Source: Candidatus Contendibacter sp.
GTDB lineage: Bacteria > Pseudomonadota > Gammaproteobacteria > Competibacterales > Competibacteraceae
DNA: 63,130 bases
Direction of reading: 5' to 3'
NCBI GenBank assembly: GCA_008933795.1
Contig: WBUJ01000005.1
Coordinates: 1-63,130, forward strand
A program made the position numbers and the translations under genes. Below are positions 1 through 63,130 of this stretch, one piece after another (position 1 is the first letter of the stretch; each line of letters starts with the position of its first letter). The notes beneath the pieces were generated by a model that saw nothing but the letters and a program-made list of their open reading frames with translations, had not been told where the DNA came from and made no database searches.

Positions 1-1
1 C

Positions 2-883
2 CGCCAGTGCGCCGCCGCGTTTCTGGATGCGTTGCCGGCGGACAAGCTCGACACGGGTGGGCATCTGATCGGCATCACCGGCCCGCCGGGTGCGGGCAAA
101 TCCTCGCTGACCGCCGCGCTGATTCATGTCTGGCGGCAGCGTGGATTGAAAGTCGCCATTCTGGCGGTAGACCCATCCAGCCCCATCACCGGCGGGGCGC
201 TGCTGGGCGACCGGCTGCGGATGAACGCCAGCGGCGCGGATCGCGAAGTGTTCATCCGTTCGCTGGCCTGTCGCGGCGAGTTCGGCGGCCTCAGCGCCGA
301 AGTCTGGCCGATGAGCCTGGCGATGCTGGCGGCCTTCGACATCGTGCTGGTCGAGACGGTGGGCGTCGGCCAGAAGGAGATTGATGTCTCCAAGATGACC
401 GACACCACCTGCTTCGTCGCCCAGCCCGCCTCCGGCGACAGCATCCAGTTTCTCAAGGCCGGCATCATGGAAGTGCCGCACGTCATCGTCGTCAACAAGG
501 AAGATATCGGCATGGCGGCGCGCAAGACCCTGTCTGAACTGAAAAATACGCTACGGCGGCAAATGGACCCCGAAGGCTGGCAAGTGCCGGCGCTTTTGGC
601 CAGCGCCGCGCTGGGCAGCGGTATCGAGCAGTTGGCCGATGCGCTGAACAGCCACCGGAACTGGCTGTTAGCGCGCGGCCAGTTCGACGCCCGCCGCCAG
701 CGTTGTCAAGCCGAATGGCTGGTCAAGCATTTGCGCGAGGAGTTTGGTCGTTATGGCATCGGCCTGTTGGGCGGCGACGACGCGCTGTTCGCCGCCCTGG
801 CCGAAGCGCCGCGCCGCTCGCCCATCGCCGAATACGAAGCCCTGCGCGCCCGCGTGATTCAGGAAATCAAGGCTAAAGGCTAA
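2..883 (+). CDS. Divergent MeaB/ArgK-type G3E GTPase, 5' end cut by window
   Basis: A P-loop GTPase of the MeaB family, which load and protect B12-dependent acyl-CoA mutases. The frame is open to the window edge and the TTG at 32 leaves no N-terminal helical region, so the true start lies upstream. Visible motifs are the Walker [10 protein letters not shown] (about nt 80-106), the DPSSPITGG region, ETVGVGQ and NKED (normally NKAD). The stretch that reads [14 protein letters not shown] in canonical MeaB is replaced here by an unrelated [13 protein letters not shown] segment, so this is a distinct subfamily from the second MeaB at 29.6 kb. It ends 79 bp before a crotonyl-CoA carboxylase/reductase. 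I infer it serves a different mutase, perhaps an ethylmalonyl-CoA mutase encoded just upstream of the window. Confidence 0.85.
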
Positions 884-962
884 CGGCCAAAGGCTAAAGG
901 CTTTTCCCGTCAGTGCCTCGGCGCCTCAACTCAAACAGCAACCCCGACAGAGAGGAAAGAAA

Positions 963-2714
963 ATGGCCAAAGAACTCTACAACCTCGGTGAAATGCCCCC
1001 GTTGGGCGTCATTCCCAAGAAAATGCACGCCTGGCTGATCCGGGCCGAGCGCTTCGGCAAGCCGACCGAGGCGTTCCAGCAGGAAGTGGTGGACGTGCCA
1101 CCCATCGCCGACGACGAGGTGCTGGTCTATGTGATGGCGGCGGGCATCAACTACAACAACGTCTGGGCCGCGCTGGGCATTCCGGTCAACGTCATCGCCG
1201 CCCGCAACAAGGCCGGCGAGAAGGAAGATTTCCACATCGGCGGCAGCGACGCCTCTGGCATCGTCTACAAGATCGGCAAGGACGTGACCCACGTCAAGGT
1301 CGGCGACGAGGTGGTGGTCCACTGCGGCACCTGGGATCGCAACTGCTCCTGGGTCAAGAGCGGCGGCGACCCGATGTATTCGCCCAGCTTCCGCATCTGG
1401 GGTTACGAGACCAACTACGGCAGTTTCGCCCAGTTCACCAAGGTGCAGGCCCAGCAGTGCATGCCCAAGCCCAAGCACATGAACTGGGAAGAAGCCGCTT
1501 CCTACGTGCTGGTCGGCGCCACCGCTTGGCGCATGTTGCACGGCTGGGGCGCCAATGCGATCAAGAAGGGCGATGCGGCGCTGATTTGGGGCGGGGCTGG
1601 CGGCCTCGGCTCGATGGCGATCCAGATCGCCAAGGCGGCGGGCGCGACCCCCATCGCCATGGTGTCGGGCGAGGACAAGTTCGATTACTGCATGAAGCTG
1701 GGCGCCAAGGGCTGTATCAATCGCAACAAGTTCGACCACTGGGGCATGTTGCCGCACTGGAAGGACAACGCCGGCTACGCCAAGTGGCTGAAGGGCGTGC
1801 GGGCGTTCGGCTCGGCGTTCTGGGAGGTGCTGGGCGAAAAACGCTCGCCGAACCTCGTGTTCGAGCATCCTGGCGAAAGCACCATTCCGACCTCGATCTT
1901 CGTGTGCGACACCGGCGGCATGGTGGTGGTCTGCGCCGGCACCACCGGCTACAACGCCACTGTGGACCTGCGCTACCTGTGGATGCGGCAGAAGCGCCTG
2001 CAAGGCTCGCATTTCGCCAACGCCGAGCAGTCCTACCAGATGAACGAACTGGCGGTGCGCGGCCTGCTCGATCCGTGCCTGTCGCGGTCGTTCACCTACG
2101 CGGAACTGCCGGTCGCTCATCAGCTCATGCACGACAACAAGCACCCACATGGCAACATGGCGGTGCTGATCGGCGCGACCGAATTTGGCCTGGGCGCCAG
2201 CGGCAAGCCGCCGGTAGCGGTTGCGCATCCGACTCTGCCCAAGGGCGATGTCCATAACACCCCGCACCCGTATCCAACATCTACGCCGCTGCCCAGCATT
2301 GCCGAGGCCGAGGCGATCACCATCGCCGACGACGGCACCAAGGTCAAGGATCTGATGCATCGCGGCATCATTGCCTGCGCGCCGGGCGACACGGTCGGGC
2401 AGGTGGCGAAGGTCATGGTAGATAACGAAATCCACGCGGTGGTGGTCATGGACGGCGGCAAGGCGGTCGGCGTGGTGTCGCAGACCGACATGGTGCTGGC
2501 GCGGCAAGGCCGGACCTCGGCGCAGGCGCGGGCGATGCTGGCGCGGGAGATCATGACCCCCGGTTGCGCCACCTGCGACGCGGGCATCCTGTTGAGCGAG
2601 GCGGTCAGTCAGATGACCGGTCGGCGGATGCACCGGCTGGTGGTCACGGAGAACGGTCAACCGGTCGGCGTGATTTCGATGACTGACGTAGTCCGCAAGA
2701 TCATCGGCGAGTGA
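963..2714 (+). CDS. ccr: Crotonyl-CoA carboxylase/reductase with C-terminal CBS-domain pair
   Basis: Reductive carboxylation of crotonyl-CoA to ethylmalonyl-CoA with NADPH and CO2, the key step of the ethylmalonyl-CoA pathway; cytosolic. Residues 1-about 410 match the MDR-type Ccr enzyme. The [10 protein letters not shown] segment (residues 59-68) contains the Asn of the CO2 site, WGYET (146-150) has the Glu, [10 protein letters not shown] (208-217) binds nucleotide and GSHFAN (348-353) has the His. After a proline-rich linker (about 412-450), residues 462-583 form two CBS motifs, starting at DLMHRG and at REIMTPG and ending in VGVVSQTD and VGVISMTD. A Ccr is normally about 430 residues, so the 583-residue length reflects this fusion. 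A ribosome site AGAGAGGAAAG precedes ATG 963. A strong terminator follows, so this gene closes the upstream operon. Confidence 0.93.
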
Positions 2715-2728
2715 TGAAGTGAAAGAAC

Positions 2729-2759
2729 GGGGGCGCGGCCGCCGCGCCCCCGTTTTTTT
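2729..2759 (+). terminator. Rho-independent terminator after ccr
   Basis: A 10-bp GC stem (2729-2738 with 2742-2751), a 3-nt loop and a run of seven T at 2753-2759. It sits 15 bp after the ccr stop and separates it from the next gene. Confidence 0.9.
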
Positions 2760-2782
2760 CGGGAACGATTTGGGGGTCGACC

Positions 2783-3763
2783 ATGAAAGCCATCGTCTGT
2801 CGAGAGCTGACGGGTTTCGCCGGCCTGCGGCTGGAGGAGGTGCCGGAGCCGCGCCCCGGTCCCGGCCAAATCCGCATCCGGGTTCAGGCCTGCGGGGTGA
2901 ATTTCGCCGACAGCCTGATCACCCGGGGCCAGTACCAAGTGCAGCCACAACCGCCGTTCAGTCCCGGCTTTGAGGTAGCCGGCGAAGTGCTGGAAGCCAG
3001 GGAGGGTGTAACCAGTTTCAAGGTCGGTGATCGCGTCATCGCCATCACCCCGCACGGCGGCTATGCCGAGCAGGTGGTGGTGAACGCCAACCGCTGCGTG
3101 GCGATGCCGGCGGCGATGCCCTGGGAGCACGGCGCGGCGTTTCCGGTGGTGTTCGGCACCTCGCACGTTGCCTTGTGGCATCGGGCGCGGCTGCGGGCCG
3201 GCGAGACGCTGGTGGTGCATGGCGCCTCCGGGGGGGTGGGATTGACGGCGGTCGCCATCGGCAAGCAACTGGGGGCCACGGTCATCGCCACCGCCAGCAG
3301 CGCCGACAAGCTCAAAGTTGCCCGGCAACACGGCGCGGATCATCTGATCGATAGCAGCCATGAGGACGTGCGCGAACGCATCAGGGAACTCACCGGCGGG
3401 CGTGGCGCGGACGTGGTTTACGATCCAGTGGGCGGCGATCTGTTCGCGGCTTCGCTGCGCAGCATCGCTTTCGAGGGGCGAATTTTGGTGATCGGTTTTG
3501 CCGGCGGCACGGTGCCGCAAATCCCCGCCAATCACCTGCTGGTCAAGAACGTGGACGTCATCGGCCTCAACTGGCCGGCCTACGCGGAACTGAATCCCCG
3601 AGTCATGACCGAAAGTTTCCGCACCTTGCTGCAATGGTACTTGGAAGGCGCGGTCCGGCCTTATGTATCGGCCGTCTATCGGTTGGAGCGGGCGGTCGAT
3701 GCGATCGAGCAAGTGGTCGCGCGCAAGTCCACCGGCAAGGTGGTGATCGCGATGGATGAGTAA
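2783..3763 (+). CDS. Zinc-independent MDR oxidoreductase, quinone-oxidoreductase type
   Basis: NAD(P)H-dependent medium-chain dehydrogenase/reductase of the Qor/acyl-CoA-reductase type, 326 residues, a usual length. N-terminal GroES-like fold (CGVNFADSLITRGQY, about 38-52), then a Rossmann fold with HGASGGVGLTA (about 148-158) and GRGADVVYDPVGG (about 212-224). The structural and catalytic zinc Cys sets of alcohol dehydrogenases are absent, as in Qor. Its place after ccr and near acyl-CoA enzymes makes an enoyl- or acrylyl-CoA reductase possible, but sequence alone cannot tell this from a quinone reductase. A terminator separates it from ccr, so it has its own promoter. Confidence 0.8.
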   Translation: MKAIVCRELTGFAGLRLEEVPEPRPGPGQIRIRVQACGVNFADSLITRGQYQVQPQPPFSPGFEVAGEVLEAREGVTSFKVGDRVIAITPHGGYAEQVVVNANRCVAMPAAMPWEHGAAFPVVFGTSHVALWHRARLRAGETLVVHGASGGVGLTAVAIGKQLGATVIATASSADKLKVARQHGADHLIDSSHEDVRERIRELTGGRGADVVYDPVGGDLFAASLRSIAFEGRILVIGFAGGTVPQIPANHLLVKNVDVIGLNWPAYAELNPRVMTESFRTLLQWYLEGAVRPYVSAVYRLERAVDAIEQVVARKSTGKVVIAMDE

Positions 3764-3766
3764 GGC

Positions 3767-4243
3767 ATGGCGGACGAGTTAACGATCCACCATTTGGGGC
3801 GGCTGACGCGGGCCACAGCGCGGGGCGGTGACGCCCAGCTTAAAAAGCTTCGCAACGCGCTCTTGCTGAAGAATTTTGTCATCGCCGCCGAGCGGGAAAA
3901 CTTTCTGGAGTTTCGCCGGCGCGCTTACCTGACGCAGGATGACTGGCCGATGCGGGTGATCGTCCGCCGCAATGGTCCCCAGTTCGAAATTGATTGCTAC
4001 CTGCACATCCCTTGGGGCTGGATTGCCGCGTTCACGGTTTTGATGCTGCTGGTGCTGCCGTTCGCCGGCATCCCGAACGCACCGCTGGCGTTTGGGTTGG
4101 CCTTGGTGGTGGCGGTTCTGGCGATCCACAATCAAAAATTTGATTGCCGGCCCGACGCGCGATTCTGGCAGCAACGGCCCCGTCAGCGTTGGGGTGAGAC
4201 CATGGAGCGACTGGTGCGGGAGGCGTTCGGATCCGGCGGCTGA
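3767..4243 (+). CDS. Small two-helix membrane protein, unknown function
   Basis: 158 residues, starting 3 bp after the previous stop, so probably co-transcribed with the oxidoreductase. A basic, hydrophilic N-terminal half is followed by two close hydrophobic segments, about residues 84-102 and 106-124, and then a charged tail (ARFWQQRPRQRWGET). No family is recognised. The topology suggests both ends face the cytoplasm. Function is unknown. Confidence 0.6.
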   Translation: MADELTIHHLGRLTRATARGGDAQLKKLRNALLLKNFVIAAERENFLEFRRRAYLTQDDWPMRVIVRRNGPQFEIDCYLHIPWGWIAAFTVLMLLVLPFAGIPNAPLAFGLALVVAVLAIHNQKFDCRPDARFWQQRPRQRWGETMERLVREAFGSGG

Positions 4244-4247
4244 ACGC

Positions 4248-5015
4248 TCAGCGGCCTTTGGCGCAAGCAGGGTTTGAAGGGGAGGGGAGGTCGTCGAACT
4301 GACGCAGCCGCGCTATGTCCAGCACGGCGATTCGTCGGCCTTTCACCGCGATCAACCCGGATTCGGTCAGACTATGCAGGATCCGCGATAGCGTCTCCGG
4401 CGTCAGATTCAGCCGCGAGGCGATGATATGCTTGCTGGCCGACAGTTCGAATTCAATCGGGCCGTTGACCGGCGCGCCCGCCAATTGCAGCAGGAACCCG
4501 AGCACCCGCTGGGTGGAGGAGTGCATGGAATAATCCTCCACATCTCGAATCAGGCCGCGCAGGCGCATGCTCAGCCCAGCCAGCATACGGCGGGCGAAGG
4601 CGCTGTCGCGATCGATGGCGGCAAAGATGCCCTGCTTAGCGATATACAGCAGGCGGGTGTCGGCCAGAGCCTGGGCGAACACCGGACAGGGTTTTTCCAT
4701 GAACATCACCGCTTCGCCGAAGCTTTGCCCTGGCTCGACGATGGACACCACCTTCTCGTGGCCCTGCGGCGAGGAAAACGCCAGCTTGATCTGGCCATGC
4801 ACCACCACGTAGAAACCGTCCAGCAAGGTGCCCCGCTGAAACAAAATTTGCCCTTTCCCCAAGCCGACTTCGCGCGTGCTCGCCGCCAGATTGACGATCT
4901 CGCTCTCGCGCAATTGCTGAAACAGCGGCAGGTTGGCGAGCACCCACCCGATGTTGATGGAGTTGCCCGCGCGCTTTCCCACTCCTCCATTTGGTGGGCA
5001 GCCCGGTTTTGTCAC
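4248..5015 (-). CDS. dnr: Crp/Fnr-family regulator, Dnr-like
   Basis: A transcription factor that probably senses NO or low-oxygen conditions and controls denitrification genes. 255 residues: a cyclic-nucleotide-binding-type beta roll (about 30-140), a dimer helix and a C-terminal winged helix-turn-helix with the recognition stretch SRLNLTPETLSRILHSL (about 208-224). The N-terminal Cys cluster that holds the Fe-S centre of Fnr is missing (only one Cys, near residue 6), so a Dnr-type heme sensor fits better. GTG 5015 is the longest start; a start nearer residue 20 is possible. It is divergent from nirS with a perfect FNR/DNR box between them, 26 bp before its own start, which suggests autoregulation. 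Confidence 0.85.
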   Translation of the reverse strand: MTKPGCPPNGGVGKRAGNSINIGWVLANLPLFQQLRESEIVNLAASTREVGLGKGQILFQRGTLLDGFYVVVHGQIKLAFSSPQGHEKVVSIVEPGQSFGEAVMFMEKPCPVFAQALADTRLLYIAKQGIFAAIDRDSAFARRMLAGLSMRLRGLIRDVEDYSMHSSTQRVLGFLLQLAGAPVNGPIEFELSASKHIIASRLNLTPETLSRILHSLTESGLIAVKGRRIAVLDIARLRQFDDLPSPSNPACAKGR

Positions 5016-5040
5016 GCTCTTTGCTCCAAGTCACGGAAGT

Positions 5041-5085
5041 TTGATGTAAATCAAGGCGCGCGGGCCACGGTTGCCGTACTTAAAT
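5041..5085 (+). promoter_or_regulatory. FNR/DNR box and class II-type promoter for nirS
   Basis: TTGATGTAAATCAA at 5041-5054 is a perfect TTGAT-N4-ATCAA site. If the box is centred at -41.5, transcription starts near 5089 and the -10 falls on TACTTA (5077-5082), a good match. It lies between the dnr-like gene (minus) and nirS (plus). Confidence 0.85.
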
Positions 5086-5087
5086 AG

Positions 5088-6884
<1,797 letters not shown>

Positions 6885-6904
6885 GAAGAAAAAGGAGATT
6901 CATC

Positions 6905-7216
6905 ATGCGTATCAAGTACCTCAGCGCGCTGGCGCTGGCTCTGTTGATTGCGCCGACGGCACAGGCGAGCGAAGAACTGGCCAAGAAGTACAACTGCCTG
7001 GCCTGCCATCAGGCCGACAAGAAACTGGTCGGTCCGTCCTATCAAGAGGTGGCCGCCAAGTATAAGGGCCAGGCCGATGCCCCAGCCATGCTGGCCAAGA
7101 AGATCAAGGCCGGCGGCGTGGGCGTGTGGGGCCAAGTGCCGATGCCGCCCAATCCGACTGTGCCCGATGCCGACCTTACCGCCATAGTGACCTGGATTCT
7201 GGGGATGGCCAAGTAG
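6905..7216 (+). CDS. nirM: Cytochrome c-551, electron donor to NirS
   Basis: Small periplasmic class I cytochrome c, 103 residues with a signal peptide ending about residue 22 (TAQAS). Heme site CLACH at 31-35. The KLVGPSYQEVAAKY and GVWGQVPMPPN segments are typical of c-551, the latter giving the distal Met. It starts 20 bp after nirS behind a strong AAGGAG (6891-6896). It would carry electrons from the bc1 complex to nitrite reductase. Confidence 0.93.
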   Translation: MRIKYLSALALALLIAPTAQASEELAKKYNCLACHQADKKLVGPSYQEVAAKYKGQADAPAMLAKKIKAGGVGVWGQVPMPPNPTVPDADLTAIVTWILGMAK

Positions 7217-7232
7217 AAAGGTGGATTTCTCC

Positions 7233-7259
7233 AGCCGCCGCTCGTTTGGGGCGGCGGTT
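7233..7259 (+). other. Intercistronic hairpin after nirM
   Basis: Nine-pair stem (7233-7241 with 7251-7259, one G-U) and a 9-nt loop, with no T run. It may protect or separate the nirSM message from the heme d1 genes. It lies in the 100-base gap before nirC. Confidence 0.4.
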
Positions 7260-7319
7260 GGCGGAAAGCCGATCACGAATTCCCGTCTGCTGCGACGGGT
7301 TGGCACAAAGACAACAACC

Positions 7320-7760
7320 ATGCAGCACTTACTCGCTACACACCCTCGCCGGCGCTTGTTTCAGCTTTCGCCCCCTGCTACGAAGCCGAGCCGCGAGGGT
7401 GTTTTCTTTTTGCCGAGCATTAGAATCGGACTCGCGGTTCTGGCGCTGGGCGGATTGGGCGCTGGCTCCCTGGCTCTGGCGCAGGAACCTCCCGCGCCCT
7501 CCCCGGAACGCAGTCGGGAACTGATCCGCATGGTGCGGCAGGACTGCGGTTCCTGTCATGGTCTGACCCTGCGCGGTGGCCTGGGTTCGCCGCTGTTGCC
7601 CGAGACTCTGCGCGACAAACCGCCTGACGGTTTGAAGCACACCATTCTGCTGGGCCGGCCCGGCACCGCCATGCCGCCCTGGAAAACCTTCTTGAACGAA
7701 GCTGAAGCCGACTGGATCGTGGCGCAACTGCTGCGCGGCTTCCCGGAAGAAAGCAAATAA
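7320..7760 (+). CDS. nirC: Cytochrome c, NirC type
   Basis: Periplasmic c-type cytochrome of the nir operon, implicated in maturation of or electron supply to NirS/NirF. Heme site CGSCH (residues 76-80 from ATG 7320). The ending PPWKTFLNEAEADWIVAQLLRG is typical. The start is uncertain: ATG 7320 puts about 35 hydrophilic residues before the signal-peptide core (IGLAVLALGGLGAGSLALA), which is unusual. A TTG at 7410 behind GCGAGGG would give a normal-looking signal peptide. The open frame upstream of 7320 has no family support. Confidence 0.8.
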   Translation: MQHLLATHPRRRLFQLSPPATKPSREGVFFLPSIRIGLAVLALGGLGAGSLALAQEPPAPSPERSRELIRMVRQDCGSCHGLTLRGGLGSPLLPETLRDKPPDGLKHTILLGRPGTAMPPWKTFLNEAEADWIVAQLLRGFPEESK

Positions 7761-7789
7761 CCTGAACCTCCTGTGAGGGGAGAGCGACA

Positions 7790-8974
7790 ATGCGGAAGGC
7801 ATTACGGGCCTGGTGCTGGGCGATACTGGCTTTCTTGCCGTTGCTGGCGTGGAGCGCGGAACCAACATTGCGCGGCACCGGCGATCTGGGCGTCATCATC
7901 GAACGCAGCGCCGGGCGTGTCCTCATCGTCAGCACCAGCAGCAACAGTATCATCAGCAAGGTGGAAGGTCTGGGCGACCTGTCGCACGCCTCGGTGGTGT
8001 TCTCGCGCGATGCGCGTTACGCCTACGTGTTCGGGCGCGACGGCGGGCTGAGTAAGGTGGACATTTTGCGTGGAACGCTGGAGAAGCGCATCGTCCAGGG
8101 CGGTAACAGCATCGGCGGCGCCATTTCCCAGAACGGGCGGCTGGTCGCGGTCGCCAATTACGAACCGGGCGGCCTCAAGGTGTTCACCGCCGACACGCTG
8201 GAGCCGGTAGCGGACATTCCCGCTGCGTATGGCGACAACAAGCTGTCGAAAGTGGTCGGCATCGCCGATTTGCCGGGCGACCGTTTCATTTATTCCCTGT
8301 TCGACGCCGATCAAATCTGGATCGCTGACCTGCGCGATCCCAAAGCGCCCAAGGTCGAGAAATTCAGCAATATCGGCAAAGCGCCCTACGACGGGCTGGT
8401 AACGCCCGACAGCCGCCATTATATGGCGGGATTGTTCGGCGAGGACGGCATTGCGCTGCTCGATACCTGGCAACCGGAACAGGGCGTCAAGCGGATTCTC
8501 GCCAACTACGGCCGGGGCGAGGAGAAGCTGCCGGTCTACAAGATGCCCCATCTGCGCGGCTGGGCGGTCGCGGGTCATCAGGTCTATCTGCCGGCCATCG
8601 GTCGCCATGAAGTGCTGGTGGCCGATACGATCCACTGGAAGGAAACTGCCCGCATCGCAGTGCGCGGTCAGCCGGTGTTCGTGGTCGCCCGGCCCGACGG
8701 TCGGCAGGTCTGGGTCAATTTCGCGTTCCCGGACAATGGCTTCGTGCAGGTGATTGATACGCTGAGCGGGAAGATCGTCCAGACCCTGGAGCCGGGCAAG
8801 GCGGTGCTGCACCTGGAATTTACCCCGCGCGGTGAAACGGTGTGGGCCTCGGCGCGCGACGACCACAAGGTCTTGATCTACGATACCGCCAGTTTCGCCA
8901 AGCTGGCCGAACTACCGGCGGATAGTCCCAGCGGCATTTTCTTCACCTCCCGTGCCCACCGCATCGGATTCTGA
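7790..8974 (+). CDS. nirF: Heme d1 biosynthesis protein NirF
   Basis: 394 residues, beta-propeller protein related to the d1 domain of NirS. In heme d1 synthesis it acts late, on the tetrapyrrole side chains. An N-terminal signal (about residues 1-22, ending AWSAEP) predicts periplasmic or lipid-independent export; no CxxCH is present, as expected. Repeated propeller strands are visible (VVFSRDARYAYVFGRDG, VVARPDGRQVWVNFAFPD). Strong ribosome site GAGGGGAGAG. The next gene starts at its stop. Confidence 0.93.
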   Translation: MRKALRAWCWAILAFLPLLAWSAEPTLRGTGDLGVIIERSAGRVLIVSTSSNSIISKVEGLGDLSHASVVFSRDARYAYVFGRDGGLSKVDILRGTLEKRIVQGGNSIGGAISQNGRLVAVANYEPGGLKVFTADTLEPVADIPAAYGDNKLSKVVGIADLPGDRFIYSLFDADQIWIADLRDPKAPKVEKFSNIGKAPYDGLVTPDSRHYMAGLFGEDGIALLDTWQPEQGVKRILANYGRGEEKLPVYKMPHLRGWAVAGHQVYLPAIGRHEVLVADTIHWKETARIAVRGQPVFVVARPDGRQVWVNFAFPDNGFVQVIDTLSGKIVQTLEPGKAVLHLEFTPRGETVWASARDDHKVLIYDTASFAKLAELPADSPSGIFFTSRAHRIGF

Positions 8975-8975
8975 G

Positions 8976-10085
8976 ATGGGCGACGCTGACCTCGAACTGC
9001 TCAATCGCTTTCAGCGTGATTTTCCCCTGACGGCTTATCCTTTTCGCGTCATCGCCGAACGCTTGGGATGGAGTGAGAATGAGGTGCTGGCGGCGTTGCG
9101 CCGGCTCAAGGAAGAGGGCAAGGTCAGCCGGGTTGGCGCGGTGTTCGCCACCCGGCGGTTGGGTGCTAGCACGCTGGCGGCGCTGGCGGTTCCGTCGGCG
9201 CGGTTGGAAGCGGTGGCGCAACGGGTCAACGAGTATCCTGAAGTCAATCACAACTATCAGCGCGCGCACGATTTTAATCTCTGGTTCGTGCTGACCGCCG
9301 CCACGGCATCGCGCCTGCAAGCGGTGCTGGCCGACATCGAAGTCAAATCCGGGCTATCGGTGCTCGATCTGCCGTTGCTGGAAGAATTCCATATTGATCT
9401 GGGGTTCGATTTGCGCGACGGCGGACGCGAAACCTCGGCAGCGGCGTCCCGGACGGCAGTGGCTGACGGTTCGGCAATCATCAAGTTGAGCGAGCTTGAC
9501 CGGACGGTACTTGCGGCCCTGCAACCGGGCTTGCCGCTGGTCAGCCGACCCTATCACGCCCTGGCGCAATCGCTGGGTTTGTCCGAACAGACCGTGCTGG
9601 AACGGCTGCAACAGGGCTTGCGGCAGGGCTTCATCAAACGCCTGGGCATCATCGTCCGCCACCGCGAACTCGGCTATCGCGCCAACGCGATGGTGGTCTG
9701 GGATATTCCCGATGGCGAAGTGAGCGCGGTCGGGCGGATGCTGGCGGCGGAATCCGGTGTCAATCTCTGTTATCGCCGGCCCCGGCGCTTGCCGGCTTGG
9801 CCCTATAACCTGTTTTGCATGATGCATGGCCGCCAGCGCGAACAGGTGTTGGAACGGATCGAGCAGTTGCGGGTCGAGCGGAACCTGGCGGCTTACCCCT
9901 GCAACGTCCTATTCAGCACCCGCTGTTTCCGGCAACGGGGCGCGTATTACCTGCCGCTGACAATACCTTACCCCCCGACCATCGACCCCTCCCCCCTCTC
10001 CATACATGGAGAGGGGGGTAGGGGGGGTGAGGTAACAGGCATTGAATTAACGCAACGTTTTTCAACCGTTGGAAGCGCGGCATGA
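8976..10085 (+). CDS. nirDL: Siroheme decarboxylase, fused NirD-NirL
   Basis: Decarboxylates siroheme to didecarboxysiroheme in the heme d1 pathway; cytosolic. Two Lrp/AsnC-like halves: NirD-like (about 1-150, with HNYQRAHDFNLWFVL) and NirL-like (about 165-330, with CYRRPRRLPAWPYNLF). ATG 8976 lies directly after the nirF stop; a GTG at 8952 is also in frame. The last 35 or so residues, from about 335 on, are encoded by a GC palindrome (9986-10024) and its flank, and do not look like the family. This tail was therefore probably added by insertion of a repeat. The stop overlaps the next ATG by 4 bp. Confidence 0.93.
   Translation: MGDADLELLNRFQRDFPLTAYPFRVIAERLGWSENEVLAALRRLKEEGKVSRVGAVFATRRLGASTLAALAVPSARLEAVAQRVNEYPEVNHNYQRAHDFNLWFVLTAATASRLQAVLADIEVKSGLSVLDLPLLEEFHIDLGFDLRDGGRETSAAASRTAVADGSAIIKLSELDRTVLAALQPGLPLVSRPYHALAQSLGLSEQTVLERLQQGLRQGFIKRLGIIVRHRELGYRANAMVVWDIPDGEVSAVGRMLAAESGVNLCYRRPRRLPAWPYNLFCMMHGRQREQVLERIEQLRVERNLAAYPCNVLFSTRCFRQRGAYYLPLTIPYPPTIDPSPLSIHGEGGRGGEVTGIELTQRFSTVGSAA
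9986..10024. repeat. GC palindrome, REP-like family, inside nirDL 3' end
   Basis: Arms 9986-10003 and 10006-10024 are perfectly complementary except for one extra T. The flank GTGAGGTAACAG resembles the end of the copy at 23.5 kb. The element is translated as the unusual C-terminal tail of NirDL. Confidence 0.8.
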
Positions 10086-11080
10086 ATGAGTTGAGCCGCC
10101 GCCTGATTGACGGCTGGCAGAGCGGTTTTCCATTGTGCGAACGGCCATTCGCGGCCGTGGCCGAACGCCTGAACGCCAGCGAAGACGCCGTGCTGCAAAC
10201 CTTGCGGGAATTGCTGGCGGACGGCACGCTGACCCGCTTCGGGCCGCTGTATCAGATCGAACGGCTGGGCGGCGCGTTTTCGCTGGCGGCGTTGCAGGCG
10301 CCGGAAGCGGAGTTCGAGCGCATCGCCGCCATCGTCAACGGCTTCCCGGAAGTCGCGCACAATTACCGTCGCAACCACGCTTTTAATATGTGGTTCGTGC
10401 TGGCGACTGAAACCCCTGCTGGCATGAACGATACGGTCGAGCGCATCGCGGCGGCGACCGGTTTGCCGGTGTTCAACTTTCCCAAGGAACGCGAGTATTT
10501 CATCGAAGCGCGGTTTGCGGTGGGAGCGGGCCGGGTTGAAAGCACGGTGTCGCTACCCCAATCGTCCTCACCCCCAACCCCTTTCCCACCAGGGGAGAGG
10601 GGAGTTGCCGTGCAGGCATTGAGACCGCTGATTCTGGCTACGCAGGCGGGTTTGCCGCTGACCCCGCAGCCGTATCGCGCCATCGCCGCGCAACTGAACA
10701 GCGACGCGGAAGCGGTGATGGCGGGCCTGCAAGCGTTGCTGGATGCCGGCGCAATTCGCCGCATCGGGGTGGTGCCGAACCATTACCGCCTCGGTTACGC
10801 CGCCAACGGCATGACGGTGTGGGACGTGGCCGATGAAGTGGTGGATGAATTGGGCGAACGGGTCGGAGCGCTGGAGTTCGTGACCCATTGCTACCGCCGC
10901 CCGCGTCGCTTGCCTGACTGGCCCTATAACCTGTTCGCCATGGCGCACGGCGCGAGCCGCGACGAGGTGGCCGCCAAGGCTGACCGCATCGCCGAAATTC
11001 TGGGCGACGCCTGCCGCGCCCGCGACATTTTGTACAGCACCCGGATTCTCAAGAAGACCGGCTTGCGCTTGAGTGGTTAG
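10082..11080 (+). CDS. nirGH: Siroheme decarboxylase, fused NirG-NirH
   Basis: Second two-domain siroheme decarboxylase-type protein, expected to partner NirDL. 332 residues: first half about 1-155 (HNYRRNHAFNMWFVL), second about 178-330 (CYRRPRRLPDWPYNLFAM). The linker, about residues 158-178, reads SSPPTPFPPGERG and is encoded by a member of the window's GC-palindrome family. It is thus a repeat inserted in frame between two domains. ATG overlaps the nirDL stop (ATGA), implying coupled translation. The stop lies inside the ribosome site of nirJ. Confidence 0.93.
   Translation: MNELSRRLIDGWQSGFPLCERPFAAVAERLNASEDAVLQTLRELLADGTLTRFGPLYQIERLGGAFSLAALQAPEAEFERIAAIVNGFPEVAHNYRRNHAFNMWFVLATETPAGMNDTVERIAAATGLPVFNFPKEREYFIEARFAVGAGRVESTVSLPQSSSPPTPFPPGERGVAVQALRPLILATQAGLPLTPQPYRAIAAQLNSDAEAVMAGLQALLDAGAIRRIGVVPNHYRLGYAANGMTVWDVADEVVDELGERVGALEFVTHCYRRPRRLPDWPYNLFAMAHGASRDEVAAKADRIAEILGDACRARDILYSTRILKKTGLRLSG
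10566..10604. repeat. REP-like repeat in the nirGH linker
   Basis: CCTCACCCCCAACCCC...GGGGAGAGGGGAG, clearly related to the copies at 23.5 and 60.3 kb. Its length keeps the reading frame of nirGH open. Confidence 0.75.
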
Positions 11081-11090
11081 GAGGTTACTT

Positions 11091-12290
11091 GTGTTCCGCA
11101 TCACCCAGTTCATGCAGGAAATCGCTCGGCCCACGCCGCTGACGCCCAAGCGCAATCCGCCCGGTCCGGTGGTGATCTGGAATCTGGTGCGGCGCTGCAA
11201 TCTGGCCTGCAAGCATTGCTACTCCATTTCCGCCGATACCGATTTCCCCGGCGAATTGACCACGGATGAGGTATTCGCGGTCATGGACGATCTCAAGCGG
11301 TTCCGGGTGCCGGTGTTGATTCTGTCCGGCGGCGAGCCGCTGCTGCGCCCGGATATTTACGCCATCGCCCGCCGCGCCAAGGACCTGGGGTTCTACGTCG
11401 CCCTGTCCAGCAACGGCACGCTGATTGATAAAACCAACATCGCCCGCATCGCCGAAGTCGGTTTCGATTACGTCGGCGTCAGTCTGGATGGCATCGCCGA
11501 AACCCACGACCGGTTTCGCCGCCAGGCGGGCGCGTTCGCCGCGTCGCTGAACGGCATCCGCCTGTGCCAGGAACACGGCATCAAGGTCGGGATTCGCTAC
11601 ACCATGACCGAGGACAACGCCCACGATCTGTTGCCGCTGCTGGGATTGGTGGAACGGGAACAGATCGACAAGTTCTATTTTTCCCATCTCAACTACGCCG
11701 GGCGCGGCAACCGCAACCGCAAGGACGATGCCCACCATCGAACCACCCGCCGGGCGATGGACCTGCTGTTCGAGACCTGTTGGCAACTGGTGCGGGAAGG
11801 CCGGCCCAAGGAATTTGTGACCGGCAATAACGACGCCGACGGCGTGTATCTGCTGTTCTGGGTGCGCCAGCGGTTCCCGGAATTGGAAGATCACATCCGC
11901 GCCAAGCTGGCGCAGTGGGGCGGCAACGCATCCGGGGTGAACGTCGCCAACATTGATAATCTCGGCAACGTCCACCCCGACACCATGTGGTGGCATTACA
12001 CCCTCGGCAACGTCCGCGAACGGCCGTTTTCCGAGATTTGGCCGGACACGTCCGATCCGCTGATGGCTGGCTTGAAAGCCAAGCCGCGTTCGGTCAAGGG
12101 TCGCTGCGGCCAATGCCAGTACTTCGATATTTGCGGCGGCAACACCCGGGTGCGCGCCCAGCAACTCACCGGCGATCCCTGGGCCGAAGACCCCGCTTGT
12201 TATCTGGATGATGAGGAAATTGGCGTCACGGCGGGCGGCGAACGCCTGATCGTGACCCCGTATCGAACCGCCCGCCGGAGCGCCGCGTGA
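11091..12290 (+). CDS. nirJ: Radical SAM heme d1 synthase NirJ
   Basis: Radical SAM enzyme that removes the propionate side chains during heme d1 formation; cytosolic. 399 residues from GTG 11091, chosen because AGGAGG (11079-11084) lies 6 bases upstream; an in-frame GTG at 11073 would sit before this site. CNLACKHC (Cys 36, 40, 43) binds the SAM cluster and LSGGEPLLRPD is the SAM-contact motif. A C-terminal Cys set (CGQCQYFDICGG plus a late Cys) probably holds a second cluster. Overlaps nirN by one base. Confidence 0.95.
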   Translation: MFRITQFMQEIARPTPLTPKRNPPGPVVIWNLVRRCNLACKHCYSISADTDFPGELTTDEVFAVMDDLKRFRVPVLILSGGEPLLRPDIYAIARRAKDLGFYVALSSNGTLIDKTNIARIAEVGFDYVGVSLDGIAETHDRFRRQAGAFAASLNGIRLCQEHGIKVGIRYTMTEDNAHDLLPLLGLVEREQIDKFYFSHLNYAGRGNRNRKDDAHHRTTRRAMDLLFETCWQLVREGRPKEFVTGNNDADGVYLLFWVRQRFPELEDHIRAKLAQWGGNASGVNVANIDNLGNVHPDTMWWHYTLGNVRERPFSEIWPDTSDPLMAGLKAKPRSVKGRCGQCQYFDICGGNTRVRAQQLTGDPWAEDPACYLDDEEIGVTAGGERLIVTPYRTARRSAA

Positions 12291-13855
12291 TGAGAAAAAG
12301 TTTGCTGTTTGCCGGTCTGATGCTGCTTGGGTTTGCGGCCAGCGCCGCGCCCGACCCCGCGCCGCTGTACCAGCAGCATTGCGTCTCCTGCCATGGCGCC
12401 GACCGTCTGGGCGGAATGGGGCCGGCGCTGCTGCCGCAGAATCTGGAACGCTTGAAGAAACCCGATGCGTTGGCGGTCATCACCTCCGGGCGGCCCGCGA
12501 CCCAGATGCTGGGCTTCAGGGACAAGCTCAAACCGGAGGAGCTTCAGGCGCTGACCGATTTCGTCTACACCGCGCCGGCGGTCATGCCGCAATGGGGTGA
12601 AGTGGAAATTCGCGCCTCGCGGGTCGAGCCAGTTAAGCCGGGCAGTCTGCCGGATAAACCCGTTTTCAGCGCCGATCCGCTCAATCTGTTCGTGGTGGTG
12701 GAAGCCGGCGATCATCACATCACCCTTCTCGACGGCGACAAGCTGGAACCGATTCACCGGTTTCCCAGCCGGTTTGCGTTGCACGGCGGGCCGAAATTCA
12801 CGCCGGATGGGCGCTATGTATTTTTTGCGTCCCGTGATGGCTGGATCAGCAAGTTCGATATTTACAACCTGAAGACGACGGCGGAAATCCGCGCTGGCAT
12901 CAACACCCGCAATCTCGCCGTGTCGGGCGACGGGCAATGGGTGATGGTGGCCAATTACCTGCCGCAAACCCTGGTGCTGTTGAACGCGGCGGATTTGAGC
13001 CTCGACCGGATCATTCCGGTGGTCAACACGGCTGGCAAGAGTTCGCGGGTGTCAGCGGTGTACGACGCCGCGCCGCGCAAGAGCTTCGTGGCCGCGCTCA
13101 AGGACATTCCCGAAGTCTGGGAACTGAGCTACGACCCCAAGGCTGAGCCGGTGCTCAAGGGCTATGTCCACGATTACAAGATGGGCGAAGCCATCGCCCT
13201 GCCGGGAATGTGGACGCCTCGGGTGACCCGGCTCGACGCCATTCTCGATGATTTCTTTTTCAGTCAGGATTACGCCTACGTGCTGGGCGCGGCGCGGCCC
13301 GCCGATGGCGGCAGTCAGACCGTTCCCAGCGGCCAGGTGGTGAATCTCGACGTGCGGCGCAAAGTGGCCGATCTGCCGCTGCCCGGCATGCCGCATCTCG
13401 GTTCCGGGATTTCCTGGCAATATCAGGACCGTCCGGTCATGGCCACGCCCAACCTCAAGGAAGGGTTGGTCAGCGTGATTGATATGAAGGACTGGAAAGT
13501 GATCAAGGAAGTCAAGACCGCCGGCGCAGCGTTCTTCATGCGCAGCCACGAGAACACGCCCTATGCCTGGGTGGACGCGATGATGAGTCCGGCCAAGGAC
13601 ACCATGCAGTTGCTCGACAAACGCACGCTGGAAGTAGCGAAGACGCTGCGCCCGGAACCGGGCAAAATCGCCGCCCATACCGAATTCACCCGCGACGGTA
13701 AATTCGCGCTGGTCTCGATCTGGGAGAACGACGGGGCGCTGGTCATTTACGACACAGCAACCTTGCAGGAAGTCAAGCGGCTGCCGATGCGCAAACCGGT
13801 GGGCAAGTACAACGTTTACAACAAGATCACCCGCTCCGAGGGGACGAGTCATTGA
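12290..13855 (+). CDS. nirN: NirN, heme d1 dehydrogenase/insertion protein
   Basis: 521 residues, a NirS-like periplasmic protein with signal peptide (about 1-20), a CVSCH heme c site at 31-35 and a d1-type propeller. In the family it oxidises dihydro-heme d1 in the last step and helps load NirS. The ending VGKYNVYNKITRSEG mirrors NirS. The TGATG junction with nirJ fixes the ATG at 12290. No nirE-type methyltransferase lies in this cluster, so siroheme must come from elsewhere in the genome. Confidence 0.93.
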   Translation: MRKSLLFAGLMLLGFAASAAPDPAPLYQQHCVSCHGADRLGGMGPALLPQNLERLKKPDALAVITSGRPATQMLGFRDKLKPEELQALTDFVYTAPAVMPQWGEVEIRASRVEPVKPGSLPDKPVFSADPLNLFVVVEAGDHHITLLDGDKLEPIHRFPSRFALHGGPKFTPDGRYVFFASRDGWISKFDIYNLKTTAEIRAGINTRNLAVSGDGQWVMVANYLPQTLVLLNAADLSLDRIIPVVNTAGKSSRVSAVYDAAPRKSFVAALKDIPEVWELSYDPKAEPVLKGYVHDYKMGEAIALPGMWTPRVTRLDAILDDFFFSQDYAYVLGAARPADGGSQTVPSGQVVNLDVRRKVADLPLPGMPHLGSGISWQYQDRPVMATPNLKEGLVSVIDMKDWKVIKEVKTAGAAFFMRSHENTPYAWVDAMMSPAKDTMQLLDKRTLEVAKTLRPEPGKIAAHTEFTRDGKFALVSIWENDGALVIYDTATLQEVKRLPMRKPVGKYNVYNKITRSEGTSH

Positions 13856-15033
13856 TGGCCAAGTCAATTTCTAAAATGGCGCTCTGGAATCTGGGATTCC
13901 GGCCATTTTTCCTGGGCGCGGCAATTTTCGCCATCGTTTCGATGACGTTCTGGATGGGCGTCTATGTCTTGCAACTGCCGTTGCCGATCACCGGGATTTC
14001 CACTTTTCAGTGGCACGCCCACGAAATGATCTATGGGTTTGCCATGGCAGTCATTGCCGGGTTTTTGTTGACCGCCGTCAAGAACTGGACCGGCGTGCAA
14101 ACGCTTTACGGATCGGGCCTGTTGGGGCTGTTTGCTTTATGGACGGCGCCAAGGATTCTGTTTTTGTTCGGGACGCCCTGGATTTTTATCGCCGGATTTT
14201 TTGACCTGCTGTTTGCTCTGGGCCTGATCGGTTCGATTCTTCATCCGATCATCAAGGTCAAGCAATGGAAGCAACTGGGAATCATCGCCATTCTGGTGTT
14301 ATTGACAGCCGCTAATGGCTGTTTCTATCTGGGAGCGGCGGGGCTGATCGAGCAGGGGGCATTTTTTGGCATCCACGGCGGGTTATTTTTGATCATCGGG
14401 CTGATTCTCGTCATCGGCAGGAGAGTTCTGCCATTCTTCATCGAGGTCGGCGTCGGCTATCGGGTCAAACTGTTCAATTCAAAGTGGCTCGATCTGGCAA
14501 TTATCGTGTTGTACATCGCTTTTTTGATCGCGGAAGTCCTGGTTCGTAATCCGTGGATGATCGCGTTGACGGCGCTGGGTCTGTTGATCGCCAACTCTGC
14601 CCGGCTGGTGGGTTGGCACACGAAAGGGATTTGGCAAAAGCCACTGTTGTGGAGCCTGTTCATCGCGTTTATCTGGATCAATCTGGGCTTTTTGCTGCTG
14701 GCGGTTAACGTTTTCCTGAATCTGCCCAATATCGTCGTGCTCCATGCGTTCAGCGTGGGTGGCATCGGCCTCATGATCCTGAGCATGATAGCGCGCGTAA
14801 TTCTGGGCCACACCGGCAGGAACATCCAAAATCCTCCGAAAGCAGTTACCGTTTTCCTGATCGTTCTGATTGTTGGAGCGATCTTCAGAGTGATAGCGCC
14901 ATTGCTTGCTGAAGACTATTATGTATTCTGGGTAGCGACCTCCCAGATTTTATGGATTGCGGCGTTTTCGATGTTCCTCATCACTTACTTCCCGATGCTG
15001 GTTGGGCCAAGAATTGACGGCCAGTTCGGCTAG
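13855..15033 (+). CDS. nnrS: NnrS family heme-copper membrane protein
   Basis: About 12 hydrophobic segments over 392 residues. NnrS proteins are membrane proteins made with denitrification genes and linked to relief of NO stress. The family landmarks NLGFRPFFLGAA (about 11-22), FQWHAHEMIYGF (about 51-62) and HAFSVGGIGLMILSM with its His are present. Overlaps nirN by the ATGA junction, so it is the last gene of the nir operon. Its base composition is visibly less GC-rich than that of its neighbours. Confidence 0.92.
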   Translation: MAKSISKMALWNLGFRPFFLGAAIFAIVSMTFWMGVYVLQLPLPITGISTFQWHAHEMIYGFAMAVIAGFLLTAVKNWTGVQTLYGSGLLGLFALWTAPRILFLFGTPWIFIAGFFDLLFALGLIGSILHPIIKVKQWKQLGIIAILVLLTAANGCFYLGAAGLIEQGAFFGIHGGLFLIIGLILVIGRRVLPFFIEVGVGYRVKLFNSKWLDLAIIVLYIAFLIAEVLVRNPWMIALTALGLLIANSARLVGWHTKGIWQKPLLWSLFIAFIWINLGFLLLAVNVFLNLPNIVVLHAFSVGGIGLMILSMIARVILGHTGRNIQNPPKAVTVFLIVLIVGAIFRVIAPLLAEDYYVFWVATSQILWIAAFSMFLITYFPMLVGPRIDGQFG

Positions 15034-15123
15034 TAGGCTGTTGGGGCAAGGCGGTCGGCGGCTGAAACAGGGCAACCAGGGATCGTGGAGGCAAAACGAG
15101 CAGCGGTAGTGAAAAAAATTATA

Positions 15124-15150
15124 GAATCTGGAAAATCTGGAAGATACCAG
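15124..15150 (+). repeat. Imperfect duplicate of the nosZ 5' coding region
   Basis: 27 bases matching nosZ positions 15280-15306 at 24 of 27, lying 156 bp upstream in the nnrS-nosZ gap (15034-15247). The flank to the left has weaker similarity to the nosZ start. It looks like a relic of a tandem duplication. Confidence 0.6.
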
Positions 15151-15161
15151 TTTGTTCTCTA

Positions 15162-15200
15162 TCTTCCCAGGCGGGAGAGGAGAGGGGGTAAGGGAGAAAC
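15162..15200. repeat. REP-like GC repeat upstream of nosZ
   Basis: TCTTCCCAGGCGGGAGAGG followed by AGAGGGGGTAAGGGAG, a degenerate member of the palindrome family. It lies about 50 bases before the nosZ start. No FNR-type box was found in this gap. Confidence 0.5.
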
Positions 15201-15247
15201 TGTGAGTGTAAATTGAAGTCACAACAAAAAACCAACTTGCGGAGATT

Positions 15248-17185
15248 ATGGCAATGAGCGATACCGAACATAAATCACCGAATCTGGAAAATCCGGAAAA
15301 CACCAGCCGGCGCAAATTCCTGGGTGCGGCGGCGCTGACGGGCCTGGCTGGCGCCGGGCTGGCGACCGGTCTGGCTGCCCTCGACCCGGCCCAGGCCAAG
15401 GAAGAGGAGGAAGACGAGAGCCGGGAACACGGCAAATTCGAGGTGCCGCCGGGACAACTGGACGACTACTACATCTTCTCCAGCGGCGGCCATTCCGGCG
15501 AAGCGCGCATCTACGGCTCGCCCTCCGGGCGTACCATCAAGCGGATTCCCGTGTTCAACATCGACCCGATGGTCGGTTGGGGTATCACCAACGAGTCCAA
15601 GAAAATCCTTGGCACCAAACCGGACGGATCGCTCAAGTACATCACGGGCGATACTCACCACATCCACGGCTCCTACACCGACGGAACCTACGACGGCAAG
15701 TACCTGTGGATCAACGACAAGATTCATGGCCGGCTGGCGCGCATCCGCATGGACTACATGGAATGCGACAAGATCACCGAACTGCCGAACATCCAGGGTT
15801 TTCACGGCCTGTTCCCGGACAAGCGCGATCCGGTGGATCCCAAGATCAACCACACCACCCGGGTGTTCTGCGGCGGCGAGTTCCATATTCCGTTGCCCAA
15901 CGACGGGCGGGACATGGACGATCCCAAGAAATGGGCCTGCCTGTTCACCTGCGTGGACGCCGAAACGATGGAGCCACGCTGGCAGTGCAAGCTCAGCGGC
16001 AACATGGACTTGGTCGCCACCTCCTACGACGGCAAGTTGGCGGCGGCCAACCAATACAACACCGAAGGCGGCGCGATTTACACCGACATGATGTCGGCGG
16101 AACGCGACGCAGTGGCGTTCTTCCACATCGAGCGGATCGAAAACGCCATCAAGGCCGGCAAGTTCATCACCATCGGTGATTCCAAGGTGCCGGTGGTGGA
16201 CGGGACCAAGGACGCCAATCAGGACCCCAAGACTGCGCTGGTCCTTTATGTGCCGGTGCCCAAGAATCCGCACGGCGTCAACATCACCCCCGACGGTAAA
16301 TACTTCGTCTCCTCCGGCAAGCTGTCGCCGACCGCGACTGTGACTGCGACCGATCTGGTGCATAAGTGGTTTGCCGGCGAACTGAAAGACCCGCGCGATA
16401 CCGTGGTGGCGGAACCGGAAATCGGCCTGGGTCCGTTGCACACCGGCTTCGACGACAAAGGCAACGCCTACACCACCCTGTTCCTCGACAGCCAGATCGT
16501 CAAGTGGAACATCGAAAAAGCCATCGCCCAGTTCAAGGGCGACAAGAAGGCGCAGCCGGTTTTGGATCGGATCGACGTGCATTACCAGCCCGGCCATGGC
16601 TACACCTCGATGGGCGAGACCAAGGAAGCCGACGGCAAGTTCTTCAATTCCGGCAACAAGTTCTCCAAGGATCGTTTCCTGCCGGTGGGTCCGCTGCATG
16701 TCGAAACCGAGCAGTTGATCGACATCAGCGGCGACAAGATGAAGCTGATTCACGATCACACCGCCTATCCCGAACCGCACGACGCCATCATCGTCCGCCG
16801 CGATCTGGTCAAGACCAAGCAGATTTACAGCATGGACGAATTCCCGAACGCGGTGAAGAACTTTGCCGACAGTCGGGTGGAGCGTAACGGCAACAAAGTC
16901 ACGATTTATCTGGCCTCAATCGCACCGATGTACAGCATGAACGATTTCAAGGTCAAGAAAGGCGACGAAGTCACCATCATCCTGACCAACCACGATAAGG
17001 TCGAGGATCTGACGCACGGGTTCGCCATTCCCAAATATGACATTTGCTTTATCGTCAACCCGCAGCAGACCGCCTCGGTAACCTTCATTGCCGATAAGCC
17101 GGGGCTATACTGGTGCTATTGCACGCATTTCTGTCATGCGCTGCATTTGGAAATGCGCAGCAGAATGCTGGTTGAATCGGCCTGA
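15248..17185 (+). CDS. nosZ: Nitrous-oxide reductase, Tat-exported (clade I)
   Basis: Periplasmic copper enzyme reducing N2O to N2. 645 residues. The twin-arginine signal SRRKFLGAAAL (20-30) marks the Tat-exported clade. DTHHIHG at 135-141 supplies CuZ histidines and EPHDAIIV another. The C-terminal cupredoxin domain has the CuA motif with Cys625, Cys629, His633 and Met636. Ribosome site GGAG at 15241-15244 supports ATG 15248. It precedes nosR here, the nosZRDFYL order, rather than following it. A strong hairpin lies between the two. Confidence 0.97.
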   Translation: MAMSDTEHKSPNLENPENTSRRKFLGAAALTGLAGAGLATGLAALDPAQAKEEEEDESREHGKFEVPPGQLDDYYIFSSGGHSGEARIYGSPSGRTIKRIPVFNIDPMVGWGITNESKKILGTKPDGSLKYITGDTHHIHGSYTDGTYDGKYLWINDKIHGRLARIRMDYMECDKITELPNIQGFHGLFPDKRDPVDPKINHTTRVFCGGEFHIPLPNDGRDMDDPKKWACLFTCVDAETMEPRWQCKLSGNMDLVATSYDGKLAAANQYNTEGGAIYTDMMSAERDAVAFFHIERIENAIKAGKFITIGDSKVPVVDGTKDANQDPKTALVLYVPVPKNPHGVNITPDGKYFVSSGKLSPTATVTATDLVHKWFAGELKDPRDTVVAEPEIGLGPLHTGFDDKGNAYTTLFLDSQIVKWNIEKAIAQFKGDKKAQPVLDRIDVHYQPGHGYTSMGETKEADGKFFNSGNKFSKDRFLPVGPLHVETEQLIDISGDKMKLIHDHTAYPEPHDAIIVRRDLVKTKQIYSMDEFPNAVKNFADSRVERNGNKVTIYLASIAPMYSMNDFKVKKGDEVTIILTNHDKVEDLTHGFAIPKYDICFIVNPQQTASVTFIADKPGLYWCYCTHFCHALHLEMRSRMLVESA

Positions 17186-17203
17186 TCCCCTCAACCGGGC
17201 GCG

Positions 17204-17223
17204 GGACGGGGGAAACCCCGTCC
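17204..17223 (+). terminator. Hairpin with GAAA loop between nosZ and nosR
   Basis: Eight-bp GC stem (17204-17211 with 17216-17223) closed by a GAAA tetraloop, then TGTCGCTTTT. The T run is short, so partial termination or 3'-end protection of nosZ mRNA is likelier than full termination. Confidence 0.6.
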
Positions 17224-17235
17224 TGTCGCTTTTGC

Positions 17236-19437
17236 ATGGCCTTCCTCATGAATGCTCAAATGTCTGTCCCTTGGCGCCCCACGGCGCTGGGTATTTTGCT
17301 CGCCCTGTTCGCCGTCTTGCTGTTCCCCCTGATTGCGACCGCTTCTTCCTATGAAGCCCCGCTACCGGTGCAATTGTCCACCGACCCCGATCTATGCGCC
17401 CACGCACCCTGCAAGGACGTGATGCCGGACGCCGACAGCTTTTCCACCCGCAAGGGCAAGCCGGCTTATGTCGAGGCGTACCGCAACCGGAAATTGATCG
17501 GCTATGTCTTTCTGTCCACCGACATCGTGGACATTCCCGCCTATTCCGGCAAACCCGTGGTCACGCTGCTGGGCATGGATGCGGAAGGTAAAATCGTTGG
17601 GGTGAAGATTCTCAAGCACAGTGAGCCGATTCTGCTGGTCGGCATCCCAGAGGGGGAACTGACCAAGTTCATCAAGCAGTTCGTGGGACATTTCGCCTGG
17701 GATAAGGTGGAGATCGGCAGGGCGCGCAGCGGTGACGGTTATGTCGGTATTGACGCGATCACCGGCGCGACCGTGACCGTAATCGCGCAAAATCAGGTCG
17801 TCATGCGCAGCGCCTACGAAATCGCCAAGCAAACCGGTATCGTCAAACCCATTCCCAAACCGCAGGCGAAATTTACCGGCATCCAGGAAAAGCTGGGTTG
17901 GGAGGACTTGATCAAGGAAGGCAGTGTTCAGCACTTGCGGGTCATGCCGAAGGATTTGGACATGGGCGACGACAAGGAACCCTACATTGATTTGTACTTT
18001 GGCTATTTGAATGCGCCCAATGTGGGACGCAACATTCTCGGTGAGCGCAATTATCAGCGATTGATGGCTGATTTGAAGCTGAACGAGCACGCCATTTTTA
18101 TCGTCGCCAATGGTAGTAGTTCCTTCAAAGGCTCCGGCTTCGTGCGCGGCGGCATTTACGACCGCATTCAGGTCTCGCAGGAAATGGACAGCTTCACCTT
18201 CCGCGACACCGATTATCTCAATCTCTACAGCATTGCCGCCGCTGGGGTGCCGCGTTTCCGTGAATCCGGCATCTTCATCATTCGCAGTCCCAGTTTCAGC
18301 GCCGCCTATCCCTGGAGTCTGGTGTTTCTGGGTAACAAGCAGGACAAGGAAACCGGGGCCAAGACGTTCATCAATTTCGACCGGGAATACTGGCTGGCGC
18401 CGCGCTATCTGGAAGGCGGCCGCCCGGAAGTCATCAAGCCCGATCCGACCTGGCTGCGGGTGTGGAAGGCGAAGTGGCTGGAAATCACCTTGTTTGTTCT
18501 CTTGCTGGCTGGTGCAACCGTGACCCACGTGATGCGGGACAAACTGGTGCGGCGGGCCAATCGGAAAGACAAGCGTTGGGTGACTTATCCCAAATACTTC
18601 TTCTGGATCGCCAGCATTCTCTTTGTCGGCTATTACGCGATGGCGCAGCCGAGCATTACCCAAATTCTGACCTGGTTCCACTCAATCATTTATCAGTGGA
18701 AATGGGAGTTGTTTCTGTCCGATCCGCTCATCTTTATTTTCTGGTGGTTCATCATCATCACCGTGTTTATCTGGGGGCGGGGACTGTTCTGCGGCTGGCT
18801 GTGTCCTTATGGCGCATTGACTGAAATGGCCTACAAGGTTTCGCGCGCTCTGGGCCTCAAACGCTTCCAGTTCTTCCTGCCCAAGCCGTTGCACGACAAG
18901 CTGAAGTGGGTCAAGTACGGGATATTTTTCGTGTTGCTGGTTGTGTCGTTCTTCTCGATAGGCCTAGCGGAAAAATTGGCCGAGGTCGAGCCGTTCAAGA
19001 CGACGTTCCTAGTTGGCGTTTTGAACCGTACTTGGCCATTCATCCTGTTCTGGGTGGTGCTGTTCGGCGCTTCGATGTTCATGGAGCGGCCGTTCTGCAA
19101 ATATCTTTGTCCACTGGGCGCGGGGCTGGCGATTCCCTCGCACTTGCGCCTGATCGCGTTGAAGCGCAAACCCGAATGTCAAACCTGCAAGGCCTGCGCG
19201 GTCGGCTGCGGTTCGCTGGCGATTGATCAGCAGGGTCGAATTGATCAGCGCGAGTGTATGTTGTGCATGGACTGCATGATCCTGTATTACGACACTCATG
19301 CCTGTCCGCCGTTGTCCAAGGAACGCAAGCGGCGCGAGAAGGCGGGACTGCCGCTGACGCCGATTTCTTCAAAGGGTTATTTCATTCCGGTTGACCAGAT
19401 CGGTGGGAGAAAGGTGGCGGCGGCGAGTGGGCGCTGA
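17236..19437 (+). CDS. nosR: NosR, membrane flavo-iron-sulfur protein for N2O reduction
   Basis: 733 residues. Supplies electrons to and is needed for expression of NosZ. A signal/TM segment comes first (about 15-38), then a periplasmic FMN-binding domain with the flavinylation motif DAITGATVT (about 175-183). Several TM helices follow from about residue 412. There are two CxxxCP motifs (CGWLCPYG, CKYLCPLG) and a ferredoxin-like tail with CQTCKACAVGC and CMLCMDC. Attachment of FMN needs an ApbE-type transferase (NosX/ApbE), which is not in this window. Confidence 0.95.
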   Translation: MAFLMNAQMSVPWRPTALGILLALFAVLLFPLIATASSYEAPLPVQLSTDPDLCAHAPCKDVMPDADSFSTRKGKPAYVEAYRNRKLIGYVFLSTDIVDIPAYSGKPVVTLLGMDAEGKIVGVKILKHSEPILLVGIPEGELTKFIKQFVGHFAWDKVEIGRARSGDGYVGIDAITGATVTVIAQNQVVMRSAYEIAKQTGIVKPIPKPQAKFTGIQEKLGWEDLIKEGSVQHLRVMPKDLDMGDDKEPYIDLYFGYLNAPNVGRNILGERNYQRLMADLKLNEHAIFIVANGSSSFKGSGFVRGGIYDRIQVSQEMDSFTFRDTDYLNLYSIAAAGVPRFRESGIFIIRSPSFSAAYPWSLVFLGNKQDKETGAKTFINFDREYWLAPRYLEGGRPEVIKPDPTWLRVWKAKWLEITLFVLLLAGATVTHVMRDKLVRRANRKDKRWVTYPKYFFWIASILFVGYYAMAQPSITQILTWFHSIIYQWKWELFLSDPLIFIFWWFIIITVFIWGRGLFCGWLCPYGALTEMAYKVSRALGLKRFQFFLPKPLHDKLKWVKYGIFFVLLVVSFFSIGLAEKLAEVEPFKTTFLVGVLNRTWPFILFWVVLFGASMFMERPFCKYLCPLGAGLAIPSHLRLIALKRKPECQTCKACAVGCGSLAIDQQGRIDQRECMLCMDCMILYYDTHACPPLSKERKRREKAGLPLTPISSKGYFIPVDQIGGRKVAAASGR

Positions 19438-19449
19438 ACGGCGAACTGA

Positions 19450-20721
19450 ATGAAAAAGTTTTTGAGAACAACGGGTTGGCTGGTCCTGCTCGCCGCTCTA
19501 TGGCTCGACAGGGCCACGGCGGCGGAATGGACCGTCCAGCCCGGTGAATCCATCAGTGCGGCGGTACAGGCGGCGGCAGCGGGCGACACCGTCAAGGTGG
19601 AGCGCGGCTATTACGTGGATCATGTGGTGATTGATAAGCCGCTACGGTTGCAAGGCGTCAACCGTCCCACCATCAGCGGCGACAACCAGGGCGACGTGAT
19701 CCGCGTCAAGTCGCCCGATGTCGTGATTGATGGCTTCATCATCCGCGACAGTGGCAGCGATCTCACCGCCCAGAATGCCGGCATCTATGTGGAACCGGGG
19801 GCGCATCGCGCCATCATCCGCAACAACGATTTCGCTTATACCCTGTTTGGGATGTGGCTGGAAAAGGCCAATGAGGTCGAAGTCACCAATAATCTGATTA
19901 CCGGCAAGCGGGATTTCGCCTCCGCGCAACGCGGCAACGGCATTCAGCTTTACAACTGTTATGACGCCAAAATCATTGGCAACAACATCAGTTTTGTCCG
20001 CGATGGCATTTATGTGGACGTGTCATTCCGAATCCTGTTTCGCGGCAACAAGATGCACCACGTGCGCTATGGCACTCACTACATGAACTCCCACGATAAT
20101 ATCTGGGAGGAGAATGACGCCTATAGCAATCGCGGCGGACTAGCGCTGATGGAAGTGCGCCGGCAAATTGTCCGTAATAACCGTACCTGGGATAATTCCG
20201 ATCACGGCATCATGCTGCGCACCATTCAGGATTCAGTCGTCGAGAACAATATCATCGTCGGCAACAGCAAGGGCTTTTTCATCTACGACGCCGAATACAA
20301 TGTCCTGAAGGGCAATCTGGTGATGGGGAACCGGATCGGCGTGCATTTGTGGGCGGGTTCGATTAACAACGACGTGGATCATAACGACTTTATCCAAAAT
20401 CATAACCAGATTCGCTATGTCGCCACCCGTAACGAGCTATGGGGCAAGGGCAAGGGCAATTACTGGAGCAATTACGTGGGCTGGGACGCTGATGGCGATG
20501 GTATTGGCGATACGCCGTATGAAGCCAATGATGTCGTAGATCGGCTGAACTGGAAATATCCGCTGGTCAAACTGCTGTTGAACAGCCCGGCGGTGCAGAG
20601 TTTGCGCCTGATTGCCCGGCAGTTTCCGTTATTGCGCGGTCCCAGCGTCAGGGATAATAACCCCAGGATGCTTCCTTTTCGTTCCAACTGGAGTGATTGG
20701 CTTGGCATACAACGTCATTGA
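19450..20721 (+). CDS. nosD: NosD, periplasmic copper-site maturation protein
   Basis: 423 residues with signal peptide (about 1-24, ATAAEW) and a right-handed beta-helix built from repeated N-N-x-I type turns (e.g. IIRNNDFAYTLFGMWL, EVTNNLITG, VVENNIIVGNSKGFF). With NosF and NosY it is needed for CuZ-site assembly of NosZ. The conserved GKGKGNYWSNYVGWDADGDG motif is present near residues 336-355. The 3' end overlaps nosF by about 20 bases. Confidence 0.95.
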   Translation: MKKFLRTTGWLVLLAALWLDRATAAEWTVQPGESISAAVQAAAAGDTVKVERGYYVDHVVIDKPLRLQGVNRPTISGDNQGDVIRVKSPDVVIDGFIIRDSGSDLTAQNAGIYVEPGAHRAIIRNNDFAYTLFGMWLEKANEVEVTNNLITGKRDFASAQRGNGIQLYNCYDAKIIGNNISFVRDGIYVDVSFRILFRGNKMHHVRYGTHYMNSHDNIWEENDAYSNRGGLALMEVRRQIVRNNRTWDNSDHGIMLRTIQDSVVENNIIVGNSKGFFIYDAEYNVLKGNLVMGNRIGVHLWAGSINNDVDHNDFIQNHNQIRYVATRNELWGKGKGNYWSNYVGWDADGDGIGDTPYEANDVVDRLNWKYPLVKLLLNSPAVQSLRLIARQFPLLRGPSVRDNNPRMLPFRSNWSDWLGIQRH

Positions 20722-21622
20722 AGTGCGCGGCGCCGTCAAACACTTCGGCGAAACTCATGCGGTGGACGGGGTGGATTTGACGGTGCAGGCCGGCGAGTTG
20801 TTCGGGCTGATCGGCCACAACGGCGCGGGCAAGACCACCCTGTTCAAGATGATGCTGGGCCTGCTGCCGGTGACGCGGGGTGAGATTCATATTGACGGCC
20901 AGCCAGTGCGCGGCGAAGCCTTTCGGCAGGTGCGGCGCAGCATCGGTTATCTGCCGGAAAGCCTGGCTTTGTACGACAATCTGTCCGGCTTGGAAATCAT
21001 GCTGTTCTTCGCCAAATTGAAGGACGCCGATCCCCGTTCCTGTTTGCCCTTGCTGGGAAAATTAGGACTGGCCAATGCCGCGCGGCGACGGGTGCGCGGT
21101 TATTCCAAGGGGATGCGTCAACGCCTCGGTTTCGCGCAAGCTCTGCTCGGTTCGCCGCGCCTGCTGTTTCTGGACGAACCTACCAACGGCCTCGACCCGC
21201 AAGGGATTCGCGAGTTTTATCAAATCCTGCGGGAGCTGCGGGAACAGGGCGTGACCGCCATTCTCAGTTCGCACATTCTCGCCGAAATTCAATTACGGGT
21301 GGACCGGCTGGCTTTGATGCGCACTGGCAAGATTCAGGCGCTGGGCACGGTCCATTCACTGCGCGAGGAATTGAATCTGCCGCTGGATTTTCAACTGACC
21401 CTGCAGCCTGGCGCGGAAGAAGCGCTGCGGCAAGCCTTGGCGAATCAGCCCGCCGCCAGCGTGCAATTCAACGGGACGATGGTACACGTTCGCTGTCCCC
21501 GTGAGCGGAAAATGACCATGCTCAATGTGCTGGCGGCGCTGGACAATGTAGTGTTGGACCTGCACATTAAAGAGCCTTCGCTGGAAGACGTCTTTCTGGG
21601 CTATAGCGACGCGACCGCATGA
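20702..21622 (+). CDS. nosF: NosF, ABC transporter ATPase
   Basis: Cytosolic ATPase of the NosDFY copper-site maturation transporter. Walker A GHNGAGKTTLFK, ABC signature YSKGMRQRLGFAQALLG, Walker B LLFLDEPTNGLDP and the SSHILAEI switch His are all visible. The start is a choice between TTG 20702 (GGAG 9 bases upstream) and GTG 20693; no ATG fits. The 3' end overlaps nosY by 4 bp. Confidence 0.92.
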   Translation: MAYNVIEVRGAVKHFGETHAVDGVDLTVQAGELFGLIGHNGAGKTTLFKMMLGLLPVTRGEIHIDGQPVRGEAFRQVRRSIGYLPESLALYDNLSGLEIMLFFAKLKDADPRSCLPLLGKLGLANAARRRVRGYSKGMRQRLGFAQALLGSPRLLFLDEPTNGLDPQGIREFYQILRELREQGVTAILSSHILAEIQLRVDRLALMRTGKIQALGTVHSLREELNLPLDFQLTLQPGAEEALRQALANQPAASVQFNGTMVHVRCPRERKMTMLNVLAALDNVVLDLHIKEPSLEDVFLGYSDATA

Positions 21623-22443
21623 GAACACACATCGAATTCAAACAAATCGGTGTGATCGCCAGCAAGGAATTCTGGGATCGCATCCGCAATCGCTGGGTAT
21701 TGGCGGTGGCGGTCATCTTTACCGTGTTTGCCCTGGTGATCGCCTATTTCGGCGCAGCGCAACAGGGTACGGTCGGCTTTCGCGGCATGGATGTCACCAT
21801 CGCCAGTCTGGTTAGCCTGGTGATTTATCTGGTGCCGCTGATCGCCCTGATTCTGGGTTACGACGCTATCGTTGGCGAACGCGAGCGCGGTTCGCTGGAA
21901 TTGCTCCTGTCTATGCCGATTACCCACTTTGAGTTGTTGATGGGGAAATTCGTGGGACTGGCGGGGGCGCTGGCCTTTTCCACGCTGGCGGGATTTGGCC
22001 TGGCCGGCGTTCTGCTGTCGTATCAATTGGGACCAACGGCGCTTTATCACTACGTGGGATTCATGCTGAGCGCGATTTTGCTGGGGATGGCGTTCCTGAG
22101 CATCGCCGTGATGGTGTCGGTCATGGCCAGCGACCGAATGCGCGCCAGCGGAATGGCGATTGGCCTGTGGTTTTTCTATGTGCTGGTGTACGACCTGTTG
22201 CTGCTGGGAATTCTGGTGCTGAGCCAGAAGCGGTTCAGTCTCAGCTTCTTTCCCGTGCTGCTGTATCTGAATCCGGCGGATATTTTCCGCATTCTCAATG
22301 TATTCGGGTTCGAGGAAGTGCGCAAGCTGTATGGACTGGCGACCGTTCTGCCGGCGACCCTGGCGAGTCCCTGGCTGTTGGGCAGCGCGATGGTGATGTG
22401 GATTGTCGCGCCGCTGGGCATCGCGGTGTGGAGGTTCAAATGA
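21619..22443 (+). CDS. nosY: NosY, ABC transporter permease
   Basis: 274 residues, six hydrophobic segments, ABC-2 type. The NosY landmark EFWDRIRNRWVL lies at the N terminus, and the cytosolic GYDAIVGERERGSLELLLSMPI loop is the contact region for NosF. Starts within the nosF stop (ATGA) and its own stop overlaps nosL. Confidence 0.93.
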   Translation: MRTHIEFKQIGVIASKEFWDRIRNRWVLAVAVIFTVFALVIAYFGAAQQGTVGFRGMDVTIASLVSLVIYLVPLIALILGYDAIVGERERGSLELLLSMPITHFELLMGKFVGLAGALAFSTLAGFGLAGVLLSYQLGPTALYHYVGFMLSAILLGMAFLSIAVMVSVMASDRMRASGMAIGLWFFYVLVYDLLLLGILVLSQKRFSLSFFPVLLYLNPADIFRILNVFGFEEVRKLYGLATVLPATLASPWLLGSAMVMWIVAPLGIAVWRFK

Positions 22444-22952
22444 AGCGCAGCAATAGGTCCCTGGCAACCGTATTGATCGCCGGTGTTTTGTTGCTGGCGG
22501 GCTGTGGCGAAGAGGTCAAGCCGAATGCCCAGGAAATCACCGGGAATACGTTTTGCGCTCTGGACGGGATGTTGCTGCTGGACTATCCGGGACCGAAGGC
22601 GCAGATTCATTACGATCAGGGTTCGCCGGAATTCTTCTGCGATACCGTGGAGATGTTCTCCATTTATACCCGCCCGGAACAGGAGAGACGCATCCTCGCC
22701 GTGTATGTCCAGGACATGGGCAAGGCGGACTGGACCAAACCGCTGGGGCACTGGATCAACGCCGAAACCGCGTTTTATGTGGCCTTCAGCCGTCGGCTGG
22801 GTTCGATGGGGCCGACCTTGGTTTCCTTCGCGCGGGAGGAAGACGCGCGGGAGTTTGTCAAGCAATACGGCGGCGAGGTGTTCCGTTTCGAGCAGGTCAC
22901 GCCGGAAATGACCACTCTCGATGGCGGCGTGTTGAATGACGAGCGGATGTAG
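22440..22952 (+). CDS. nosL: NosL, outer-membrane copper-chaperone lipoprotein
   Basis: 170 residues. Lipobox LLLAGC with Cys22 as the acylated residue. The FCALDGMLLLDYPGPKAQI segment and the C-terminal Met-rich end are typical of NosL, which delivers Cu(I) to apo-NosZ. ATGA overlap with nosY shows it is the last gene of the nos operon. Confidence 0.92.
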   Translation: MKRSNRSLATVLIAGVLLLAGCGEEVKPNAQEITGNTFCALDGMLLLDYPGPKAQIHYDQGSPEFFCDTVEMFSIYTRPEQERRILAVYVQDMGKADWTKPLGHWINAETAFYVAFSRRLGSMGPTLVSFAREEDAREFVKQYGGEVFRFEQVTPEMTTLDGGVLNDERM

Positions 22953-22970
22953 GGAAATCAGGCCGATTCA

Positions 22971-22999
22971 AAAAAAGCCCGGTTTTCAGGCCGGGCTTT
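22971..22999 (-). terminator. Terminator between nosL and the epimerase-like gene
   Basis: Nine-bp stem AAAGCCCGG/CCGGGCTTT around an 8-nt loop. Read on the minus strand it ends in TTTTTT, so it mainly stops the minus-strand gene; on the plus strand the T run is short but may still serve nosL. Confidence 0.75.
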
Positions 23000-23020
23000 G
23001 GCTGGGCAAGGAATCGCCGC

Positions 23021-23497
23021 TCAGGCTTGGACCTTGGCGAACGCCTCGATCACTTCCGGCGGCGCTTGAATCAACTCGATCAACACGCCCTCGCCAGACA
23101 GCGGCGCGGCGTCGTTGCCCTTGGGGTGAAGGAAGCAGACATCGTAACCGGCCGCGCCCTTGCGGATGCCGCCGGGGGTGAAGCGCATCCCCTTGCTGGT
23201 CAGCCATTCCACCGCCGCCGCCAGATCGCTGATCCACAGCCCGATGTGGTTGAGCTGCGGTTCGTGAACCTTGGGCGCCTTGCTGGGATCAATCGGCTGC
23301 ATCAGGTCCACTTCGACCTTGAACGGGCCGGAACCGATGGCGGCGATGTCTTCATCCACGTTCTCTCGCTCGCTGCGGAAGTTGCCGGTCAGGGTCAGGC
23401 CCAAGGTATCGATCCACAGCCGGCTCAGCTTGGATTTATCCAGGCCACCGATGGCAATTTGCTGAATGCCAAGCACTTTAAAGGGTCTATCGGACAC
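23021..23497 (-). CDS. Methylmalonyl-CoA epimerase-like VOC protein
   Basis: 158 residues from GTG 23497, which sits 5 bases after AGGAGG (23503-23508). Two VOC (glyoxalase-fold) modules. The second has the metal ligands His (LNHIGLWI) and Glu (VLIELIQAP). In the first, the usual His of an 'HIAIAV' start is Gln (GIQQIAIGG). It would epimerise (2R)/(2S)-methylmalonyl-CoA, and possibly ethylmalonyl-CoA, feeding the mutase subunits encoded divergently from it. The altered ligand leaves some doubt about activity. Confidence 0.78.
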
Positions 23498-23516
23498 AAA
23501 AACCTCCTGCTGGTTG

Positions 23517-23565
23517 CTCCCCTCTCTCCGTGGGAGAGGGATTAGGGGTGAGGGTAAGGTAACAG
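23517..23565. repeat. REP-like GC palindrome in the epimerase leader
   Basis: CTCCCCTCTCTCC...GGGAGAGGG, then ATTAGGGGTGAGG and GTAACAG. Best-preserved copy of the family; it lies between the divergent epimerase-like and mutA genes, in the 5' leader of the former. Confidence 0.8.
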
Positions 23566-23709
23566 ACCTTTTCAGTATGTCATTCCACTTCGCGATTGCA
23601 ACCGTACCCTGGCCCTTCTCGCATTTCCCTACCGGGAATCGGGCGAATCTTCGGTTATACTTTCGCGGTACTGTCAACCCCTCGCGTTTCGATCCACTGG
23701 AGGATGCGC

Positions 23710-25854
23710 ATGTCGAACCCACAACAAGCGGACGCGGCTGCCCCGACGTTCAACGAATTTCCCCCAACCCCCTACGAGGAATGGCGCAAGGTCGTCGACA
23801 AGTTCCTCAAGGGTGCGCCGTTCGAAAAACGCCTGGTCACCAAGACCTACGAGAACATCGACCTCCAGCCGATGTACCGGCAGGAAGACATCGAAGGGCT
23901 GCCCCACCTGGACAGCCTGCCCGGTTTCGCTCCCTACCTGCGCGGCGCCACCCCGCTGGGCTACGTCGCCAGCAGTTGGGACGTCGCCCAGGAACTGCCC
24001 TACGGCACGCCGGCGGCGTTCAACGAGGCCCTGCGCGCCGATCTGGCGCGCGGCCAAAACGCCGTCAACCTGGTGCTCGACCGCCCGACCCTGGCCGGCG
24101 TCGATGCCGATCAGGCCGAAGCCGACGACGTTGGAAAGGGTGGCCTGTCCATTTCCAGCGTCGCGGATCTCGCCCAGGCGCTGGACGGCGTGGATCTCGA
24201 AAACACGCCGATCTATATCCAGGCCAGCACCAGCGCCCTGACTTTCACCGCCCTGCTGGCGGCGCTGGTCAAACAACAGGGCAAGTCGCTGGCCAAGGTG
24301 CGCGGCGCCATCGGCATGGACCCGCTAGGCCAGTTGGCTCGCGACGGCAGGCTGCCCCGCGATCTGGATGGCGTCTATGGCGTGATGGCGCAACTCGCGG
24401 CCTGGGCCAAGACCAACGCGCCACAATTGCAGACGATGACCGTCCAGGGCAGTCCCTACCACAATGGCGGCGCCAGCGCGACGCAGGAATTGGCCTTTGC
24501 CCTAGCGACGGCGGTCGATTATGTCCGCGCCATGCAGGCGCGCGGGCTGAGCATCGACGACATCGCTCCGCGCATTCGTTTCTCCCTGTCGATCGGCGCC
24601 AATTTCTTCATGGAAATCGCCCGGCTGCGCGCGGCGCGGCTGCTGTGGGCCAAGATCGTCCAGGCGTTCGGCGGCAACGAACAATCGCAGAAGATGAGCC
24701 TGCATGCCCGCACCTCGGCTTGGAACCAGACCGTTTACGACCCGCACGTCAACCTGCTGCGCGCCACCACCGAGGCGTTTTCCAGCGCGGTCGGCGGCTG
24801 CGACAGCCTGCACATTTCACCGTTCGACGAACTGCTCCGCGTGCCGGACGAGTTTTCCCGCCGCGTCGCCCGCAACACCCACACCGTGCTGCGCGAGGAA
24901 AGCCATATCACCCGCACCGTGGATCCCGCCGGCGGTTCCTGGTACGTCGAAAACCTCACCGACTCGGTCGCCCGCAAGACCTGGGCGATCTTCCAGGAAA
25001 TCGAGAAGCAGGGCGGCATGGCGCAAGCCCTCGCAGCCGGCTGGCCGCAGTCCCAAATTGCTGACACCGCCGCCAAGCGCACCGCCAACATCGCCAAGCG
25101 CAAGGACATCTTTGTCGGCACCAACATGTATCCGAACCTGAAGGAAACCCGGATCGAACCCGTTCCGGTGGATACGTGGGCGGTCCAGCAGGAACGGGCG
25201 GCGGCTCTGAACAGTTTTCGGGCCGCGGCCAACGCGGGGCAAAAGCAGACGGCGTTGGCCGCGCTCGCCAAGGCCGGCGCGAACGGCGTCGAGGCCGCGA
25301 TTCAGGCCGCGCTCGCCGGTGCGACCCTGGGCGAAATCGCTCAAGCCGTGCGCGTCAGCGCCAAGGCTGGCCCCACCGCCAACGCCGTCCACGCCCAGCG
25401 CGGCGCGCAAGCGTTCGAGGCACTGCGACAAGCGGCGGAAAGCTATGTCGCCCGCACCGGCCAGCGGCCGCTGGTCTTTCTCGCCACCATGGGACCGCTG
25501 ACCCAGCACAAGGGCCGCGCCGACTTCGCCACCGCCTTCCTGGGCGTGGGCGGCTTCGAGACGATCTATCCGTCCGGCTTTAACACCCCGGACGAAGCGG
25601 CGGACGCGGCGCTGGCTTCCAGCGCCAAGGCAGTGGTGATTTGCTCGACCGACCCGACCTACCCCGAAATCGTCCCGGTGCTGGTCCAGAAACTCAAGAA
25701 GGCCAGTCCCGACCTGATCGTGCTGCTGGCCGGCTATCCAGCCGATCATGTTGAAGCCTTCAAGGCAGCCGGCGTGGATGACTTCATTCATCTCGCCGCC
25801 AATTGCCAGAGCCTGTTATCCACCTTGCAGAAGAAGATGGGGGTCGCCCAATGA
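23710..25854 (+). CDS. mutA: Methylmalonyl-CoA mutase, small (non-B12-binding) subunit
   Basis: 714 residues. Structural partner of the catalytic subunit in heterodimeric methylmalonyl-CoA mutase. The barrel domain is intact, but the C-terminal Rossmann domain has [13 protein letters not shown] where a B12-binding subunit has DGHDRG, so no cobalamin His is present. This is the normal state for MutA. GGAGG at 23699-23703 favours ATG 23710 over ATG 23704. Overlaps mutB by ATGA, so the two are made together. Confidence 0.92.
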
Positions 25855-28031
25855 GCAAGTCACCCGATTTCACCACGATGGCCTACGGCGTGGACTTTCC
25901 CAAGCCGAGCTTCGCCGAGTGGAAGGCGACGGTGGAAAAGGCCACCGGCAAGACCCTGGAGCAACTGGTCTCGGCGACCATGGAGCACATCGACGTCAAG
26001 CCGCTGTACACGCGGGACGACATCCAGGATTTGCAACATCTGGGCTACGTCGCCGGCGTGCCGCCGTTCCTGCGTGGTCCCTACCCGGCGATGTACGTGA
26101 CCCAGCCGTGGACAGTGCGCCAGTACGCCGGTTTCTCCACCGCCGAAGAAAGCAACGCCTTCTATCGCCGCAACCTGGCGGCCGGACAGAAAGGTTTATC
26201 CATCGCTTTCGATCTGGCCACCCATCGCGGCTACGACTCCGACCATCAGCGGGTGGTCGGCGATGTGGGCAAGGCGGGCGTGGCGATTGATTCGCTGCTG
26301 GACATGAACATCCTGTTCGACGGCATCCCGCTCGATCAGATGTCGGTGTCGATGACCATGAATGGCGCGGTGTTGCCGGTGCTGGCGTTCTACATCGTCG
26401 CCGCCGAGGAACAGGGCGTTTCCCACGACAAGCTGACCGGCACCATTCAGAACGACATTCTGAAAGAGTACATGGTGCGCAACACCTACATTTACCCGCC
26501 CGATCCGTCGATTCGGATCATCGGCGACATTTTCTCCTACACGTCCAAGGAGATGCCGAAGTTCAACAGCATCTCGATCTCCGGCTATCACATGCAGGAA
26601 GCGGGCGCCACCGCCGATCTGGAACTCGGCTATACCTTGGCCGACGGGCTGGAATACGTGCGCACCGGCATCAAGGCGGGGATGGACATCGACACCTTCG
26701 CCCCACGCCTGTCGTTCTTCTGGGCCATCGGCATGAACTACTTCATGGAAGTGGCCAAGATGCGGGCCGGGCGGTTGCTGTGGGCCAAGATCATCAAGCA
26801 ATTCAACCCGAAGAGCGACAAGTCCATGGCGCTGCGCACGCACAGCCAGACTTCGGGCTGGAGCTTGACCGAACAGGACCCGTTCAACAACGTCGCCCGC
26901 ACCTGCATCGAGGCGCTGGCGGCGGCGTTGGGCCATACCCAGTCGCTGCACACCAACGCCCTGGACGAGGCCATCGCGTTGCCGACCGACTTCTCGGCGC
27001 GCATCGCCCGCAACACCCAGCTTTATCTGCAAGATGAAACAGCGATCTGCAAGGTGTTGGACCCGTGGGGTGGTTCGTATTACGTCGAGGCGCTGACCCA
27101 CGAACTGGTCAAGCGGGCCTGGGGTCACATTCAGGAAGTGGAAAGCTTGGGCGGTATGGCCAAGGCTATCGAAACCGGCCTGCCCAAGATGCGGATCGAG
27201 GAAGCGGCGGCCCGCCGGCAGGCGCAGATCGACTCCGGCAAGGAAACCATCGTCGGCGTCAACAAGTACCGAATGACCAAGGAAGACAAGCTGGATATCC
27301 TCAGCATCGACAACACCGCCGTGCGCGAGGCGCAGGTGCAGCGCTTGCAAAAGCTGCGTTCCATCCGCGACGAGACCAAGGTGAAAGCGTGTCTGAACGC
27401 CATCACCGAAGCCGCCAACGCCGGTTCCGGCAATTTGCTGGAGAAGGCGGTGGAAGCGGCCCGCGCCCGCGCCTCGCTGGGCGAAATCTCCGATGCGATG
27501 GAGAAGGTGTTTGGCCGGCACAAGGCGGTCATCCGCGCCATTTCCGGCGTGTACAGCAGCGAGTTCGGCGAGGCTGACGAAATCGCCAAGGTCCGGCAGA
27601 TGGCCGACGAGTTTGAGCAGCGCGAAGGTCGCCGGCCACGCATCCTGGTCGCCAAGCTCGGTCAGGACGGCCACGACCGGGGCGCGAAAGTCATCGCCAC
27701 CGCGTTCGCCGATCTCGGCTTCGACGTGGACATCGGCGCGCTGTTCCAGACCCCGGAGGAAGTGGCGCGGCAGGCGGTGGAAAACGACGTGCATGTAGTC
27801 GGCATGAGTTCGCTGGCCGCCGGGCACAAGACCCTGCTGCCGCAACTGATCGCGGAACTGAAGAAGCTGGACCGTGAGGACATCATGGTGGTCATCGGCG
27901 GTGTCATTCCCGCCCAGGACTACGAGTACCTCAAGGCTAATGGCGCGGCAGCGATCTTTGGCCCCGGCACGGTGATCCCGGTCGCCGCGCAGAAGGTACT
28001 GATGGAGTTGAACGAACGCCTGGCGGCGTGA
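25851..28031 (+). CDS. mutB: Methylmalonyl-CoA mutase, large B12-binding subunit
   Basis: 726 residues. Adenosylcobalamin-dependent interconversion of (2R)-methylmalonyl-CoA and succinyl-CoA. The TIM-barrel substrate region has [20 protein letters not shown], and the B12 domain has GQDGHDRG with the cobalt-ligating His608. The usual C-terminal GVIPAQDY segment is intact. Start set by overlap with the mutA stop. It is the last gene before a low-GC island; its GTPase chaperone lies beyond that island at 29.6 kb. Confidence 0.96.
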
Positions 28032-28048
28032 GGGTGGTGTAAAAATAG

Positions 28049-28073
28049 GCAGGGTGGGCATTGCCTACCCTGC
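28049..28073. repeat. Hairpin downstream of mutB
   Basis: Eleven-pair stem (28049-28059 with 28063-28073, one G-U) and a 3-nt loop. No T run follows. It may stabilise the mutAB transcript end and also marks the left edge of the AT-rich island. Confidence 0.5.
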
Positions 28074-28098
28074 GTAACTTGCCTTTAGGTCTTTCATC

Positions 28099-28320
28099 AT
28101 GGGTGTTAAGAAATCGGTCTTCGCAAGCAAAGCTGAGCGACGAGCGTTTGAGCATCTTTCTAGGCAATGGGGAGAGAAATACCGCATTTATCATAATCTA
28201 CCATTTCTCAACGTATTCGACACGGCTGAGCTTATTGACTTTTCTGATTGGAATTTGGTTCTTCGTTGGTTCTTGTGGAGCCAGCCATGCCGGAAGCCAG
28301 ACTTGAAGCCAACTAATTGA
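28099..28320 (+). pseudogene. N-terminal remnant of a DUF2726/endonuclease-like protein
   Basis: 73 codons. The first about 50 residues (KKSVFASKAERRAFEHLSRQ, then KYRIYHNLPFLNVFD) look like the start of a nuclease-fold DUF2726-type protein. The reading then breaks off into unrelated sequence with no catalytic core, so it seems a truncated relic. AT-rich and with codon use unlike the flanking metabolic genes. The family assignment is from memory of the motif only. Confidence 0.4.
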
Positions 28321-28498
28321 TTATAAATGGTTTTTAACCAATCTCCAGCCAGCTTAACAGGCCGAAACCCGCCCTGCGGGGCCAACTTTACAAGAACAGT
28401 CGAAGAACCGGAATATGAAAAAAAGCCTGCTTCGAGTGTTGCAATGATTTATGTTGCTTCTATCCGGATTATGTTAAAAAAGCTGTTCCCTCAAACTA

Positions 28499-28831
28499 AT
28501 GAAGAGTGCCCCACATAAATGCGTACCTTTGAATTTATACTTTTCGTATAGGCTCTTAGCTGCAATTGCAGAAATCCCAGAATTGAACATCACGGATGAA
28601 GTTGGCCAACTCGCCCAAATTCTAATCGAGAAAATCCCTCTTCCAGAAAAAGCACAGCTTGATGCATTACATATAGCTATAGCCACAGTACATGGTGTTG
28701 ACTACTTATTAACATGGAACTGTACACATATTAATAATGCTGAACTCCGCCCTAAAATTGAAGCGTTATGCCGATTACAGGGCTATGAACCCCCTATAAT
28801 CTGTACTCCACGAGAACTACTTAAGGTGTAA
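28499..28831 (+). pseudogene. Truncated PIN-domain (VapC-like) protein
   Basis: 110 codons. The C-terminal half of a PIN nuclease is clear: LPEKAQLDALHIAIATVHG, DYLLTWNCTHINNAELRPKI, PPIICTPRELL. These hold two of the acidic/metal positions, but the N-terminal part with the first catalytic Asp is missing. The residues before about 18 do not fit the family. Probably an inactive toxin relic; the bases between 28321 and 28498 hold no recognisable N terminus. It is followed after 2 bases by a small partner gene. Confidence 0.6.
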
Positions 28832-28833
28832 TT

Positions 28834-29031
28834 ATGTGGCGAGATCAAATTATTGAAGAACTCCACAAAGTTCGTGAAGAATATGCTAGGCAATTTAACT
28901 TCGACATCAACGCAATTTGTAAAGATTTTCAGGAAAAACAGGCACAAAGCGGACGAGAAATCGTTTCTTTTCCACCTCGTAAGCCTGTATTTCAGCCAGG
29001 AAAGCGCATAGAGCGGGTTAGCACTGTCTAA
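28834..29031 (+). CDS. Small antitoxin-like partner of the PIN protein
   Basis: 65 residues, starting 2 bases after the PIN relic: MWRDQIIEELHKVREEYARQ and then INAICKDFQ..GREIVSFPPRKP. Short helical proteins of this WRDPIVEEVRKIREEYA pattern commonly sit next to PIN genes and are taken to be antitoxins. Here the reading frame looks intact although its toxin is broken. Confidence 0.55.
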   Translation: MWRDQIIEELHKVREEYARQFNFDINAICKDFQEKQAQSGREIVSFPPRKPVFQPGKRIERVSTV

Positions 29032-29107
29032 CCCGCCGGAATTGAACGACTCCACAAGCGGCGGGTTATGGATTCTCTCATTTTAACTAACCAATCAGAT
29101 CATCGTC

Positions 29108-29383
29108 ATGGCCTTATACCGTTACGGAAAAGCTATAGCAGAAGTCACACCAGCTAATGGCATTCGTGGCTTCCTGCTTCATGGACTAAACGGTTTTTTC
29201 TTCCGTGTATACCATACTGATAGCGATTTTACTGATTACACTATTCGACACGATGATCTTGAGGTTATAATTGCATCGGATGCAATGGCTTCTTTCTACA
29301 AAATTGGACAATACTTGATTTTAGATCATAGCCCAGAGGTTCTCGGATTAGAGAAAGCGGAGGATTCCGCGCCCACAAACTGA
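29108..29383 (+). CDS. Conserved-looking small protein, function unknown
   Basis: 91 residues: LYRYGKAIAEVTPANGIRGF then FFFRVYHTDSDFTDYTIRHD and DHSPEVLGLEKAED. The regular acidic/aromatic pattern suggests a real, soluble protein; I know of similar short hypotheticals but not their function. Low GC like the rest of the island. No partner is evident: 70 bases separate it from the antitoxin-like gene. Confidence 0.45.
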   Translation: MALYRYGKAIAEVTPANGIRGFLLHGLNGFFFRVYHTDSDFTDYTIRHDDLEVIIASDAMASFYKIGQYLILDHSPEVLGLEKAEDSAPTN

Positions 29384-29445
29384 AATGAAAAAAGAACTTC
29401 TCACTATAGCAATCCTATCTAAGCTGTGGAATCTGCTGCTTCCAA

Positions 29446-29490
29446 CCACCCCGGCGCTGTGCGCCACCTCTCCTTTGCCAAGGAGGGGAA
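29446..29490. repeat. Short interspersed repeat before meaB
   Basis: CCACCCCGGCGCTGTGCGCCACC followed by CTCCTT-TGCC-AAGGAG stem (29470-29485). It has the look of dispersed intergenic repeats and marks the right edge of the AT-rich island. Confidence 0.4.
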
Positions 29491-29596
29491 TTTCTACAAC
29501 CTGCATAGGAGTGCTATATAAATTTATCGCTGGCCTGAATCTATTCCCCTACCCCACCCAATCAATCCCTGAAATAGCCTTGCCAAGGCGCTTCGC

Positions 29597-30727
29597 ATGA
29601 GCGAAAAAAACTATAAACCCGACTGGGTTCCCGAAAACGCCGGCGCGGAATTCACCACCTCGGTCATGGCCGGCGTGGATGGCGGCCACGACGGCATCCT
29701 GGGCCAAGCCAGCGTGGCGGTCGCACGACCCCACACTCCGCGCCGCCGCCGCTTGACCGTAGACGAATATGTAGCCGGCGTACTGGCCGGCGACCGCAAT
29801 GTTGTGGCCCAAGCCATCACCCTGGTGGAAAGCAATTCCCAGGCGCATTTCGACATGGGCCAGGAAGTGCTGCGGCAACTGATCCCCAGCACCGGTAACT
29901 CGATCCGGGTCGGCATCACCGGCGTGCCCGGCGCCGGCAAAAGCACCTTCATCGAAGCGCTTGGACTCCATTTGTGCGAGCAGGGCCACAAGGTGGCGGT
30001 GCTGGCGGTGGACCCCAGCAGCACGGTGACGCGCGGCAGCATTCTCGGCGACAAAACCCGCATGGAACTGCTCTCGCGCGACCTCCGCGCCTTCATTCGT
30101 CCCTCGCCGTCCGGCGGTACCCTGGGCGGCGTGGCCCGCAAGAGCCGCGAAACCATCCTGGTCTGCGAAGCCGCCGGCTTCGACGTGATCCTGGTGGAAA
30201 CCGTCGGGGTGGGCCAGAGCGAAACCACGGTGCGCTCGATGGTCGATTTCTTCCTGCTGCTGATGATCGCCGGAGCCGGCGACGAGTTGCAGGGCATCAA
30301 GAAGGGCATCATGGAGCTGGCCGACGCCCTGCTGGTCAACAAGGCCGACGGCGACAACAAAATCCGCGCCAACGCCGCCAGGGCCGACTACAACCGGGCG
30401 CTGCACTACCTCGCTCCAGCGACCAAGGGATGGCGCACCAAGGCCTATACCTGTTCCGCCCTCAACGGCGAGGGTATCGACGCCATCTGGAAGGTGATCG
30501 GCGACTTCCGCCAGCAAATCACGGCCAGCGGCGCGTTCGCGATGCGCCGGCAACGGCAAACCCTGGATTGGGTATACTCCATGGTCGAGGAACACCTCCG
30601 CACCAGCTTCTTCAACCATGCCGGCGTCGAAAGCATCCGCGCCGACGTGGAATACGCCGTGATCGAGGGTCACCTGCCCCCGACCGTGGCCGCGCAAAAA
30701 CTCATCCAGAAATACGAAGGCCATTAA
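29597..30727 (+). CDS. meaB: MeaB, GTPase chaperone of methylmalonyl-CoA mutase
   Basis: 376 residues. G3E P-loop GTPase that gates cofactor loading and protects MutB from inactivation. Canonical motifs: [12 protein letters not shown] (Walker A, about 112-123), [55 protein letters not shown], and the C-terminal dimerisation arm ending [12 protein letters not shown]. An N-terminal extension of about 50 residues precedes the core. It lies 1.6 kb from mutB, separated by the AT-rich island. I infer it once sat next to mutAB. Confidence 0.95.
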
Positions 30728-30744
30728 CCTGGGAGGATAAAGCC

Positions 30745-31797
30745 ATGCTGCGCAGTCCCCGCGATTTCTTCAAACCCAAGGTCGTCGGCGCCCCCGAGCC
30801 GCTCCGCGAAATTCCGGTATTGCCCTCGCGGATGATCCACTTCTTCGATCCCAGCAACCCGAAGATGGCGGTCAAGGTGCCGGACATCGCCAAGACCGTG
30901 GACATCATGCTCGGCAACCTGGAAGACGCCGTGCCAATCGACCGCAAGGAAGCCGCCCGCGAAGGGTTGGTGCAGATCGGCAAAAGCGTGGATTTCGGCG
31001 ATACCCAGTTCTGGACCCGGGTCAACAGTCTCGACAGCCCGTGGTTCCTGGATGACCTGACCCGACTGGTCGGCGAGATCGGCGACAAGCTGGACGTGAT
31101 CATGCTGCCCAAGATTCAGGGCGCGTGGGACATCCATTTCGCTGATCAACTGCTGGCGCAACTGGAAGCCAAGTACGGCGTGAAAAAGCCGCTGCTGATC
31201 CATGCCATTCTGGAAACCGCACTCGGCGTGGCGAATGTGGACGAAATCGCCAACGCCAGTCCCCGGATGCAGGGCATGAGCCTTGGACCCGCCGATCTCG
31301 CGGCGTCGCGGCGGATGAAGACCACCCGGGTCGGCGGCGGCCATCCTGATTACGTGGTGCGCACCGATCCCGATCCCGCCAATCCCGGCGCCCCGCGCCC
31401 CACCGCGCAGCAGGATCTGTGGCACTACACCATGGCCAAGATGGTGGACGCCTGCGCCAGCGTCGGCGCCTTGCCCTTCTACGGCCCGTTCGGCGACATC
31501 GCCGATCTGACGGCCTGCGAGGACCAGTTCCGCAACGCCTACCTGATGGGTTGCGTCGGCGCTTGGTCGCTGCATCCGAACCAGATCGCCATCGCCAAGC
31601 GGGTGTTTAGCCCGAAGCAGGAGGAAGTGGCCTGGGCCAAGCGGGTCATCGAGGCCATGCCCGACGGCAGCGGCGCGGTGATGATCGACGGCAAGATGCA
31701 GGACGACGCCACCTGGAAACAGTGCAAGGTGGTGTTTAATCTCGCCAAGCTGATCGCCAGCCGCGATGCCGAGTACAAGGCGCTGTACGGGTTCTAA
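30745..31797 (+). CDS. mcl: L-malyl-CoA / beta-methylmalyl-CoA lyase
   Basis: 350 residues, CitE-like TIM barrel. Cleaves beta-methylmalyl-CoA to glyoxylate and propionyl-CoA and malyl-CoA to glyoxylate and acetyl-CoA, a late ethylmalonyl-CoA pathway step. Metal-ligand acid in NLEDAVP (about 51-57) and the [14 protein letters not shown] loop (about 150-163) match the family, as does [23 protein letters not shown] at 30731-30736 supports ATG 30745. It follows meaB after 17 bases, in one operon. Confidence 0.93.
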
Positions 31798-31828
31798 GAC
31801 TATTTCCAGCAAAGACCTTACCCGAATC

Positions 31829-31935
31829 TCGTTCCCACGCTCCAGCGTGAGAACGCTGTCTGGGCCGCTCTAGCGGCCCGCGATGCTGGAGCGTCGCGAC
31901 AGATGGGCTTCCACGCTGGAGCGTGGGAGCCAGGC
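31829..31935. repeat. Compound palindromic intergenic repeat
   Basis: Contains CACGCTCCAGCGTG, a GGGCCGCT-CT-AGCGGCCC hairpin (31862-31879) and CCACGCTGGAGCGTGG (31911-31926). The outer units are inverted copies of each other. It fills most of the 249-base gap between mcl and the alcohol dehydrogenase. Confidence 0.75.
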
Positions 31936-32046
31936 CGGGCCACTTCATTTCTCGAAATCGCCTCATTCTCGTTCCTTGGGGGAAGGCTGGGGGGAGGCGA
32001 ACGATGCCACGCTCGCCCTCTTTGCTTTCCCCTGGAGCAACCGTTC

Positions 32047-33234
32047 ATGATCCAGCCCTTCTCCATCGCCCGCCTGCCGCGCATCGAATTCGGCGCCGGT
32101 TTCATCGCCAAGCTGCCCGGTCTGATCGCCCAATACGGCCATCGCGTGTTGCTGGTTACCGGTCAGCGTTCGTTTACCGACTCGCCATACTGGCCGGCGC
32201 TGCGGGCGGCGTTGGACCAAGCCGGCATCGGCTGGGAACAAACGCGGGTCGGCGGCGAACCCTCGCCGCAAGGGGTGGACGAGGCAGTTCGACAGTTCCA
32301 TGGCGCCGGCATCCAGGTCGTCGCTGGCATCGGCGGCGGCAGCGTGCTGGACGCCGCCAAGGCGATTGCCGGCCTGCTGCCCGGCGGCAATTCCGTGATG
32401 GACCATCTGGAAGGAGTTGGGCCGGAGAAGCCCTACCACGGTCCCGCCACGCCGTTCATTGCCGTACCCACCACCGCTGGGACCGGTAGCGAAGCGACCA
32501 AGAACGCCGTGCTCAGCGTCCGTGGCCCCGAGGGTTTCAAGAAATCCTTCCGCCACGATCTGCTCGTTCCGGAGTACGCCCTGCTCGATCCCGATTTGCT
32601 GGCGAATTGCCCCAAGCCACAGATTGCCGCCAATGCGATGGATGCGCTCACGCAACTGCTGGAGTCCTATGTCTCCAGCAAGGCCAATCCCTTCACCGAC
32701 GCGCTGGCGGAAAGCGGTTTGAAAGCGGTGCGGGAGGGACTGTTCGCTTGGTACGACGGCGGGGAACAAGCTGCCGTGGGCCGTTCGCGCATGGCCTACG
32801 CCGCGCTGCTGTCGGGGATCTGTCTGGCCCAGACCGGCCTGGGGTCGGTGCATGGGCTGGCTTCGCCGCTGGGCGCGTTCTTCCCGATCCCACACGGCGT
32901 GGTTTGCGGTACGTTGGTCGGCGCCGCCACGCGCGTCAACCTGGCCGCGCTGCGAGAACGCGAGCCCGACCATCCCTCCTGGCGCAAATACGCCCGGGCC
33001 GGCGACCTCCTGCACGAGCGGCATTACCCCGGTCCCGAGGAGTCGCACGCCGCGCTGCTGGCGCTGCTGGACGACTGGACCGAGCGGCTGGCTCTGCCCC
33101 GGCTCGGCGCCTACGGGATTCGAGAAGGCGATTTCGCCCGCGTTGTCGCCCACTCGCGCGGCGGCAGCATGAAGACGAATCCATTGATATTGAGCGACGC
33201 CGAAATCGCCGAAGTGCTGCGGCAGCGGCTTTAA
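32047..33234 (+). CDS. Iron-containing alcohol dehydrogenase family protein
   Basis: 395 residues. NAD(P)-binding GIGGGSVLDAAKAIAG (about 97-112) and metal region with Asp in NAMDALTQLLESY plus His in GSVHGLASPLGAFFPIPHG. The position after Asp that is usually His (DAxxH) is Gln here, leaving Asp and two His; a Gln is also known in some relatives of this family. Substrate is not predictable; it may act on short-chain alcohols or hydroxyacids. Weak GGAG upstream; ATG 32047 starts at the conserved N terminus. A longer open frame from 31903 runs through the repeat and is not credible. Confidence 0.85.
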   Translation: MIQPFSIARLPRIEFGAGFIAKLPGLIAQYGHRVLLVTGQRSFTDSPYWPALRAALDQAGIGWEQTRVGGEPSPQGVDEAVRQFHGAGIQVVAGIGGGSVLDAAKAIAGLLPGGNSVMDHLEGVGPEKPYHGPATPFIAVPTTAGTGSEATKNAVLSVRGPEGFKKSFRHDLLVPEYALLDPDLLANCPKPQIAANAMDALTQLLESYVSSKANPFTDALAESGLKAVREGLFAWYDGGEQAAVGRSRMAYAALLSGICLAQTGLGSVHGLASPLGAFFPIPHGVVCGTLVGAATRVNLAALREREPDHPSWRKYARAGDLLHERHYPGPEESHAALLALLDDWTERLALPRLGAYGIREGDFARVVAHSRGGSMKTNPLILSDAEIAEVLRQRL

Positions 33235-33239
33235 CCTCC

Positions 33240-34238
33240 ATGAAAACCCTAAAAGGTCATTTACCCTCTTCGTCCGGCGTGGTCGTGGATCGGGCGACGG
33301 TCGAACTCAAGCGACTGGAAAAACGAATTGGCCGGGTTCATTTGCAGCAGCGGCTGGGCATCGAGGCCGACCATGCGACCCAGGTGTTCGGGCGGGGCCG
33401 AACCTTTTTTCACCTTGAAAACTGGTATTCGATTCATGCCCTGATCCGCCTGACCCTGCGCGGTCTGGGCCTGTACCGCCGGGGCTTGCGCAATGCCACC
33501 GCCATTCAAATCCGCCACAACGACGTGGTCATTCCCCGGCTGCCCGCCGCTTTTGATGGCTTCACCCTGCTGCACCTCAGCGATCTGCATTTGGACGCCG
33601 ATCCCGCCTATCCCGCCGCGCTGATCGAGCGCCTGCGGCAGGTGGATTACGACCTATGCGTGATGACTGGCGATTTCCGGGCCAAGACCCACGGTCCCCA
33701 CGATGCCGCCATCGCCGCTCTGGCCCAGGTGCGCCCCCACCTGAACGGCCCCATTTACGCCATCCTCGGCAACCACGATTCCATCCGCATGGCGCCCGGC
33801 ATCGAGGCGCTGGGGATCACCTTGCTGCTCAACGAATCGGTTCGCCTGGAACGCCGTGGATCGACGATTCACCTGGCCGGCATCGACGACCCGCACTATT
33901 TCCAGGTGGACAACTTCGACAAGGCCGCCCAACACATTCCGCCCGACGCCGCCGCCATCCTGTTGTCGCATTCGCCGGAAACCTACCAGCGCGCGGCGCA
34001 CGCCGGGTTCGATCTGCTTCTGAGCGGCCACACCCATGGCGGCCAGGTTTGCCTGCCGGGCGGAATCGCGCTGATGACCAATGCCGCCTGCCCGCGCCGC
34101 TTCTGCAAAGGCGCTTGGCGCTACCACGCCATGCGGGGCTACACCTCGGTCGGATCGGGCTCCTCGGTGGTCGGGGTGCGCTTTAACTGCCCGCCGGAAA
34201 TCACCCTGCACCACCTGCGCATCCCGCCGGCTCAGTAG
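33240..34238 (+). CDS. Calcineurin-like metallophosphoesterase
   Basis: 332 residues. Metal-site motifs in order: LSDLHLD, TGDF, GNHD, LSHSPE and SGHTHGGQ, as in the YaeI/YkuE type. Residues 1-about 100 precede the phosphoesterase core and are basic. Start ATG 33240 lies 5 bases after the dehydrogenase stop, suggesting joint transcription. Substrate unknown; relatives act on lipid- or nucleotide-linked phosphates. Its last 7 bases overlap the convergent CarS-like gene. Confidence 0.85.
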   Translation: MKTLKGHLPSSSGVVVDRATVELKRLEKRIGRVHLQQRLGIEADHATQVFGRGRTFFHLENWYSIHALIRLTLRGLGLYRRGLRNATAIQIRHNDVVIPRLPAAFDGFTLLHLSDLHLDADPAYPAALIERLRQVDYDLCVMTGDFRAKTHGPHDAAIAALAQVRPHLNGPIYAILGNHDSIRMAPGIEALGITLLLNESVRLERRGSTIHLAGIDDPHYFQVDNFDKAAQHIPPDAAAILLSHSPETYQRAAHAGFDLLLSGHTHGGQVCLPGGIALMTNAACPRRFCKGAWRYHAMRGYTSVGSGSSVVGVRFNCPPEITLHHLRIPPAQ

Positions 34239-34717
34239 GGCCGGTCGCGGATGCCGAACCGGTACAACACCCGCGACAGCGCCAGTTCCAACACGATGAA
34301 GCCAGCCACCGTCGCCACGATATCCGGCCAGCTCAGCGCGAACGCATCCGCCACCGCCAGCAGCGGCAACAACGCCTCGGGAATCTGGTCCAAGCCCAGG
34401 CTCATGCCGCTGGTGGGCACGCCTAGCCGCCGCTTGACAAAACTTGACAGCAGATCGCCCAGCATGGCGCCGCCGCCGATCACCACCCCGAGCATAGCGG
34501 GCCAATCCAACAGCACGGCTCCAAGGCCGGTCGCCAGCGGCGCCAGCGCCACGCCGCGCCACGTTTTGGCATCTCCCAACAGGCGCCGGCCATCGGCCCA
34601 CCGCCGACCGCCATCCACCGGGCGGGCGCCCCAGTCGCCACACACCACGGCAGCGATAATCGGAGCGCCATTGGCGATCAAAATCAGCAGCAGTAATTGC
34701 AATTCGACGGACGCCAT
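34232..34717 (-). CDS. CDP-archaeol-synthase-like (CarS/CdsA-type) membrane protein
   Basis: 161 residues, four to five hydrophobic segments. ANGAPIIAA near the N terminus followed by GGRRWADGRRLLGDAKTWRG matches the CarS/DUF46 cytidylyltransferase signature. The ending ARVLYRFGIRDRPY is also typical. Bacterial members are known but their product is unclear. Start ATG 34717 (an AGGA is upstream); the longer frame from 34744 has no site. Convergent with the phosphoesterase. Confidence 0.8.
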   Translation of the reverse strand: MASVELQLLLLILIANGAPIIAAVVCGDWGARPVDGGRRWADGRRLLGDAKTWRGVALAPLATGLGAVLLDWPAMLGVVIGGGAMLGDLLSSFVKRRLGVPTSGMSLGLDQIPEALLPLLAVADAFALSWPDIVATVAGFIVLELALSRVLYRFGIRDRPY

Positions 34718-34851
34718 GGCGGAATTCCTGGAGAGTCCTCTCAAGCATACGCCGGACGCGCTAAAATGGGGCGTACCCGCTGCACGTCAGTCGAATGCCC
34801 CGTCCCGGTGGGGACGAAGCCCCTCATCGCAACAATCGTAAGGAGAATCGC

Positions 34852-35295
34852 ATGAAAATGTCACCTTTGGGCGCTGGCCTCGGTATCGCCAGCGGCTTGC
34901 TGTTGCTGGCCGCCGCCCATGCCGCCGATCCCAACTCGCCGGTCGGCAAGTGGAAAACCATCGACGACAAATCCGGCAAGCCCAAGAGCATCGTGCAGAT
35001 CACCGAAAGCAACGGCGCGCTGACCGGCAAGATCGTGGAACTGCTGGAAGGCGCCAGCGAGAAAACCTGTAGCAAGTGCGAGGGCGATTTGAAGGACAAG
35101 CCGCTGGTGGGAATGCGCATTCTTTGGGATTTGAAGAAGGAAGGCGACGAGTGGACGGGCGGCAAGATTTTCAACCCGGCCGACGGTGGCACCTACACGA
35201 GCAAGGCCAAGCTGACCAACGGCGGCAAAACCCTGGATGTCACCGGCAAATGGATGTTCTTTAGCAAGGAGCAGAAGTGGCAGCGGGTCGATTGA
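34852..35295 (+). CDS. DUF2147 secreted protein
   Basis: 147 residues with a signal peptide (about 1-25, HAADPNS). The SPVGKWKTIDDKSGKPKSIV, GKIVELLEGASEKTCSKCEG and GWKxGxIFNPADGGTY-like pattern (GGKIFNPADGGTYTSKAKL) fit DUF2147, a periplasmic domain often found in proteobacteria and of unknown role. A CxxC is present in SKCEG with Cys in KTCSK. AAGGAG at 34840-34845 supports ATG 34852. Confidence 0.85.
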   Translation: MKMSPLGAGLGIASGLLLLAAAHAADPNSPVGKWKTIDDKSGKPKSIVQITESNGALTGKIVELLEGASEKTCSKCEGDLKDKPLVGMRILWDLKKEGDEWTGGKIFNPADGGTYTSKAKLTNGGKTLDVTGKWMFFSKEQKWQRVD

Positions 35296-35312
35296 AAACT
35301 CGTCCCGGCAAG

Positions 35313-35346
35313 CGCCCCTCGTCGCGCTGACGTGGGGCGAGGGGCG
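35313..35346. other. Hairpin between DUF2147 gene and folD
   Basis: Nine-bp stem CGCCCCTCG/CGAGGGGCG with a 16-nt loop, between two convergent genes. No T run follows, so termination would have to be Rho-aided. Confidence 0.4.
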
Positions 35347-35386
35347 GGGAGGGATGGATTTTTCAAGCCCTGCGGCTGCGGCGAAA

Positions 35387-36286
35387 TCAGGCGGCCGGCC
35401 GAACCTCGGGCGTCGGAACGCCATGTTGCCGGCAGGTTGCGGTCAGGGTGTTCAACAGCAGACACGCAATCGTCATCGGCCCGACCCCGCCCGGCACCGG
35501 GGTAATGGCGCCCGCCACTTCGACCGCCGATGCAAAATCCACGTCGCCCACCAGCCGACCCTTGCCGTCCGGGGTGGGAATGCGGTTAATGCCGACATCA
35601 AGCACTGTCGCGCCCGGCTTGATCCAGTCGCCCTGGACCATTTGCGCCTTGCCGACCGCCGCCACCAGAATATCCGCCCGCCGGCATTCCTCCGCCAAGT
35701 CGCGGGTGCGGGAATGGGCGATGGTCACGGTGCAATGCTCGCGCAGCAGCAACGCCGCCATCGGCTTGCCGACGATGTTGGAACGTCCCAGCACCACCGC
35801 CCGCTGGCCAGCCAGATTGCCGATCCGCTCCTTGAGCAACATCAAGCAGCCCAGCGGTGTGCAGGGCGCCATGCCGGTCCCGCCCACCGCCAGCAAGCCG
35901 ACATTGAGCGGGTGAAAGCCGTCCACGTCCTTGTTGACCGCAATCGCCTCGATCACCCTCTCTGGGTCGATCTGCTTCGGTAAAGGCAGTTGCACCAAAA
36001 TACCGTTGACTGTCGGGTCCCGGTTCAACTCGGCGATGCGCGCCAGCAGTTCGGCTTGGGTCGCGGTCGCGGGCAGGCGGCGCTCGAACGAATTCATGCC
36101 GGTCTCCCGCGCTTGCAGACCCTTGTTGCGGACGTAAATCTGGCTGGCGGGGTCGTCGCCCACCAACACCACCGCCAGACCGGGCGTGATGTCGTGTTCC
36201 GCCTTAAGCTGGGCGACGTGCGTGGCGATGCCGGCGCGCAGCCGGGCGGCAAACTGTTTACCGTCGATGATGGTGGCGGTGGCCAT
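35387..36286 (-). CDS. folD: Methylene-THF dehydrogenase/cyclohydrolase
   Basis: 299 residues. Bifunctional enzyme of one-carbon metabolism. Motifs: [14 protein letters not shown] (catalytic Lys region near 50-63), [31 protein letters not shown] (dinucleotide site) and the C-terminal [15 protein letters not shown]. Full length. Divergent from the acyltransferase gene across a 134-base gap. Confidence 0.96.
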
Positions 36287-36420
36287 GGGTTTCCTCGTAA
36301 TCGCTGAAATTCGCCGACGATTCTACTATAGCCGGCCCTTCGCCCACCTTGCCTTATCAGAGGCTTGGCCGTATCTTTGCGCGCTTCCTTAGATCACCCC
36401 CCAACAGGAGGGCATTGGCC

Positions 36421-37404
36421 GTGTCGAGTCAGGACCAGCAGATCATGTTCGTGTTTCCGGGACAGGGTTCCCAATACGTCGGTATGGGCAGCGACTTGCG
36501 TCGGGACTTTCCGGTCGCCCAGCGGCTCTACGAACAGGCCAACGACATCGTGGGTTATGATCTCGTCAAGCTCTGCCTGGAGGGGCCGGAAGAAGATCTG
36601 AGGCTTACCCGCCACACCCAACCCGCCTTGCTCGTTCACTCGCTGGCCTGCCTGGCAATCTTCCGCGAACTGACCGACGACCGGGTAAAACCGGTCCTGA
36701 CCGGCGGCCACAGTCTCGGTGAATACTGCGCCCTGGTCGCCGCCGGGGCGCTGGATTTCGAAACCGCGCTGCGGCTGGTGCAAAAACGCGGCGACTGCAT
36801 GGGCGCCTACGGCGCCGGCGAAATGCTGGCTTTCCCGCTGCATCTTGACAACATCCAGCCGCTGGCGGAAAAGCACTACTGCGTCGTCGCCGCCCGCAAC
36901 TTGCCCGATCAAACCGTGATCGGCGGTCTCGGCGAGGACCTCGACCGGCTGACCGAGGAAGCCCACGTGCATTTCCCGCGCAAGCGGCCCACCCGACTCA
37001 AGACCGAGGGCGCCTTTCACACCTTTTACATGATTACCGCCGCCCTGCATTTTCGCCCGGTGCTGGATGCCGCCACGATGAGCGCTCCCACCGTCCGCGT
37101 CCTGTCCAACTGTAGCGGCGCTTATCACGATCCCGATCCCACCGCGATCAAGACTCGGCTGTTCTTCCAACTGTTTCATCCGGTTAACTGGATCGACAAT
37201 CTGGAAACCGCTTTCCGCGACGGCGTCAATACCATCGTCGAATTTGGCGGCGGCCTGGGTAGCGGCGCGGCGCCCCAGGACAAGCGCCCCAATCTGGAAA
37301 GCATGATCAAGAAAGCGCTGCGCGGTTCGGACTTCACCGCCCACTACCACGCCGCCATCAACAGCCAGACCCTGCGGGAAATGGCGGAGGCGCTGCGGTC
37401 ATGA
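36421..37404 (+). CDS. Stand-alone acyl-CoA/ACP acyltransferase (FabD-like)
   Basis: 327 residues from GTG 36421 (AGGAGG at 36406-36411). FPGQGSQYVGMG (about 11-22) and the active-site GHSLGEYCALVAAGAL (about 98-113). The Arg/Gly loop is QKRGDCMGAYG. The second catalytic His lies in EGAFHTFYM. It is not next to other fatty-acid synthesis genes, so it need not be the housekeeping FabD. A role in transfer of a malonyl- or methylmalonyl-type unit is possible given the decarboxylase operon 500 bases downstream, but this is speculative. Confidence 0.82.
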   Translation: MSSQDQQIMFVFPGQGSQYVGMGSDLRRDFPVAQRLYEQANDIVGYDLVKLCLEGPEEDLRLTRHTQPALLVHSLACLAIFRELTDDRVKPVLTGGHSLGEYCALVAAGALDFETALRLVQKRGDCMGAYGAGEMLAFPLHLDNIQPLAEKHYCVVAARNLPDQTVIGGLGEDLDRLTEEAHVHFPRKRPTRLKTEGAFHTFYMITAALHFRPVLDAATMSAPTVRVLSNCSGAYHDPDPTAIKTRLFFQLFHPVNWIDNLETAFRDGVNTIVEFGGGLGSGAAPQDKRPNLESMIKKALRGSDFTAHYHAAINSQTLREMAEALRS

Positions 37405-37592
37405 GACATCGCGCCGCCTTGCCCGCCCAACGCATCCGCCGTTTCCTCAGCCAAGAGGCGTTGAAGCGTTCCCACCGTCGTTGTGATCTGATCCGGATCG
37501 CCCCGGAAGACGAATCCACGGCATCTTCGTCGCACGCGGTCGATGCGGCGGAACTCGCCGACCCATCGGCCCCAGCTTCTCTCCGCGCCTGA
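37401..37592 (+). CDS. Possible 63-residue protein coupled to the acyltransferase
   Basis: Starts in an ATGA overlap with the preceding gene and is rich in GCC, CGC and CTG codons like its neighbours. It encodes a basic N-terminal half and an acidic/Ala-Ser-rich tail. No family is recognised, and a minus-strand frame of similar quality overlaps it. It could be noise. Confidence 0.25.
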   Translation: MRHRAALPAQRIRRFLSQEALKRSHRRCDLIRIAPEDESTASSSHAVDAAELADPSAPASLRA

Positions 37593-37907
37593 TCCAGAAC
37601 CACCAGTCGGGATTCCGGTATCGGTGGAATACGGTTCGTGGCTTCGTCCATGACATTTTGCAGGAAAAATTGTCGGCTATCGCGTTTGCCCGGATTTCGG
37701 CTACCCTTAAAGCGCAAGCGTTCAGCAAAAACTAAATCATCGCGGGATGGACGGCTGTTTAACCCCGTAGGCCGGCCATTCCGCCACCCGAGCCTTTCCC
37801 CCCGTACATAACACTAACGATCAGCCCCACGTTGTTCGGGCGCGGGCCGGCGGGAAAGGTTTGACCGTTAATTTGCCAACCGATACGACCATCACGAGGT
37901 AAGGTTC
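37593..37907 (+). promoter_or_regulatory. Leader of the decarboxylase operon
   Basis: No gene seen in 315 bases. A weak promoter candidate is TTGACC (37861-37866) with a 17-base spacer to TACGAC (37884-37889). The leader would be very short, with GAGGTAAGG as ribosome site before ATG 37908. Confidence 0.3.
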
Positions 37908-39458
37908 ATGCTCTCTGAAAAACAGCTCGAAATCCTGCGGGAGCGTCGCGCCAAGGTTCTGGCCGGCGGCGGCGAGGACAAGCTTCAGGAACGGCACGCC
38001 AAGGGTCTGCTGGGCGCTCGCGAACGGTTGCTGGCGCTGTTCCAGTCGGATACGTTCCAAGAGATAGGCACCCACGCCAAGCACGCCGGCAAGCATTTCG
38101 GCCTGGCCGACAAGGAGCTACCCTCGGACGGCGTGATCGTCGGCACCGGCTTCGTCGATGGCCGGCCGGTGGCGGCGTTCAGTCAGGACTTCACCGTCAT
38201 GGGCGGCACGCTCGGTAAAATGCACGCCAAGAAGATCGTGCAGTCCATGCAGATGGCCCTGAAGATCGGCGTGCCGGTGGTGGCGTTCAAAGACTCCGCC
38301 GGCGCCCGCATTCAGGAAGCGGTGGACGCATTGTCCGGCTATGGCGAAGTGTTCTATCAAAACGTGCTGCTGTCGGGCGTGGTGCCGCAGATCGCCATCA
38401 TCGCCGGTCCCTGCGCGGGTGGCGCGTCCTACTCGCCGGCGCTGATGGACTACATCATCATGACCCGGCAGAACGCCTACATGTTCATCACCGGTCCGGA
38501 GGTGATCAAGGCGGTCACCGGCCGCACCACCAGTCTGGAGGATGTCGGCAGCGCCGAGATGCACGCCACGGTCAGCGGCAACGTCCACTTCATCGCCGAG
38601 GACGACCGCCACGCGATCCAGATCGCCAAGGCGCTGCTGAGTTACATGCCGTCCAATAACACCGAGGACCCGCCGCACCGGCCTTACCCCGATCTCGATC
38701 TGTCGCCGGACGAGGGGATCAACACCCTGATTCCAGACACTTCATCGGAACCGATGGACGTGCAGCCGATCATCAAGCGCCTGGTGGACAACGGCCAGTT
38801 TCTGGAGGTCCACGCCGGCTGGGCCGGCAACCTCGTGGTCGGCTTCGCCCGCATCCAGGGCATCGTGGTCGGCCTGCTCGCCAACCAGTCGCTGGTCAAG
38901 GCCGGGGCGATGGACATCGACGCCTCCGACAAGGGCGCGCGCTTCATCCGCTTCTGCAACGCCTTCAACATCCCGCTGGTGACGCTGGTGGACGTGCCCG
39001 GCTTCCTGCCCGGCATCGAGCAGGAGCGCGGCGGCATCATCCGCCACGGCGCCAAGATGCTCTACACCTACGCCTCCGCGACGGTGCCAAAGATCACCAT
39101 CATCCTGCGCAAGGCTTACGGCGGTTCCTATCTGGCCATGTGCGCGCAGGAGATGGGCGCCGACGCGGTCTATGCCTGGCCGACCGCCGAAATCGCGGTG
39201 ATGGGGGCGGAAGGGGCGGTCAACATTTTGTATCGCAGCGAACTCAAGAACGCCGAGGATCGCAAGGCCAAGGCCGCCGAACTGGCGGATGAATATCGCG
39301 CCAAGTTTGCCTCGCCGTACATGTCGGCCTCGCGCGGCTATATCACCGACGTGATCGAGCCGGCCGACACCCGCGCCACCATCGCGCTGGCGCTGCGCAA
39401 GCTGCTGACCAAGCGCGAGCTGCGCCCGGCCAAGAAGCACGGCGACATCCCGCTGTGA
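37908..39458 (+). CDS. mmdA: Methylmalonyl-CoA decarboxylase alpha (carboxyltransferase)
   Basis: 516 residues. Carboxyltransferase that moves CO2 from (S)-methylmalonyl-CoA to biotin on the gamma-like subunit. Crotonase-type fold with GGTLGKMHAKKI, DSAGARIQEAVDALSGYGE, IAGPCAGGASYSPALMD and the second acyl-CoA site GFLPGIEQERGGIIRHGAKML. The sequence alone also fits the beta subunit of propionyl-CoA carboxylase. The following membrane anchor, biotin carrier and Na+-pump genes favour the decarboxylase, with the pump making it run toward propionyl-CoA. Confidence 0.88.
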   Translation: MLSEKQLEILRERRAKVLAGGGEDKLQERHAKGLLGARERLLALFQSDTFQEIGTHAKHAGKHFGLADKELPSDGVIVGTGFVDGRPVAAFSQDFTVMGGTLGKMHAKKIVQSMQMALKIGVPVVAFKDSAGARIQEAVDALSGYGEVFYQNVLLSGVVPQIAIIAGPCAGGASYSPALMDYIIMTRQNAYMFITGPEVIKAVTGRTTSLEDVGSAEMHATVSGNVHFIAEDDRHAIQIAKALLSYMPSNNTEDPPHRPYPDLDLSPDEGINTLIPDTSSEPMDVQPIIKRLVDNGQFLEVHAGWAGNLVVGFARIQGIVVGLLANQSLVKAGAMDIDASDKGARFIRFCNAFNIPLVTLVDVPGFLPGIEQERGGIIRHGAKMLYTYASATVPKITIILRKAYGGSYLAMCAQEMGADAVYAWPTAEIAVMGAEGAVNILYRSELKNAEDRKAKAAELADEYRAKFASPYMSASRGYITDVIEPADTRATIALALRKLLTKRELRPAKKHGDIPL

Positions 39459-39489
39459 TCCGTCCGCTGAACCCAACGGGAATTCGCCC

Positions 39490-39831
39490 ATGAAGACCTA
39501 CACCACGCTGGACGCCATCGGCGACATGTTCGTGATCTACGGTATCGTGATCGTGGTCTCGATGCTGGTCGCGGTGGTCATTCGCGGCATCGTCTGGGTG
39601 CTGTCGCGCCAAGCCAAGCAAGAAGAAGCCAAAGCCCCGGCCAAGCCCGCTGCACCGCCGATCCTCGCCGGCGTTCCCCAGGAACATCTGGCGGTCATCA
39701 CGGCGGCAGTGGCCGCGATGATGGGCGCGCACCGCATCGTCCACATCGAAACCATGACCCGTGGCTTCGGTTGGACGGCGGAAGCACGCACGGTCCATCA
39801 CACCTCGCACGCGCCGCGCGCATCGCATTGA
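39490..39831 (+). CDS. mmdD: Decarboxylase delta/gamma membrane-anchor subunit (OadG-like)
   Basis: 113 residues. One TM helix (about 14-34), then a charged linker rich in Lys/Glu/Ala/Pro and a C-terminal domain with HIETMTRGFGWTAEARTVHH. OadG/MmdD proteins tether the carboxyltransferase and carrier to the membrane pump. The His-rich tail may help bind metal, as in OadG. Sits 31 bases after mmdA. Confidence 0.8.
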   Translation: MKTYTTLDAIGDMFVIYGIVIVVSMLVAVVIRGIVWVLSRQAKQEEAKAPAKPAAPPILAGVPQEHLAVITAAVAAMMGAHRIVHIETMTRGFGWTAEARTVHHTSHAPRASH

Positions 39832-39874
39832 GCATTTAACCCCTTTCCATCCCCTATCTTGCGAGCAAATCCAC

Positions 39875-40276
39875 ATGGAGAAGAAGTTCCGTATCACCGT
39901 CGAGGGCAAGCAGTATGTCGTTACGGTCGAGGACATTTCGACCGAGGGCACCCAGGGCATGTATCCCGAACCGGGGGGCATCATGAGCGCCGCCGCGACG
40001 GTGGCGGCCCCAGCGCCAGCCGCGCCCGCGCCGGCTGCAGCAGCCCCCGTCAGTACGGCCGGACCGGGCGACGAAGTCGCGCCGCTGGGTGGCGTGGTGC
40101 AGACCGTTCACGTCAGCGTCGGTCAGGCGGTCAACGAGGGCGACAAGCTGGTGTCCCTAGAAGCCATGAAGATGGTCACTCACGTTGTCGCCCGTCGGGG
40201 CGGCAAAGTCATCAGCATCGCGGTCAAACCGGGTGATCCGGTGGATGCCGGCCAGGTGCTGTTGACCATCGGCTGA
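39875..40276 (+). CDS. mmdC: Biotin carboxyl carrier subunit
   Basis: 133 residues. An N-terminal FRITVEGKQYVVTVED part, then an Ala/Pro-rich flexible linker (about 40-60) and a biotinyl domain with SLEAMKM, where Lys99 is the biotin site. Carries CO2 between MmdA and the membrane pump MmdB. ATG 39875 fits the conserved N terminus though its ribosome site is weak. Confidence 0.9.
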   Translation: MEKKFRITVEGKQYVVTVEDISTEGTQGMYPEPGGIMSAAATVAAPAPAAPAPAAAAPVSTAGPGDEVAPLGGVVQTVHVSVGQAVNEGDKLVSLEAMKMVTHVVARRGGKVISIAVKPGDPVDAGQVLLTIG

Positions 40277-40295
40277 GCGCCGGGAGCATTCCGCT

Positions 40296-41555
40296 ATGGA
40301 ATCCCTGAACTTTCTCGACCTGTTCCAGGGCATCAACACCCTGGTGCAGGGATTCTCCACCGACCCCAAGATCGCCTTCGGTCGCCTGTTCCTGATGGCG
40401 CTGGGGTTGCTGCTGTTCTACTTGGGGCGCAGGGGCGTCCTGGAAGCCCTGCTGATGATCCCGATGGGTCTGGGCATGGCGACCGTCAATGCGGGCGTCA
40501 TGTTCTTCTCCGCCTACGATCCAGCGACCGGCATGGCGATTGCCGCCGGCCAGGCGCAGCAGTTGCCGGGAACTCTGTTCATCGCACCGTTGGCCCTGGA
40601 CACCAACGCCCTGATGAACATTTTGCAAATCAACTGGTTGCAGCCGATCTACACCTTCATGTTCAGTAACGGCCTGATCGCCTGCTTCGTGTTCATGGGT
40701 ATCGGCACCCTGCTGGACGTGGGTTTCGTGATGGCGCGGCCGTTTCAAAGCATGATCATCGCCCTGTTCGCCGAACTGGGCACGGTCGTGGTATTCCCGC
40801 TGGCGGTGGCGATGGGGCTGAATCCGGGACAAGCGGCATCAGTGGCGACCATCGGCGGCGCGGACGGCCCGATGGTGCTGTTCACCTCGCTGATGCTGGC
40901 CAAGGATTTGTTTGTGCCGATCACGGTCGTGGCCTACCTGTATCTGGGACTGGCCTACGGCGGCTTTCCGTACCTGATCAAGCTGATGATTCCCGCAAAG
41001 CTGCGCGCCCTGCCGATGCCGATGGAAAAGGGCCGGACGATCACCTCCAACGAGAAGCTGGTCTTCGCGGTGATTGCCTGCGTGCTGCTCAGCCTGCTGT
41101 TCCCGGTCGCTTCGCCGTTGCTGCTGTCGCTGTTCCTGGGCGTGGTCATCCGCGAAAGCGATCTGCCGAACTTCTACGAGTTCTTCTCCAACACCGTGCT
41201 GTACGGCTCCACCTTCTTCCTGGGGCTGTTGTTGGGCGTGTTGTGCGAGGCGGGTACGATCCTGAACCCAGTGGTATTGAAACTGCTGGTGCTGGGTATT
41301 CTGTCGCTGCTGATTTCCGGCATCGGCGGGATTCTGGGTGGTTATGTGCTGTACTACTGGTCGGGCAAGAAGTACAACCCGGTCATCGGTATCGCCGGGG
41401 TGAGCTGTGTGCCCACCACCGCCAAGGTCGCGCAAAAGTCGGTGGGGTCGGGCGTCATCGTTCTGCCGCACGCGCTGGGCGCTAGCATCAGCGGCGTCAT
41501 CACCAGCGCCATCTTCGCGGCCACCTTGATCGCGTTTCTGCTGCCGAAAGGCTGA
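40296..41555 (+). CDS. mmdB: Na+-translocating decarboxylase beta subunit
   Basis: 419 residues, about 11 hydrophobic segments. OadB/MmdB-type pump that decarboxylates carboxybiotin and exports Na+. Landmarks: TLLDVGFVMARPFQSMIIALFAELGT, GADGPMVLFTSLMLA with the family's Asp, and NPVIGIAGVSCVPTTAKVAQ near the end. Complete and last in the operon. A hairpin-like CCTGGCGGG...CCCGCTGG follows at about 41569-41592 as a possible terminator. Confidence 0.93.
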   Translation: MESLNFLDLFQGINTLVQGFSTDPKIAFGRLFLMALGLLLFYLGRRGVLEALLMIPMGLGMATVNAGVMFFSAYDPATGMAIAAGQAQQLPGTLFIAPLALDTNALMNILQINWLQPIYTFMFSNGLIACFVFMGIGTLLDVGFVMARPFQSMIIALFAELGTVVVFPLAVAMGLNPGQAASVATIGGADGPMVLFTSLMLAKDLFVPITVVAYLYLGLAYGGFPYLIKLMIPAKLRALPMPMEKGRTITSNEKLVFAVIACVLLSLLFPVASPLLLSLFLGVVIRESDLPNFYEFFSNTVLYGSTFFLGLLLGVLCEAGTILNPVVLKLLVLGILSLLISGIGGILGGYVLYYWSGKKYNPVIGIAGVSCVPTTAKVAQKSVGSGVIVLPHALGASISGVITSAIFAATLIAFLLPKG

Positions 41556-41622
41556 TTCCAACCTGGCGGGTTGCTGGATGCGGCCCGCTGGTTTCCTTGA
41601 TCCACCTCTGGACCAACATCCC

Positions 41623-41670
41623 TTGACAGCACGGATTTCTGCCCCATACTAAGATAGTAATCAGTTACTA
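41623..41670 (+). promoter_or_regulatory. Promoter with operator for the TetR-exporter operon
   Basis: TTGACA at 41623-41628, an 18-base spacer and TACTAA at 41647-41652. The inverted repeat TAGTAA-TCAG-TTACTA (41655-41670) overlaps the likely start point, as expected for a TetR-type repressor site. Confidence 0.65.
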
Positions 41671-41689
41671 ACTTATATGGGATACAATC

Positions 41690-42301
41690 ATGGCCTTGGC
41701 CAAAACCCGCCTTCCCACCGAGGCGCGGCAACTGGAAATCGTCCACGCGGTGCTGGCGCTGGCGGCTCAGGGCAGTCCCGACGCCATCACCACCCAGGCC
41801 ATCGCCCAGCAGATGAGTCTGACTCAGGGCGCGGTGTTTCGCCACTTCCCAACCCGCGAAGCCATCTGGCTGGCGGTCGTGGACTGGGTGGAACAAAACC
41901 TGGGTGACGCTCTCGCCGCCGCGGTGGCCGAGGCCCGCGATCCGGTGGAGGGCTTGGGCCGGTTGTTCGAAGCCCATGTCGCTTTCATCGCCGCCCATCC
42001 CTCCGCGCCACGCCTGATTTTCAACGAGCTGCAAAAACCCGCCGCCCATCCGGTCAAGCAGCGGGTGTGCGGCCTGCTCGACCGCTACCGGCGACGGGTG
42101 GCCGAACTGCTGGCGCAGGCCAAGGCGCAGGCGCTGGTCGATCCGGCGCTCGACGAAGCCGCTGCTGCGACCCTGTTCGTCGGGACCGTGCAAGGGCTGG
42201 TGGTGCAAACCCTGCTGGCCGGCGACCCCCAAACCCTGCAACCGGCCGCCCGCCGCCTGTGGCCGCTGTACCTGCGCGGCATCGGAGTCCATCAGCCATG
42301 A
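41690..42301 (+). CDS. TetR/AcrR-family repressor
   Basis: 203 residues. The N-terminal helix-turn-helix has DAITTQAIAQQMSLTQGAVFRHFPTREAIWLAV (about 26-58), in pieces typical of the family. The C-terminal ligand domain has no recognised relative. It is the first gene of the exporter operon and probably represses it via the palindrome 20 bases upstream. Its stop overlaps the next ATG. Confidence 0.9.
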   Translation: MALAKTRLPTEARQLEIVHAVLALAAQGSPDAITTQAIAQQMSLTQGAVFRHFPTREAIWLAVVDWVEQNLGDALAAAVAEARDPVEGLGRLFEAHVAFIAAHPSAPRLIFNELQKPAAHPVKQRVCGLLDRYRRRVAELLAQAKAQALVDPALDEAAAATLFVGTVQGLVVQTLLAGDPQTLQPAARRLWPLYLRGIGVHQP

Positions 42302-43485
42302 AAATGCCCCGTCTCCGGCGGATTCTGTTGCTCGTCCTGGTCATCGCTGTCCTGGGCGGTTTCGGCTACATCGTCGCCCGCACCGGCCCCCTGGCGGCGG
42401 TTCGCGTCACCGTCGCCAGCCCGGAACGGCGCGATCTCCAGCCGGCGCTGTTCGGCATCGGCACGGTGGAAGCCCGCCGCGCCTACGCTATCGGCCCCAC
42501 CAGCGCCGGCCGGGTCCAGCAGGTGCGGGTGGATGTCGGCGATGTCGTGGCCGCCGGCGAGTTGGTGGCGGAGATGGACCCGGTGGATTTGAACGACCGC
42601 ATCGCCGCCGCCCGAGCCGCTCTGGAACGGGCCGGCAACGCGCTGACTGCCGCCCAGGCGCAGGTGCGGGAAGCGGTCAGCCGCCAGGAACTGGCCGAGC
42701 CGAACGCCCGCCGCTTCAGCGATCTGCGCCGCCAGGGCTTCGTGACCCAGGAAGCCGCCGACGCCAAACAGCACGAAGCCAACGCCGCCCGCAGCGCGCT
42801 GGCCGCCGCCCAGGCCAATCGGGACGCGGCCCGTCAGGAACGGGCGCGGCTGCTGGCCGAACAGGGGGCAGCCGGGAAATTGCGGGCCAATCTGGAATTA
42901 CGCAGCCCGGTCGCCGGCGTGGTGATCGCCCGCGATGCCGAACCCGGCTCGACCGTGGTCGCGGGGCAGAGCGTACTGCGGCTGATGGACCCGACCAGCC
43001 TGTGGCTGAAAGTACGGATCGATCAGGGCCGTTCCGCCGGACTTCAGGCCGGCCTGCCGGCGGATATCGAACTGCGTTCCCGCCCCGGCGAACGGTTCCC
43101 CGGCCGGGTGGCGCGGGTGGAGCTGGCCGGCGACAGCGTGACCGAAGAAAAAATCGCCCAGGTCGCGTTCGACGCCCTGCCGGACGGCGTGGCGCTCGGC
43201 GAACTGGCGGAAGTGACGGTGCGCCTGCCGGCGATTCCCAACGCGCGGGTGTTGCCCAACTCCGCCATCCAGCAACGGCAGGGTCAGACCTGCGTGTGGT
43301 TGCTGACCGGGGAGGGCAAGGCGCGATTCCAGCCGCTCCGTTTCGGCATCCGCGACCTGGATGGCGCCGCCCAGATGCTCGACAACTTGCCGCCGGAGGC
43401 CCGCGTCATCGTCCACAGCAGCCGGGAATTGCGCGAGGGCGATGCGGTCAAGCCCAGTGAGGAACTGGCGGGGGGGCGCGGATGA
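42298..43485 (+). CDS. HlyD/RND-type periplasmic adaptor of the ABC exporter (DevB-like)
   Basis: 395 residues. An N-terminal TM anchor (about 8-26), a lipoyl half-motif, an Ala/Arg-rich coiled coil (about 105-195, AARAALERAGNALTAAQAQ) and the second half LELRSPVAGVVIARDAEPGS. Beta-barrel C-terminal part. With the following permease and ATPase it forms a DevBCA-type tripartite exporter; the cargo is unknown. Overlaps both neighbours by 4 bp. Confidence 0.9.
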   Translation: MKMPRLRRILLLVLVIAVLGGFGYIVARTGPLAAVRVTVASPERRDLQPALFGIGTVEARRAYAIGPTSAGRVQQVRVDVGDVVAAGELVAEMDPVDLNDRIAAARAALERAGNALTAAQAQVREAVSRQELAEPNARRFSDLRRQGFVTQEAADAKQHEANAARSALAAAQANRDAARQERARLLAEQGAAGKLRANLELRSPVAGVVIARDAEPGSTVVAGQSVLRLMDPTSLWLKVRIDQGRSAGLQAGLPADIELRSRPGERFPGRVARVELAGDSVTEEKIAQVAFDALPDGVALGELAEVTVRLPAIPNARVLPNSAIQQRQGQTCVWLLTGEGKARFQPLRFGIRDLDGAAQMLDNLPPEARVIVHSSRELREGDAVKPSEELAGGRG

Positions 43486-44675
43486 TCAGCCTGGCGGGCC
43501 GCGACATTCTCCATTCCTGGGGCAAGTACGCCTTCACCGGCCTGGGCCTGGGGCTGCTGATCGGCGTCACCCTGTCCATGGCCGGCATCTATCGCGGCAT
43601 GGTGGACGACGGCAAGGCGCTGCTGGCCAACAGCGGCGCGGATTTGTGGGTAGTGCAGCGGGACACCCTCGGCCCCTACGCTGAACCGTCCAGCCTGCGC
43701 GACGATGTTTATCGCGGCTTGCTCGGCCTGCCGGGGGTGGCGCGCGCCGCCAACGTCACTTACCTGACCATGCAGGCGCGCCAAGGCGAGCGGGACGTGC
43801 GGGTGATGGTGGTCGGCATCCAGCCGGGCGAACCGGGCGAGCCGCGCTATCTGATCGCCGGCCGCCAGATTGAGCGCACGCACTACGAAGCGGTGGCCGA
43901 CGCCAGCACCGGCTTCCAACTCGGCGCGCGTGTCCGCATCCGCCGCCACGACTACACGGTGGTCGGGCTGACCCGGCGCATGGTGTCGGCCAGCGGCGAT
44001 CCGATGGTGTTCATCCCGCTGCGCGACGCCCAGGAGGCGCAGTTTCTCAAGGACAACGACGCCATCGTCAACGAACGGGCGCGGGTGCTGGCCAATCCGG
44101 CGCTGAATCGGCCTGGAATACCGGGACTGGCCGAGACCCTCTCCCGCAGCCAGGAAACCAGCCGCATGGTCAACGCCGTGCTGGTGCAAATCGCCCCCGG
44201 CTGGGCCGCTGACGAAGTGGCGGAGACCATTCGCCGCTGGAAACGCCTGCAAGCCTACACCGTCCCACAGATGGAGGAGATTCTCATCGCCAAGCTGATC
44301 GCCACCTCGGCCCGGCAGATCGCGGTGTTTCTGATGATTCTGGCCGTGGTCAGCGCCGCCATCGTTTCCTTCATCATCTACACCATGACGCTGGGCAAGC
44401 TGCGCGAAATCGCCGTACTCAAGCTGATCGGCGCGCGCAACCGCACCATCGCCGGGATGATTTTGCAGGAAGCCTTGGGACTGGGACTGATCGGCTTCCT
44501 GGTCGGTAAAACCGTCGCTACCCTGTGGGCGCCCTATTTTCCCAAATACGTGCTGCTGGAACCGGGTGACGCCGCGCGGGGCTTCGTGGCGGTGATGGTG
44601 ATCTGCGCCCTCGCCAGCACCCTGGCGATTCGCACCGCGCTGCGGGTGGACCCCGCCACCGCGATTGGAGGTTGA
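43482..44675 (+). CDS. ABC exporter permease, FtsX/MacB-type (DevC-like)
   Basis: 397 residues. One TM near the N terminus (about 18-36), a large periplasmic domain, and three TM helices near the C terminus (about 280-305, 325-350, 365-385). KLREIAVLKLIGARNRTIAGMIL is the typical cytosolic coupling segment. Forms the membrane part with the adaptor upstream and ATPase downstream. Confidence 0.9.
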   Translation: MISLAGRDILHSWGKYAFTGLGLGLLIGVTLSMAGIYRGMVDDGKALLANSGADLWVVQRDTLGPYAEPSSLRDDVYRGLLGLPGVARAANVTYLTMQARQGERDVRVMVVGIQPGEPGEPRYLIAGRQIERTHYEAVADASTGFQLGARVRIRRHDYTVVGLTRRMVSASGDPMVFIPLRDAQEAQFLKDNDAIVNERARVLANPALNRPGIPGLAETLSRSQETSRMVNAVLVQIAPGWAADEVAETIRRWKRLQAYTVPQMEEILIAKLIATSARQIAVFLMILAVVSAAIVSFIIYTMTLGKLREIAVLKLIGARNRTIAGMILQEALGLGLIGFLVGKTVATLWAPYFPKYVLLEPGDAARGFVAVMVICALASTLAIRTALRVDPATAIGG

Positions 44676-44676
44676 G

Positions 44677-45414
44677 ATGAGCGCCGCGCTTCCGAATCAG
44701 GCTACCACCACGCCCGCCATCGAGGTTTCCGGCCTGCGCAAGCGGTACGGCGCGGGGGATACCGCCGTGGATGCGCTCAAGGGGGTGGATTTGACCGTGC
44801 AACCCGGCGAGGTGATCGGGCTGATCGGGCCGAGCGGTTCTGGAAAAAGCACCCTGCTCAAGTGTCTGGGCGCGGTCACCGAGCCGACCGCCGGGCGGAT
44901 CGCATTGTCGGGGGAAACGGTGTACGACGGCGGCTGGCGCAACCTCGATCCGCGGGCCCTGCGCCGCGACCGCATCGGCTTCGTGTTTCAGGCACCCTAT
45001 CTGATTCCGTTTCTCGACGTGACCGATAACGTCGCCCTGCCGCTGCTGCTGGCGGGGCGGTCGAACCGGGGCGCGCGCCAGCGGGCGCGGGAACTGCTGG
45101 CGGCGCTGGACGTGGAACATCGCGCCCAGGCGGCCGTCGCCCAACTGTCCGGCGGCGAACAGCAGCGGGTCGCCATCGCCCGGGCCTTGGCTAATCAGCC
45201 GCCGATCATTCTGGCCGACGAGCCGACCGCGCCGCTCGACAGCGAGCGGGCGCTGGCGGTGGTGCGGATTCTGAACCGGATGGCGCAGCAGTACCAAACC
45301 GCGATCATCGTGGTCACCCATGACGAGAAGATCATCCCGACCTTCAAGCGGCTCTATCACATCCGCGATGGGCGCACCTACGAGGAGGCTGGCGAGGGAC
45401 GGGAGTTTGGTTGA
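44677..45414 (+). CDS. ABC exporter ATPase (DevA/LolD-like)
   Basis: 245 residues. Walker A GPSGSGKSTLLK (about 51-62), Q-loop VFQAPYLIPF, signature LSGGEQQRVAIARAL, Walker B IILADEPTAPLDS and switch VTHDEK. A degenerate copy of this gene lies at 49.1 kb. ATG 44677 is preceded by TTGGAGG. The end of the operon is followed by a plain 98-base gap. Confidence 0.93.
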   Translation: MSAALPNQATTTPAIEVSGLRKRYGAGDTAVDALKGVDLTVQPGEVIGLIGPSGSGKSTLLKCLGAVTEPTAGRIALSGETVYDGGWRNLDPRALRRDRIGFVFQAPYLIPFLDVTDNVALPLLLAGRSNRGARQRARELLAALDVEHRAQAAVAQLSGGEQQRVAIARALANQPPIILADEPTAPLDSERALAVVRILNRMAQQYQTAIIVVTHDEKIIPTFKRLYHIRDGRTYEEAGEGREFG

Positions 45415-45512
45415 TTCAATGAGGCGCGTTCGTGTCGCCCCCATTGCTAGGGTATGCGCGGATGAACCACACTGAACCGGCAAGGTATTGACGAGAGAGG
45501 GTGGATGTTTCC

Positions 45513-46295
45513 ATGGACCTGATCATCATCGGACTGGCCGCGGGCGTGGCGTCGGCGCTGACCCTGTTTTCCGGATTCGGCCTCGGCACGGTGCTCATGC
45601 CGGTATTCGCCTTGTTCTTTCCGGCGCCGCTGGCCGTCGCGGCCACGGCGGTCGTGCATTTCGCCAACAACCTCTTCAAGTTTGGCTTGATGTTCGGGCA
45701 GGCCGATTGGCGGGTCGTGGCCCGGTTTGGCGTACCCGCTGCCCTGACGGCTTTTATCGGCGCGAGTCTGCTGACCTGGTTCGACCGCCTGCCGCCCTGG
45801 GTCGAGTATCAACTGGCCGGCGCGGCGCATGAAATCACGGCAGTCAAGGCCGTGATCGGGCTGCTGATCATGATCTTTGCGGGGCTGGAACTGTCGCCGC
45901 GCGTCCAGGCGCTGGCGATCCCGGCGCGGTATCTGCCGCTGGGCGGCGCGTTGTCCGGTTTTTTCGGGGGCCTGTCGGGCAATCAGGGGGCTCTGCGCTC
46001 GGCCTTTCTGATCCGGCTGGGGCTCTCGAAGGACGCCTTCGTGGCGACCGGCGTGGTCTCGGCCGTCATCGTTGACGCCTCGCGGTTGCTCGTCTACGGG
46101 ACTGGGTTCCTGGCCGACTATTTCACCCAGTCGCGGGAACTGCTGCCGCTGGTCGCGGTGGGTGCCTCTTGCGCGTTCGCGGGGGCGGTGCTCGGCAAGC
46201 GCCTGCTCCAAAAAGTCACGTTGCGCGCCGTGCAACGGATCGTGGCGGGCATGTTGCTGCTGGTCGGCGCGGGCTTGGTGACCGGGCTGATTTGA
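45513..46295 (+). CDS. TauE/SafE-family membrane permease
   Basis: 260 residues with about eight hydrophobic segments. The repeated Gly-rich halves (SGFGLGTVLMPVFALFFP and SGFFGGLSGNQGALRS) are typical of this family of anion exporters of sulfite- or organosulfonate-like ions. ATG 45513 chosen; a GTG at 45501 lies only a few bases after GAGAGAGG. Substrate not predictable. Confidence 0.85.
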   Translation: MDLIIIGLAAGVASALTLFSGFGLGTVLMPVFALFFPAPLAVAATAVVHFANNLFKFGLMFGQADWRVVARFGVPAALTAFIGASLLTWFDRLPPWVEYQLAGAAHEITAVKAVIGLLIMIFAGLELSPRVQALAIPARYLPLGGALSGFFGGLSGNQGALRSAFLIRLGLSKDAFVATGVVSAVIVDASRLLVYGTGFLADYFTQSRELLPLVAVGASCAFAGAVLGKRLLQKVTLRAVQRIVAGMLLLVGAGLVTGLI

Positions 46296-46312
46296 GGCGC
46301 GGCGGGCGGAAT

Positions 46313-46603
46313 TCAGCAATCCGCCACCCGCTGCCAGGCCGCGATCAGTCCGGCAGCGGCGCGGTCGATGTCCTCCTTCAAGGTCATGACGCCCACCGAA
46401 AGCCGTACCGCGCCTGCCGCGCGGGCGGCAGCGATGCCCATGGCGGCTAGTACCCCGCTGACGGCGTCGTGTTCGGAGTGGCACGCCGACCCGAGCGAGG
46501 CGGCCACCTCGCCGCTCGCAGCGTGCAGCAGCATCCGTCCGGTCACGCCGGGGAACGAGACGTGCAGAGTATTGGGCAGCCGCTCGTCGGGATGGCCGTT
46601 CCA
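46313..46603 (-). pseudogene. C-terminal relic of a cysteine desulfurase (NifS/IscS-like)
   Basis: About 95 codons. NGHPDERLPNTLHVSFPG and GSACHSEHDAVSGVLAAMG hold the catalytic-Cys loop, and the end AVRLSVG..EDIDRAAAGLIAAW matches the family C terminus. The PLP-lysine part is gone, and the upstream codons run into unrelated sequence. A truncated remnant that cannot be active alone. Confidence 0.75.
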
Positions 46604-46682
46604 GGGCGATGCTGACCAGGGTGTCCAGGGCACCCATGATGGCCGTGTCGTGTTTGATTGCTTTAAATTAAAAATCAAAGAC

Positions 46683-48884
46683 TTAAAGCGATCTGACGAG
46701 GCGGAACCCCCCGTCGAGATGACGCCTCCATGGGGCGTTCGGGTCCCGGTTGGCGGCGCGCATCCACGCCGGTCGGTAGAACCAGGATCCCCCCCGTACC
46801 GCGATAGCCGTCGTAGCGTTGTTTTCCACGCATCGGGTTTCGGCCCCTCCGTACCTGCTGTCATAAGCCGAACAGGTCCATTCCCAGACGTTCCCCAACA
46901 CGTCCGACAAATTCCAGGCGTTGGCCTGAAAGAAACCGACCGGCGCCGTATACCAATATCGATCCATGCATTGATGCTTCACCGGCCAGGTACGACCTCC
47001 CGGACCTCCGGTCTGGTCGGCAACATTGGCGTATCGGCAGGCTTGATCCGGGTCATCCCCCCAGTACCGCGCGCTGACCGTTCCCGCCCGCGCCGCATAC
47101 TCCCATTCCGCTTCGGTCGGGAGCCGGTAGCGCCACGCCGTCTGCTGGGAGAGCCAGGCCGCGTAAGCCAGCGCATCGTTCCAACTGACGCAGACCACCG
47201 GGTGCGCATCGCTGGACTCATAACCCGGCTGGCGCCAGCTCACACCCTCGCGCCAGCCCCACCTGCCCTCGGCGGCGCTCCAGGCGTAACAGCCTTGCTG
47301 CCCAATATTGCGTTCCCCCTGCGTCTGGTAGCCGGTGGCGCTGGCAAACCGTTTGAATTCCCCCACCGTCACTTCGTACTGGCCGATCTCAAAAGCTTCG
47401 ACACAAACCTGATGGCGCCGCTCGTCTTGGTCCCGATCCTGTTCAGAGGCCGGGCTGCCCATCTGAAAACAACCCTTGGGAATTGGCACCATCTCCAGCT
47501 TAAATGACTGGACGATGCCGGTGACCGGCGGCGTTTCCACCACCGGCGGCGTTTCCACCACCGGCGGCGTTTCCACCACCGGCGGCGTTTCCACCACCGG
47601 CGGCGTCTCTGCCATCGGTGACGACACAACCGGCGTAACCGGAGATTCGGGTGGCTTTGGCGGAGATCGCGACCCGATCCACAGTACACTCCACACCAAA
47701 CCGACTAACGCTACAGCGACCACCGCCACCCGCCAGCGCCGGTTCGGCCGCACCGGTCGTTCCCGGTCAACGCTTGGCTGCCGCAGCACGAGGATCGTCT
47801 TCTCTTCGTCCGGCAAAACTGGTTCCAGCTGCTGTTTCAGCGGTGGTCGTTCTCCGCTCCTCTCCTCGGCCAAAACGGCTTCCAGTCGCTGTTTGAACTC
47901 CCCGATGGACTGCAACCGCCGTTCGGGTTCCAGCACCAGCGCCTGGCCCAGCACCTCGTCGAGCGCGGCGGGTAAATCCGGGATGAAATGGCGGGCGGAT
48001 TCGAGCAAATCCGGTTGGTGGAGCAAATCATTCTGTTTGCGATCCAGCGCGGGGGGCGGTCGCTGCGCCGTCAGCATCGAATAGAGCGTCGCCGCCATGC
48101 CGTAGACATCGGTCCACGGCCCTTGTCGGTTCAGATGGCCGATCAGGTATTGTTCGTAGGGAGCATAACCCCTGGTAAAGATCAGCATGCTGCGGGTGTG
48201 ACTGCCGGTCACCTGTCGCGCCGCGCCGAAATCCAGCAGAATCAATCCTTCATCGGTTCGATACAGGTTGCCCGGTTTGATGTCCCGGTGCATGAACCCG
48301 GCTTCATGCACCTTCCGCAGCCCGTCCAGCACCGGCAGCACCAACTCGACCGCTGCGCGCCACGGCAGCCGGCCCCCTGGTTGCCGGTTCAGATACGCGG
48401 ACAGATCCTCGCCTTCGACGTAGTCCATCACCAGATAGGCGGTCCCGTTCATCTCAAAGTAGTTCAAGACCCGCACCACGTGGGGATGCTTGACTTGCGC
48501 CAGAGTGCGCGCTTCCGTCAGGAAGGTTTTCAACCCGTGCTCGAACGGTTCCTCATGCTCGCGTGAATTCAGCACCACCGTACTGCGGTCGGTGGAGCGC
48601 CCGACCAGCTCGCTCGGGTAGTACTCCTTGATCGCCACTTTCATCATCAGGGTCGCATCGAAGCCGCGATAGGTGATCCCGAATCCACCCTGGCCCAGCT
48701 TTTCCCCGACGATATAGCCCTTCAGTTGCGTCCCGACCGGCAGCAGCGCCGCGGAGCGATCCGCATGGAGTTGATGCTTGCAGATCGGGCACACGGCGGT
48801 CACATCCCACTCGCGTGGGTGAAAACACCCCGGACAGGTTACCCTGCCAAGGCTGGCGTGGGTTTCATCCAACGGCGCAGTCAT
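46683..48884 (-). CDS. Ser/Thr protein kinase fused to FGE-sulfatase-like domain
   Basis: 733 residues. N-terminal zinc-ribbon-like CPGC/CPIC (17-20 and 32-35). Kinase domain about 58-340: GQGGFGITYRG glycine loop, Lys86 in VAIKEYYP, HRDIKPGN (199-206), DFGAAR. A TM helix at about 386-404 leads to a proline-rich VVETPP repeat (about 425-454) and then an FGE-like domain (about 465-733, with MVPIPKGCFQMGSP, YRLPTEAEWEYAAR and GGSWFYRPAWMRAANRD). This splits kinase inside and effector-binding FGE fold outside. The Cys pair of active formylglycine enzymes is not evident, so it may act as a sensor. ATG 48884 preferred. Confidence 0.9.
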   Translation of the reverse strand: MTAPLDETHASLGRVTCPGCFHPREWDVTAVCPICKHQLHADRSAALLPVGTQLKGYIVGEKLGQGGFGITYRGFDATLMMKVAIKEYYPSELVGRSTDRSTVVLNSREHEEPFEHGLKTFLTEARTLAQVKHPHVVRVLNYFEMNGTAYLVMDYVEGEDLSAYLNRQPGGRLPWRAAVELVLPVLDGLRKVHEAGFMHRDIKPGNLYRTDEGLILLDFGAARQVTGSHTRSMLIFTRGYAPYEQYLIGHLNRQGPWTDVYGMAATLYSMLTAQRPPPALDRKQNDLLHQPDLLESARHFIPDLPAALDEVLGQALVLEPERRLQSIGEFKQRLEAVLAEERSGERPPLKQQLEPVLPDEEKTILVLRQPSVDRERPVRPNRRWRVAVVAVALVGLVWSVLWIGSRSPPKPPESPVTPVVSSPMAETPPVVETPPVVETPPVVETPPVVETPPVTGIVQSFKLEMVPIPKGCFQMGSPASEQDRDQDERRHQVCVEAFEIGQYEVTVGEFKRFASATGYQTQGERNIGQQGCYAWSAAEGRWGWREGVSWRQPGYESSDAHPVVCVSWNDALAYAAWLSQQTAWRYRLPTEAEWEYAARAGTVSARYWGDDPDQACRYANVADQTGGPGGRTWPVKHQCMDRYWYTAPVGFFQANAWNLSDVLGNVWEWTCSAYDSRYGGAETRCVENNATTAIAVRGGSWFYRPAWMRAANRDPNAPWRRHLDGGFRLVRSL
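47526..47607 (-). repeat. 18-bp tandem repeat in the kinase linker
   Basis: Four perfect 18-bp units (47526-47597) plus a 10-bp partial copy. They encode VVETPP in the extracytoplasmic stalk and may vary in number. Confidence 0.95.
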
Positions 48885-48934
48885 CCGGCAAATCCCCAAA
48901 ACTGTGGTAACGATGACTTTCTACAGCCTACATA

Positions 48935-49091
48935 TTTAGATAGTGTCTGATTTAGATAGTGTCTGAATGAAAACCTGAGATGTAGGTTGGGCATAAGCGA
49001 AGCGTTGCCCAACAGGATCAGGATGTTGGGCTTCGCAAGCTCAGCCCAACCTACTGGGTTTCAGGGTTTCCGGTCAGACACTAAATAATAG
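48935..49091. mobile_element. MITE-like element with imperfect inverted ends
   Basis: Left end ATTTAGATAGTGTCTGA... GTAGGTTGGGC and right end (inverted) match over about 40 bases with gaps. The centre pairs GTTGGGC/GCCCAAC. The left end is doubled: TTTAGATAGTGTCTGA occurs exactly at 48935-48950 and 48951-48966. No transposase. Confidence 0.6.
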
Positions 49092-49121
49092 TCGAGCGTT
49101 CTGGCTCACCTCCGGCGCTGA

Positions 49122-49292
49122 ATCGATCCCAGCGGCTCTGGCAAGAGCGCCCTGCTCAAGTACCTGGGGACAGTCACCGAGCTGAACGCCGGCTACATTT
49201 AGATGTCCGGGGAGGCAGTGTACAACGGCGTCTAGCATGACCTCGATGCGCGTACCTTGCGCCAAGGGCGGGAATTCGGTCGATTTGGATAG
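49122..49292 (+). pseudogene. Degenerate copy of the exporter ABC ATPase
   Basis: In one frame it reads DPSGSGKSALLKYLGTVTE, then a stop, MSGEAVYNGV, another stop, and finally GREFG near the end. These align in order with the ATPase at 44.7 kb (PSGSGKSTLLKCLGAVTE, LSGETVYDGG and the ending GREFG). Two in-frame stops and loss of the whole middle make it a dead relic of a duplication. Confidence 0.75.
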
Positions 49293-49312
49293 CGCGCGCG
49301 ACCCAGTCGGGT

Positions 49313-50046
49313 TCAAGCCCGGATCACCGTGATCCACCGACCCTGGGGACTTTGCATCTCGCTGCTGGAGGTGCGTTCCCGGAGCGGCGGCTGTCCGGAT
49401 CGCCGGTCGAAAATCACCAGCTAGCCGCCGTCCAGTCCCAGCCCGGCCAGATAGCCGTCCAGTTGCGCTAGGCCCTCCGTCAGCGGGTCCGGTTCGCCGT
49501 CGCGCCAGACCTTGAGTTCGATGCCCAGCGTCACTGGGCCGGGCGCTTGGGATACCCGACCCGCAACTGCCGCAGCAGGGAAATCAGCGTATCCCCGACC
49601 AGCGCATCCACTTCGTCCAGCAGCAGCGCCAGCGGCTGCGGCGAGCGTTCGCACCAGCGGGTCAGAAACACGCCCAGCGCTGAACCCGGCGGCGGCGTCG
49701 CCAGAACCTCGCGCCCCAGTCCCGGCGCTTCGGCGTCCGCCGTCCAGTCGCGCGCCCACGCGGCGATGTCGGTCACTACCGTGGCCAGCGCCCGGTCCAC
49801 CTGCTCGCGGTAGGCCTGGGCGCCCTCCAGGTTGGCGTACACCGCCCGGTAGCGGCCTTCCCGGTTCAAATAATTCGCCAGCGCCAGCAGGCAGGTCGTC
49901 TTGCCGGTCTGCCGGGGCGCGTGCAGCAGGAAGTATTTCTTCTGCGCGATCAGTGTCAGGACTTCCTCCAAGTCCCAGCGCTGCAAGGGGGGAACGCTGT
50001 AATGGCCTTCGGGAACGACCGGACCTTCGGTGTTAAAAAAACGCAT
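49313..50046 (-). pseudogene. AAA-ATPase/PD-(D/E)XK-type protein, internally deleted
   Basis: N-terminal 170 codons look intact: MRFFNTEGPVVPEGHYSVPP, HAPRQTGKTTCLLALANYL (Walker A) and LALLLDEVDALVGDT (Walker B). After YPKRP the frame shifts and jumps to the C-terminal nuclease-like part, TLGIELKVWRDGEPDPL. It then meets a TAG at 49421-49423 (minus strand) where a Trp is expected before LVIFDRR. The intact family is about 500 residues; about half is missing here. Confidence 0.7.
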
Positions 50047-50076
50047 GGCGTGTCTCCCACAAAATCAGGGCCTGTA

Positions 50077-50382
50077 CTATAGGCCAAAGTTCCTTCTTCC
50101 CTCTTGCTGACTTTTCCACCGCAGCGCTGCCCGGGCCAGAGCATGGGACGCGAGCGGCAGCGTCAGCAGCAACACGATCAACAGCAGCGCCAGTCGTGCG
50201 AGCCAGGCCGGCTCGGGCATCAGCAACCCGGCGCCCAAAATGAACGCGAACAGCGCCAGGGTGCCGGCCTTGGTGGCAGCGTGCTGGCGGGACAACGCGT
50301 CGGGCAGGCGCACCACGCCCCAAGCGGCGATCAGCAGGACAACCGTACCCAGCAGGCACAACCCCTGTCCCAGGAGATTCAT
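50077..50382 (-). CDS. mrpG: Mrp Na+/H+ antiporter subunit G
   Basis: 101 residues, three TM helices. WGVVRLPDALSRQHAATKAGTLALF is the MrpG/MnhG signature. Last gene of the mrp operon. ATG 50382 is preceded by GGAGGAGG and overlaps the mrpF stop by 4 bases. Downstream lies the AAA-ATPase relic. Confidence 0.9.
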   Translation of the reverse strand: MNLLGQGLCLLGTVVLLIAAWGVVRLPDALSRQHAATKAGTLALFAFILGAGLLMPEPAWLARLALLLIVLLLTLPLASHALARAALRWKSQQEGRRNFGL

Positions 50383-50654
50383 GACGGTTCCTCCTCCCGC
50401 ACGGCGCACCGGTCAACCCAGCGCGCCCAGGCCAGAGTCCCGACGAACCCGACCAGCGCCAGACCCAGCGCCACATCCAGAAAAGCGGTGCGACCGGTGA
50501 TCAGGGCAGCAGCGATGCCCAGCAGCACCGCCACGGCGAACAGCAAATCCAGCGCCACCACCCGGTCGGCGGGCGTCGGTCCCTGCAGCAGCCGGTAAAA
50601 TCCCAGCAGCGCCGCCAGTCCCGCCAGGACCACGCAGCCATACAGCAGCATCAT
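50379..50654 (-). CDS. mrpF: Mrp antiporter subunit F
   Basis: 91 residues, three hydrophobic segments, with LLQGPTPADRVVALDLL, the MrpF hallmark. Small integral membrane subunit, part of the Na+/H+ antiport complex. Overlaps both neighbours by a few bases. Confidence 0.9.
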   Translation of the reverse strand: MMLLYGCVVLAGLAALLGFYRLLQGPTPADRVVALDLLFAVAVLLGIAAALITGRTAFLDVALGLALVGFVGTLAWARWVDRCAVREEEPS

Positions 50655-50992
50655 CGTTGTTCCTCTTCGAACAAAGCCCGCACCGGTCGCTCGAAATGGC
50701 GACGAATCGCCGCCAGCGCGGCCTCGGCCTGGGCGAGGTCCAGAACGTGCAGCAGAAGCTCCCGCCGTGCGGGATCGAGATCCACCGTGGTGGTGCCTGG
50801 AGTCAGGGTAATCAGCAGCCCCAACGCGACTGCGCCGATCTCGCTCAGCCCCTCGTCGTAGGCCAGACGCACCAGTCCCGGTTGCCGGGTCGGCCCGCCG
50901 CGCAGGATCAGCCAGGCCGTAGCCCAGCCGGAGAGCACCACTTCCAGCGGGAAGCGCATTAGCAACGATAAAGCCGCGCGCCAGCGGTTCAT
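50651..50992 (-). CDS. mrpE: Mrp antiporter subunit E
   Basis: 113 residues; one or two TM segments then a soluble tail. ALGLLITLTPGTTTVDLDPARREL and the downstream VLDLAQ are characteristic of MrpE/MnhE. Start ATG 50992 overlaps the mrpD stop. Confidence 0.88.
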   Translation of the reverse strand: MNRWRAALSLLMRFPLEVVLSGWATAWLILRGGPTRQPGLVRLAYDEGLSEIGAVALGLLITLTPGTTTVDLDPARRELLLHVLDLAQAEAALAAIRRHFERPVRALFEEEQR

Positions 50993-52452
50993 GGCGTGCT
51001 TCCTCCTCTCGCCAGACTCGCGGCGGCTGCCTCCGCATAGTGGATGAACGGCTCCGGCCACAGCCCCATCACCAGGATCAGCGCCGTCAGCAGAATCACC
51101 GCTCCATACGCGGGTCCCAGTCCGGCGACCGGCGCGATCCCATCGCCGGTCGGATGCGGTTTCCAGAACGCCTCCAGGCCGATCTTGAGCATCGAATACA
51201 GGGTCAACAGACCCACCGCCAGCGCCGCGCCGCCCCACAGCCAGCGTTCCTGGGCGAAGCTTTCCCGCACCAGCAGGTACTTGCCCCAGAACCCCGACAG
51301 CGGCGGCACGCCGACCAGCGCCAGCGCAGCGATCAGGAACAGCAGCGCGAGTCCGGGCCGCGCGGCGTACAGGCCGCCGATCCGCCGCAGATCGTGGTGG
51401 CCGGCCAACGCCCAGATCAGTCCGGCGATCAGGAACAGACTGGCCTTGGCCGCGATGTTATGCAGGGTGAAAAACAGCGTAGCCGCCGCGCCCGCCGGAC
51501 TGGCCAAAGCGATGCCGAGCAACAGGTAACCGATCTGGCTGACGATGTGAAAGGCCAGAATCCGCCGCAAATCCCAGTGATAGACCGCGCCCAGTCCTCC
51601 TGCGACCATGGTGAGCAGCGCGATCCCGCCCAGCGCTTCGTACAGGACGGCGGGCGCGGCGCTGAAAACCTCGCCCAGCAGTCGCAGCAGGGCGTAGACG
51701 CCGACCTTGGTCAACAGCCCGCCGATCAGGGCCAGCACCGGCGCCGGCAGGGTGTGATAGCTGGCCGGCAGCCAGAAGAACAGGGGGAAAGCGCCCGCCT
51801 TGAGCAGCAGCGCCAGCCCCAGCAGGGCAACGTAAACCGGCAGCACGGCGGCCAGTTCGGGACGCTGGGCTGCCTGATGCAGGGCGCTGAAATTGAGGTG
51901 GCCGGTCGCGCCGTACAGCAGGGCGACGGCGATCAACAGCAACAGGGTTCCCACCAGGTTCAGGGCCAGGTACGCGAATGCAGCCTGCAACTGGCGCGGT
52001 TCGCCACCGTGAACCAGCAGGCCCAGCACCGCGATCAGCATCAGTTCGAACCAGACGTACAGGTTGAACAGATCGGCGGTCACGAACGCCGCCCCAACCG
52101 CCGCCAGCAGGCCGTGGAGGAGCGGATGCAGGGTCGGCGTCTCCGGGGCCGAATCGGCGCGGCTGGTTTGGTACAACAACACCGCCACGCCCAGCACGGC
52201 GGTGATGAACACCAAAGCTGCGCTCAACCGGTCGGCGGCGAGCTCGATGGCGTAGGGCAGCGGCCAGCCGCCCACGGCCAGCGAAAGCCGGCCGGTTTGT
52301 TCCACCGCGATCAGCAGCGCGCCGGCACAGAACGCCAGCAGCAGCGCGCCGGCCAGGCTGACGGTTCGGCGCACCCGCACCGGCTGGCGGTGAAGCAGGG
52401 CGATCAGCAGCGCGGTCGCCAGCGGGACCAGCAGCGGGCTCAGCACCAGCAC
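50989..52452 (-). CDS. mrpD: Mrp antiporter subunit D (NuoM/N-like)
   Basis: 487 residues, about 14 TM helices. Proton-channel subunit related to complex I. Contains WFELMLIAVLGLLV (key Glu), GAFPLFFWLPASYH with Lys upstream, and LLTKVGVYALLRL. GTG 52452 is chosen as the start; the longer frame to 52563 reads mrpC sequence out of frame and is not credible. Confidence 0.9.
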   Translation of the reverse strand: MLVLSPLLVPLATALLIALLHRQPVRVRRTVSLAGALLLAFCAGALLIAVEQTGRLSLAVGGWPLPYAIELAADRLSAALVFITAVLGVAVLLYQTSRADSAPETPTLHPLLHGLLAAVGAAFVTADLFNLYVWFELMLIAVLGLLVHGGEPRQLQAAFAYLALNLVGTLLLLIAVALLYGATGHLNFSALHQAAQRPELAAVLPVYVALLGLALLLKAGAFPLFFWLPASYHTLPAPVLALIGGLLTKVGVYALLRLLGEVFSAAPAVLYEALGGIALLTMVAGGLGAVYHWDLRRILAFHIVSQIGYLLLGIALASPAGAAATLFFTLHNIAAKASLFLIAGLIWALAGHHDLRRIGGLYAARPGLALLFLIAALALVGVPPLSGFWGKYLLVRESFAQERWLWGGAALAVGLLTLYSMLKIGLEAFWKPHPTGDGIAPVAGLGPAYGAVILLTALILVMGLWPEPFIHYAEAAAASLARGGSTP

Positions 52453-52462
52453 GGCGACGCGC

Positions 52463-52846
52463 TCATTCCAACACCGCCGGCTTGACCGGATCGGTGTCGG
52501 GCGGTTCGGCGGCCCGCCACTGGTTGGTATCGTCGCTGGCGCCTTGCTGGCGCAGCCGCGCACCCAGCACCAGCGTGAAGCACAGCAGCGCGAAACTGAT
52601 GACGATGGCGGTCAGCACCAGCGCCTGCGGCAACGGATTGGCCGCCGTCGCCGCCAGTTCCGTCGCGCCCGCCGGGAGGATGGCCGGTTGCAGCGGCCCG
52701 AACCGGCCGGCGGCGAACACGATCAGATTCGCCGCGCTGCCCAGCACCGCCAGGCCGACGATGCAGCGGAACAGGTCGCGCGACAGGGTCAGGTAAACCC
52801 CGGCGGCGGCGATCAGGGCGATAGTCAGCGCCAGCAGCGCGCTCAT
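52463..52846 (-). CDS. mrpC: Mrp antiporter subunit C (NuoK-like)
   Basis: 127 residues, three TM helices. GVYLTLSRDLFRCIVGLAVL followed by NPLPQALVLTAIVISFALLC is the MrpC/NuoK pattern. A hydrophilic tail of about 20 residues (PPDTDPVKPAVLE) ends it. Overlaps mrpB by 4 bases. Confidence 0.92.
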   Translation of the reverse strand: MSALLALTIALIAAAGVYLTLSRDLFRCIVGLAVLGSAANLIVFAAGRFGPLQPAILPAGATELAATAANPLPQALVLTAIVISFALLCFTLVLGARLRQQGASDDTNQWRAAEPPDTDPVKPAVLE

Positions 52847-53286
52847 GGCGCTCCTCCCCGGTCCATTTCCCCCCCGCGCAGCAGCGCCAGCACGTAACCG
52901 GCCAGGGTTCCCCACACCGCCAGGAAGACGCCGATATCGAACAGCAGCACCGTCGACAGCGGCAGCTCGGCGAATCCCAGCGGCAGGTTCCACCAGAGAT
53001 GAGTGAGATAGGGCCGGCCCAGAGCCAGCGCCGGCAGGCCGCTGAGCAGCGCCAGGGCCGCGCCCAGCAGGGCCAGCGGTATCGGTCCCAACGGCACCCG
53101 TCGCTGCGCCGGCGTCGCGCCGAACACCATGGCGTAGGCCGCGGTGCCCGCTACGGCCACCAGCCCGCCGATGAAACCGCCGCCGGGCGCGTTGTGACCG
53201 CGCAGCAGAATCCACACTGCCGCCGCCAGCAGCAGGCCATACAGCGGACCGGTGGTCCGTTCCAGCAGCAGGGCCCGGCCGGTCAC
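52843..53286 (-). CDS. mrpB: Mrp antiporter subunit B
   Basis: 147 residues, four TM helices. RGHNAPGGGFIGGLVAVAG is the MrpB/MnhB hallmark, with PLSTVLLFDIGVFLAVWG in the second half. GTG 53286 overlaps the mrpA stop (GTGA). Confidence 0.93.
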   Translation of the reverse strand: MTGRALLLERTTGPLYGLLLAAAVWILLRGHNAPGGGFIGGLVAVAGTAAYAMVFGATPAQRRVPLGPIPLALLGAALALLSGLPALALGRPYLTHLWWNLPLGFAELPLSTVLLFDIGVFLAVWGTLAGYVLALLRGGEMDRGGAP

Positions 53287-55583
53287 GGCGCGGCCTCCCG
53301 TCGGGCACGCAGCAGCCCGCCCAGCAAGGGCAGGGCCGCCAGCAGGGAAAAGACGACCACGGTGATTTCGCCCAGGGTATCGAGGGCGCGGAAATCCACG
53401 ATGATGACGTTGACCACGTTATGACCGTACGCCTGGGGCAGGCTGGTGGCTCCAAACCAGTCCGCCAGGGTCGTATCCGGCGGCAGCGCCAGCATCCCCA
53501 GCAGCAGGACCAGGATACCGACGCCGCTGGCCGCCGCCAGCAGCGCATTGCGCCAATACGGTTCATCCGCCGCCAGCGCAGGCGGCGGTCCGAAGCGCGG
53601 CAGAACGGCAGCGGCGACCACCACCAGCGCGGTTTCCACCGCGAACTGGGTGAAAGCCAGATCGGGCGCGCCGGCGAACAGGAACAGCACCGCGCTGCCA
53701 TAACCGACCAGCCCGCTGGTCATCAGCAGCGCCATGCGGTCGCGCACTGCGACGCTGGCCGCCGCGCCGGCCAGCATCAGCACCGCCGCCGTCAGCCACG
53801 CCCCGCTCTGCGCCGGCCAGTCGCCGCCGTCCCGCGCCCAGTCCTGGAGCCTGCGCGCCCAGTCCTCGGCCGGATTTAACCCGGTCGCCAGACCCGCGCC
53901 CACGGCCAGAAGCAGCAAACCCGCCAGGGTGGCGCGTAGATAACCGGCCAGCCGGCCGTGTTGCAGGGCGCGGGTTTGCCAGGCAGCGACGCGGGGCAGA
54001 CTTTCCAGCAGAAACCGATAGCCGGCGGTCGGGCCGAAGCGGTCCAGCCAGCGGGTAAAATGCAGCGCGCGATACAGCCGGTCCCAGACCAGGAACAGCC
54101 CCAGCCCGATCAGCAGGGTGATCTCGGTGGCGGTGAGGACCGTGCCGAAGACGTAGGAAGCCTGCACGTCCACCGCGCCCAGTTCCAGCGCCATCGCCTG
54201 GGTCGCCGCCGCCAGCAGAGGATCGGCCAGATCGGGCAGAAACTCGAACTCGATGCCGATCAGGGCGAGCAGCAGCGGCGGCAGAATCATCCGCCAGGGC
54301 GCTTCGTGAATCCGCTCCCCGGGCCATTCCGGGGGGCCACCAAACACCCGCACCGCCGCCACCGCCGCCACCGCCACGGCGGTCGCGTTGACGAACAGGG
54401 TGGCGTAACCGATCGCGTCGAGCAGCTCGGCGTCTTCCTTGGCGACGGTGATCAGATCCTTGGCGACGAAGCCGAACGACAGCGGCAGACCGGCCATGGA
54501 CAGCCCGGCCAGCATCGCCACCGCCGCCGTCCAGGGCATGGCCCGCCACAGTCCCATCAGCCGGTCAATCGAACGGGTGCCGGTGGCGTGATCAATGTTG
54601 CCGACCACCATGAACAGCGGCGCCTTGTACAGGGCGTGGGCGAACAGAAAGGCCACCGCTGCCAGGCTCGCGCCCGGATTGGGCAAACCGATCAGCAGGG
54701 TCAGGGTGCCCAGGGCCGAGATCGTGGACCCGGCCAGGATACGTTTGAGATCGCGCTCCCGCAGCGCCAGCACCGCGCCCCAGACCGCTGTGAACGCACC
54801 GACGCCGACCAGCGCGCTCTCCCAGAGCCAGAGATCGTTGAAAACCGGGTCCAGCCGGGCCATGAGGTAGATGCCCAGCTTGACCAGGGTCGCGGAGTGC
54901 AGATAGGCGCTCACCGGGGTGGGCGCGGTCATGGCGTTGGGCAGCCAGAAATGGAAGGGAAACTGGGCGGATTTGGTGAAACAGCCCGTCAGCAGCAGGA
55001 TCAGGGCGGCAGGTAGCCGTGGGTCGGCGGCCAGCGCCTGCTTCTGGGCGATGAGGGCCTGGAGCGAGTAGCTTCCCGTGATGTCGCCCAGCAGCAGGAT
55101 GGCCGCCAGCAGCGCCAGCCCGCCGCTCAGCGTCACCAGCAGCGCCTGGCGGGCGGCGTTTCGCGCCGCTTCATCCTCATGATGGAAGCCGACCAGCAGG
55201 AAGGAGGTCAGGCTGGTCAGCTCCCAGAAGACGAACACGATCAGCAGATGATCGGCGCTGACCGCCCCGATCATCGCCGCCATGAACGCCAGCAGAATCA
55301 GGAACAGCCGGCCCCGGCGCGGCTCGTGGGCCAGATAGCCGCTGGCGTAGACGCACACCAGGGCGCCGATGCCGGTGATCAGCGCCAGGAACTGGGCGGA
55401 CAGGCCGTCAACGTGAACCGCTAACTCCACACCCAGGCTAGGAACCCAGGTCCAGGCGCCGCGCCAGGGCAGCGGGTGATGCAACAGGCCCCAGACCAGG
55501 CCGGCAAATCCCGCCAGCGGCAGCAACGCCACCCACAGGAAGCGGGAATCCCAGCCAGGGGCATGAGCAGCGGTGGCGGACAT
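53283..55583 (-). CDS. mrpA: Mrp antiporter subunit A (NuoL-like)
   Basis: 766 residues, about 20 TM segments. NuoL-like core with FWELTSLTSFLLVGFHHEDEAARNAARQALLVT, in pieces, then FPFHFWLPNAMTAPTPVSAYLHSATLVKLGIYL. The C-terminal third (MLLMTSGLVGYGSAVLFLFAGAPDLAFTQF) is the MrpA-specific extension. First gene of mrpABCDEFG. The operon would exchange Na+ for H+, balancing Na+ export by the decarboxylase at 37.9-41.6 kb. Confidence 0.95.
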   Translation of the reverse strand: MSATAAHAPGWDSRFLWVALLPLAGFAGLVWGLLHHPLPWRGAWTWVPSLGVELAVHVDGLSAQFLALITGIGALVCVYASGYLAHEPRRGRLFLILLAFMAAMIGAVSADHLLIVFVFWELTSLTSFLLVGFHHEDEAARNAARQALLVTLSGGLALLAAILLLGDITGSYSLQALIAQKQALAADPRLPAALILLLTGCFTKSAQFPFHFWLPNAMTAPTPVSAYLHSATLVKLGIYLMARLDPVFNDLWLWESALVGVGAFTAVWGAVLALRERDLKRILAGSTISALGTLTLLIGLPNPGASLAAVAFLFAHALYKAPLFMVVGNIDHATGTRSIDRLMGLWRAMPWTAAVAMLAGLSMAGLPLSFGFVAKDLITVAKEDAELLDAIGYATLFVNATAVAVAAVAAVRVFGGPPEWPGERIHEAPWRMILPPLLLALIGIEFEFLPDLADPLLAAATQAMALELGAVDVQASYVFGTVLTATEITLLIGLGLFLVWDRLYRALHFTRWLDRFGPTAGYRFLLESLPRVAAWQTRALQHGRLAGYLRATLAGLLLLAVGAGLATGLNPAEDWARRLQDWARDGGDWPAQSGAWLTAAVLMLAGAAASVAVRDRMALLMTSGLVGYGSAVLFLFAGAPDLAFTQFAVETALVVVAAAVLPRFGPPPALAADEPYWRNALLAAASGVGILVLLLGMLALPPDTTLADWFGATSLPQAYGHNVVNVIIVDFRALDTLGEITVVVFSLLAALPLLGGLLRARREAAP

Positions 55584-55707
55584 GGCGGTGGGGCATCCTC
55601 GGGCGATTTTGGTAACAGCCTGTTATGTCCACCGGACGCAGCGCAAGGTTCCCGGCGGCGGTCATCGGGTCTTGCCTGCTTTCAAGCCCGTGCAACTACG
55701 GACCTGC

Positions 55708-56064
55708 TTAACTCCATCGGCCCGAGAGGATCGTGTAACAGCCGGCCAGGGCATAGATCAGGATCGTGGCGCCGGCCAGTCCCACGCCGAATACCAGCGC
55801 CATGAGGAACCAGTCGTCCGGACCGCCGGCATCGGTGAACCCGGCAGACGAGACCTTGGCCATCAGCACCAGAGACAGGGCGCCGCCGACCAGGTCGAGG
55901 AGTTCGGCGCGCACCAGCCGCTGGCTGACAATACCGCGCTCCTTCACGAGCACGACGACGAACACGCCCACGCCGAACACCGCCAGCGCCACGAGCACCC
56001 ACAGCAACGGTCCCAGCATTTCCTGGAACACTGCGACGAACATCAGGGGATCAACTTCTTTCAT
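55708..56064 (-). CDS. DUF5368-like membrane protein
   Basis: 118 residues, three TM helices. KEVDPLMFVAVFQEMLGPLLWVL then GFTDAGGPDDWFLMALVF. This pattern recalls DUF5368, seen near Mrp-type antiporter genes. Function unknown; 124 bases upstream of mrpA and on the same strand, so a shared transcript is likely. Confidence 0.65.
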   Translation of the reverse strand: MKEVDPLMFVAVFQEMLGPLLWVLVALAVFGVGVFVVVLVKERGIVSQRLVRAELLDLVGGALSLVLMAKVSSAGFTDAGGPDDWFLMALVFGVGLAGATILIYALAGCYTILSGRWS

Positions 56065-56146
56065 CTCCGCCTCCGTTCAGGCCCGCCCGCGCAGCATCGC
56101 GAGGTAATACCGTTTCCCGATAGGTTTTATTGGAACGTGTAACGTT

Positions 56147-56216
56147 GTAGGATGCGGTGAGGTACGAACCGCATCTATCGCGACCGATGCGGTTCACTTC
56201 GTTCACCGCATCCTAC
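56147..56216. repeat. Nested palindromic intergenic repeat
   Basis: Outer arms GTAGGATGCGGTGA (56147-56160) and TCACCGCATCCTAC (56203-56216), inner arms GAACCGCATC and GATGCGGTTC. A dispersed-repeat type. The rest of the 240-base gap holds nothing recognisable. Confidence 0.85.
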
Positions 56217-56304
56217 GGCTTCATCCCAGCCTGCCAGGTAAAAGCTAAAATCTACAAGGAGTTGGTATAAGTGGGTTTGAGCGCCATGGTCTTGATCACC
56301 CAGG

Positions 56305-57618
56305 TCACCCACAGCTCTTCTTCCACGCCACGCTGGCCAACCCTTCGTGCAGCGCGCGGCGATAAATTCGCAAGACGCTCAATAAGTTAATCCCCAGCCA
56401 CGCGCCAGTGACGCCCAAAGCCAGCGCAGCGGGATAGGTAAAGACGGCGGGATAAACCGCGGCCGCCAGCAGTAACAACAACGCTGTCAGATAAGCCCAC
56501 CGCTGTCGCCGGATACGCGCTTCCGGCAGCAACTGCTTCATGTTGGGCACTTTCGCCCGCCGGAACAGTTGCGCCTGCAAGTGGAACCAGGCCAGAAACG
56601 GCACGATCTTGTACAACATGCCGTTGATGACCGCGACCGCAAAGCCCAGGATCGGCAGAATTCCCAGCAACCATTCGGCTGGCGACGCTGGCCCCAGCGC
56701 GGGAATCCACAATGTCGCTAGCCAAAGCAACGCGCTCGCTAGCAGGCTGGCCATGCTGGCTCGCCAATAGCCCAGGGTGGGATCGCCAATCTTGCGGCGG
56801 CGCTGCGCCAGCAGGTGGAGGGTCGTCAGGGCGAACAGAGCGATGCCCGCCGCCAGCGCCGTGCTCGTCAGTCGCGCCGCCGTTTCCCAATCGCCGAGCA
56901 TCAGCACCGACCACGCCGCCAGCAATGCCGCCATCAACGGCGCAAAGCCACGACCGAACCATTGCGGATAAGGCGGGGTGATTTGAAACATCGGCACGAC
57001 CTGATAGGCCACGCCCGCCACCAGCAGCAGCGTCCATCCCGCCAAACCCCAGGCAGCGTGCAGTTGGGTCATCGCCACGACCGGCAGACTCCATCCCCAG
57101 CCGAAATAACCGCCGAGCGACAGACCCAGCCCGACCGTGATCAGCAAGGCCCCCAACGCGCAGCGCAGCGCAATCACCGTCCCACTGACCACCGGCGCGC
57201 GCCACAAGGCGAGATGGATGGCGATCAGGGCAACGCCAAAGCCCAGGCCGAGCAGCCACCATGCGACCTGAAACCAAGCGGGGACGCCACTCAAAAAAGC
57301 GACGGTCAGAGCCAGCGCGCCCAGCGTCAGGGGAATATGAATCAGCGCCGCTGTCAATTGGGGACGGGGCACGACCACGCCCACCACCACCGGCAACATT
57401 TGCAGCAACGCGCCCAGCATGACCTGAGCCATGAAACCCAGGGTGAACAGATGGGCCAGCGCCAGAGTGACCGGCAGCCAGCGGCTGGCGAAAATCTCCG
57501 GGCCTTGCCACAACAGCAGCAACGCGGCCAGCACCAGAAACCAGGGCGCGGTCAGAAAAAACCGCAGCGGCACGCTGAACGGCGGCGCCTGCTCGAGCGA
57601 CAACCCAGCCGAGTTCAT
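56305..57618 (-). CDS. Polytopic membrane protein linked to NO-response genes
   Basis: 437 residues, about 12 hydrophobic segments with scattered His (LALAHLFTLGFMAQVMLGAL, TQLHAAWGLAGW, FLAWFHLQAQLF). The His-in-helix layout recalls heme-copper or NnrS-like proteins, but no catalytic set is clear. It is coupled by ATGA to the DUF2249 gene and followed on the same strand by no other gene. I infer a role with NO or heme, unproven. Confidence 0.65.
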   Translation of the reverse strand: MNSAGLSLEQAPPFSVPLRFFLTAPWFLVLAALLLLWQGPEIFASRWLPVTLALAHLFTLGFMAQVMLGALLQMLPVVVGVVVPRPQLTAALIHIPLTLGALALTVAFLSGVPAWFQVAWWLLGLGFGVALIAIHLALWRAPVVSGTVIALRCALGALLITVGLGLSLGGYFGWGWSLPVVAMTQLHAAWGLAGWTLLLVAGVAYQVVPMFQITPPYPQWFGRGFAPLMAALLAAWSVLMLGDWETAARLTSTALAAGIALFALTTLHLLAQRRRKIGDPTLGYWRASMASLLASALLWLATLWIPALGPASPAEWLLGILPILGFAVAVINGMLYKIVPFLAWFHLQAQLFRRAKVPNMKQLLPEARIRRQRWAYLTALLLLLAAAVYPAVFTYPAALALGVTGAWLGINLLSVLRIYRRALHEGLASVAWKKSCG

Positions 57619-57839
57619 GGCGGCCAAATCAAAACTTCAAAATGATCGTCGGCAACCGCCGTGGTTTCGTAGCGGTAATGGTAACGACGCAGGATGTCGT
57701 AGAGCGGATAAGGCTGGCGGTGGATCAAAAACCGCACCCGCCGCCCTGGTTGCAACTCGTCCAGCGCCGCCAAAACCCGCTCCATGGGTTCCGGCGGGGC
57801 CAAACCCCGCCCGTCCACCACGATTTCGGAAGTGTCCAT
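57615..57839 (-). CDS. DUF2249 small protein
   Basis: 74 residues. VVDGRGLAPPEPMERVLAALDEL and VRFLIHRQPYPLYDILRR are the DUF2249 pattern. Members are often encoded next to hemerythrin and NO-related genes. Start ATG 57839 is 6 bases after the hemerythrin stop; the end overlaps the membrane-protein gene. Confidence 0.88.
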   Translation of the reverse strand: MDTSEIVVDGRGLAPPEPMERVLAALDELQPGRRVRFLIHRQPYPLYDILRRYHYRYETTAVADDHFEVLIWPP

Positions 57840-57844
57840 GAGGA

Positions 57845-58288
57845 TTAACCCGCCGGCAGGTCCCGCATGGCCTGGATCACCGACCTGACGGCGTCGCCCA
57901 GAAACCGATCGCACATCGGATAAAGAATCTGCTCCTCCTTGATATTGTGCTGCTGCATCAGGATCAGCAGCGTTTCGGCTTGGCCCAGAAACTCCTCCAG
58001 GTCGCCGCTGGCGAGCGTGCCATCCATCCCGGCAAGCGTTTCTCGCATTTGCTGGTGTTCCAGCCGCATCACCCGCGTCGGCCCCATGGCATTGCCGCTG
58101 GCCTGTTCGAAGGCGGGAAACAGCATGGCCTCTTCCTTGTGGAAATGATGCTCCATCACGGCCTGGAACTCCCGGAAAGTCGCCCGACAATGGGCGAGAT
58201 CGCCCGCTTGGGCCGCCTCCTCGGTGGTGGCGAAGCTTTCATCGCAGCAGCGATGTTCGTTGGCGAGAAATTCGGCGATGGTGGCCAT
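57845..58288 (-). CDS. Hemerythrin HHE-domain protein
   Basis: 147 residues. Diiron-type ligands in order: HRCCDE (His ~12), HHFHKEEAMLFPAFE, LEHQQMRE and HNIKEEQILYP. Similar proteins bind O2 or NO or serve iron-sulfur repair under nitrosative stress. The start ATG 58288 opens a minus-strand operon (hemerythrin, DUF2249, membrane protein), divergent from norC with an FNR-type box between. Confidence 0.9.
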   Translation of the reverse strand: MATIAEFLANEHRCCDESFATTEEAAQAGDLAHCRATFREFQAVMEHHFHKEEAMLFPAFEQASGNAMGPTRVMRLEHQQMRETLAGMDGTLASGDLEEFLGQAETLLILMQQHNIKEEQILYPMCDRFLGDAVRSVIQAMRDLPAG

Positions 58289-58351
58289 GGCGGGTCCTTG
58301 GGGTCCACGAAGATCAACGATGATTGTGCTAGGTGTAAGGTTACGGATTCC

Positions 58352-58365
58352 TTGACCTTTATCAA
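58352..58365. promoter_or_regulatory. FNR/DNR-type box between hemerythrin and norC
   Basis: TTGACCTTTATCAA matches TTGAT-N4-ATCAA at nine of ten fixed positions. For norC a start near 58400 would place GAATAT (58388-58393) at -10. It could serve both directions. Confidence 0.75.
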
Positions 58366-58459
58366 GGAACAAAAGCCGCCGTTTCTGGAATATGGTCGTC
58401 GCTCCCGCCTGATCGGACTCAATCAGTGTGGTTCGAATTATCGTCGAGAAGAGGTCCTC

Positions 58460-58885
58460 ATGAGCGCATCCTTCACCAAATCCATGGCGCGAAACATCTT
58501 CTACGGCGGCACGTTGTTTTCGGTGCTGCTGTTTCTCGCCCTCACCTTCCACACCACCTGGCAACTGCCAGGCCGCGTTCCCACCGCGACCCCGGCTCCG
58601 GAGGTCGCTCGCGGCAAGCATTTGTGGGAGACCCGCAACTGCATCGGCTGTCACACGCTGCTGGGTGAAGGCGCCTACTTTGCCCCGGAACTGGGCAACG
58701 TCCACATTCGGCGCGGCCCGGATTTCATCAAGGCCTGGATCAAGGCGCAACCCACCAAGGCGCCGGGTCGTCGGCAAATGCCGCAGTTCAATTTCAGCGA
58801 CCAGCAACTGGACGACATCGTGGCGTTCCTGAAATGGACCTCGGAAATCAATACCGAAAAATGGCCCCCGAACGTCGAAGGCTGA
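58460..58885 (+). CDS. norC: Nitric oxide reductase cytochrome c subunit
   Basis: 141 residues. An N-terminal TM anchor (about 13-32) and a heme c site CIGCH, followed by LLGEGAYFAPELGNV, the NorC signature. Membrane-anchored on the periplasmic side, passing electrons to NorB. ATG 58460 precedes MSASFTKSMARN; an upstream in-frame stretch is leader. Confidence 0.96.
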   Translation: MSASFTKSMARNIFYGGTLFSVLLFLALTFHTTWQLPGRVPTATPAPEVARGKHLWETRNCIGCHTLLGEGAYFAPELGNVHIRRGPDFIKAWIKAQPTKAPGRRQMPQFNFSDQQLDDIVAFLKWTSEINTEKWPPNVEG

Positions 58886-60328
<1,443 letters not shown>

Positions 60329-60337
60329 GCGATCGAT

Positions 60338-60372
60338 CCTCACCTCAACCCTCCCCCGCAAGGGGAGGGAGT
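60338..60372. repeat. REP-like repeat overlapping the norQ ribosome site
   Basis: CCTCACCTCAACCCTCCCCC-GCAA-GGGGAGGGAG. The right arm doubles as the Shine-Dalgarno sequence of norQ. If paired it would hide that site. Confidence 0.8.
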
Positions 60373-60376
60373 TGTC

Positions 60377-61180
60377 ATGAAACCCCTCATTGAGCCGCAA
60401 TCGCAGGAAGTACCGTATTACGAGCCGTTCGGCGACGAGTGCGCGGTGTTCGAAGCGGCTTGGCGCAACCATCTGCCGCTGCTGGTCAAGGGTCCCACCG
60501 GCTGCGGCAAGACGCGCTTCGTCGCCCATATGGCGGCGCGGTTGGGGTTGCCGCTGCACACCGTTGCCTGTCACGACGACCTGTCCGCCGCCGATCTGGT
60601 GGGGCGGCATCTATTGCACGGCGGCGCGACGGTCTGGTGCGATGGGCCGCTGACCCGGGCGGTGCGCGAGGGGGGGATTTGCTATCTCGACGAGGTGGTG
60701 GAAGCGCGCAAGGATACGACGGTGGTGTTGCATCCGCTGGCCGACGACCGGCGGGTGCTGCCCATCGAGCGCACCGGCGAAATGTTGCCGGCGCCGCCGA
60801 GTTTCATGCTGGTGGTGTCCTACAACCCCGGCTATCAGAACCTGCTGAAGAGTCTGAAGCCCTCCACCCGCCAACGGTTTCTCGCCCTGCGCTTCGACTT
60901 TCCCAGCCCGGAGCGGGAGCGGGCCATCGTCGTGGGCGAAACGGGCTGCGACGCCGTCACCGCCGGCCAATTGGTCAAGCTGGCGGGCGCCTTCCGCGCC
61001 TTGAAGGAACACGATCTGGACGAGGTTCCCAGTACCCGGTTGCTGGTCTACGCCGCGCAACTGATTCGCGACGGCATGGATCGCATTACCGCCTGCCGGG
61101 TGGCGCTGGTGGAGGCGCTGACCGATGATGAGCCGACCGCCGCTGCGCTGCTGGAGGTGGTGAATGCCAGTTTCGCCTGA
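60377..61180 (+). CDS. norQ: NorQ/CbbQ-type AAA+ ATPase
   Basis: 267 residues. MoxR-type AAA+ ATPase with GPTGCGKTRFVAHMA (Walker A), CYLDEVVEARKDTTV (Walker B) and SYNPGYQNLLKSLKPSTRQRF. With NorD it inserts the nonheme iron into NorB. Its last bases overlap the next gene. Confidence 0.95.
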   Translation: MKPLIEPQSQEVPYYEPFGDECAVFEAAWRNHLPLLVKGPTGCGKTRFVAHMAARLGLPLHTVACHDDLSAADLVGRHLLHGGATVWCDGPLTRAVREGGICYLDEVVEARKDTTVVLHPLADDRRVLPIERTGEMLPAPPSFMLVVSYNPGYQNLLKSLKPSTRQRFLALRFDFPSPERERAIVVGETGCDAVTAGQLVKLAGAFRALKEHDLDEVPSTRLLVYAAQLIRDGMDRITACRVALVEALTDDEPTAAALLEVVNASFA

Positions 61181-61568
61181 AACGTTGGACGAGGCGTCAT
61201 CCCCCGGTCAAGGTCTCGCCATCGCCGCTGAATCGCTGTATTTGATCAACCTGCTGGTATTACCCGGTCCGGGCTTTCTGGCGCTGCTGTGGCTGTTCTT
61301 CCGCCAGCGGCGGGATGCTCCGCCGCTGGCGCGCGCCCATCTACGGCAAACGGTGTCGGCCAGTCTATGGGCGGGCGGGCTGCTGATTCTGGCCAATCTG
61401 CTCATTGTCGCCTTGGGTGGCTACGATTCCGGCTGGACCTGGGTCGTGGTCATTCTCTATTTCACCACCGCGCATACCACGCTGGTCGTCCTCGGTATCC
61501 TGGGACTGGCGCGGGCGCTGGCCGGCCAGTCGTATCGCTATCCTCTGGTGGGTAACCTGTTGCCATGA
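61164..61568 (+). CDS. Three-helix membrane protein inside the nor operon
   Basis: 134 residues with three hydrophobic segments (about 28-46, 68-86, 92-115) and RRDAPPLARAHLRQTVSASL between. The pattern recalls DUF4870-type proteins but the match is not certain. Overlaps norQ by 17 bases and the next gene by 4, so it is translated with them. A role in nor biogenesis is inferred from position only. Confidence 0.65.
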   Translation: MPVSPETLDEASSPGQGLAIAAESLYLINLLVLPGPGFLALLWLFFRQRRDAPPLARAHLRQTVSASLWAGGLLILANLLIVALGGYDSGWTWVVVILYFTTAHTTLVVLGILGLARALAGQSYRYPLVGNLLP

Positions 61569-62569
61569 CTCCCTTCGAACGCAAGCGCGTCCTGTATCAG
61601 AGCGGGTTCTTCATCCTGTTCATGTTCGCTCCAATCTTCGATCTGCTGCGCTTCGATCTGACCCAGGGCCACCTGATTGTGTTCGGCCAGCCGTGGACGT
61701 TGGGCCTGGGCGACTATCTGGCCGGACGGATCAGCAACACGCACATGGCGCTCAATATTCTGCTGCGGGTGATCGTGCCGATCCTGCTGCTGGCCACCGC
61801 CTTTCTGGGCATCGCCTGGCGCTGGGGCCGGTTGTATTGCGGCTGGATGTGCCCGCATTTCTCGGTGGTGGAAACCATCAACCAACTGGTGCGCAAGGCC
61901 AGCGGCAAGCAAAGCATCTGGGACAGGAAGCCGGGGCCGCCGTGGCATCCCGACGGCACGCCGGCTCCGACCGACGCCCGCTACTGGCTGTTGGCGATTC
62001 CCTTCGCGCTGGTCTTCGCCTTCCTGTGGGCGGTGGTGTTGTTGACCTACCTGCTGCCGCCGGTGGAGGTCTACGGCAACCTGTTCGATCTGACCCCGAC
62101 CCGCAATCAGGCGCTGTTCGTCGGCGTGGGCACGGCGGTGCTGTTCGTCGAATTCACCCTGGCCCGGCACCTGTTCTGCCGCTACGCTTGCGCGGTCGGT
62201 ATGTTTCAAAGCTTGGTCTGGATGGCCAACCGCCAGGCGATGGTGGTGGGTTATCAGCGCGAACGCGCCCGCGACTGCGCCAGTTGCCAGTCGTTCTGCG
62301 ATCACGTCTGCCCGATGCGGCTCAAGCCGCGCAACATCAAGCGGCTGATGTTTGCCTGCACCCAGTGCGGGCAGTGCATCGACGCCTGCGAAACTGTGCA
62401 GCGGAACAATCCCGACGGCAGTTTGCTGAACTGGATCGCCGGGCAACAGGCATTGCAAGCGGACGGCTCGCAGGGTCTACTGGTGAGTGAACCCGCCTCT
62501 CAAAAGTCCAAGATAGCGCCCAAGTCGCTCAACCTGACGGCGGCTTGTCCGCCAAGCTCGAACTTCTGA
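61565..62569 (+). CDS. CcoG/NosR-like membrane Fe-S protein in the nor operon
   Basis: 334 residues, about five TM helices. Cys motifs: CGWMCPH, CRYACAVGMFQ, CASCQSFCDHVCP and CTQCGQCIDACE, the last two being ferredoxin-like clusters. This resembles CcoG (copper-handling for cbb3 oxidase) and the NosR tail, but lacks the CcoG immunoglobulin-like end and the FMN domain. It may feed electrons or redox-handle metals for NorB. Function inferred. Confidence 0.8.
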   Translation: MTPFERKRVLYQSGFFILFMFAPIFDLLRFDLTQGHLIVFGQPWTLGLGDYLAGRISNTHMALNILLRVIVPILLLATAFLGIAWRWGRLYCGWMCPHFSVVETINQLVRKASGKQSIWDRKPGPPWHPDGTPAPTDARYWLLAIPFALVFAFLWAVVLLTYLLPPVEVYGNLFDLTPTRNQALFVGVGTAVLFVEFTLARHLFCRYACAVGMFQSLVWMANRQAMVVGYQRERARDCASCQSFCDHVCPMRLKPRNIKRLMFACTQCGQCIDACETVQRNNPDGSLLNWIAGQQALQADGSQGLLVSEPASQKSKIAPKSLNLTAACPPSSNF

Positions 62570-62576
62570 GCGGGCT

Positions 62577-63130
62577 ATGGAAGAACACGTTGGCGCGCTC
62601 TGGCATCGCTTGATCACCCGCGCGGCGCAACGCCACTACCCGGACGCGGCCGTTACCCTGGCCGAAATCGAGAAAACCGCTGGCTTGCTGTTCCGCGCTT
62701 TCGGCGGCGATCCCGGCCTGCGGGTCGCGCCAGCGGCGGCGGTCCGGCACGGCGCGCGGCGGCATTGGCTGGCGCGGGTCGCCGGGCTGGGCGAGAAGGT
62801 CGCGCCGGCCTGTCGGGATGTGGAAACCCTGCAACTGCCAGCGGAATTGGCGCTATGGCCCAGGCGGGAATTAAACCGCGATCTCTATCTTTGGCTGATC
62901 GTCTTGGCCGCCGCGCACGATGCCGTGGAGCCCGATGCGTCCTGGTGGCAACAAAACCAGCAGGGAACCTTGATCGCCCTCGACCGCTTTCCCGGCCTGC
63001 GATCCCACTATCGGCGGCTGGCCGTCGCGGCGCTGGAGTTGCGAATCCCACCGGAACGGTTGCCTCCGGATGAGGCGGACCAGGAAATCCTGGTGCGACA
63101 AGCCTTGCGCGAACCCGGCAGCGTTCTGGA
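62577..63130 (+). CDS. norD: NorD, N-terminal part, cut by window end
   Basis: At least 184 codons, open to the window end. ALWHRLITRAAQRHYPDAAV, GEKVAPACRDVETLQLP and ELALWPRRELNRDLYLWLI match the NorD N terminus; its VWA domain lies beyond. ATG 62577 lies 7 bases after the previous stop. NorD works with NorQ in iron insertion into NorB. Confidence 0.9.
   Translation, partial: MEEHVGALWHRLITRAAQRHYPDAAVTLAEIEKTAGLLFRAFGGDPGLRVAPAAAVRHGARRHWLARVAGLGEKVAPACRDVETLQLPAELALWPRRELNRDLYLWLIVLAAAHDAVEPDASWWQQNQQGTLIALDRFPGLRSHYRRLAVAALELRIPPERLPPDEADQEILVRQALREPGSVL

Follow-up and report, generated by a model that had tools for sequence, protein, structure and literature searches.

Proteins of the DUF2249 family, which we take to be identical to COG4309, have already been linked in print to NO reductase and to oxidase homologues. 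The kind of association is known because, judging from excerpts of the two papers, Rodionov et al. (2005; PMC1274295) predicted COG4309 to be co-transcribed with nor genes, and PMC11218638 associates DUF2249 both with hemerythrins and with the heme-copper-oxidase superfamily, citing Pei et al. 2014 for the latter. The association drawn by Rodionov et al. is with nor itself, whereas in the locus described here the DUF2249 gene is the middle one of a separate operon, placed between the genes for a hemerythrin-like protein (Hr) and for a membrane protein that we call MemP. Excerpts of other papers describe hemerythrin-like di-iron proteins in NO responses (NorA, YtfE and DnrN; PMC9045102), a P. 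aeruginosa hemerythrin, Mhr, that binds O2 and is under Anr (PMC12403760), and an Accumulibacter hemerythrin, possibly not the protein considered here, that is an oxygen-detection member of the FNR regulon and rises in anaerobic stages (PMC6446978). For the Thermus DUF2249 proteins DrpA and DrpB, a part in nitrate signalling has been hypothesised, again according to an excerpt (PMC6282519).

The genes for Hr, the DUF2249 protein and MemP lie on the minus strand within positions 56305-58288 of Candidatus Contendibacter sp. contig WBUJ01000005.1, in a stretch of 63,130 nucleotides that was analysed as a whole and that we call the window (Table 1). The original prediction had described three coupled genes that are divergent from norCB and next to an FNR-type box, and the locus agrees with that description. 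Five nucleotides separate the Hr stop codon from the DUF2249 ATG, and the start codon of MemP overlaps the stop codon of DUF2249 in the sequence ATGA; translation is therefore probably coupled. The genes norC, norB and norQ, an ORF for a 134-aa membrane protein and a gene for a NapH/CcoG-like Fe-S protein are all on the opposite strand. Between Hr and norC, TTGACctttATCAA is the only exact site for TTGAY-N4-RTCAA, which we take to be the FNR/DNR-type consensus. Within norB, residues H55, H202, E206, H253, H342 and H344 are invariant among 20 aligned sequences and H254 is nearly so, and all of these presumably serve as ligands. The 134-aa ORF, which has a sub-threshold match to DUF4870, and the NapH/CcoG-like gene follow norQ at 61164-62569, and this pair is retained next to norQ in several relatives. 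Downstream of the trio, positions 50379-56064 of the minus strand encode a DUF5368 protein and hold long ORFs that look, by eye, like those of a multisubunit Na+/H+ antiporter.

Table 1. Features of the Hr-DUF2249-MemP locus and its divergent neighbours (window positions)
Feature	Position	Strand	Evidence
Hr, single-domain hemerythrin-like protein, 147 aa, candidate di-iron site	57845..58288	-	PF01814 E 2e-22
DUF2249 protein, 74 aa, TusA-like	57615..57839	-	PF10006 E 8.4e-17; coupling
MemP, 437 aa, 12-helix membrane protein, predicted heme-copper-oxidase fold	56305..57618	-	AlphaFold2, Foldseek, VIA-align
FNR/DNR-type palindrome TTGACctttATCAA, between Hr and norC	58352..58365	.	exact pattern match
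norC, divergent neighbour	58460..58885	+	cytochrome c PF00034 E 1.3e-13; adjoins norB
norB, divergent neighbour	58919..60328	+	COX1 PF00115 E 2.6e-77
norQ-type AAA ATPase	60377..61180	+	CbbQ_C PF08406 E 5e-30

Hr scores 80.4 bits against PF01814 (cut-off 25.3), and its residues H12, H48, E52, H78, H114 and E118 are identical in all 82 aligned sequences; from the family to which the protein belongs, these six would be the ligands of a di-iron site. Hr is hemerythrin-like, as are NorA, YtfE and DnrN, and YtfE provides the structural match: the only solved structures found in the PDB at E 0.01 were those of YtfE (best E 8.7e-4). It differs from YtfE in consisting of one 147-aa domain, and we rejected it as a YtfE/RIC equivalog, since it scores 46 bits where the YtfE cut-off is 254 and 40.2 bits where a second cut-off is 204.7. 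The DUF2249 protein aligns to the TusA structures 1dcj and 3lvj at E 0.02 and scores 25.7 bits against TusA PF01206, below the cut-off of 28.6; searched alone against the PDB, it gave a chance match only. In the window protein, proline takes the place of the cysteine of the TusA CPxP motif, and it does so too in 73 of the 81 sequences aligned; this makes sulfur transfer unlikely. With this cysteine absent and the PF01206 score below its cut-off, the identity of a TusA-type sulfurtransferase was rejected.

No family in Pfam-A or NCBIfam matches MemP above its curated cut-off, and a relative of it that was scanned against NCBIfam matched no family either. Searching the PDB by sequence with the MemP profile gave one chance-level match (E 0.44), and a profile comparison of helix groups, at crude settings, found no internal repeats. 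AlphaFold2, run on MemP with 81 sequences, predicts 12 long helices at a pLDDT of 96.2, and Foldseek matched this model to cbb3 CcoN (E 4e-7) and to NorB (E 2e-4). The likeness to both extends over the whole length of the fold: VIA-align superposed the model on CcoN 8smr_E with a Z of 33.8 over 389 residues (2.8 Å) and on cNOR NorB 4xyd_A with a Z of 30.7 over 382 residues (3.5 Å). Profile comparison of MemP with NorB gave a weak similarity (E 0.01). On the basis of the model, we predict with high confidence that MemP adopts the 12-helix fold of heme-copper-oxidase subunit I and that most of the catalytic ligands are gone.

The original prediction had pointed to helices bearing His residues in the membrane protein. 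These residues are indeed invariant or nearly so: of 81 aligned sequences, the window's included, all have H56 (TM2) and H187 (TM6), 80 have H94 (TM3), and 79 have H346, near the far end of TM10. The description can now be sharpened to a predicted heme-copper-oxidase fold without the full set of catalytic ligands. Unlike CcoN and NorB, MemP lacks both a conserved His in TM7 and the His-x-His of TM10 (81 aligned sequences), and therefore no binuclear catalytic site of known type. Its positive charges are found mainly in the loops after even-numbered helices and at the C-terminus, a distribution that would put H56 and H187 near the periplasmic face and H94 and H346 near the cytoplasmic face. We infer that H56 and H187 are candidate heme ligands, which would make MemP a membrane heme protein, and the H94/H346 pair may have a role as well. 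The heme-copper-oxidase homologues of Pei et al. 2014 reportedly lack full catalytic sites; going by this description, they share with MemP the fold and the loss of most metal ligands. MemP, which may itself belong to one of those families, is described here with a fixed hemerythrin partner and with two His pairs that are placed toward opposite faces. Our literature search, whose scope did not extend to Pei et al. 2014, found no prior description of the fixed trio with its own box or of MemP as a family without a name that has an oxidase fold and two His pairs, and it found no biochemical test of Hr, DUF2249 or MemP.

NnrS (PF05940), a membrane protein of NO and denitrification regulons, resembles MemP weakly at the level of profiles (E 2.4e-4, probability 43%). 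MemP differs in giving no PF05940 match up to E 1 (cut-off 28 bits), and the source genome has a separate NnrS at 13852-15033. With no family match and a weak profile-profile link, we rejected MemP as an NnrS. Nor do we equate its TM2 His with an NnrS His: one alignment put it next to that residue and not on it, and a rerun gave another register.

Co-occurrence analysis finds the trio outside the source genome, and the outcome that would have spoken against the original prediction, a lack of such co-occurrence, is clearly not what is seen. MemP is present in 26 of 59 genomes searched, counting the window's own, and among 22 neighbourhoods from these genomes tblastn located both Hr and DUF2249 next to MemP in 19 and at least one of the two in 21; in the remaining neighbourhood, tblastn did not recover MemP itself. 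When species-representative genomes were scanned with the MemP profile, at least 545 relatives were found, the best 80 of which were retained; by title, these are mostly from Beta- and Gammaproteobacteria, and the hosts of MemP relatives include Competibacter, Thiobacillus, Sulfuricella, Accumulibacter, Herminiimonas and Thiomargarita. Among 86 loci selected through MemP only (85 distinct, one contig having been entered twice), 81 have both partners no more than 1.5 kb away from MemP and on its strand, and the order Hr-DUF2249-MemP is kept in 79. In the other two (L079 and L083), Hr directly precedes MemP and the DUF2249 gene comes after it, beside a second membrane family. Two of the five loci without the full set are located at contig ends; in one, Hr was not found near MemP, and in two, DUF2249 was not. 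NorB or NorC was seen at 25 of the 86 loci, which is a minimum since many of the contigs are cut off early, and the trio is therefore a unit of its own.

The second membrane family consists of proteins of about 375 aa with a conserved HLHLN stretch (for example, L114:7153-8274). The member scanned had no Pfam or NCBIfam match, and profile comparison gave a weak similarity to MemP; it is possibly another oxidase-fold family. It adjoins norCB in five loci, L104 and L114 among them, and occurs elsewhere in L079, L083 and L081. In most of these eight loci a second DUF2249 gene lies next to it, and in L104 none was found.

For a wider view of gene content, we surveyed 184 sampled genomes of class Gammaproteobacteria, from 165 genera. 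MemP is present in 22, in every one of which DUF2249 is adjacent to it; in the 162 genomes without MemP, DUF2249 occurs anywhere at all in 12. NorB-type genes (called at E up to 1e-30) were found in 16 of the 22 MemP genomes versus 37 of the 162 others (p 6e-6) and cytochrome d1 in 14 versus 21 (p 8e-7), in Fisher tests that treat genomes as independent, with kinship covered only by the spread of the sample. One or the other type is present in 18 of the 22 genomes with MemP and in 41 of the 162 without it, and the tie of MemP to denitrification genes is thus statistically strong. The four MemP genomes with neither include one with NirK; the other three, with no match for NorB, d1 or NirK, comprise one that has NarG and two without a NarG match. 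In 11 of the 22 genomes, no more than 2.5 kb separates a MemP gene from one for NorB or d1; in one of these, G125, the MemP gene concerned is a second copy without DUF2249. This second copy (G125:C33:12027-13289) has no DUF2249 match alongside and lies 66 nt from a cytochrome-d1-family gene. MemP is absent from 37 of the 53 NorB genomes, which speaks against a tight functional tie, so that NO reduction does not need it; MemP as an essential NOR subunit was rejected.

The neighbour clusters at other loci include NnrS, cytochrome d1, NirDL-type, NRDD, peptidase U32 and HemN-type genes, where each cluster is named from one representative and the clustering was built on scored gene calls. The NnrS cluster (14 non-Competibacter loci) is mixed with proteins of about 130 aa; members of NnrS length occur in about 8 of 66 loci, and the one in L130 is the only one confirmed by Pfam. 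On the window's own contig, positions 4248-20721 carry a nirS-type/cytochrome-d1 cluster, the NnrS gene mentioned above, nosZ, a nosR-like gene and nosD.

The box is also a recurrent feature. Of 80 loci (79 distinct promoter regions, given the contig that was entered twice), 53 have an exact box in the 300 nt that precede Hr, compared with about 2.3 expected from the density of the pattern across these loci, which is 0.029 exact sites per 300 nt when the promoter regions are counted in. Allowing up to one mismatch raises the count to 65, leaving 15 with neither, and in 42 of the 53 exact-box loci the box begins between 66 and 89 nt ahead of the Hr start. The window as a whole holds three exact sites versus 0.13 expected. 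One of them is at 5041, in front of the nirS-type gene, and another, at 14068-14081, is inside the nnrS reading frame. The trio has a strongly supported FNR/DNR-type box, as expected of an operon under such control, and the sequence of the box cannot tell FNR (oxygen) from DNR (NO).

Starting from the observed gene set, gene order, box and statistical link to nor and nir genes, we consider a role in NO the likeliest for the trio, and we give about an even chance to the specific proposal that Hr-DUF2249-MemP is a conserved FNR/DNR-regulon operon of denitrifying Proteobacteria that handles NO beside, and not inside, NO reductase. MemP, as a membrane heme protein with His56 and His187 as candidate ligands, would meet NO in the membrane; Hr, as a soluble cytoplasmic di-iron protein, would bind or react with it; and DUF2249 would be a small adaptor between the two. 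Together they would buffer or sense NO that escapes into the cytoplasm during nir and nor activity. Several findings weigh against this proposal: most NorB genomes lack MemP, three MemP genomes have no match for NorB, d1 or NirK, six loci have an oxygen-type context and five others have heme-A-synthase-type genes nearby, an Accumulibacter hemerythrin is placed in the FNR regulon, and the profile links of MemP to NnrS and NorB are weak. The original prediction had cast the three genes as an NO-response module. The unit, its conservation, the box and the link to denitrification all hold, while the response to NO as such is a step that we infer, because the box fits FNR or DNR, six of 34 linked regulators are of the Fe-S type, and bacterial hemerythrins can bind O2.

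The regulators were identified as Crp/Fnr-type genes within 7.5 kb of the trio. Outside Competibacteraceae, 36 of 66 loci have one, or 34 when two mis-clustered long frames are set aside. They are of more than one type and are located on either side of the operon. The regulator cluster has 38 members; 34 were examined and four overlong frames omitted, two of which appear to be mis-clustered, and N-terminal read-through affects at least two of those examined. An N-terminal cysteine motif of the Fe-S type is present in six of the 34 and absent from 28, and it is also absent from the window's own Crp/Fnr regulator (4248-5015, divergent from nirS). The one motif-bearing regulator that was scanned, from Accumulibacter, is above the Fnr cut-off (245 versus 228 bits); two motif-less regulators that were scanned resemble FtrB best, at scores below the FtrB cut-offs, and are putative DNR at most. 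The six motif-bearing loci coincide exactly with the loci that hold a copper P-type ATPase gene, whose representative passes the TIGR01511 cut-off, together with a DsbD_2 gene. A copper P-type ATPase together with a DsbD-like gene resembles the maturation clusters of cbb3 oxidase, and this points to a context of oxidase maturation and oxygen control in these six, unlike the nor/nir contexts elsewhere. Heme-A-synthase-type genes are found near the trio in five further loci. Because of the mixed regulators and the six oxygen-type loci, it is likely that both DNR-like and Fnr control exist, depending on lineage.

These same six loci and their Fnr-like regulators speak for the main rival explanation, a microoxic oxygen module induced by Fnr and not by NO. 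Hr would bind O2 when its tension is low, and Hr and MemP together would either supply respiratory enzymes that are oxygen-sensitive or of high affinity, or protect them. It would also fit the O2-binding Mhr that, in the excerpt cited above, is under Anr, the HemN- and NRDD-type genes among the neighbours, and the fact that the fold closest to MemP is that of cbb3 CcoN. We regard it as possible but on balance unlikely: the association with NorB and d1 argues against it, as do the close linkage to these genes in half of the MemP genomes surveyed and the predominance of regulators without the Fe-S motif.

Two further readings are less likely because of the evidence that stands against each. The trio could help to assemble or mature NorCB or other heme enzymes, with MemP as heme carrier and Hr as iron source, as its divergent placement from norCB in the source genome's family of genomes would suggest, along with its position beside d1-heme genes or heme-A-synthase-type genes at other loci; the limited number of loci at which NorB or NorC was seen, even as a lower bound, and the many NorB genomes that lack MemP make this improbable. 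We also give little credence to a signalling module in which MemP and DUF2249 sense NO or nitrate and relay their state to a regulator, since, despite the frequent Crp/Fnr-type gene nearby and the role hypothesised for DrpA and DrpB, Pfam and NCBIfam find no output domain in Hr, DUF2249 or MemP and the regulators vary in type and side.

Within the favoured reading, that of NO handling beside NO reductase, a far bolder version can be drawn up, which we think has only a slim chance of being right: a transmembrane heme wire, with His56/His187 on the periplasmic and His94/His346 on the cytoplasmic side, would feed electrons to a cytoplasmic di-iron Hr docked through DUF2249, which would reduce NO to N2O on the cytoplasmic side. 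If true, the trio of heme wire and Hr would be a new kind of NO-consuming system, built on an oxidase fold minus its binuclear centre. More generally, the MemP family, with its 545 or more relatives, offers a case for what oxidase folds do once catalysis has been lost, one in which two His pairs are kept and the hemerythrin partner is nearly fixed, and Hr-DUF2249-MemP gives denitrification research a defined, testable operon.
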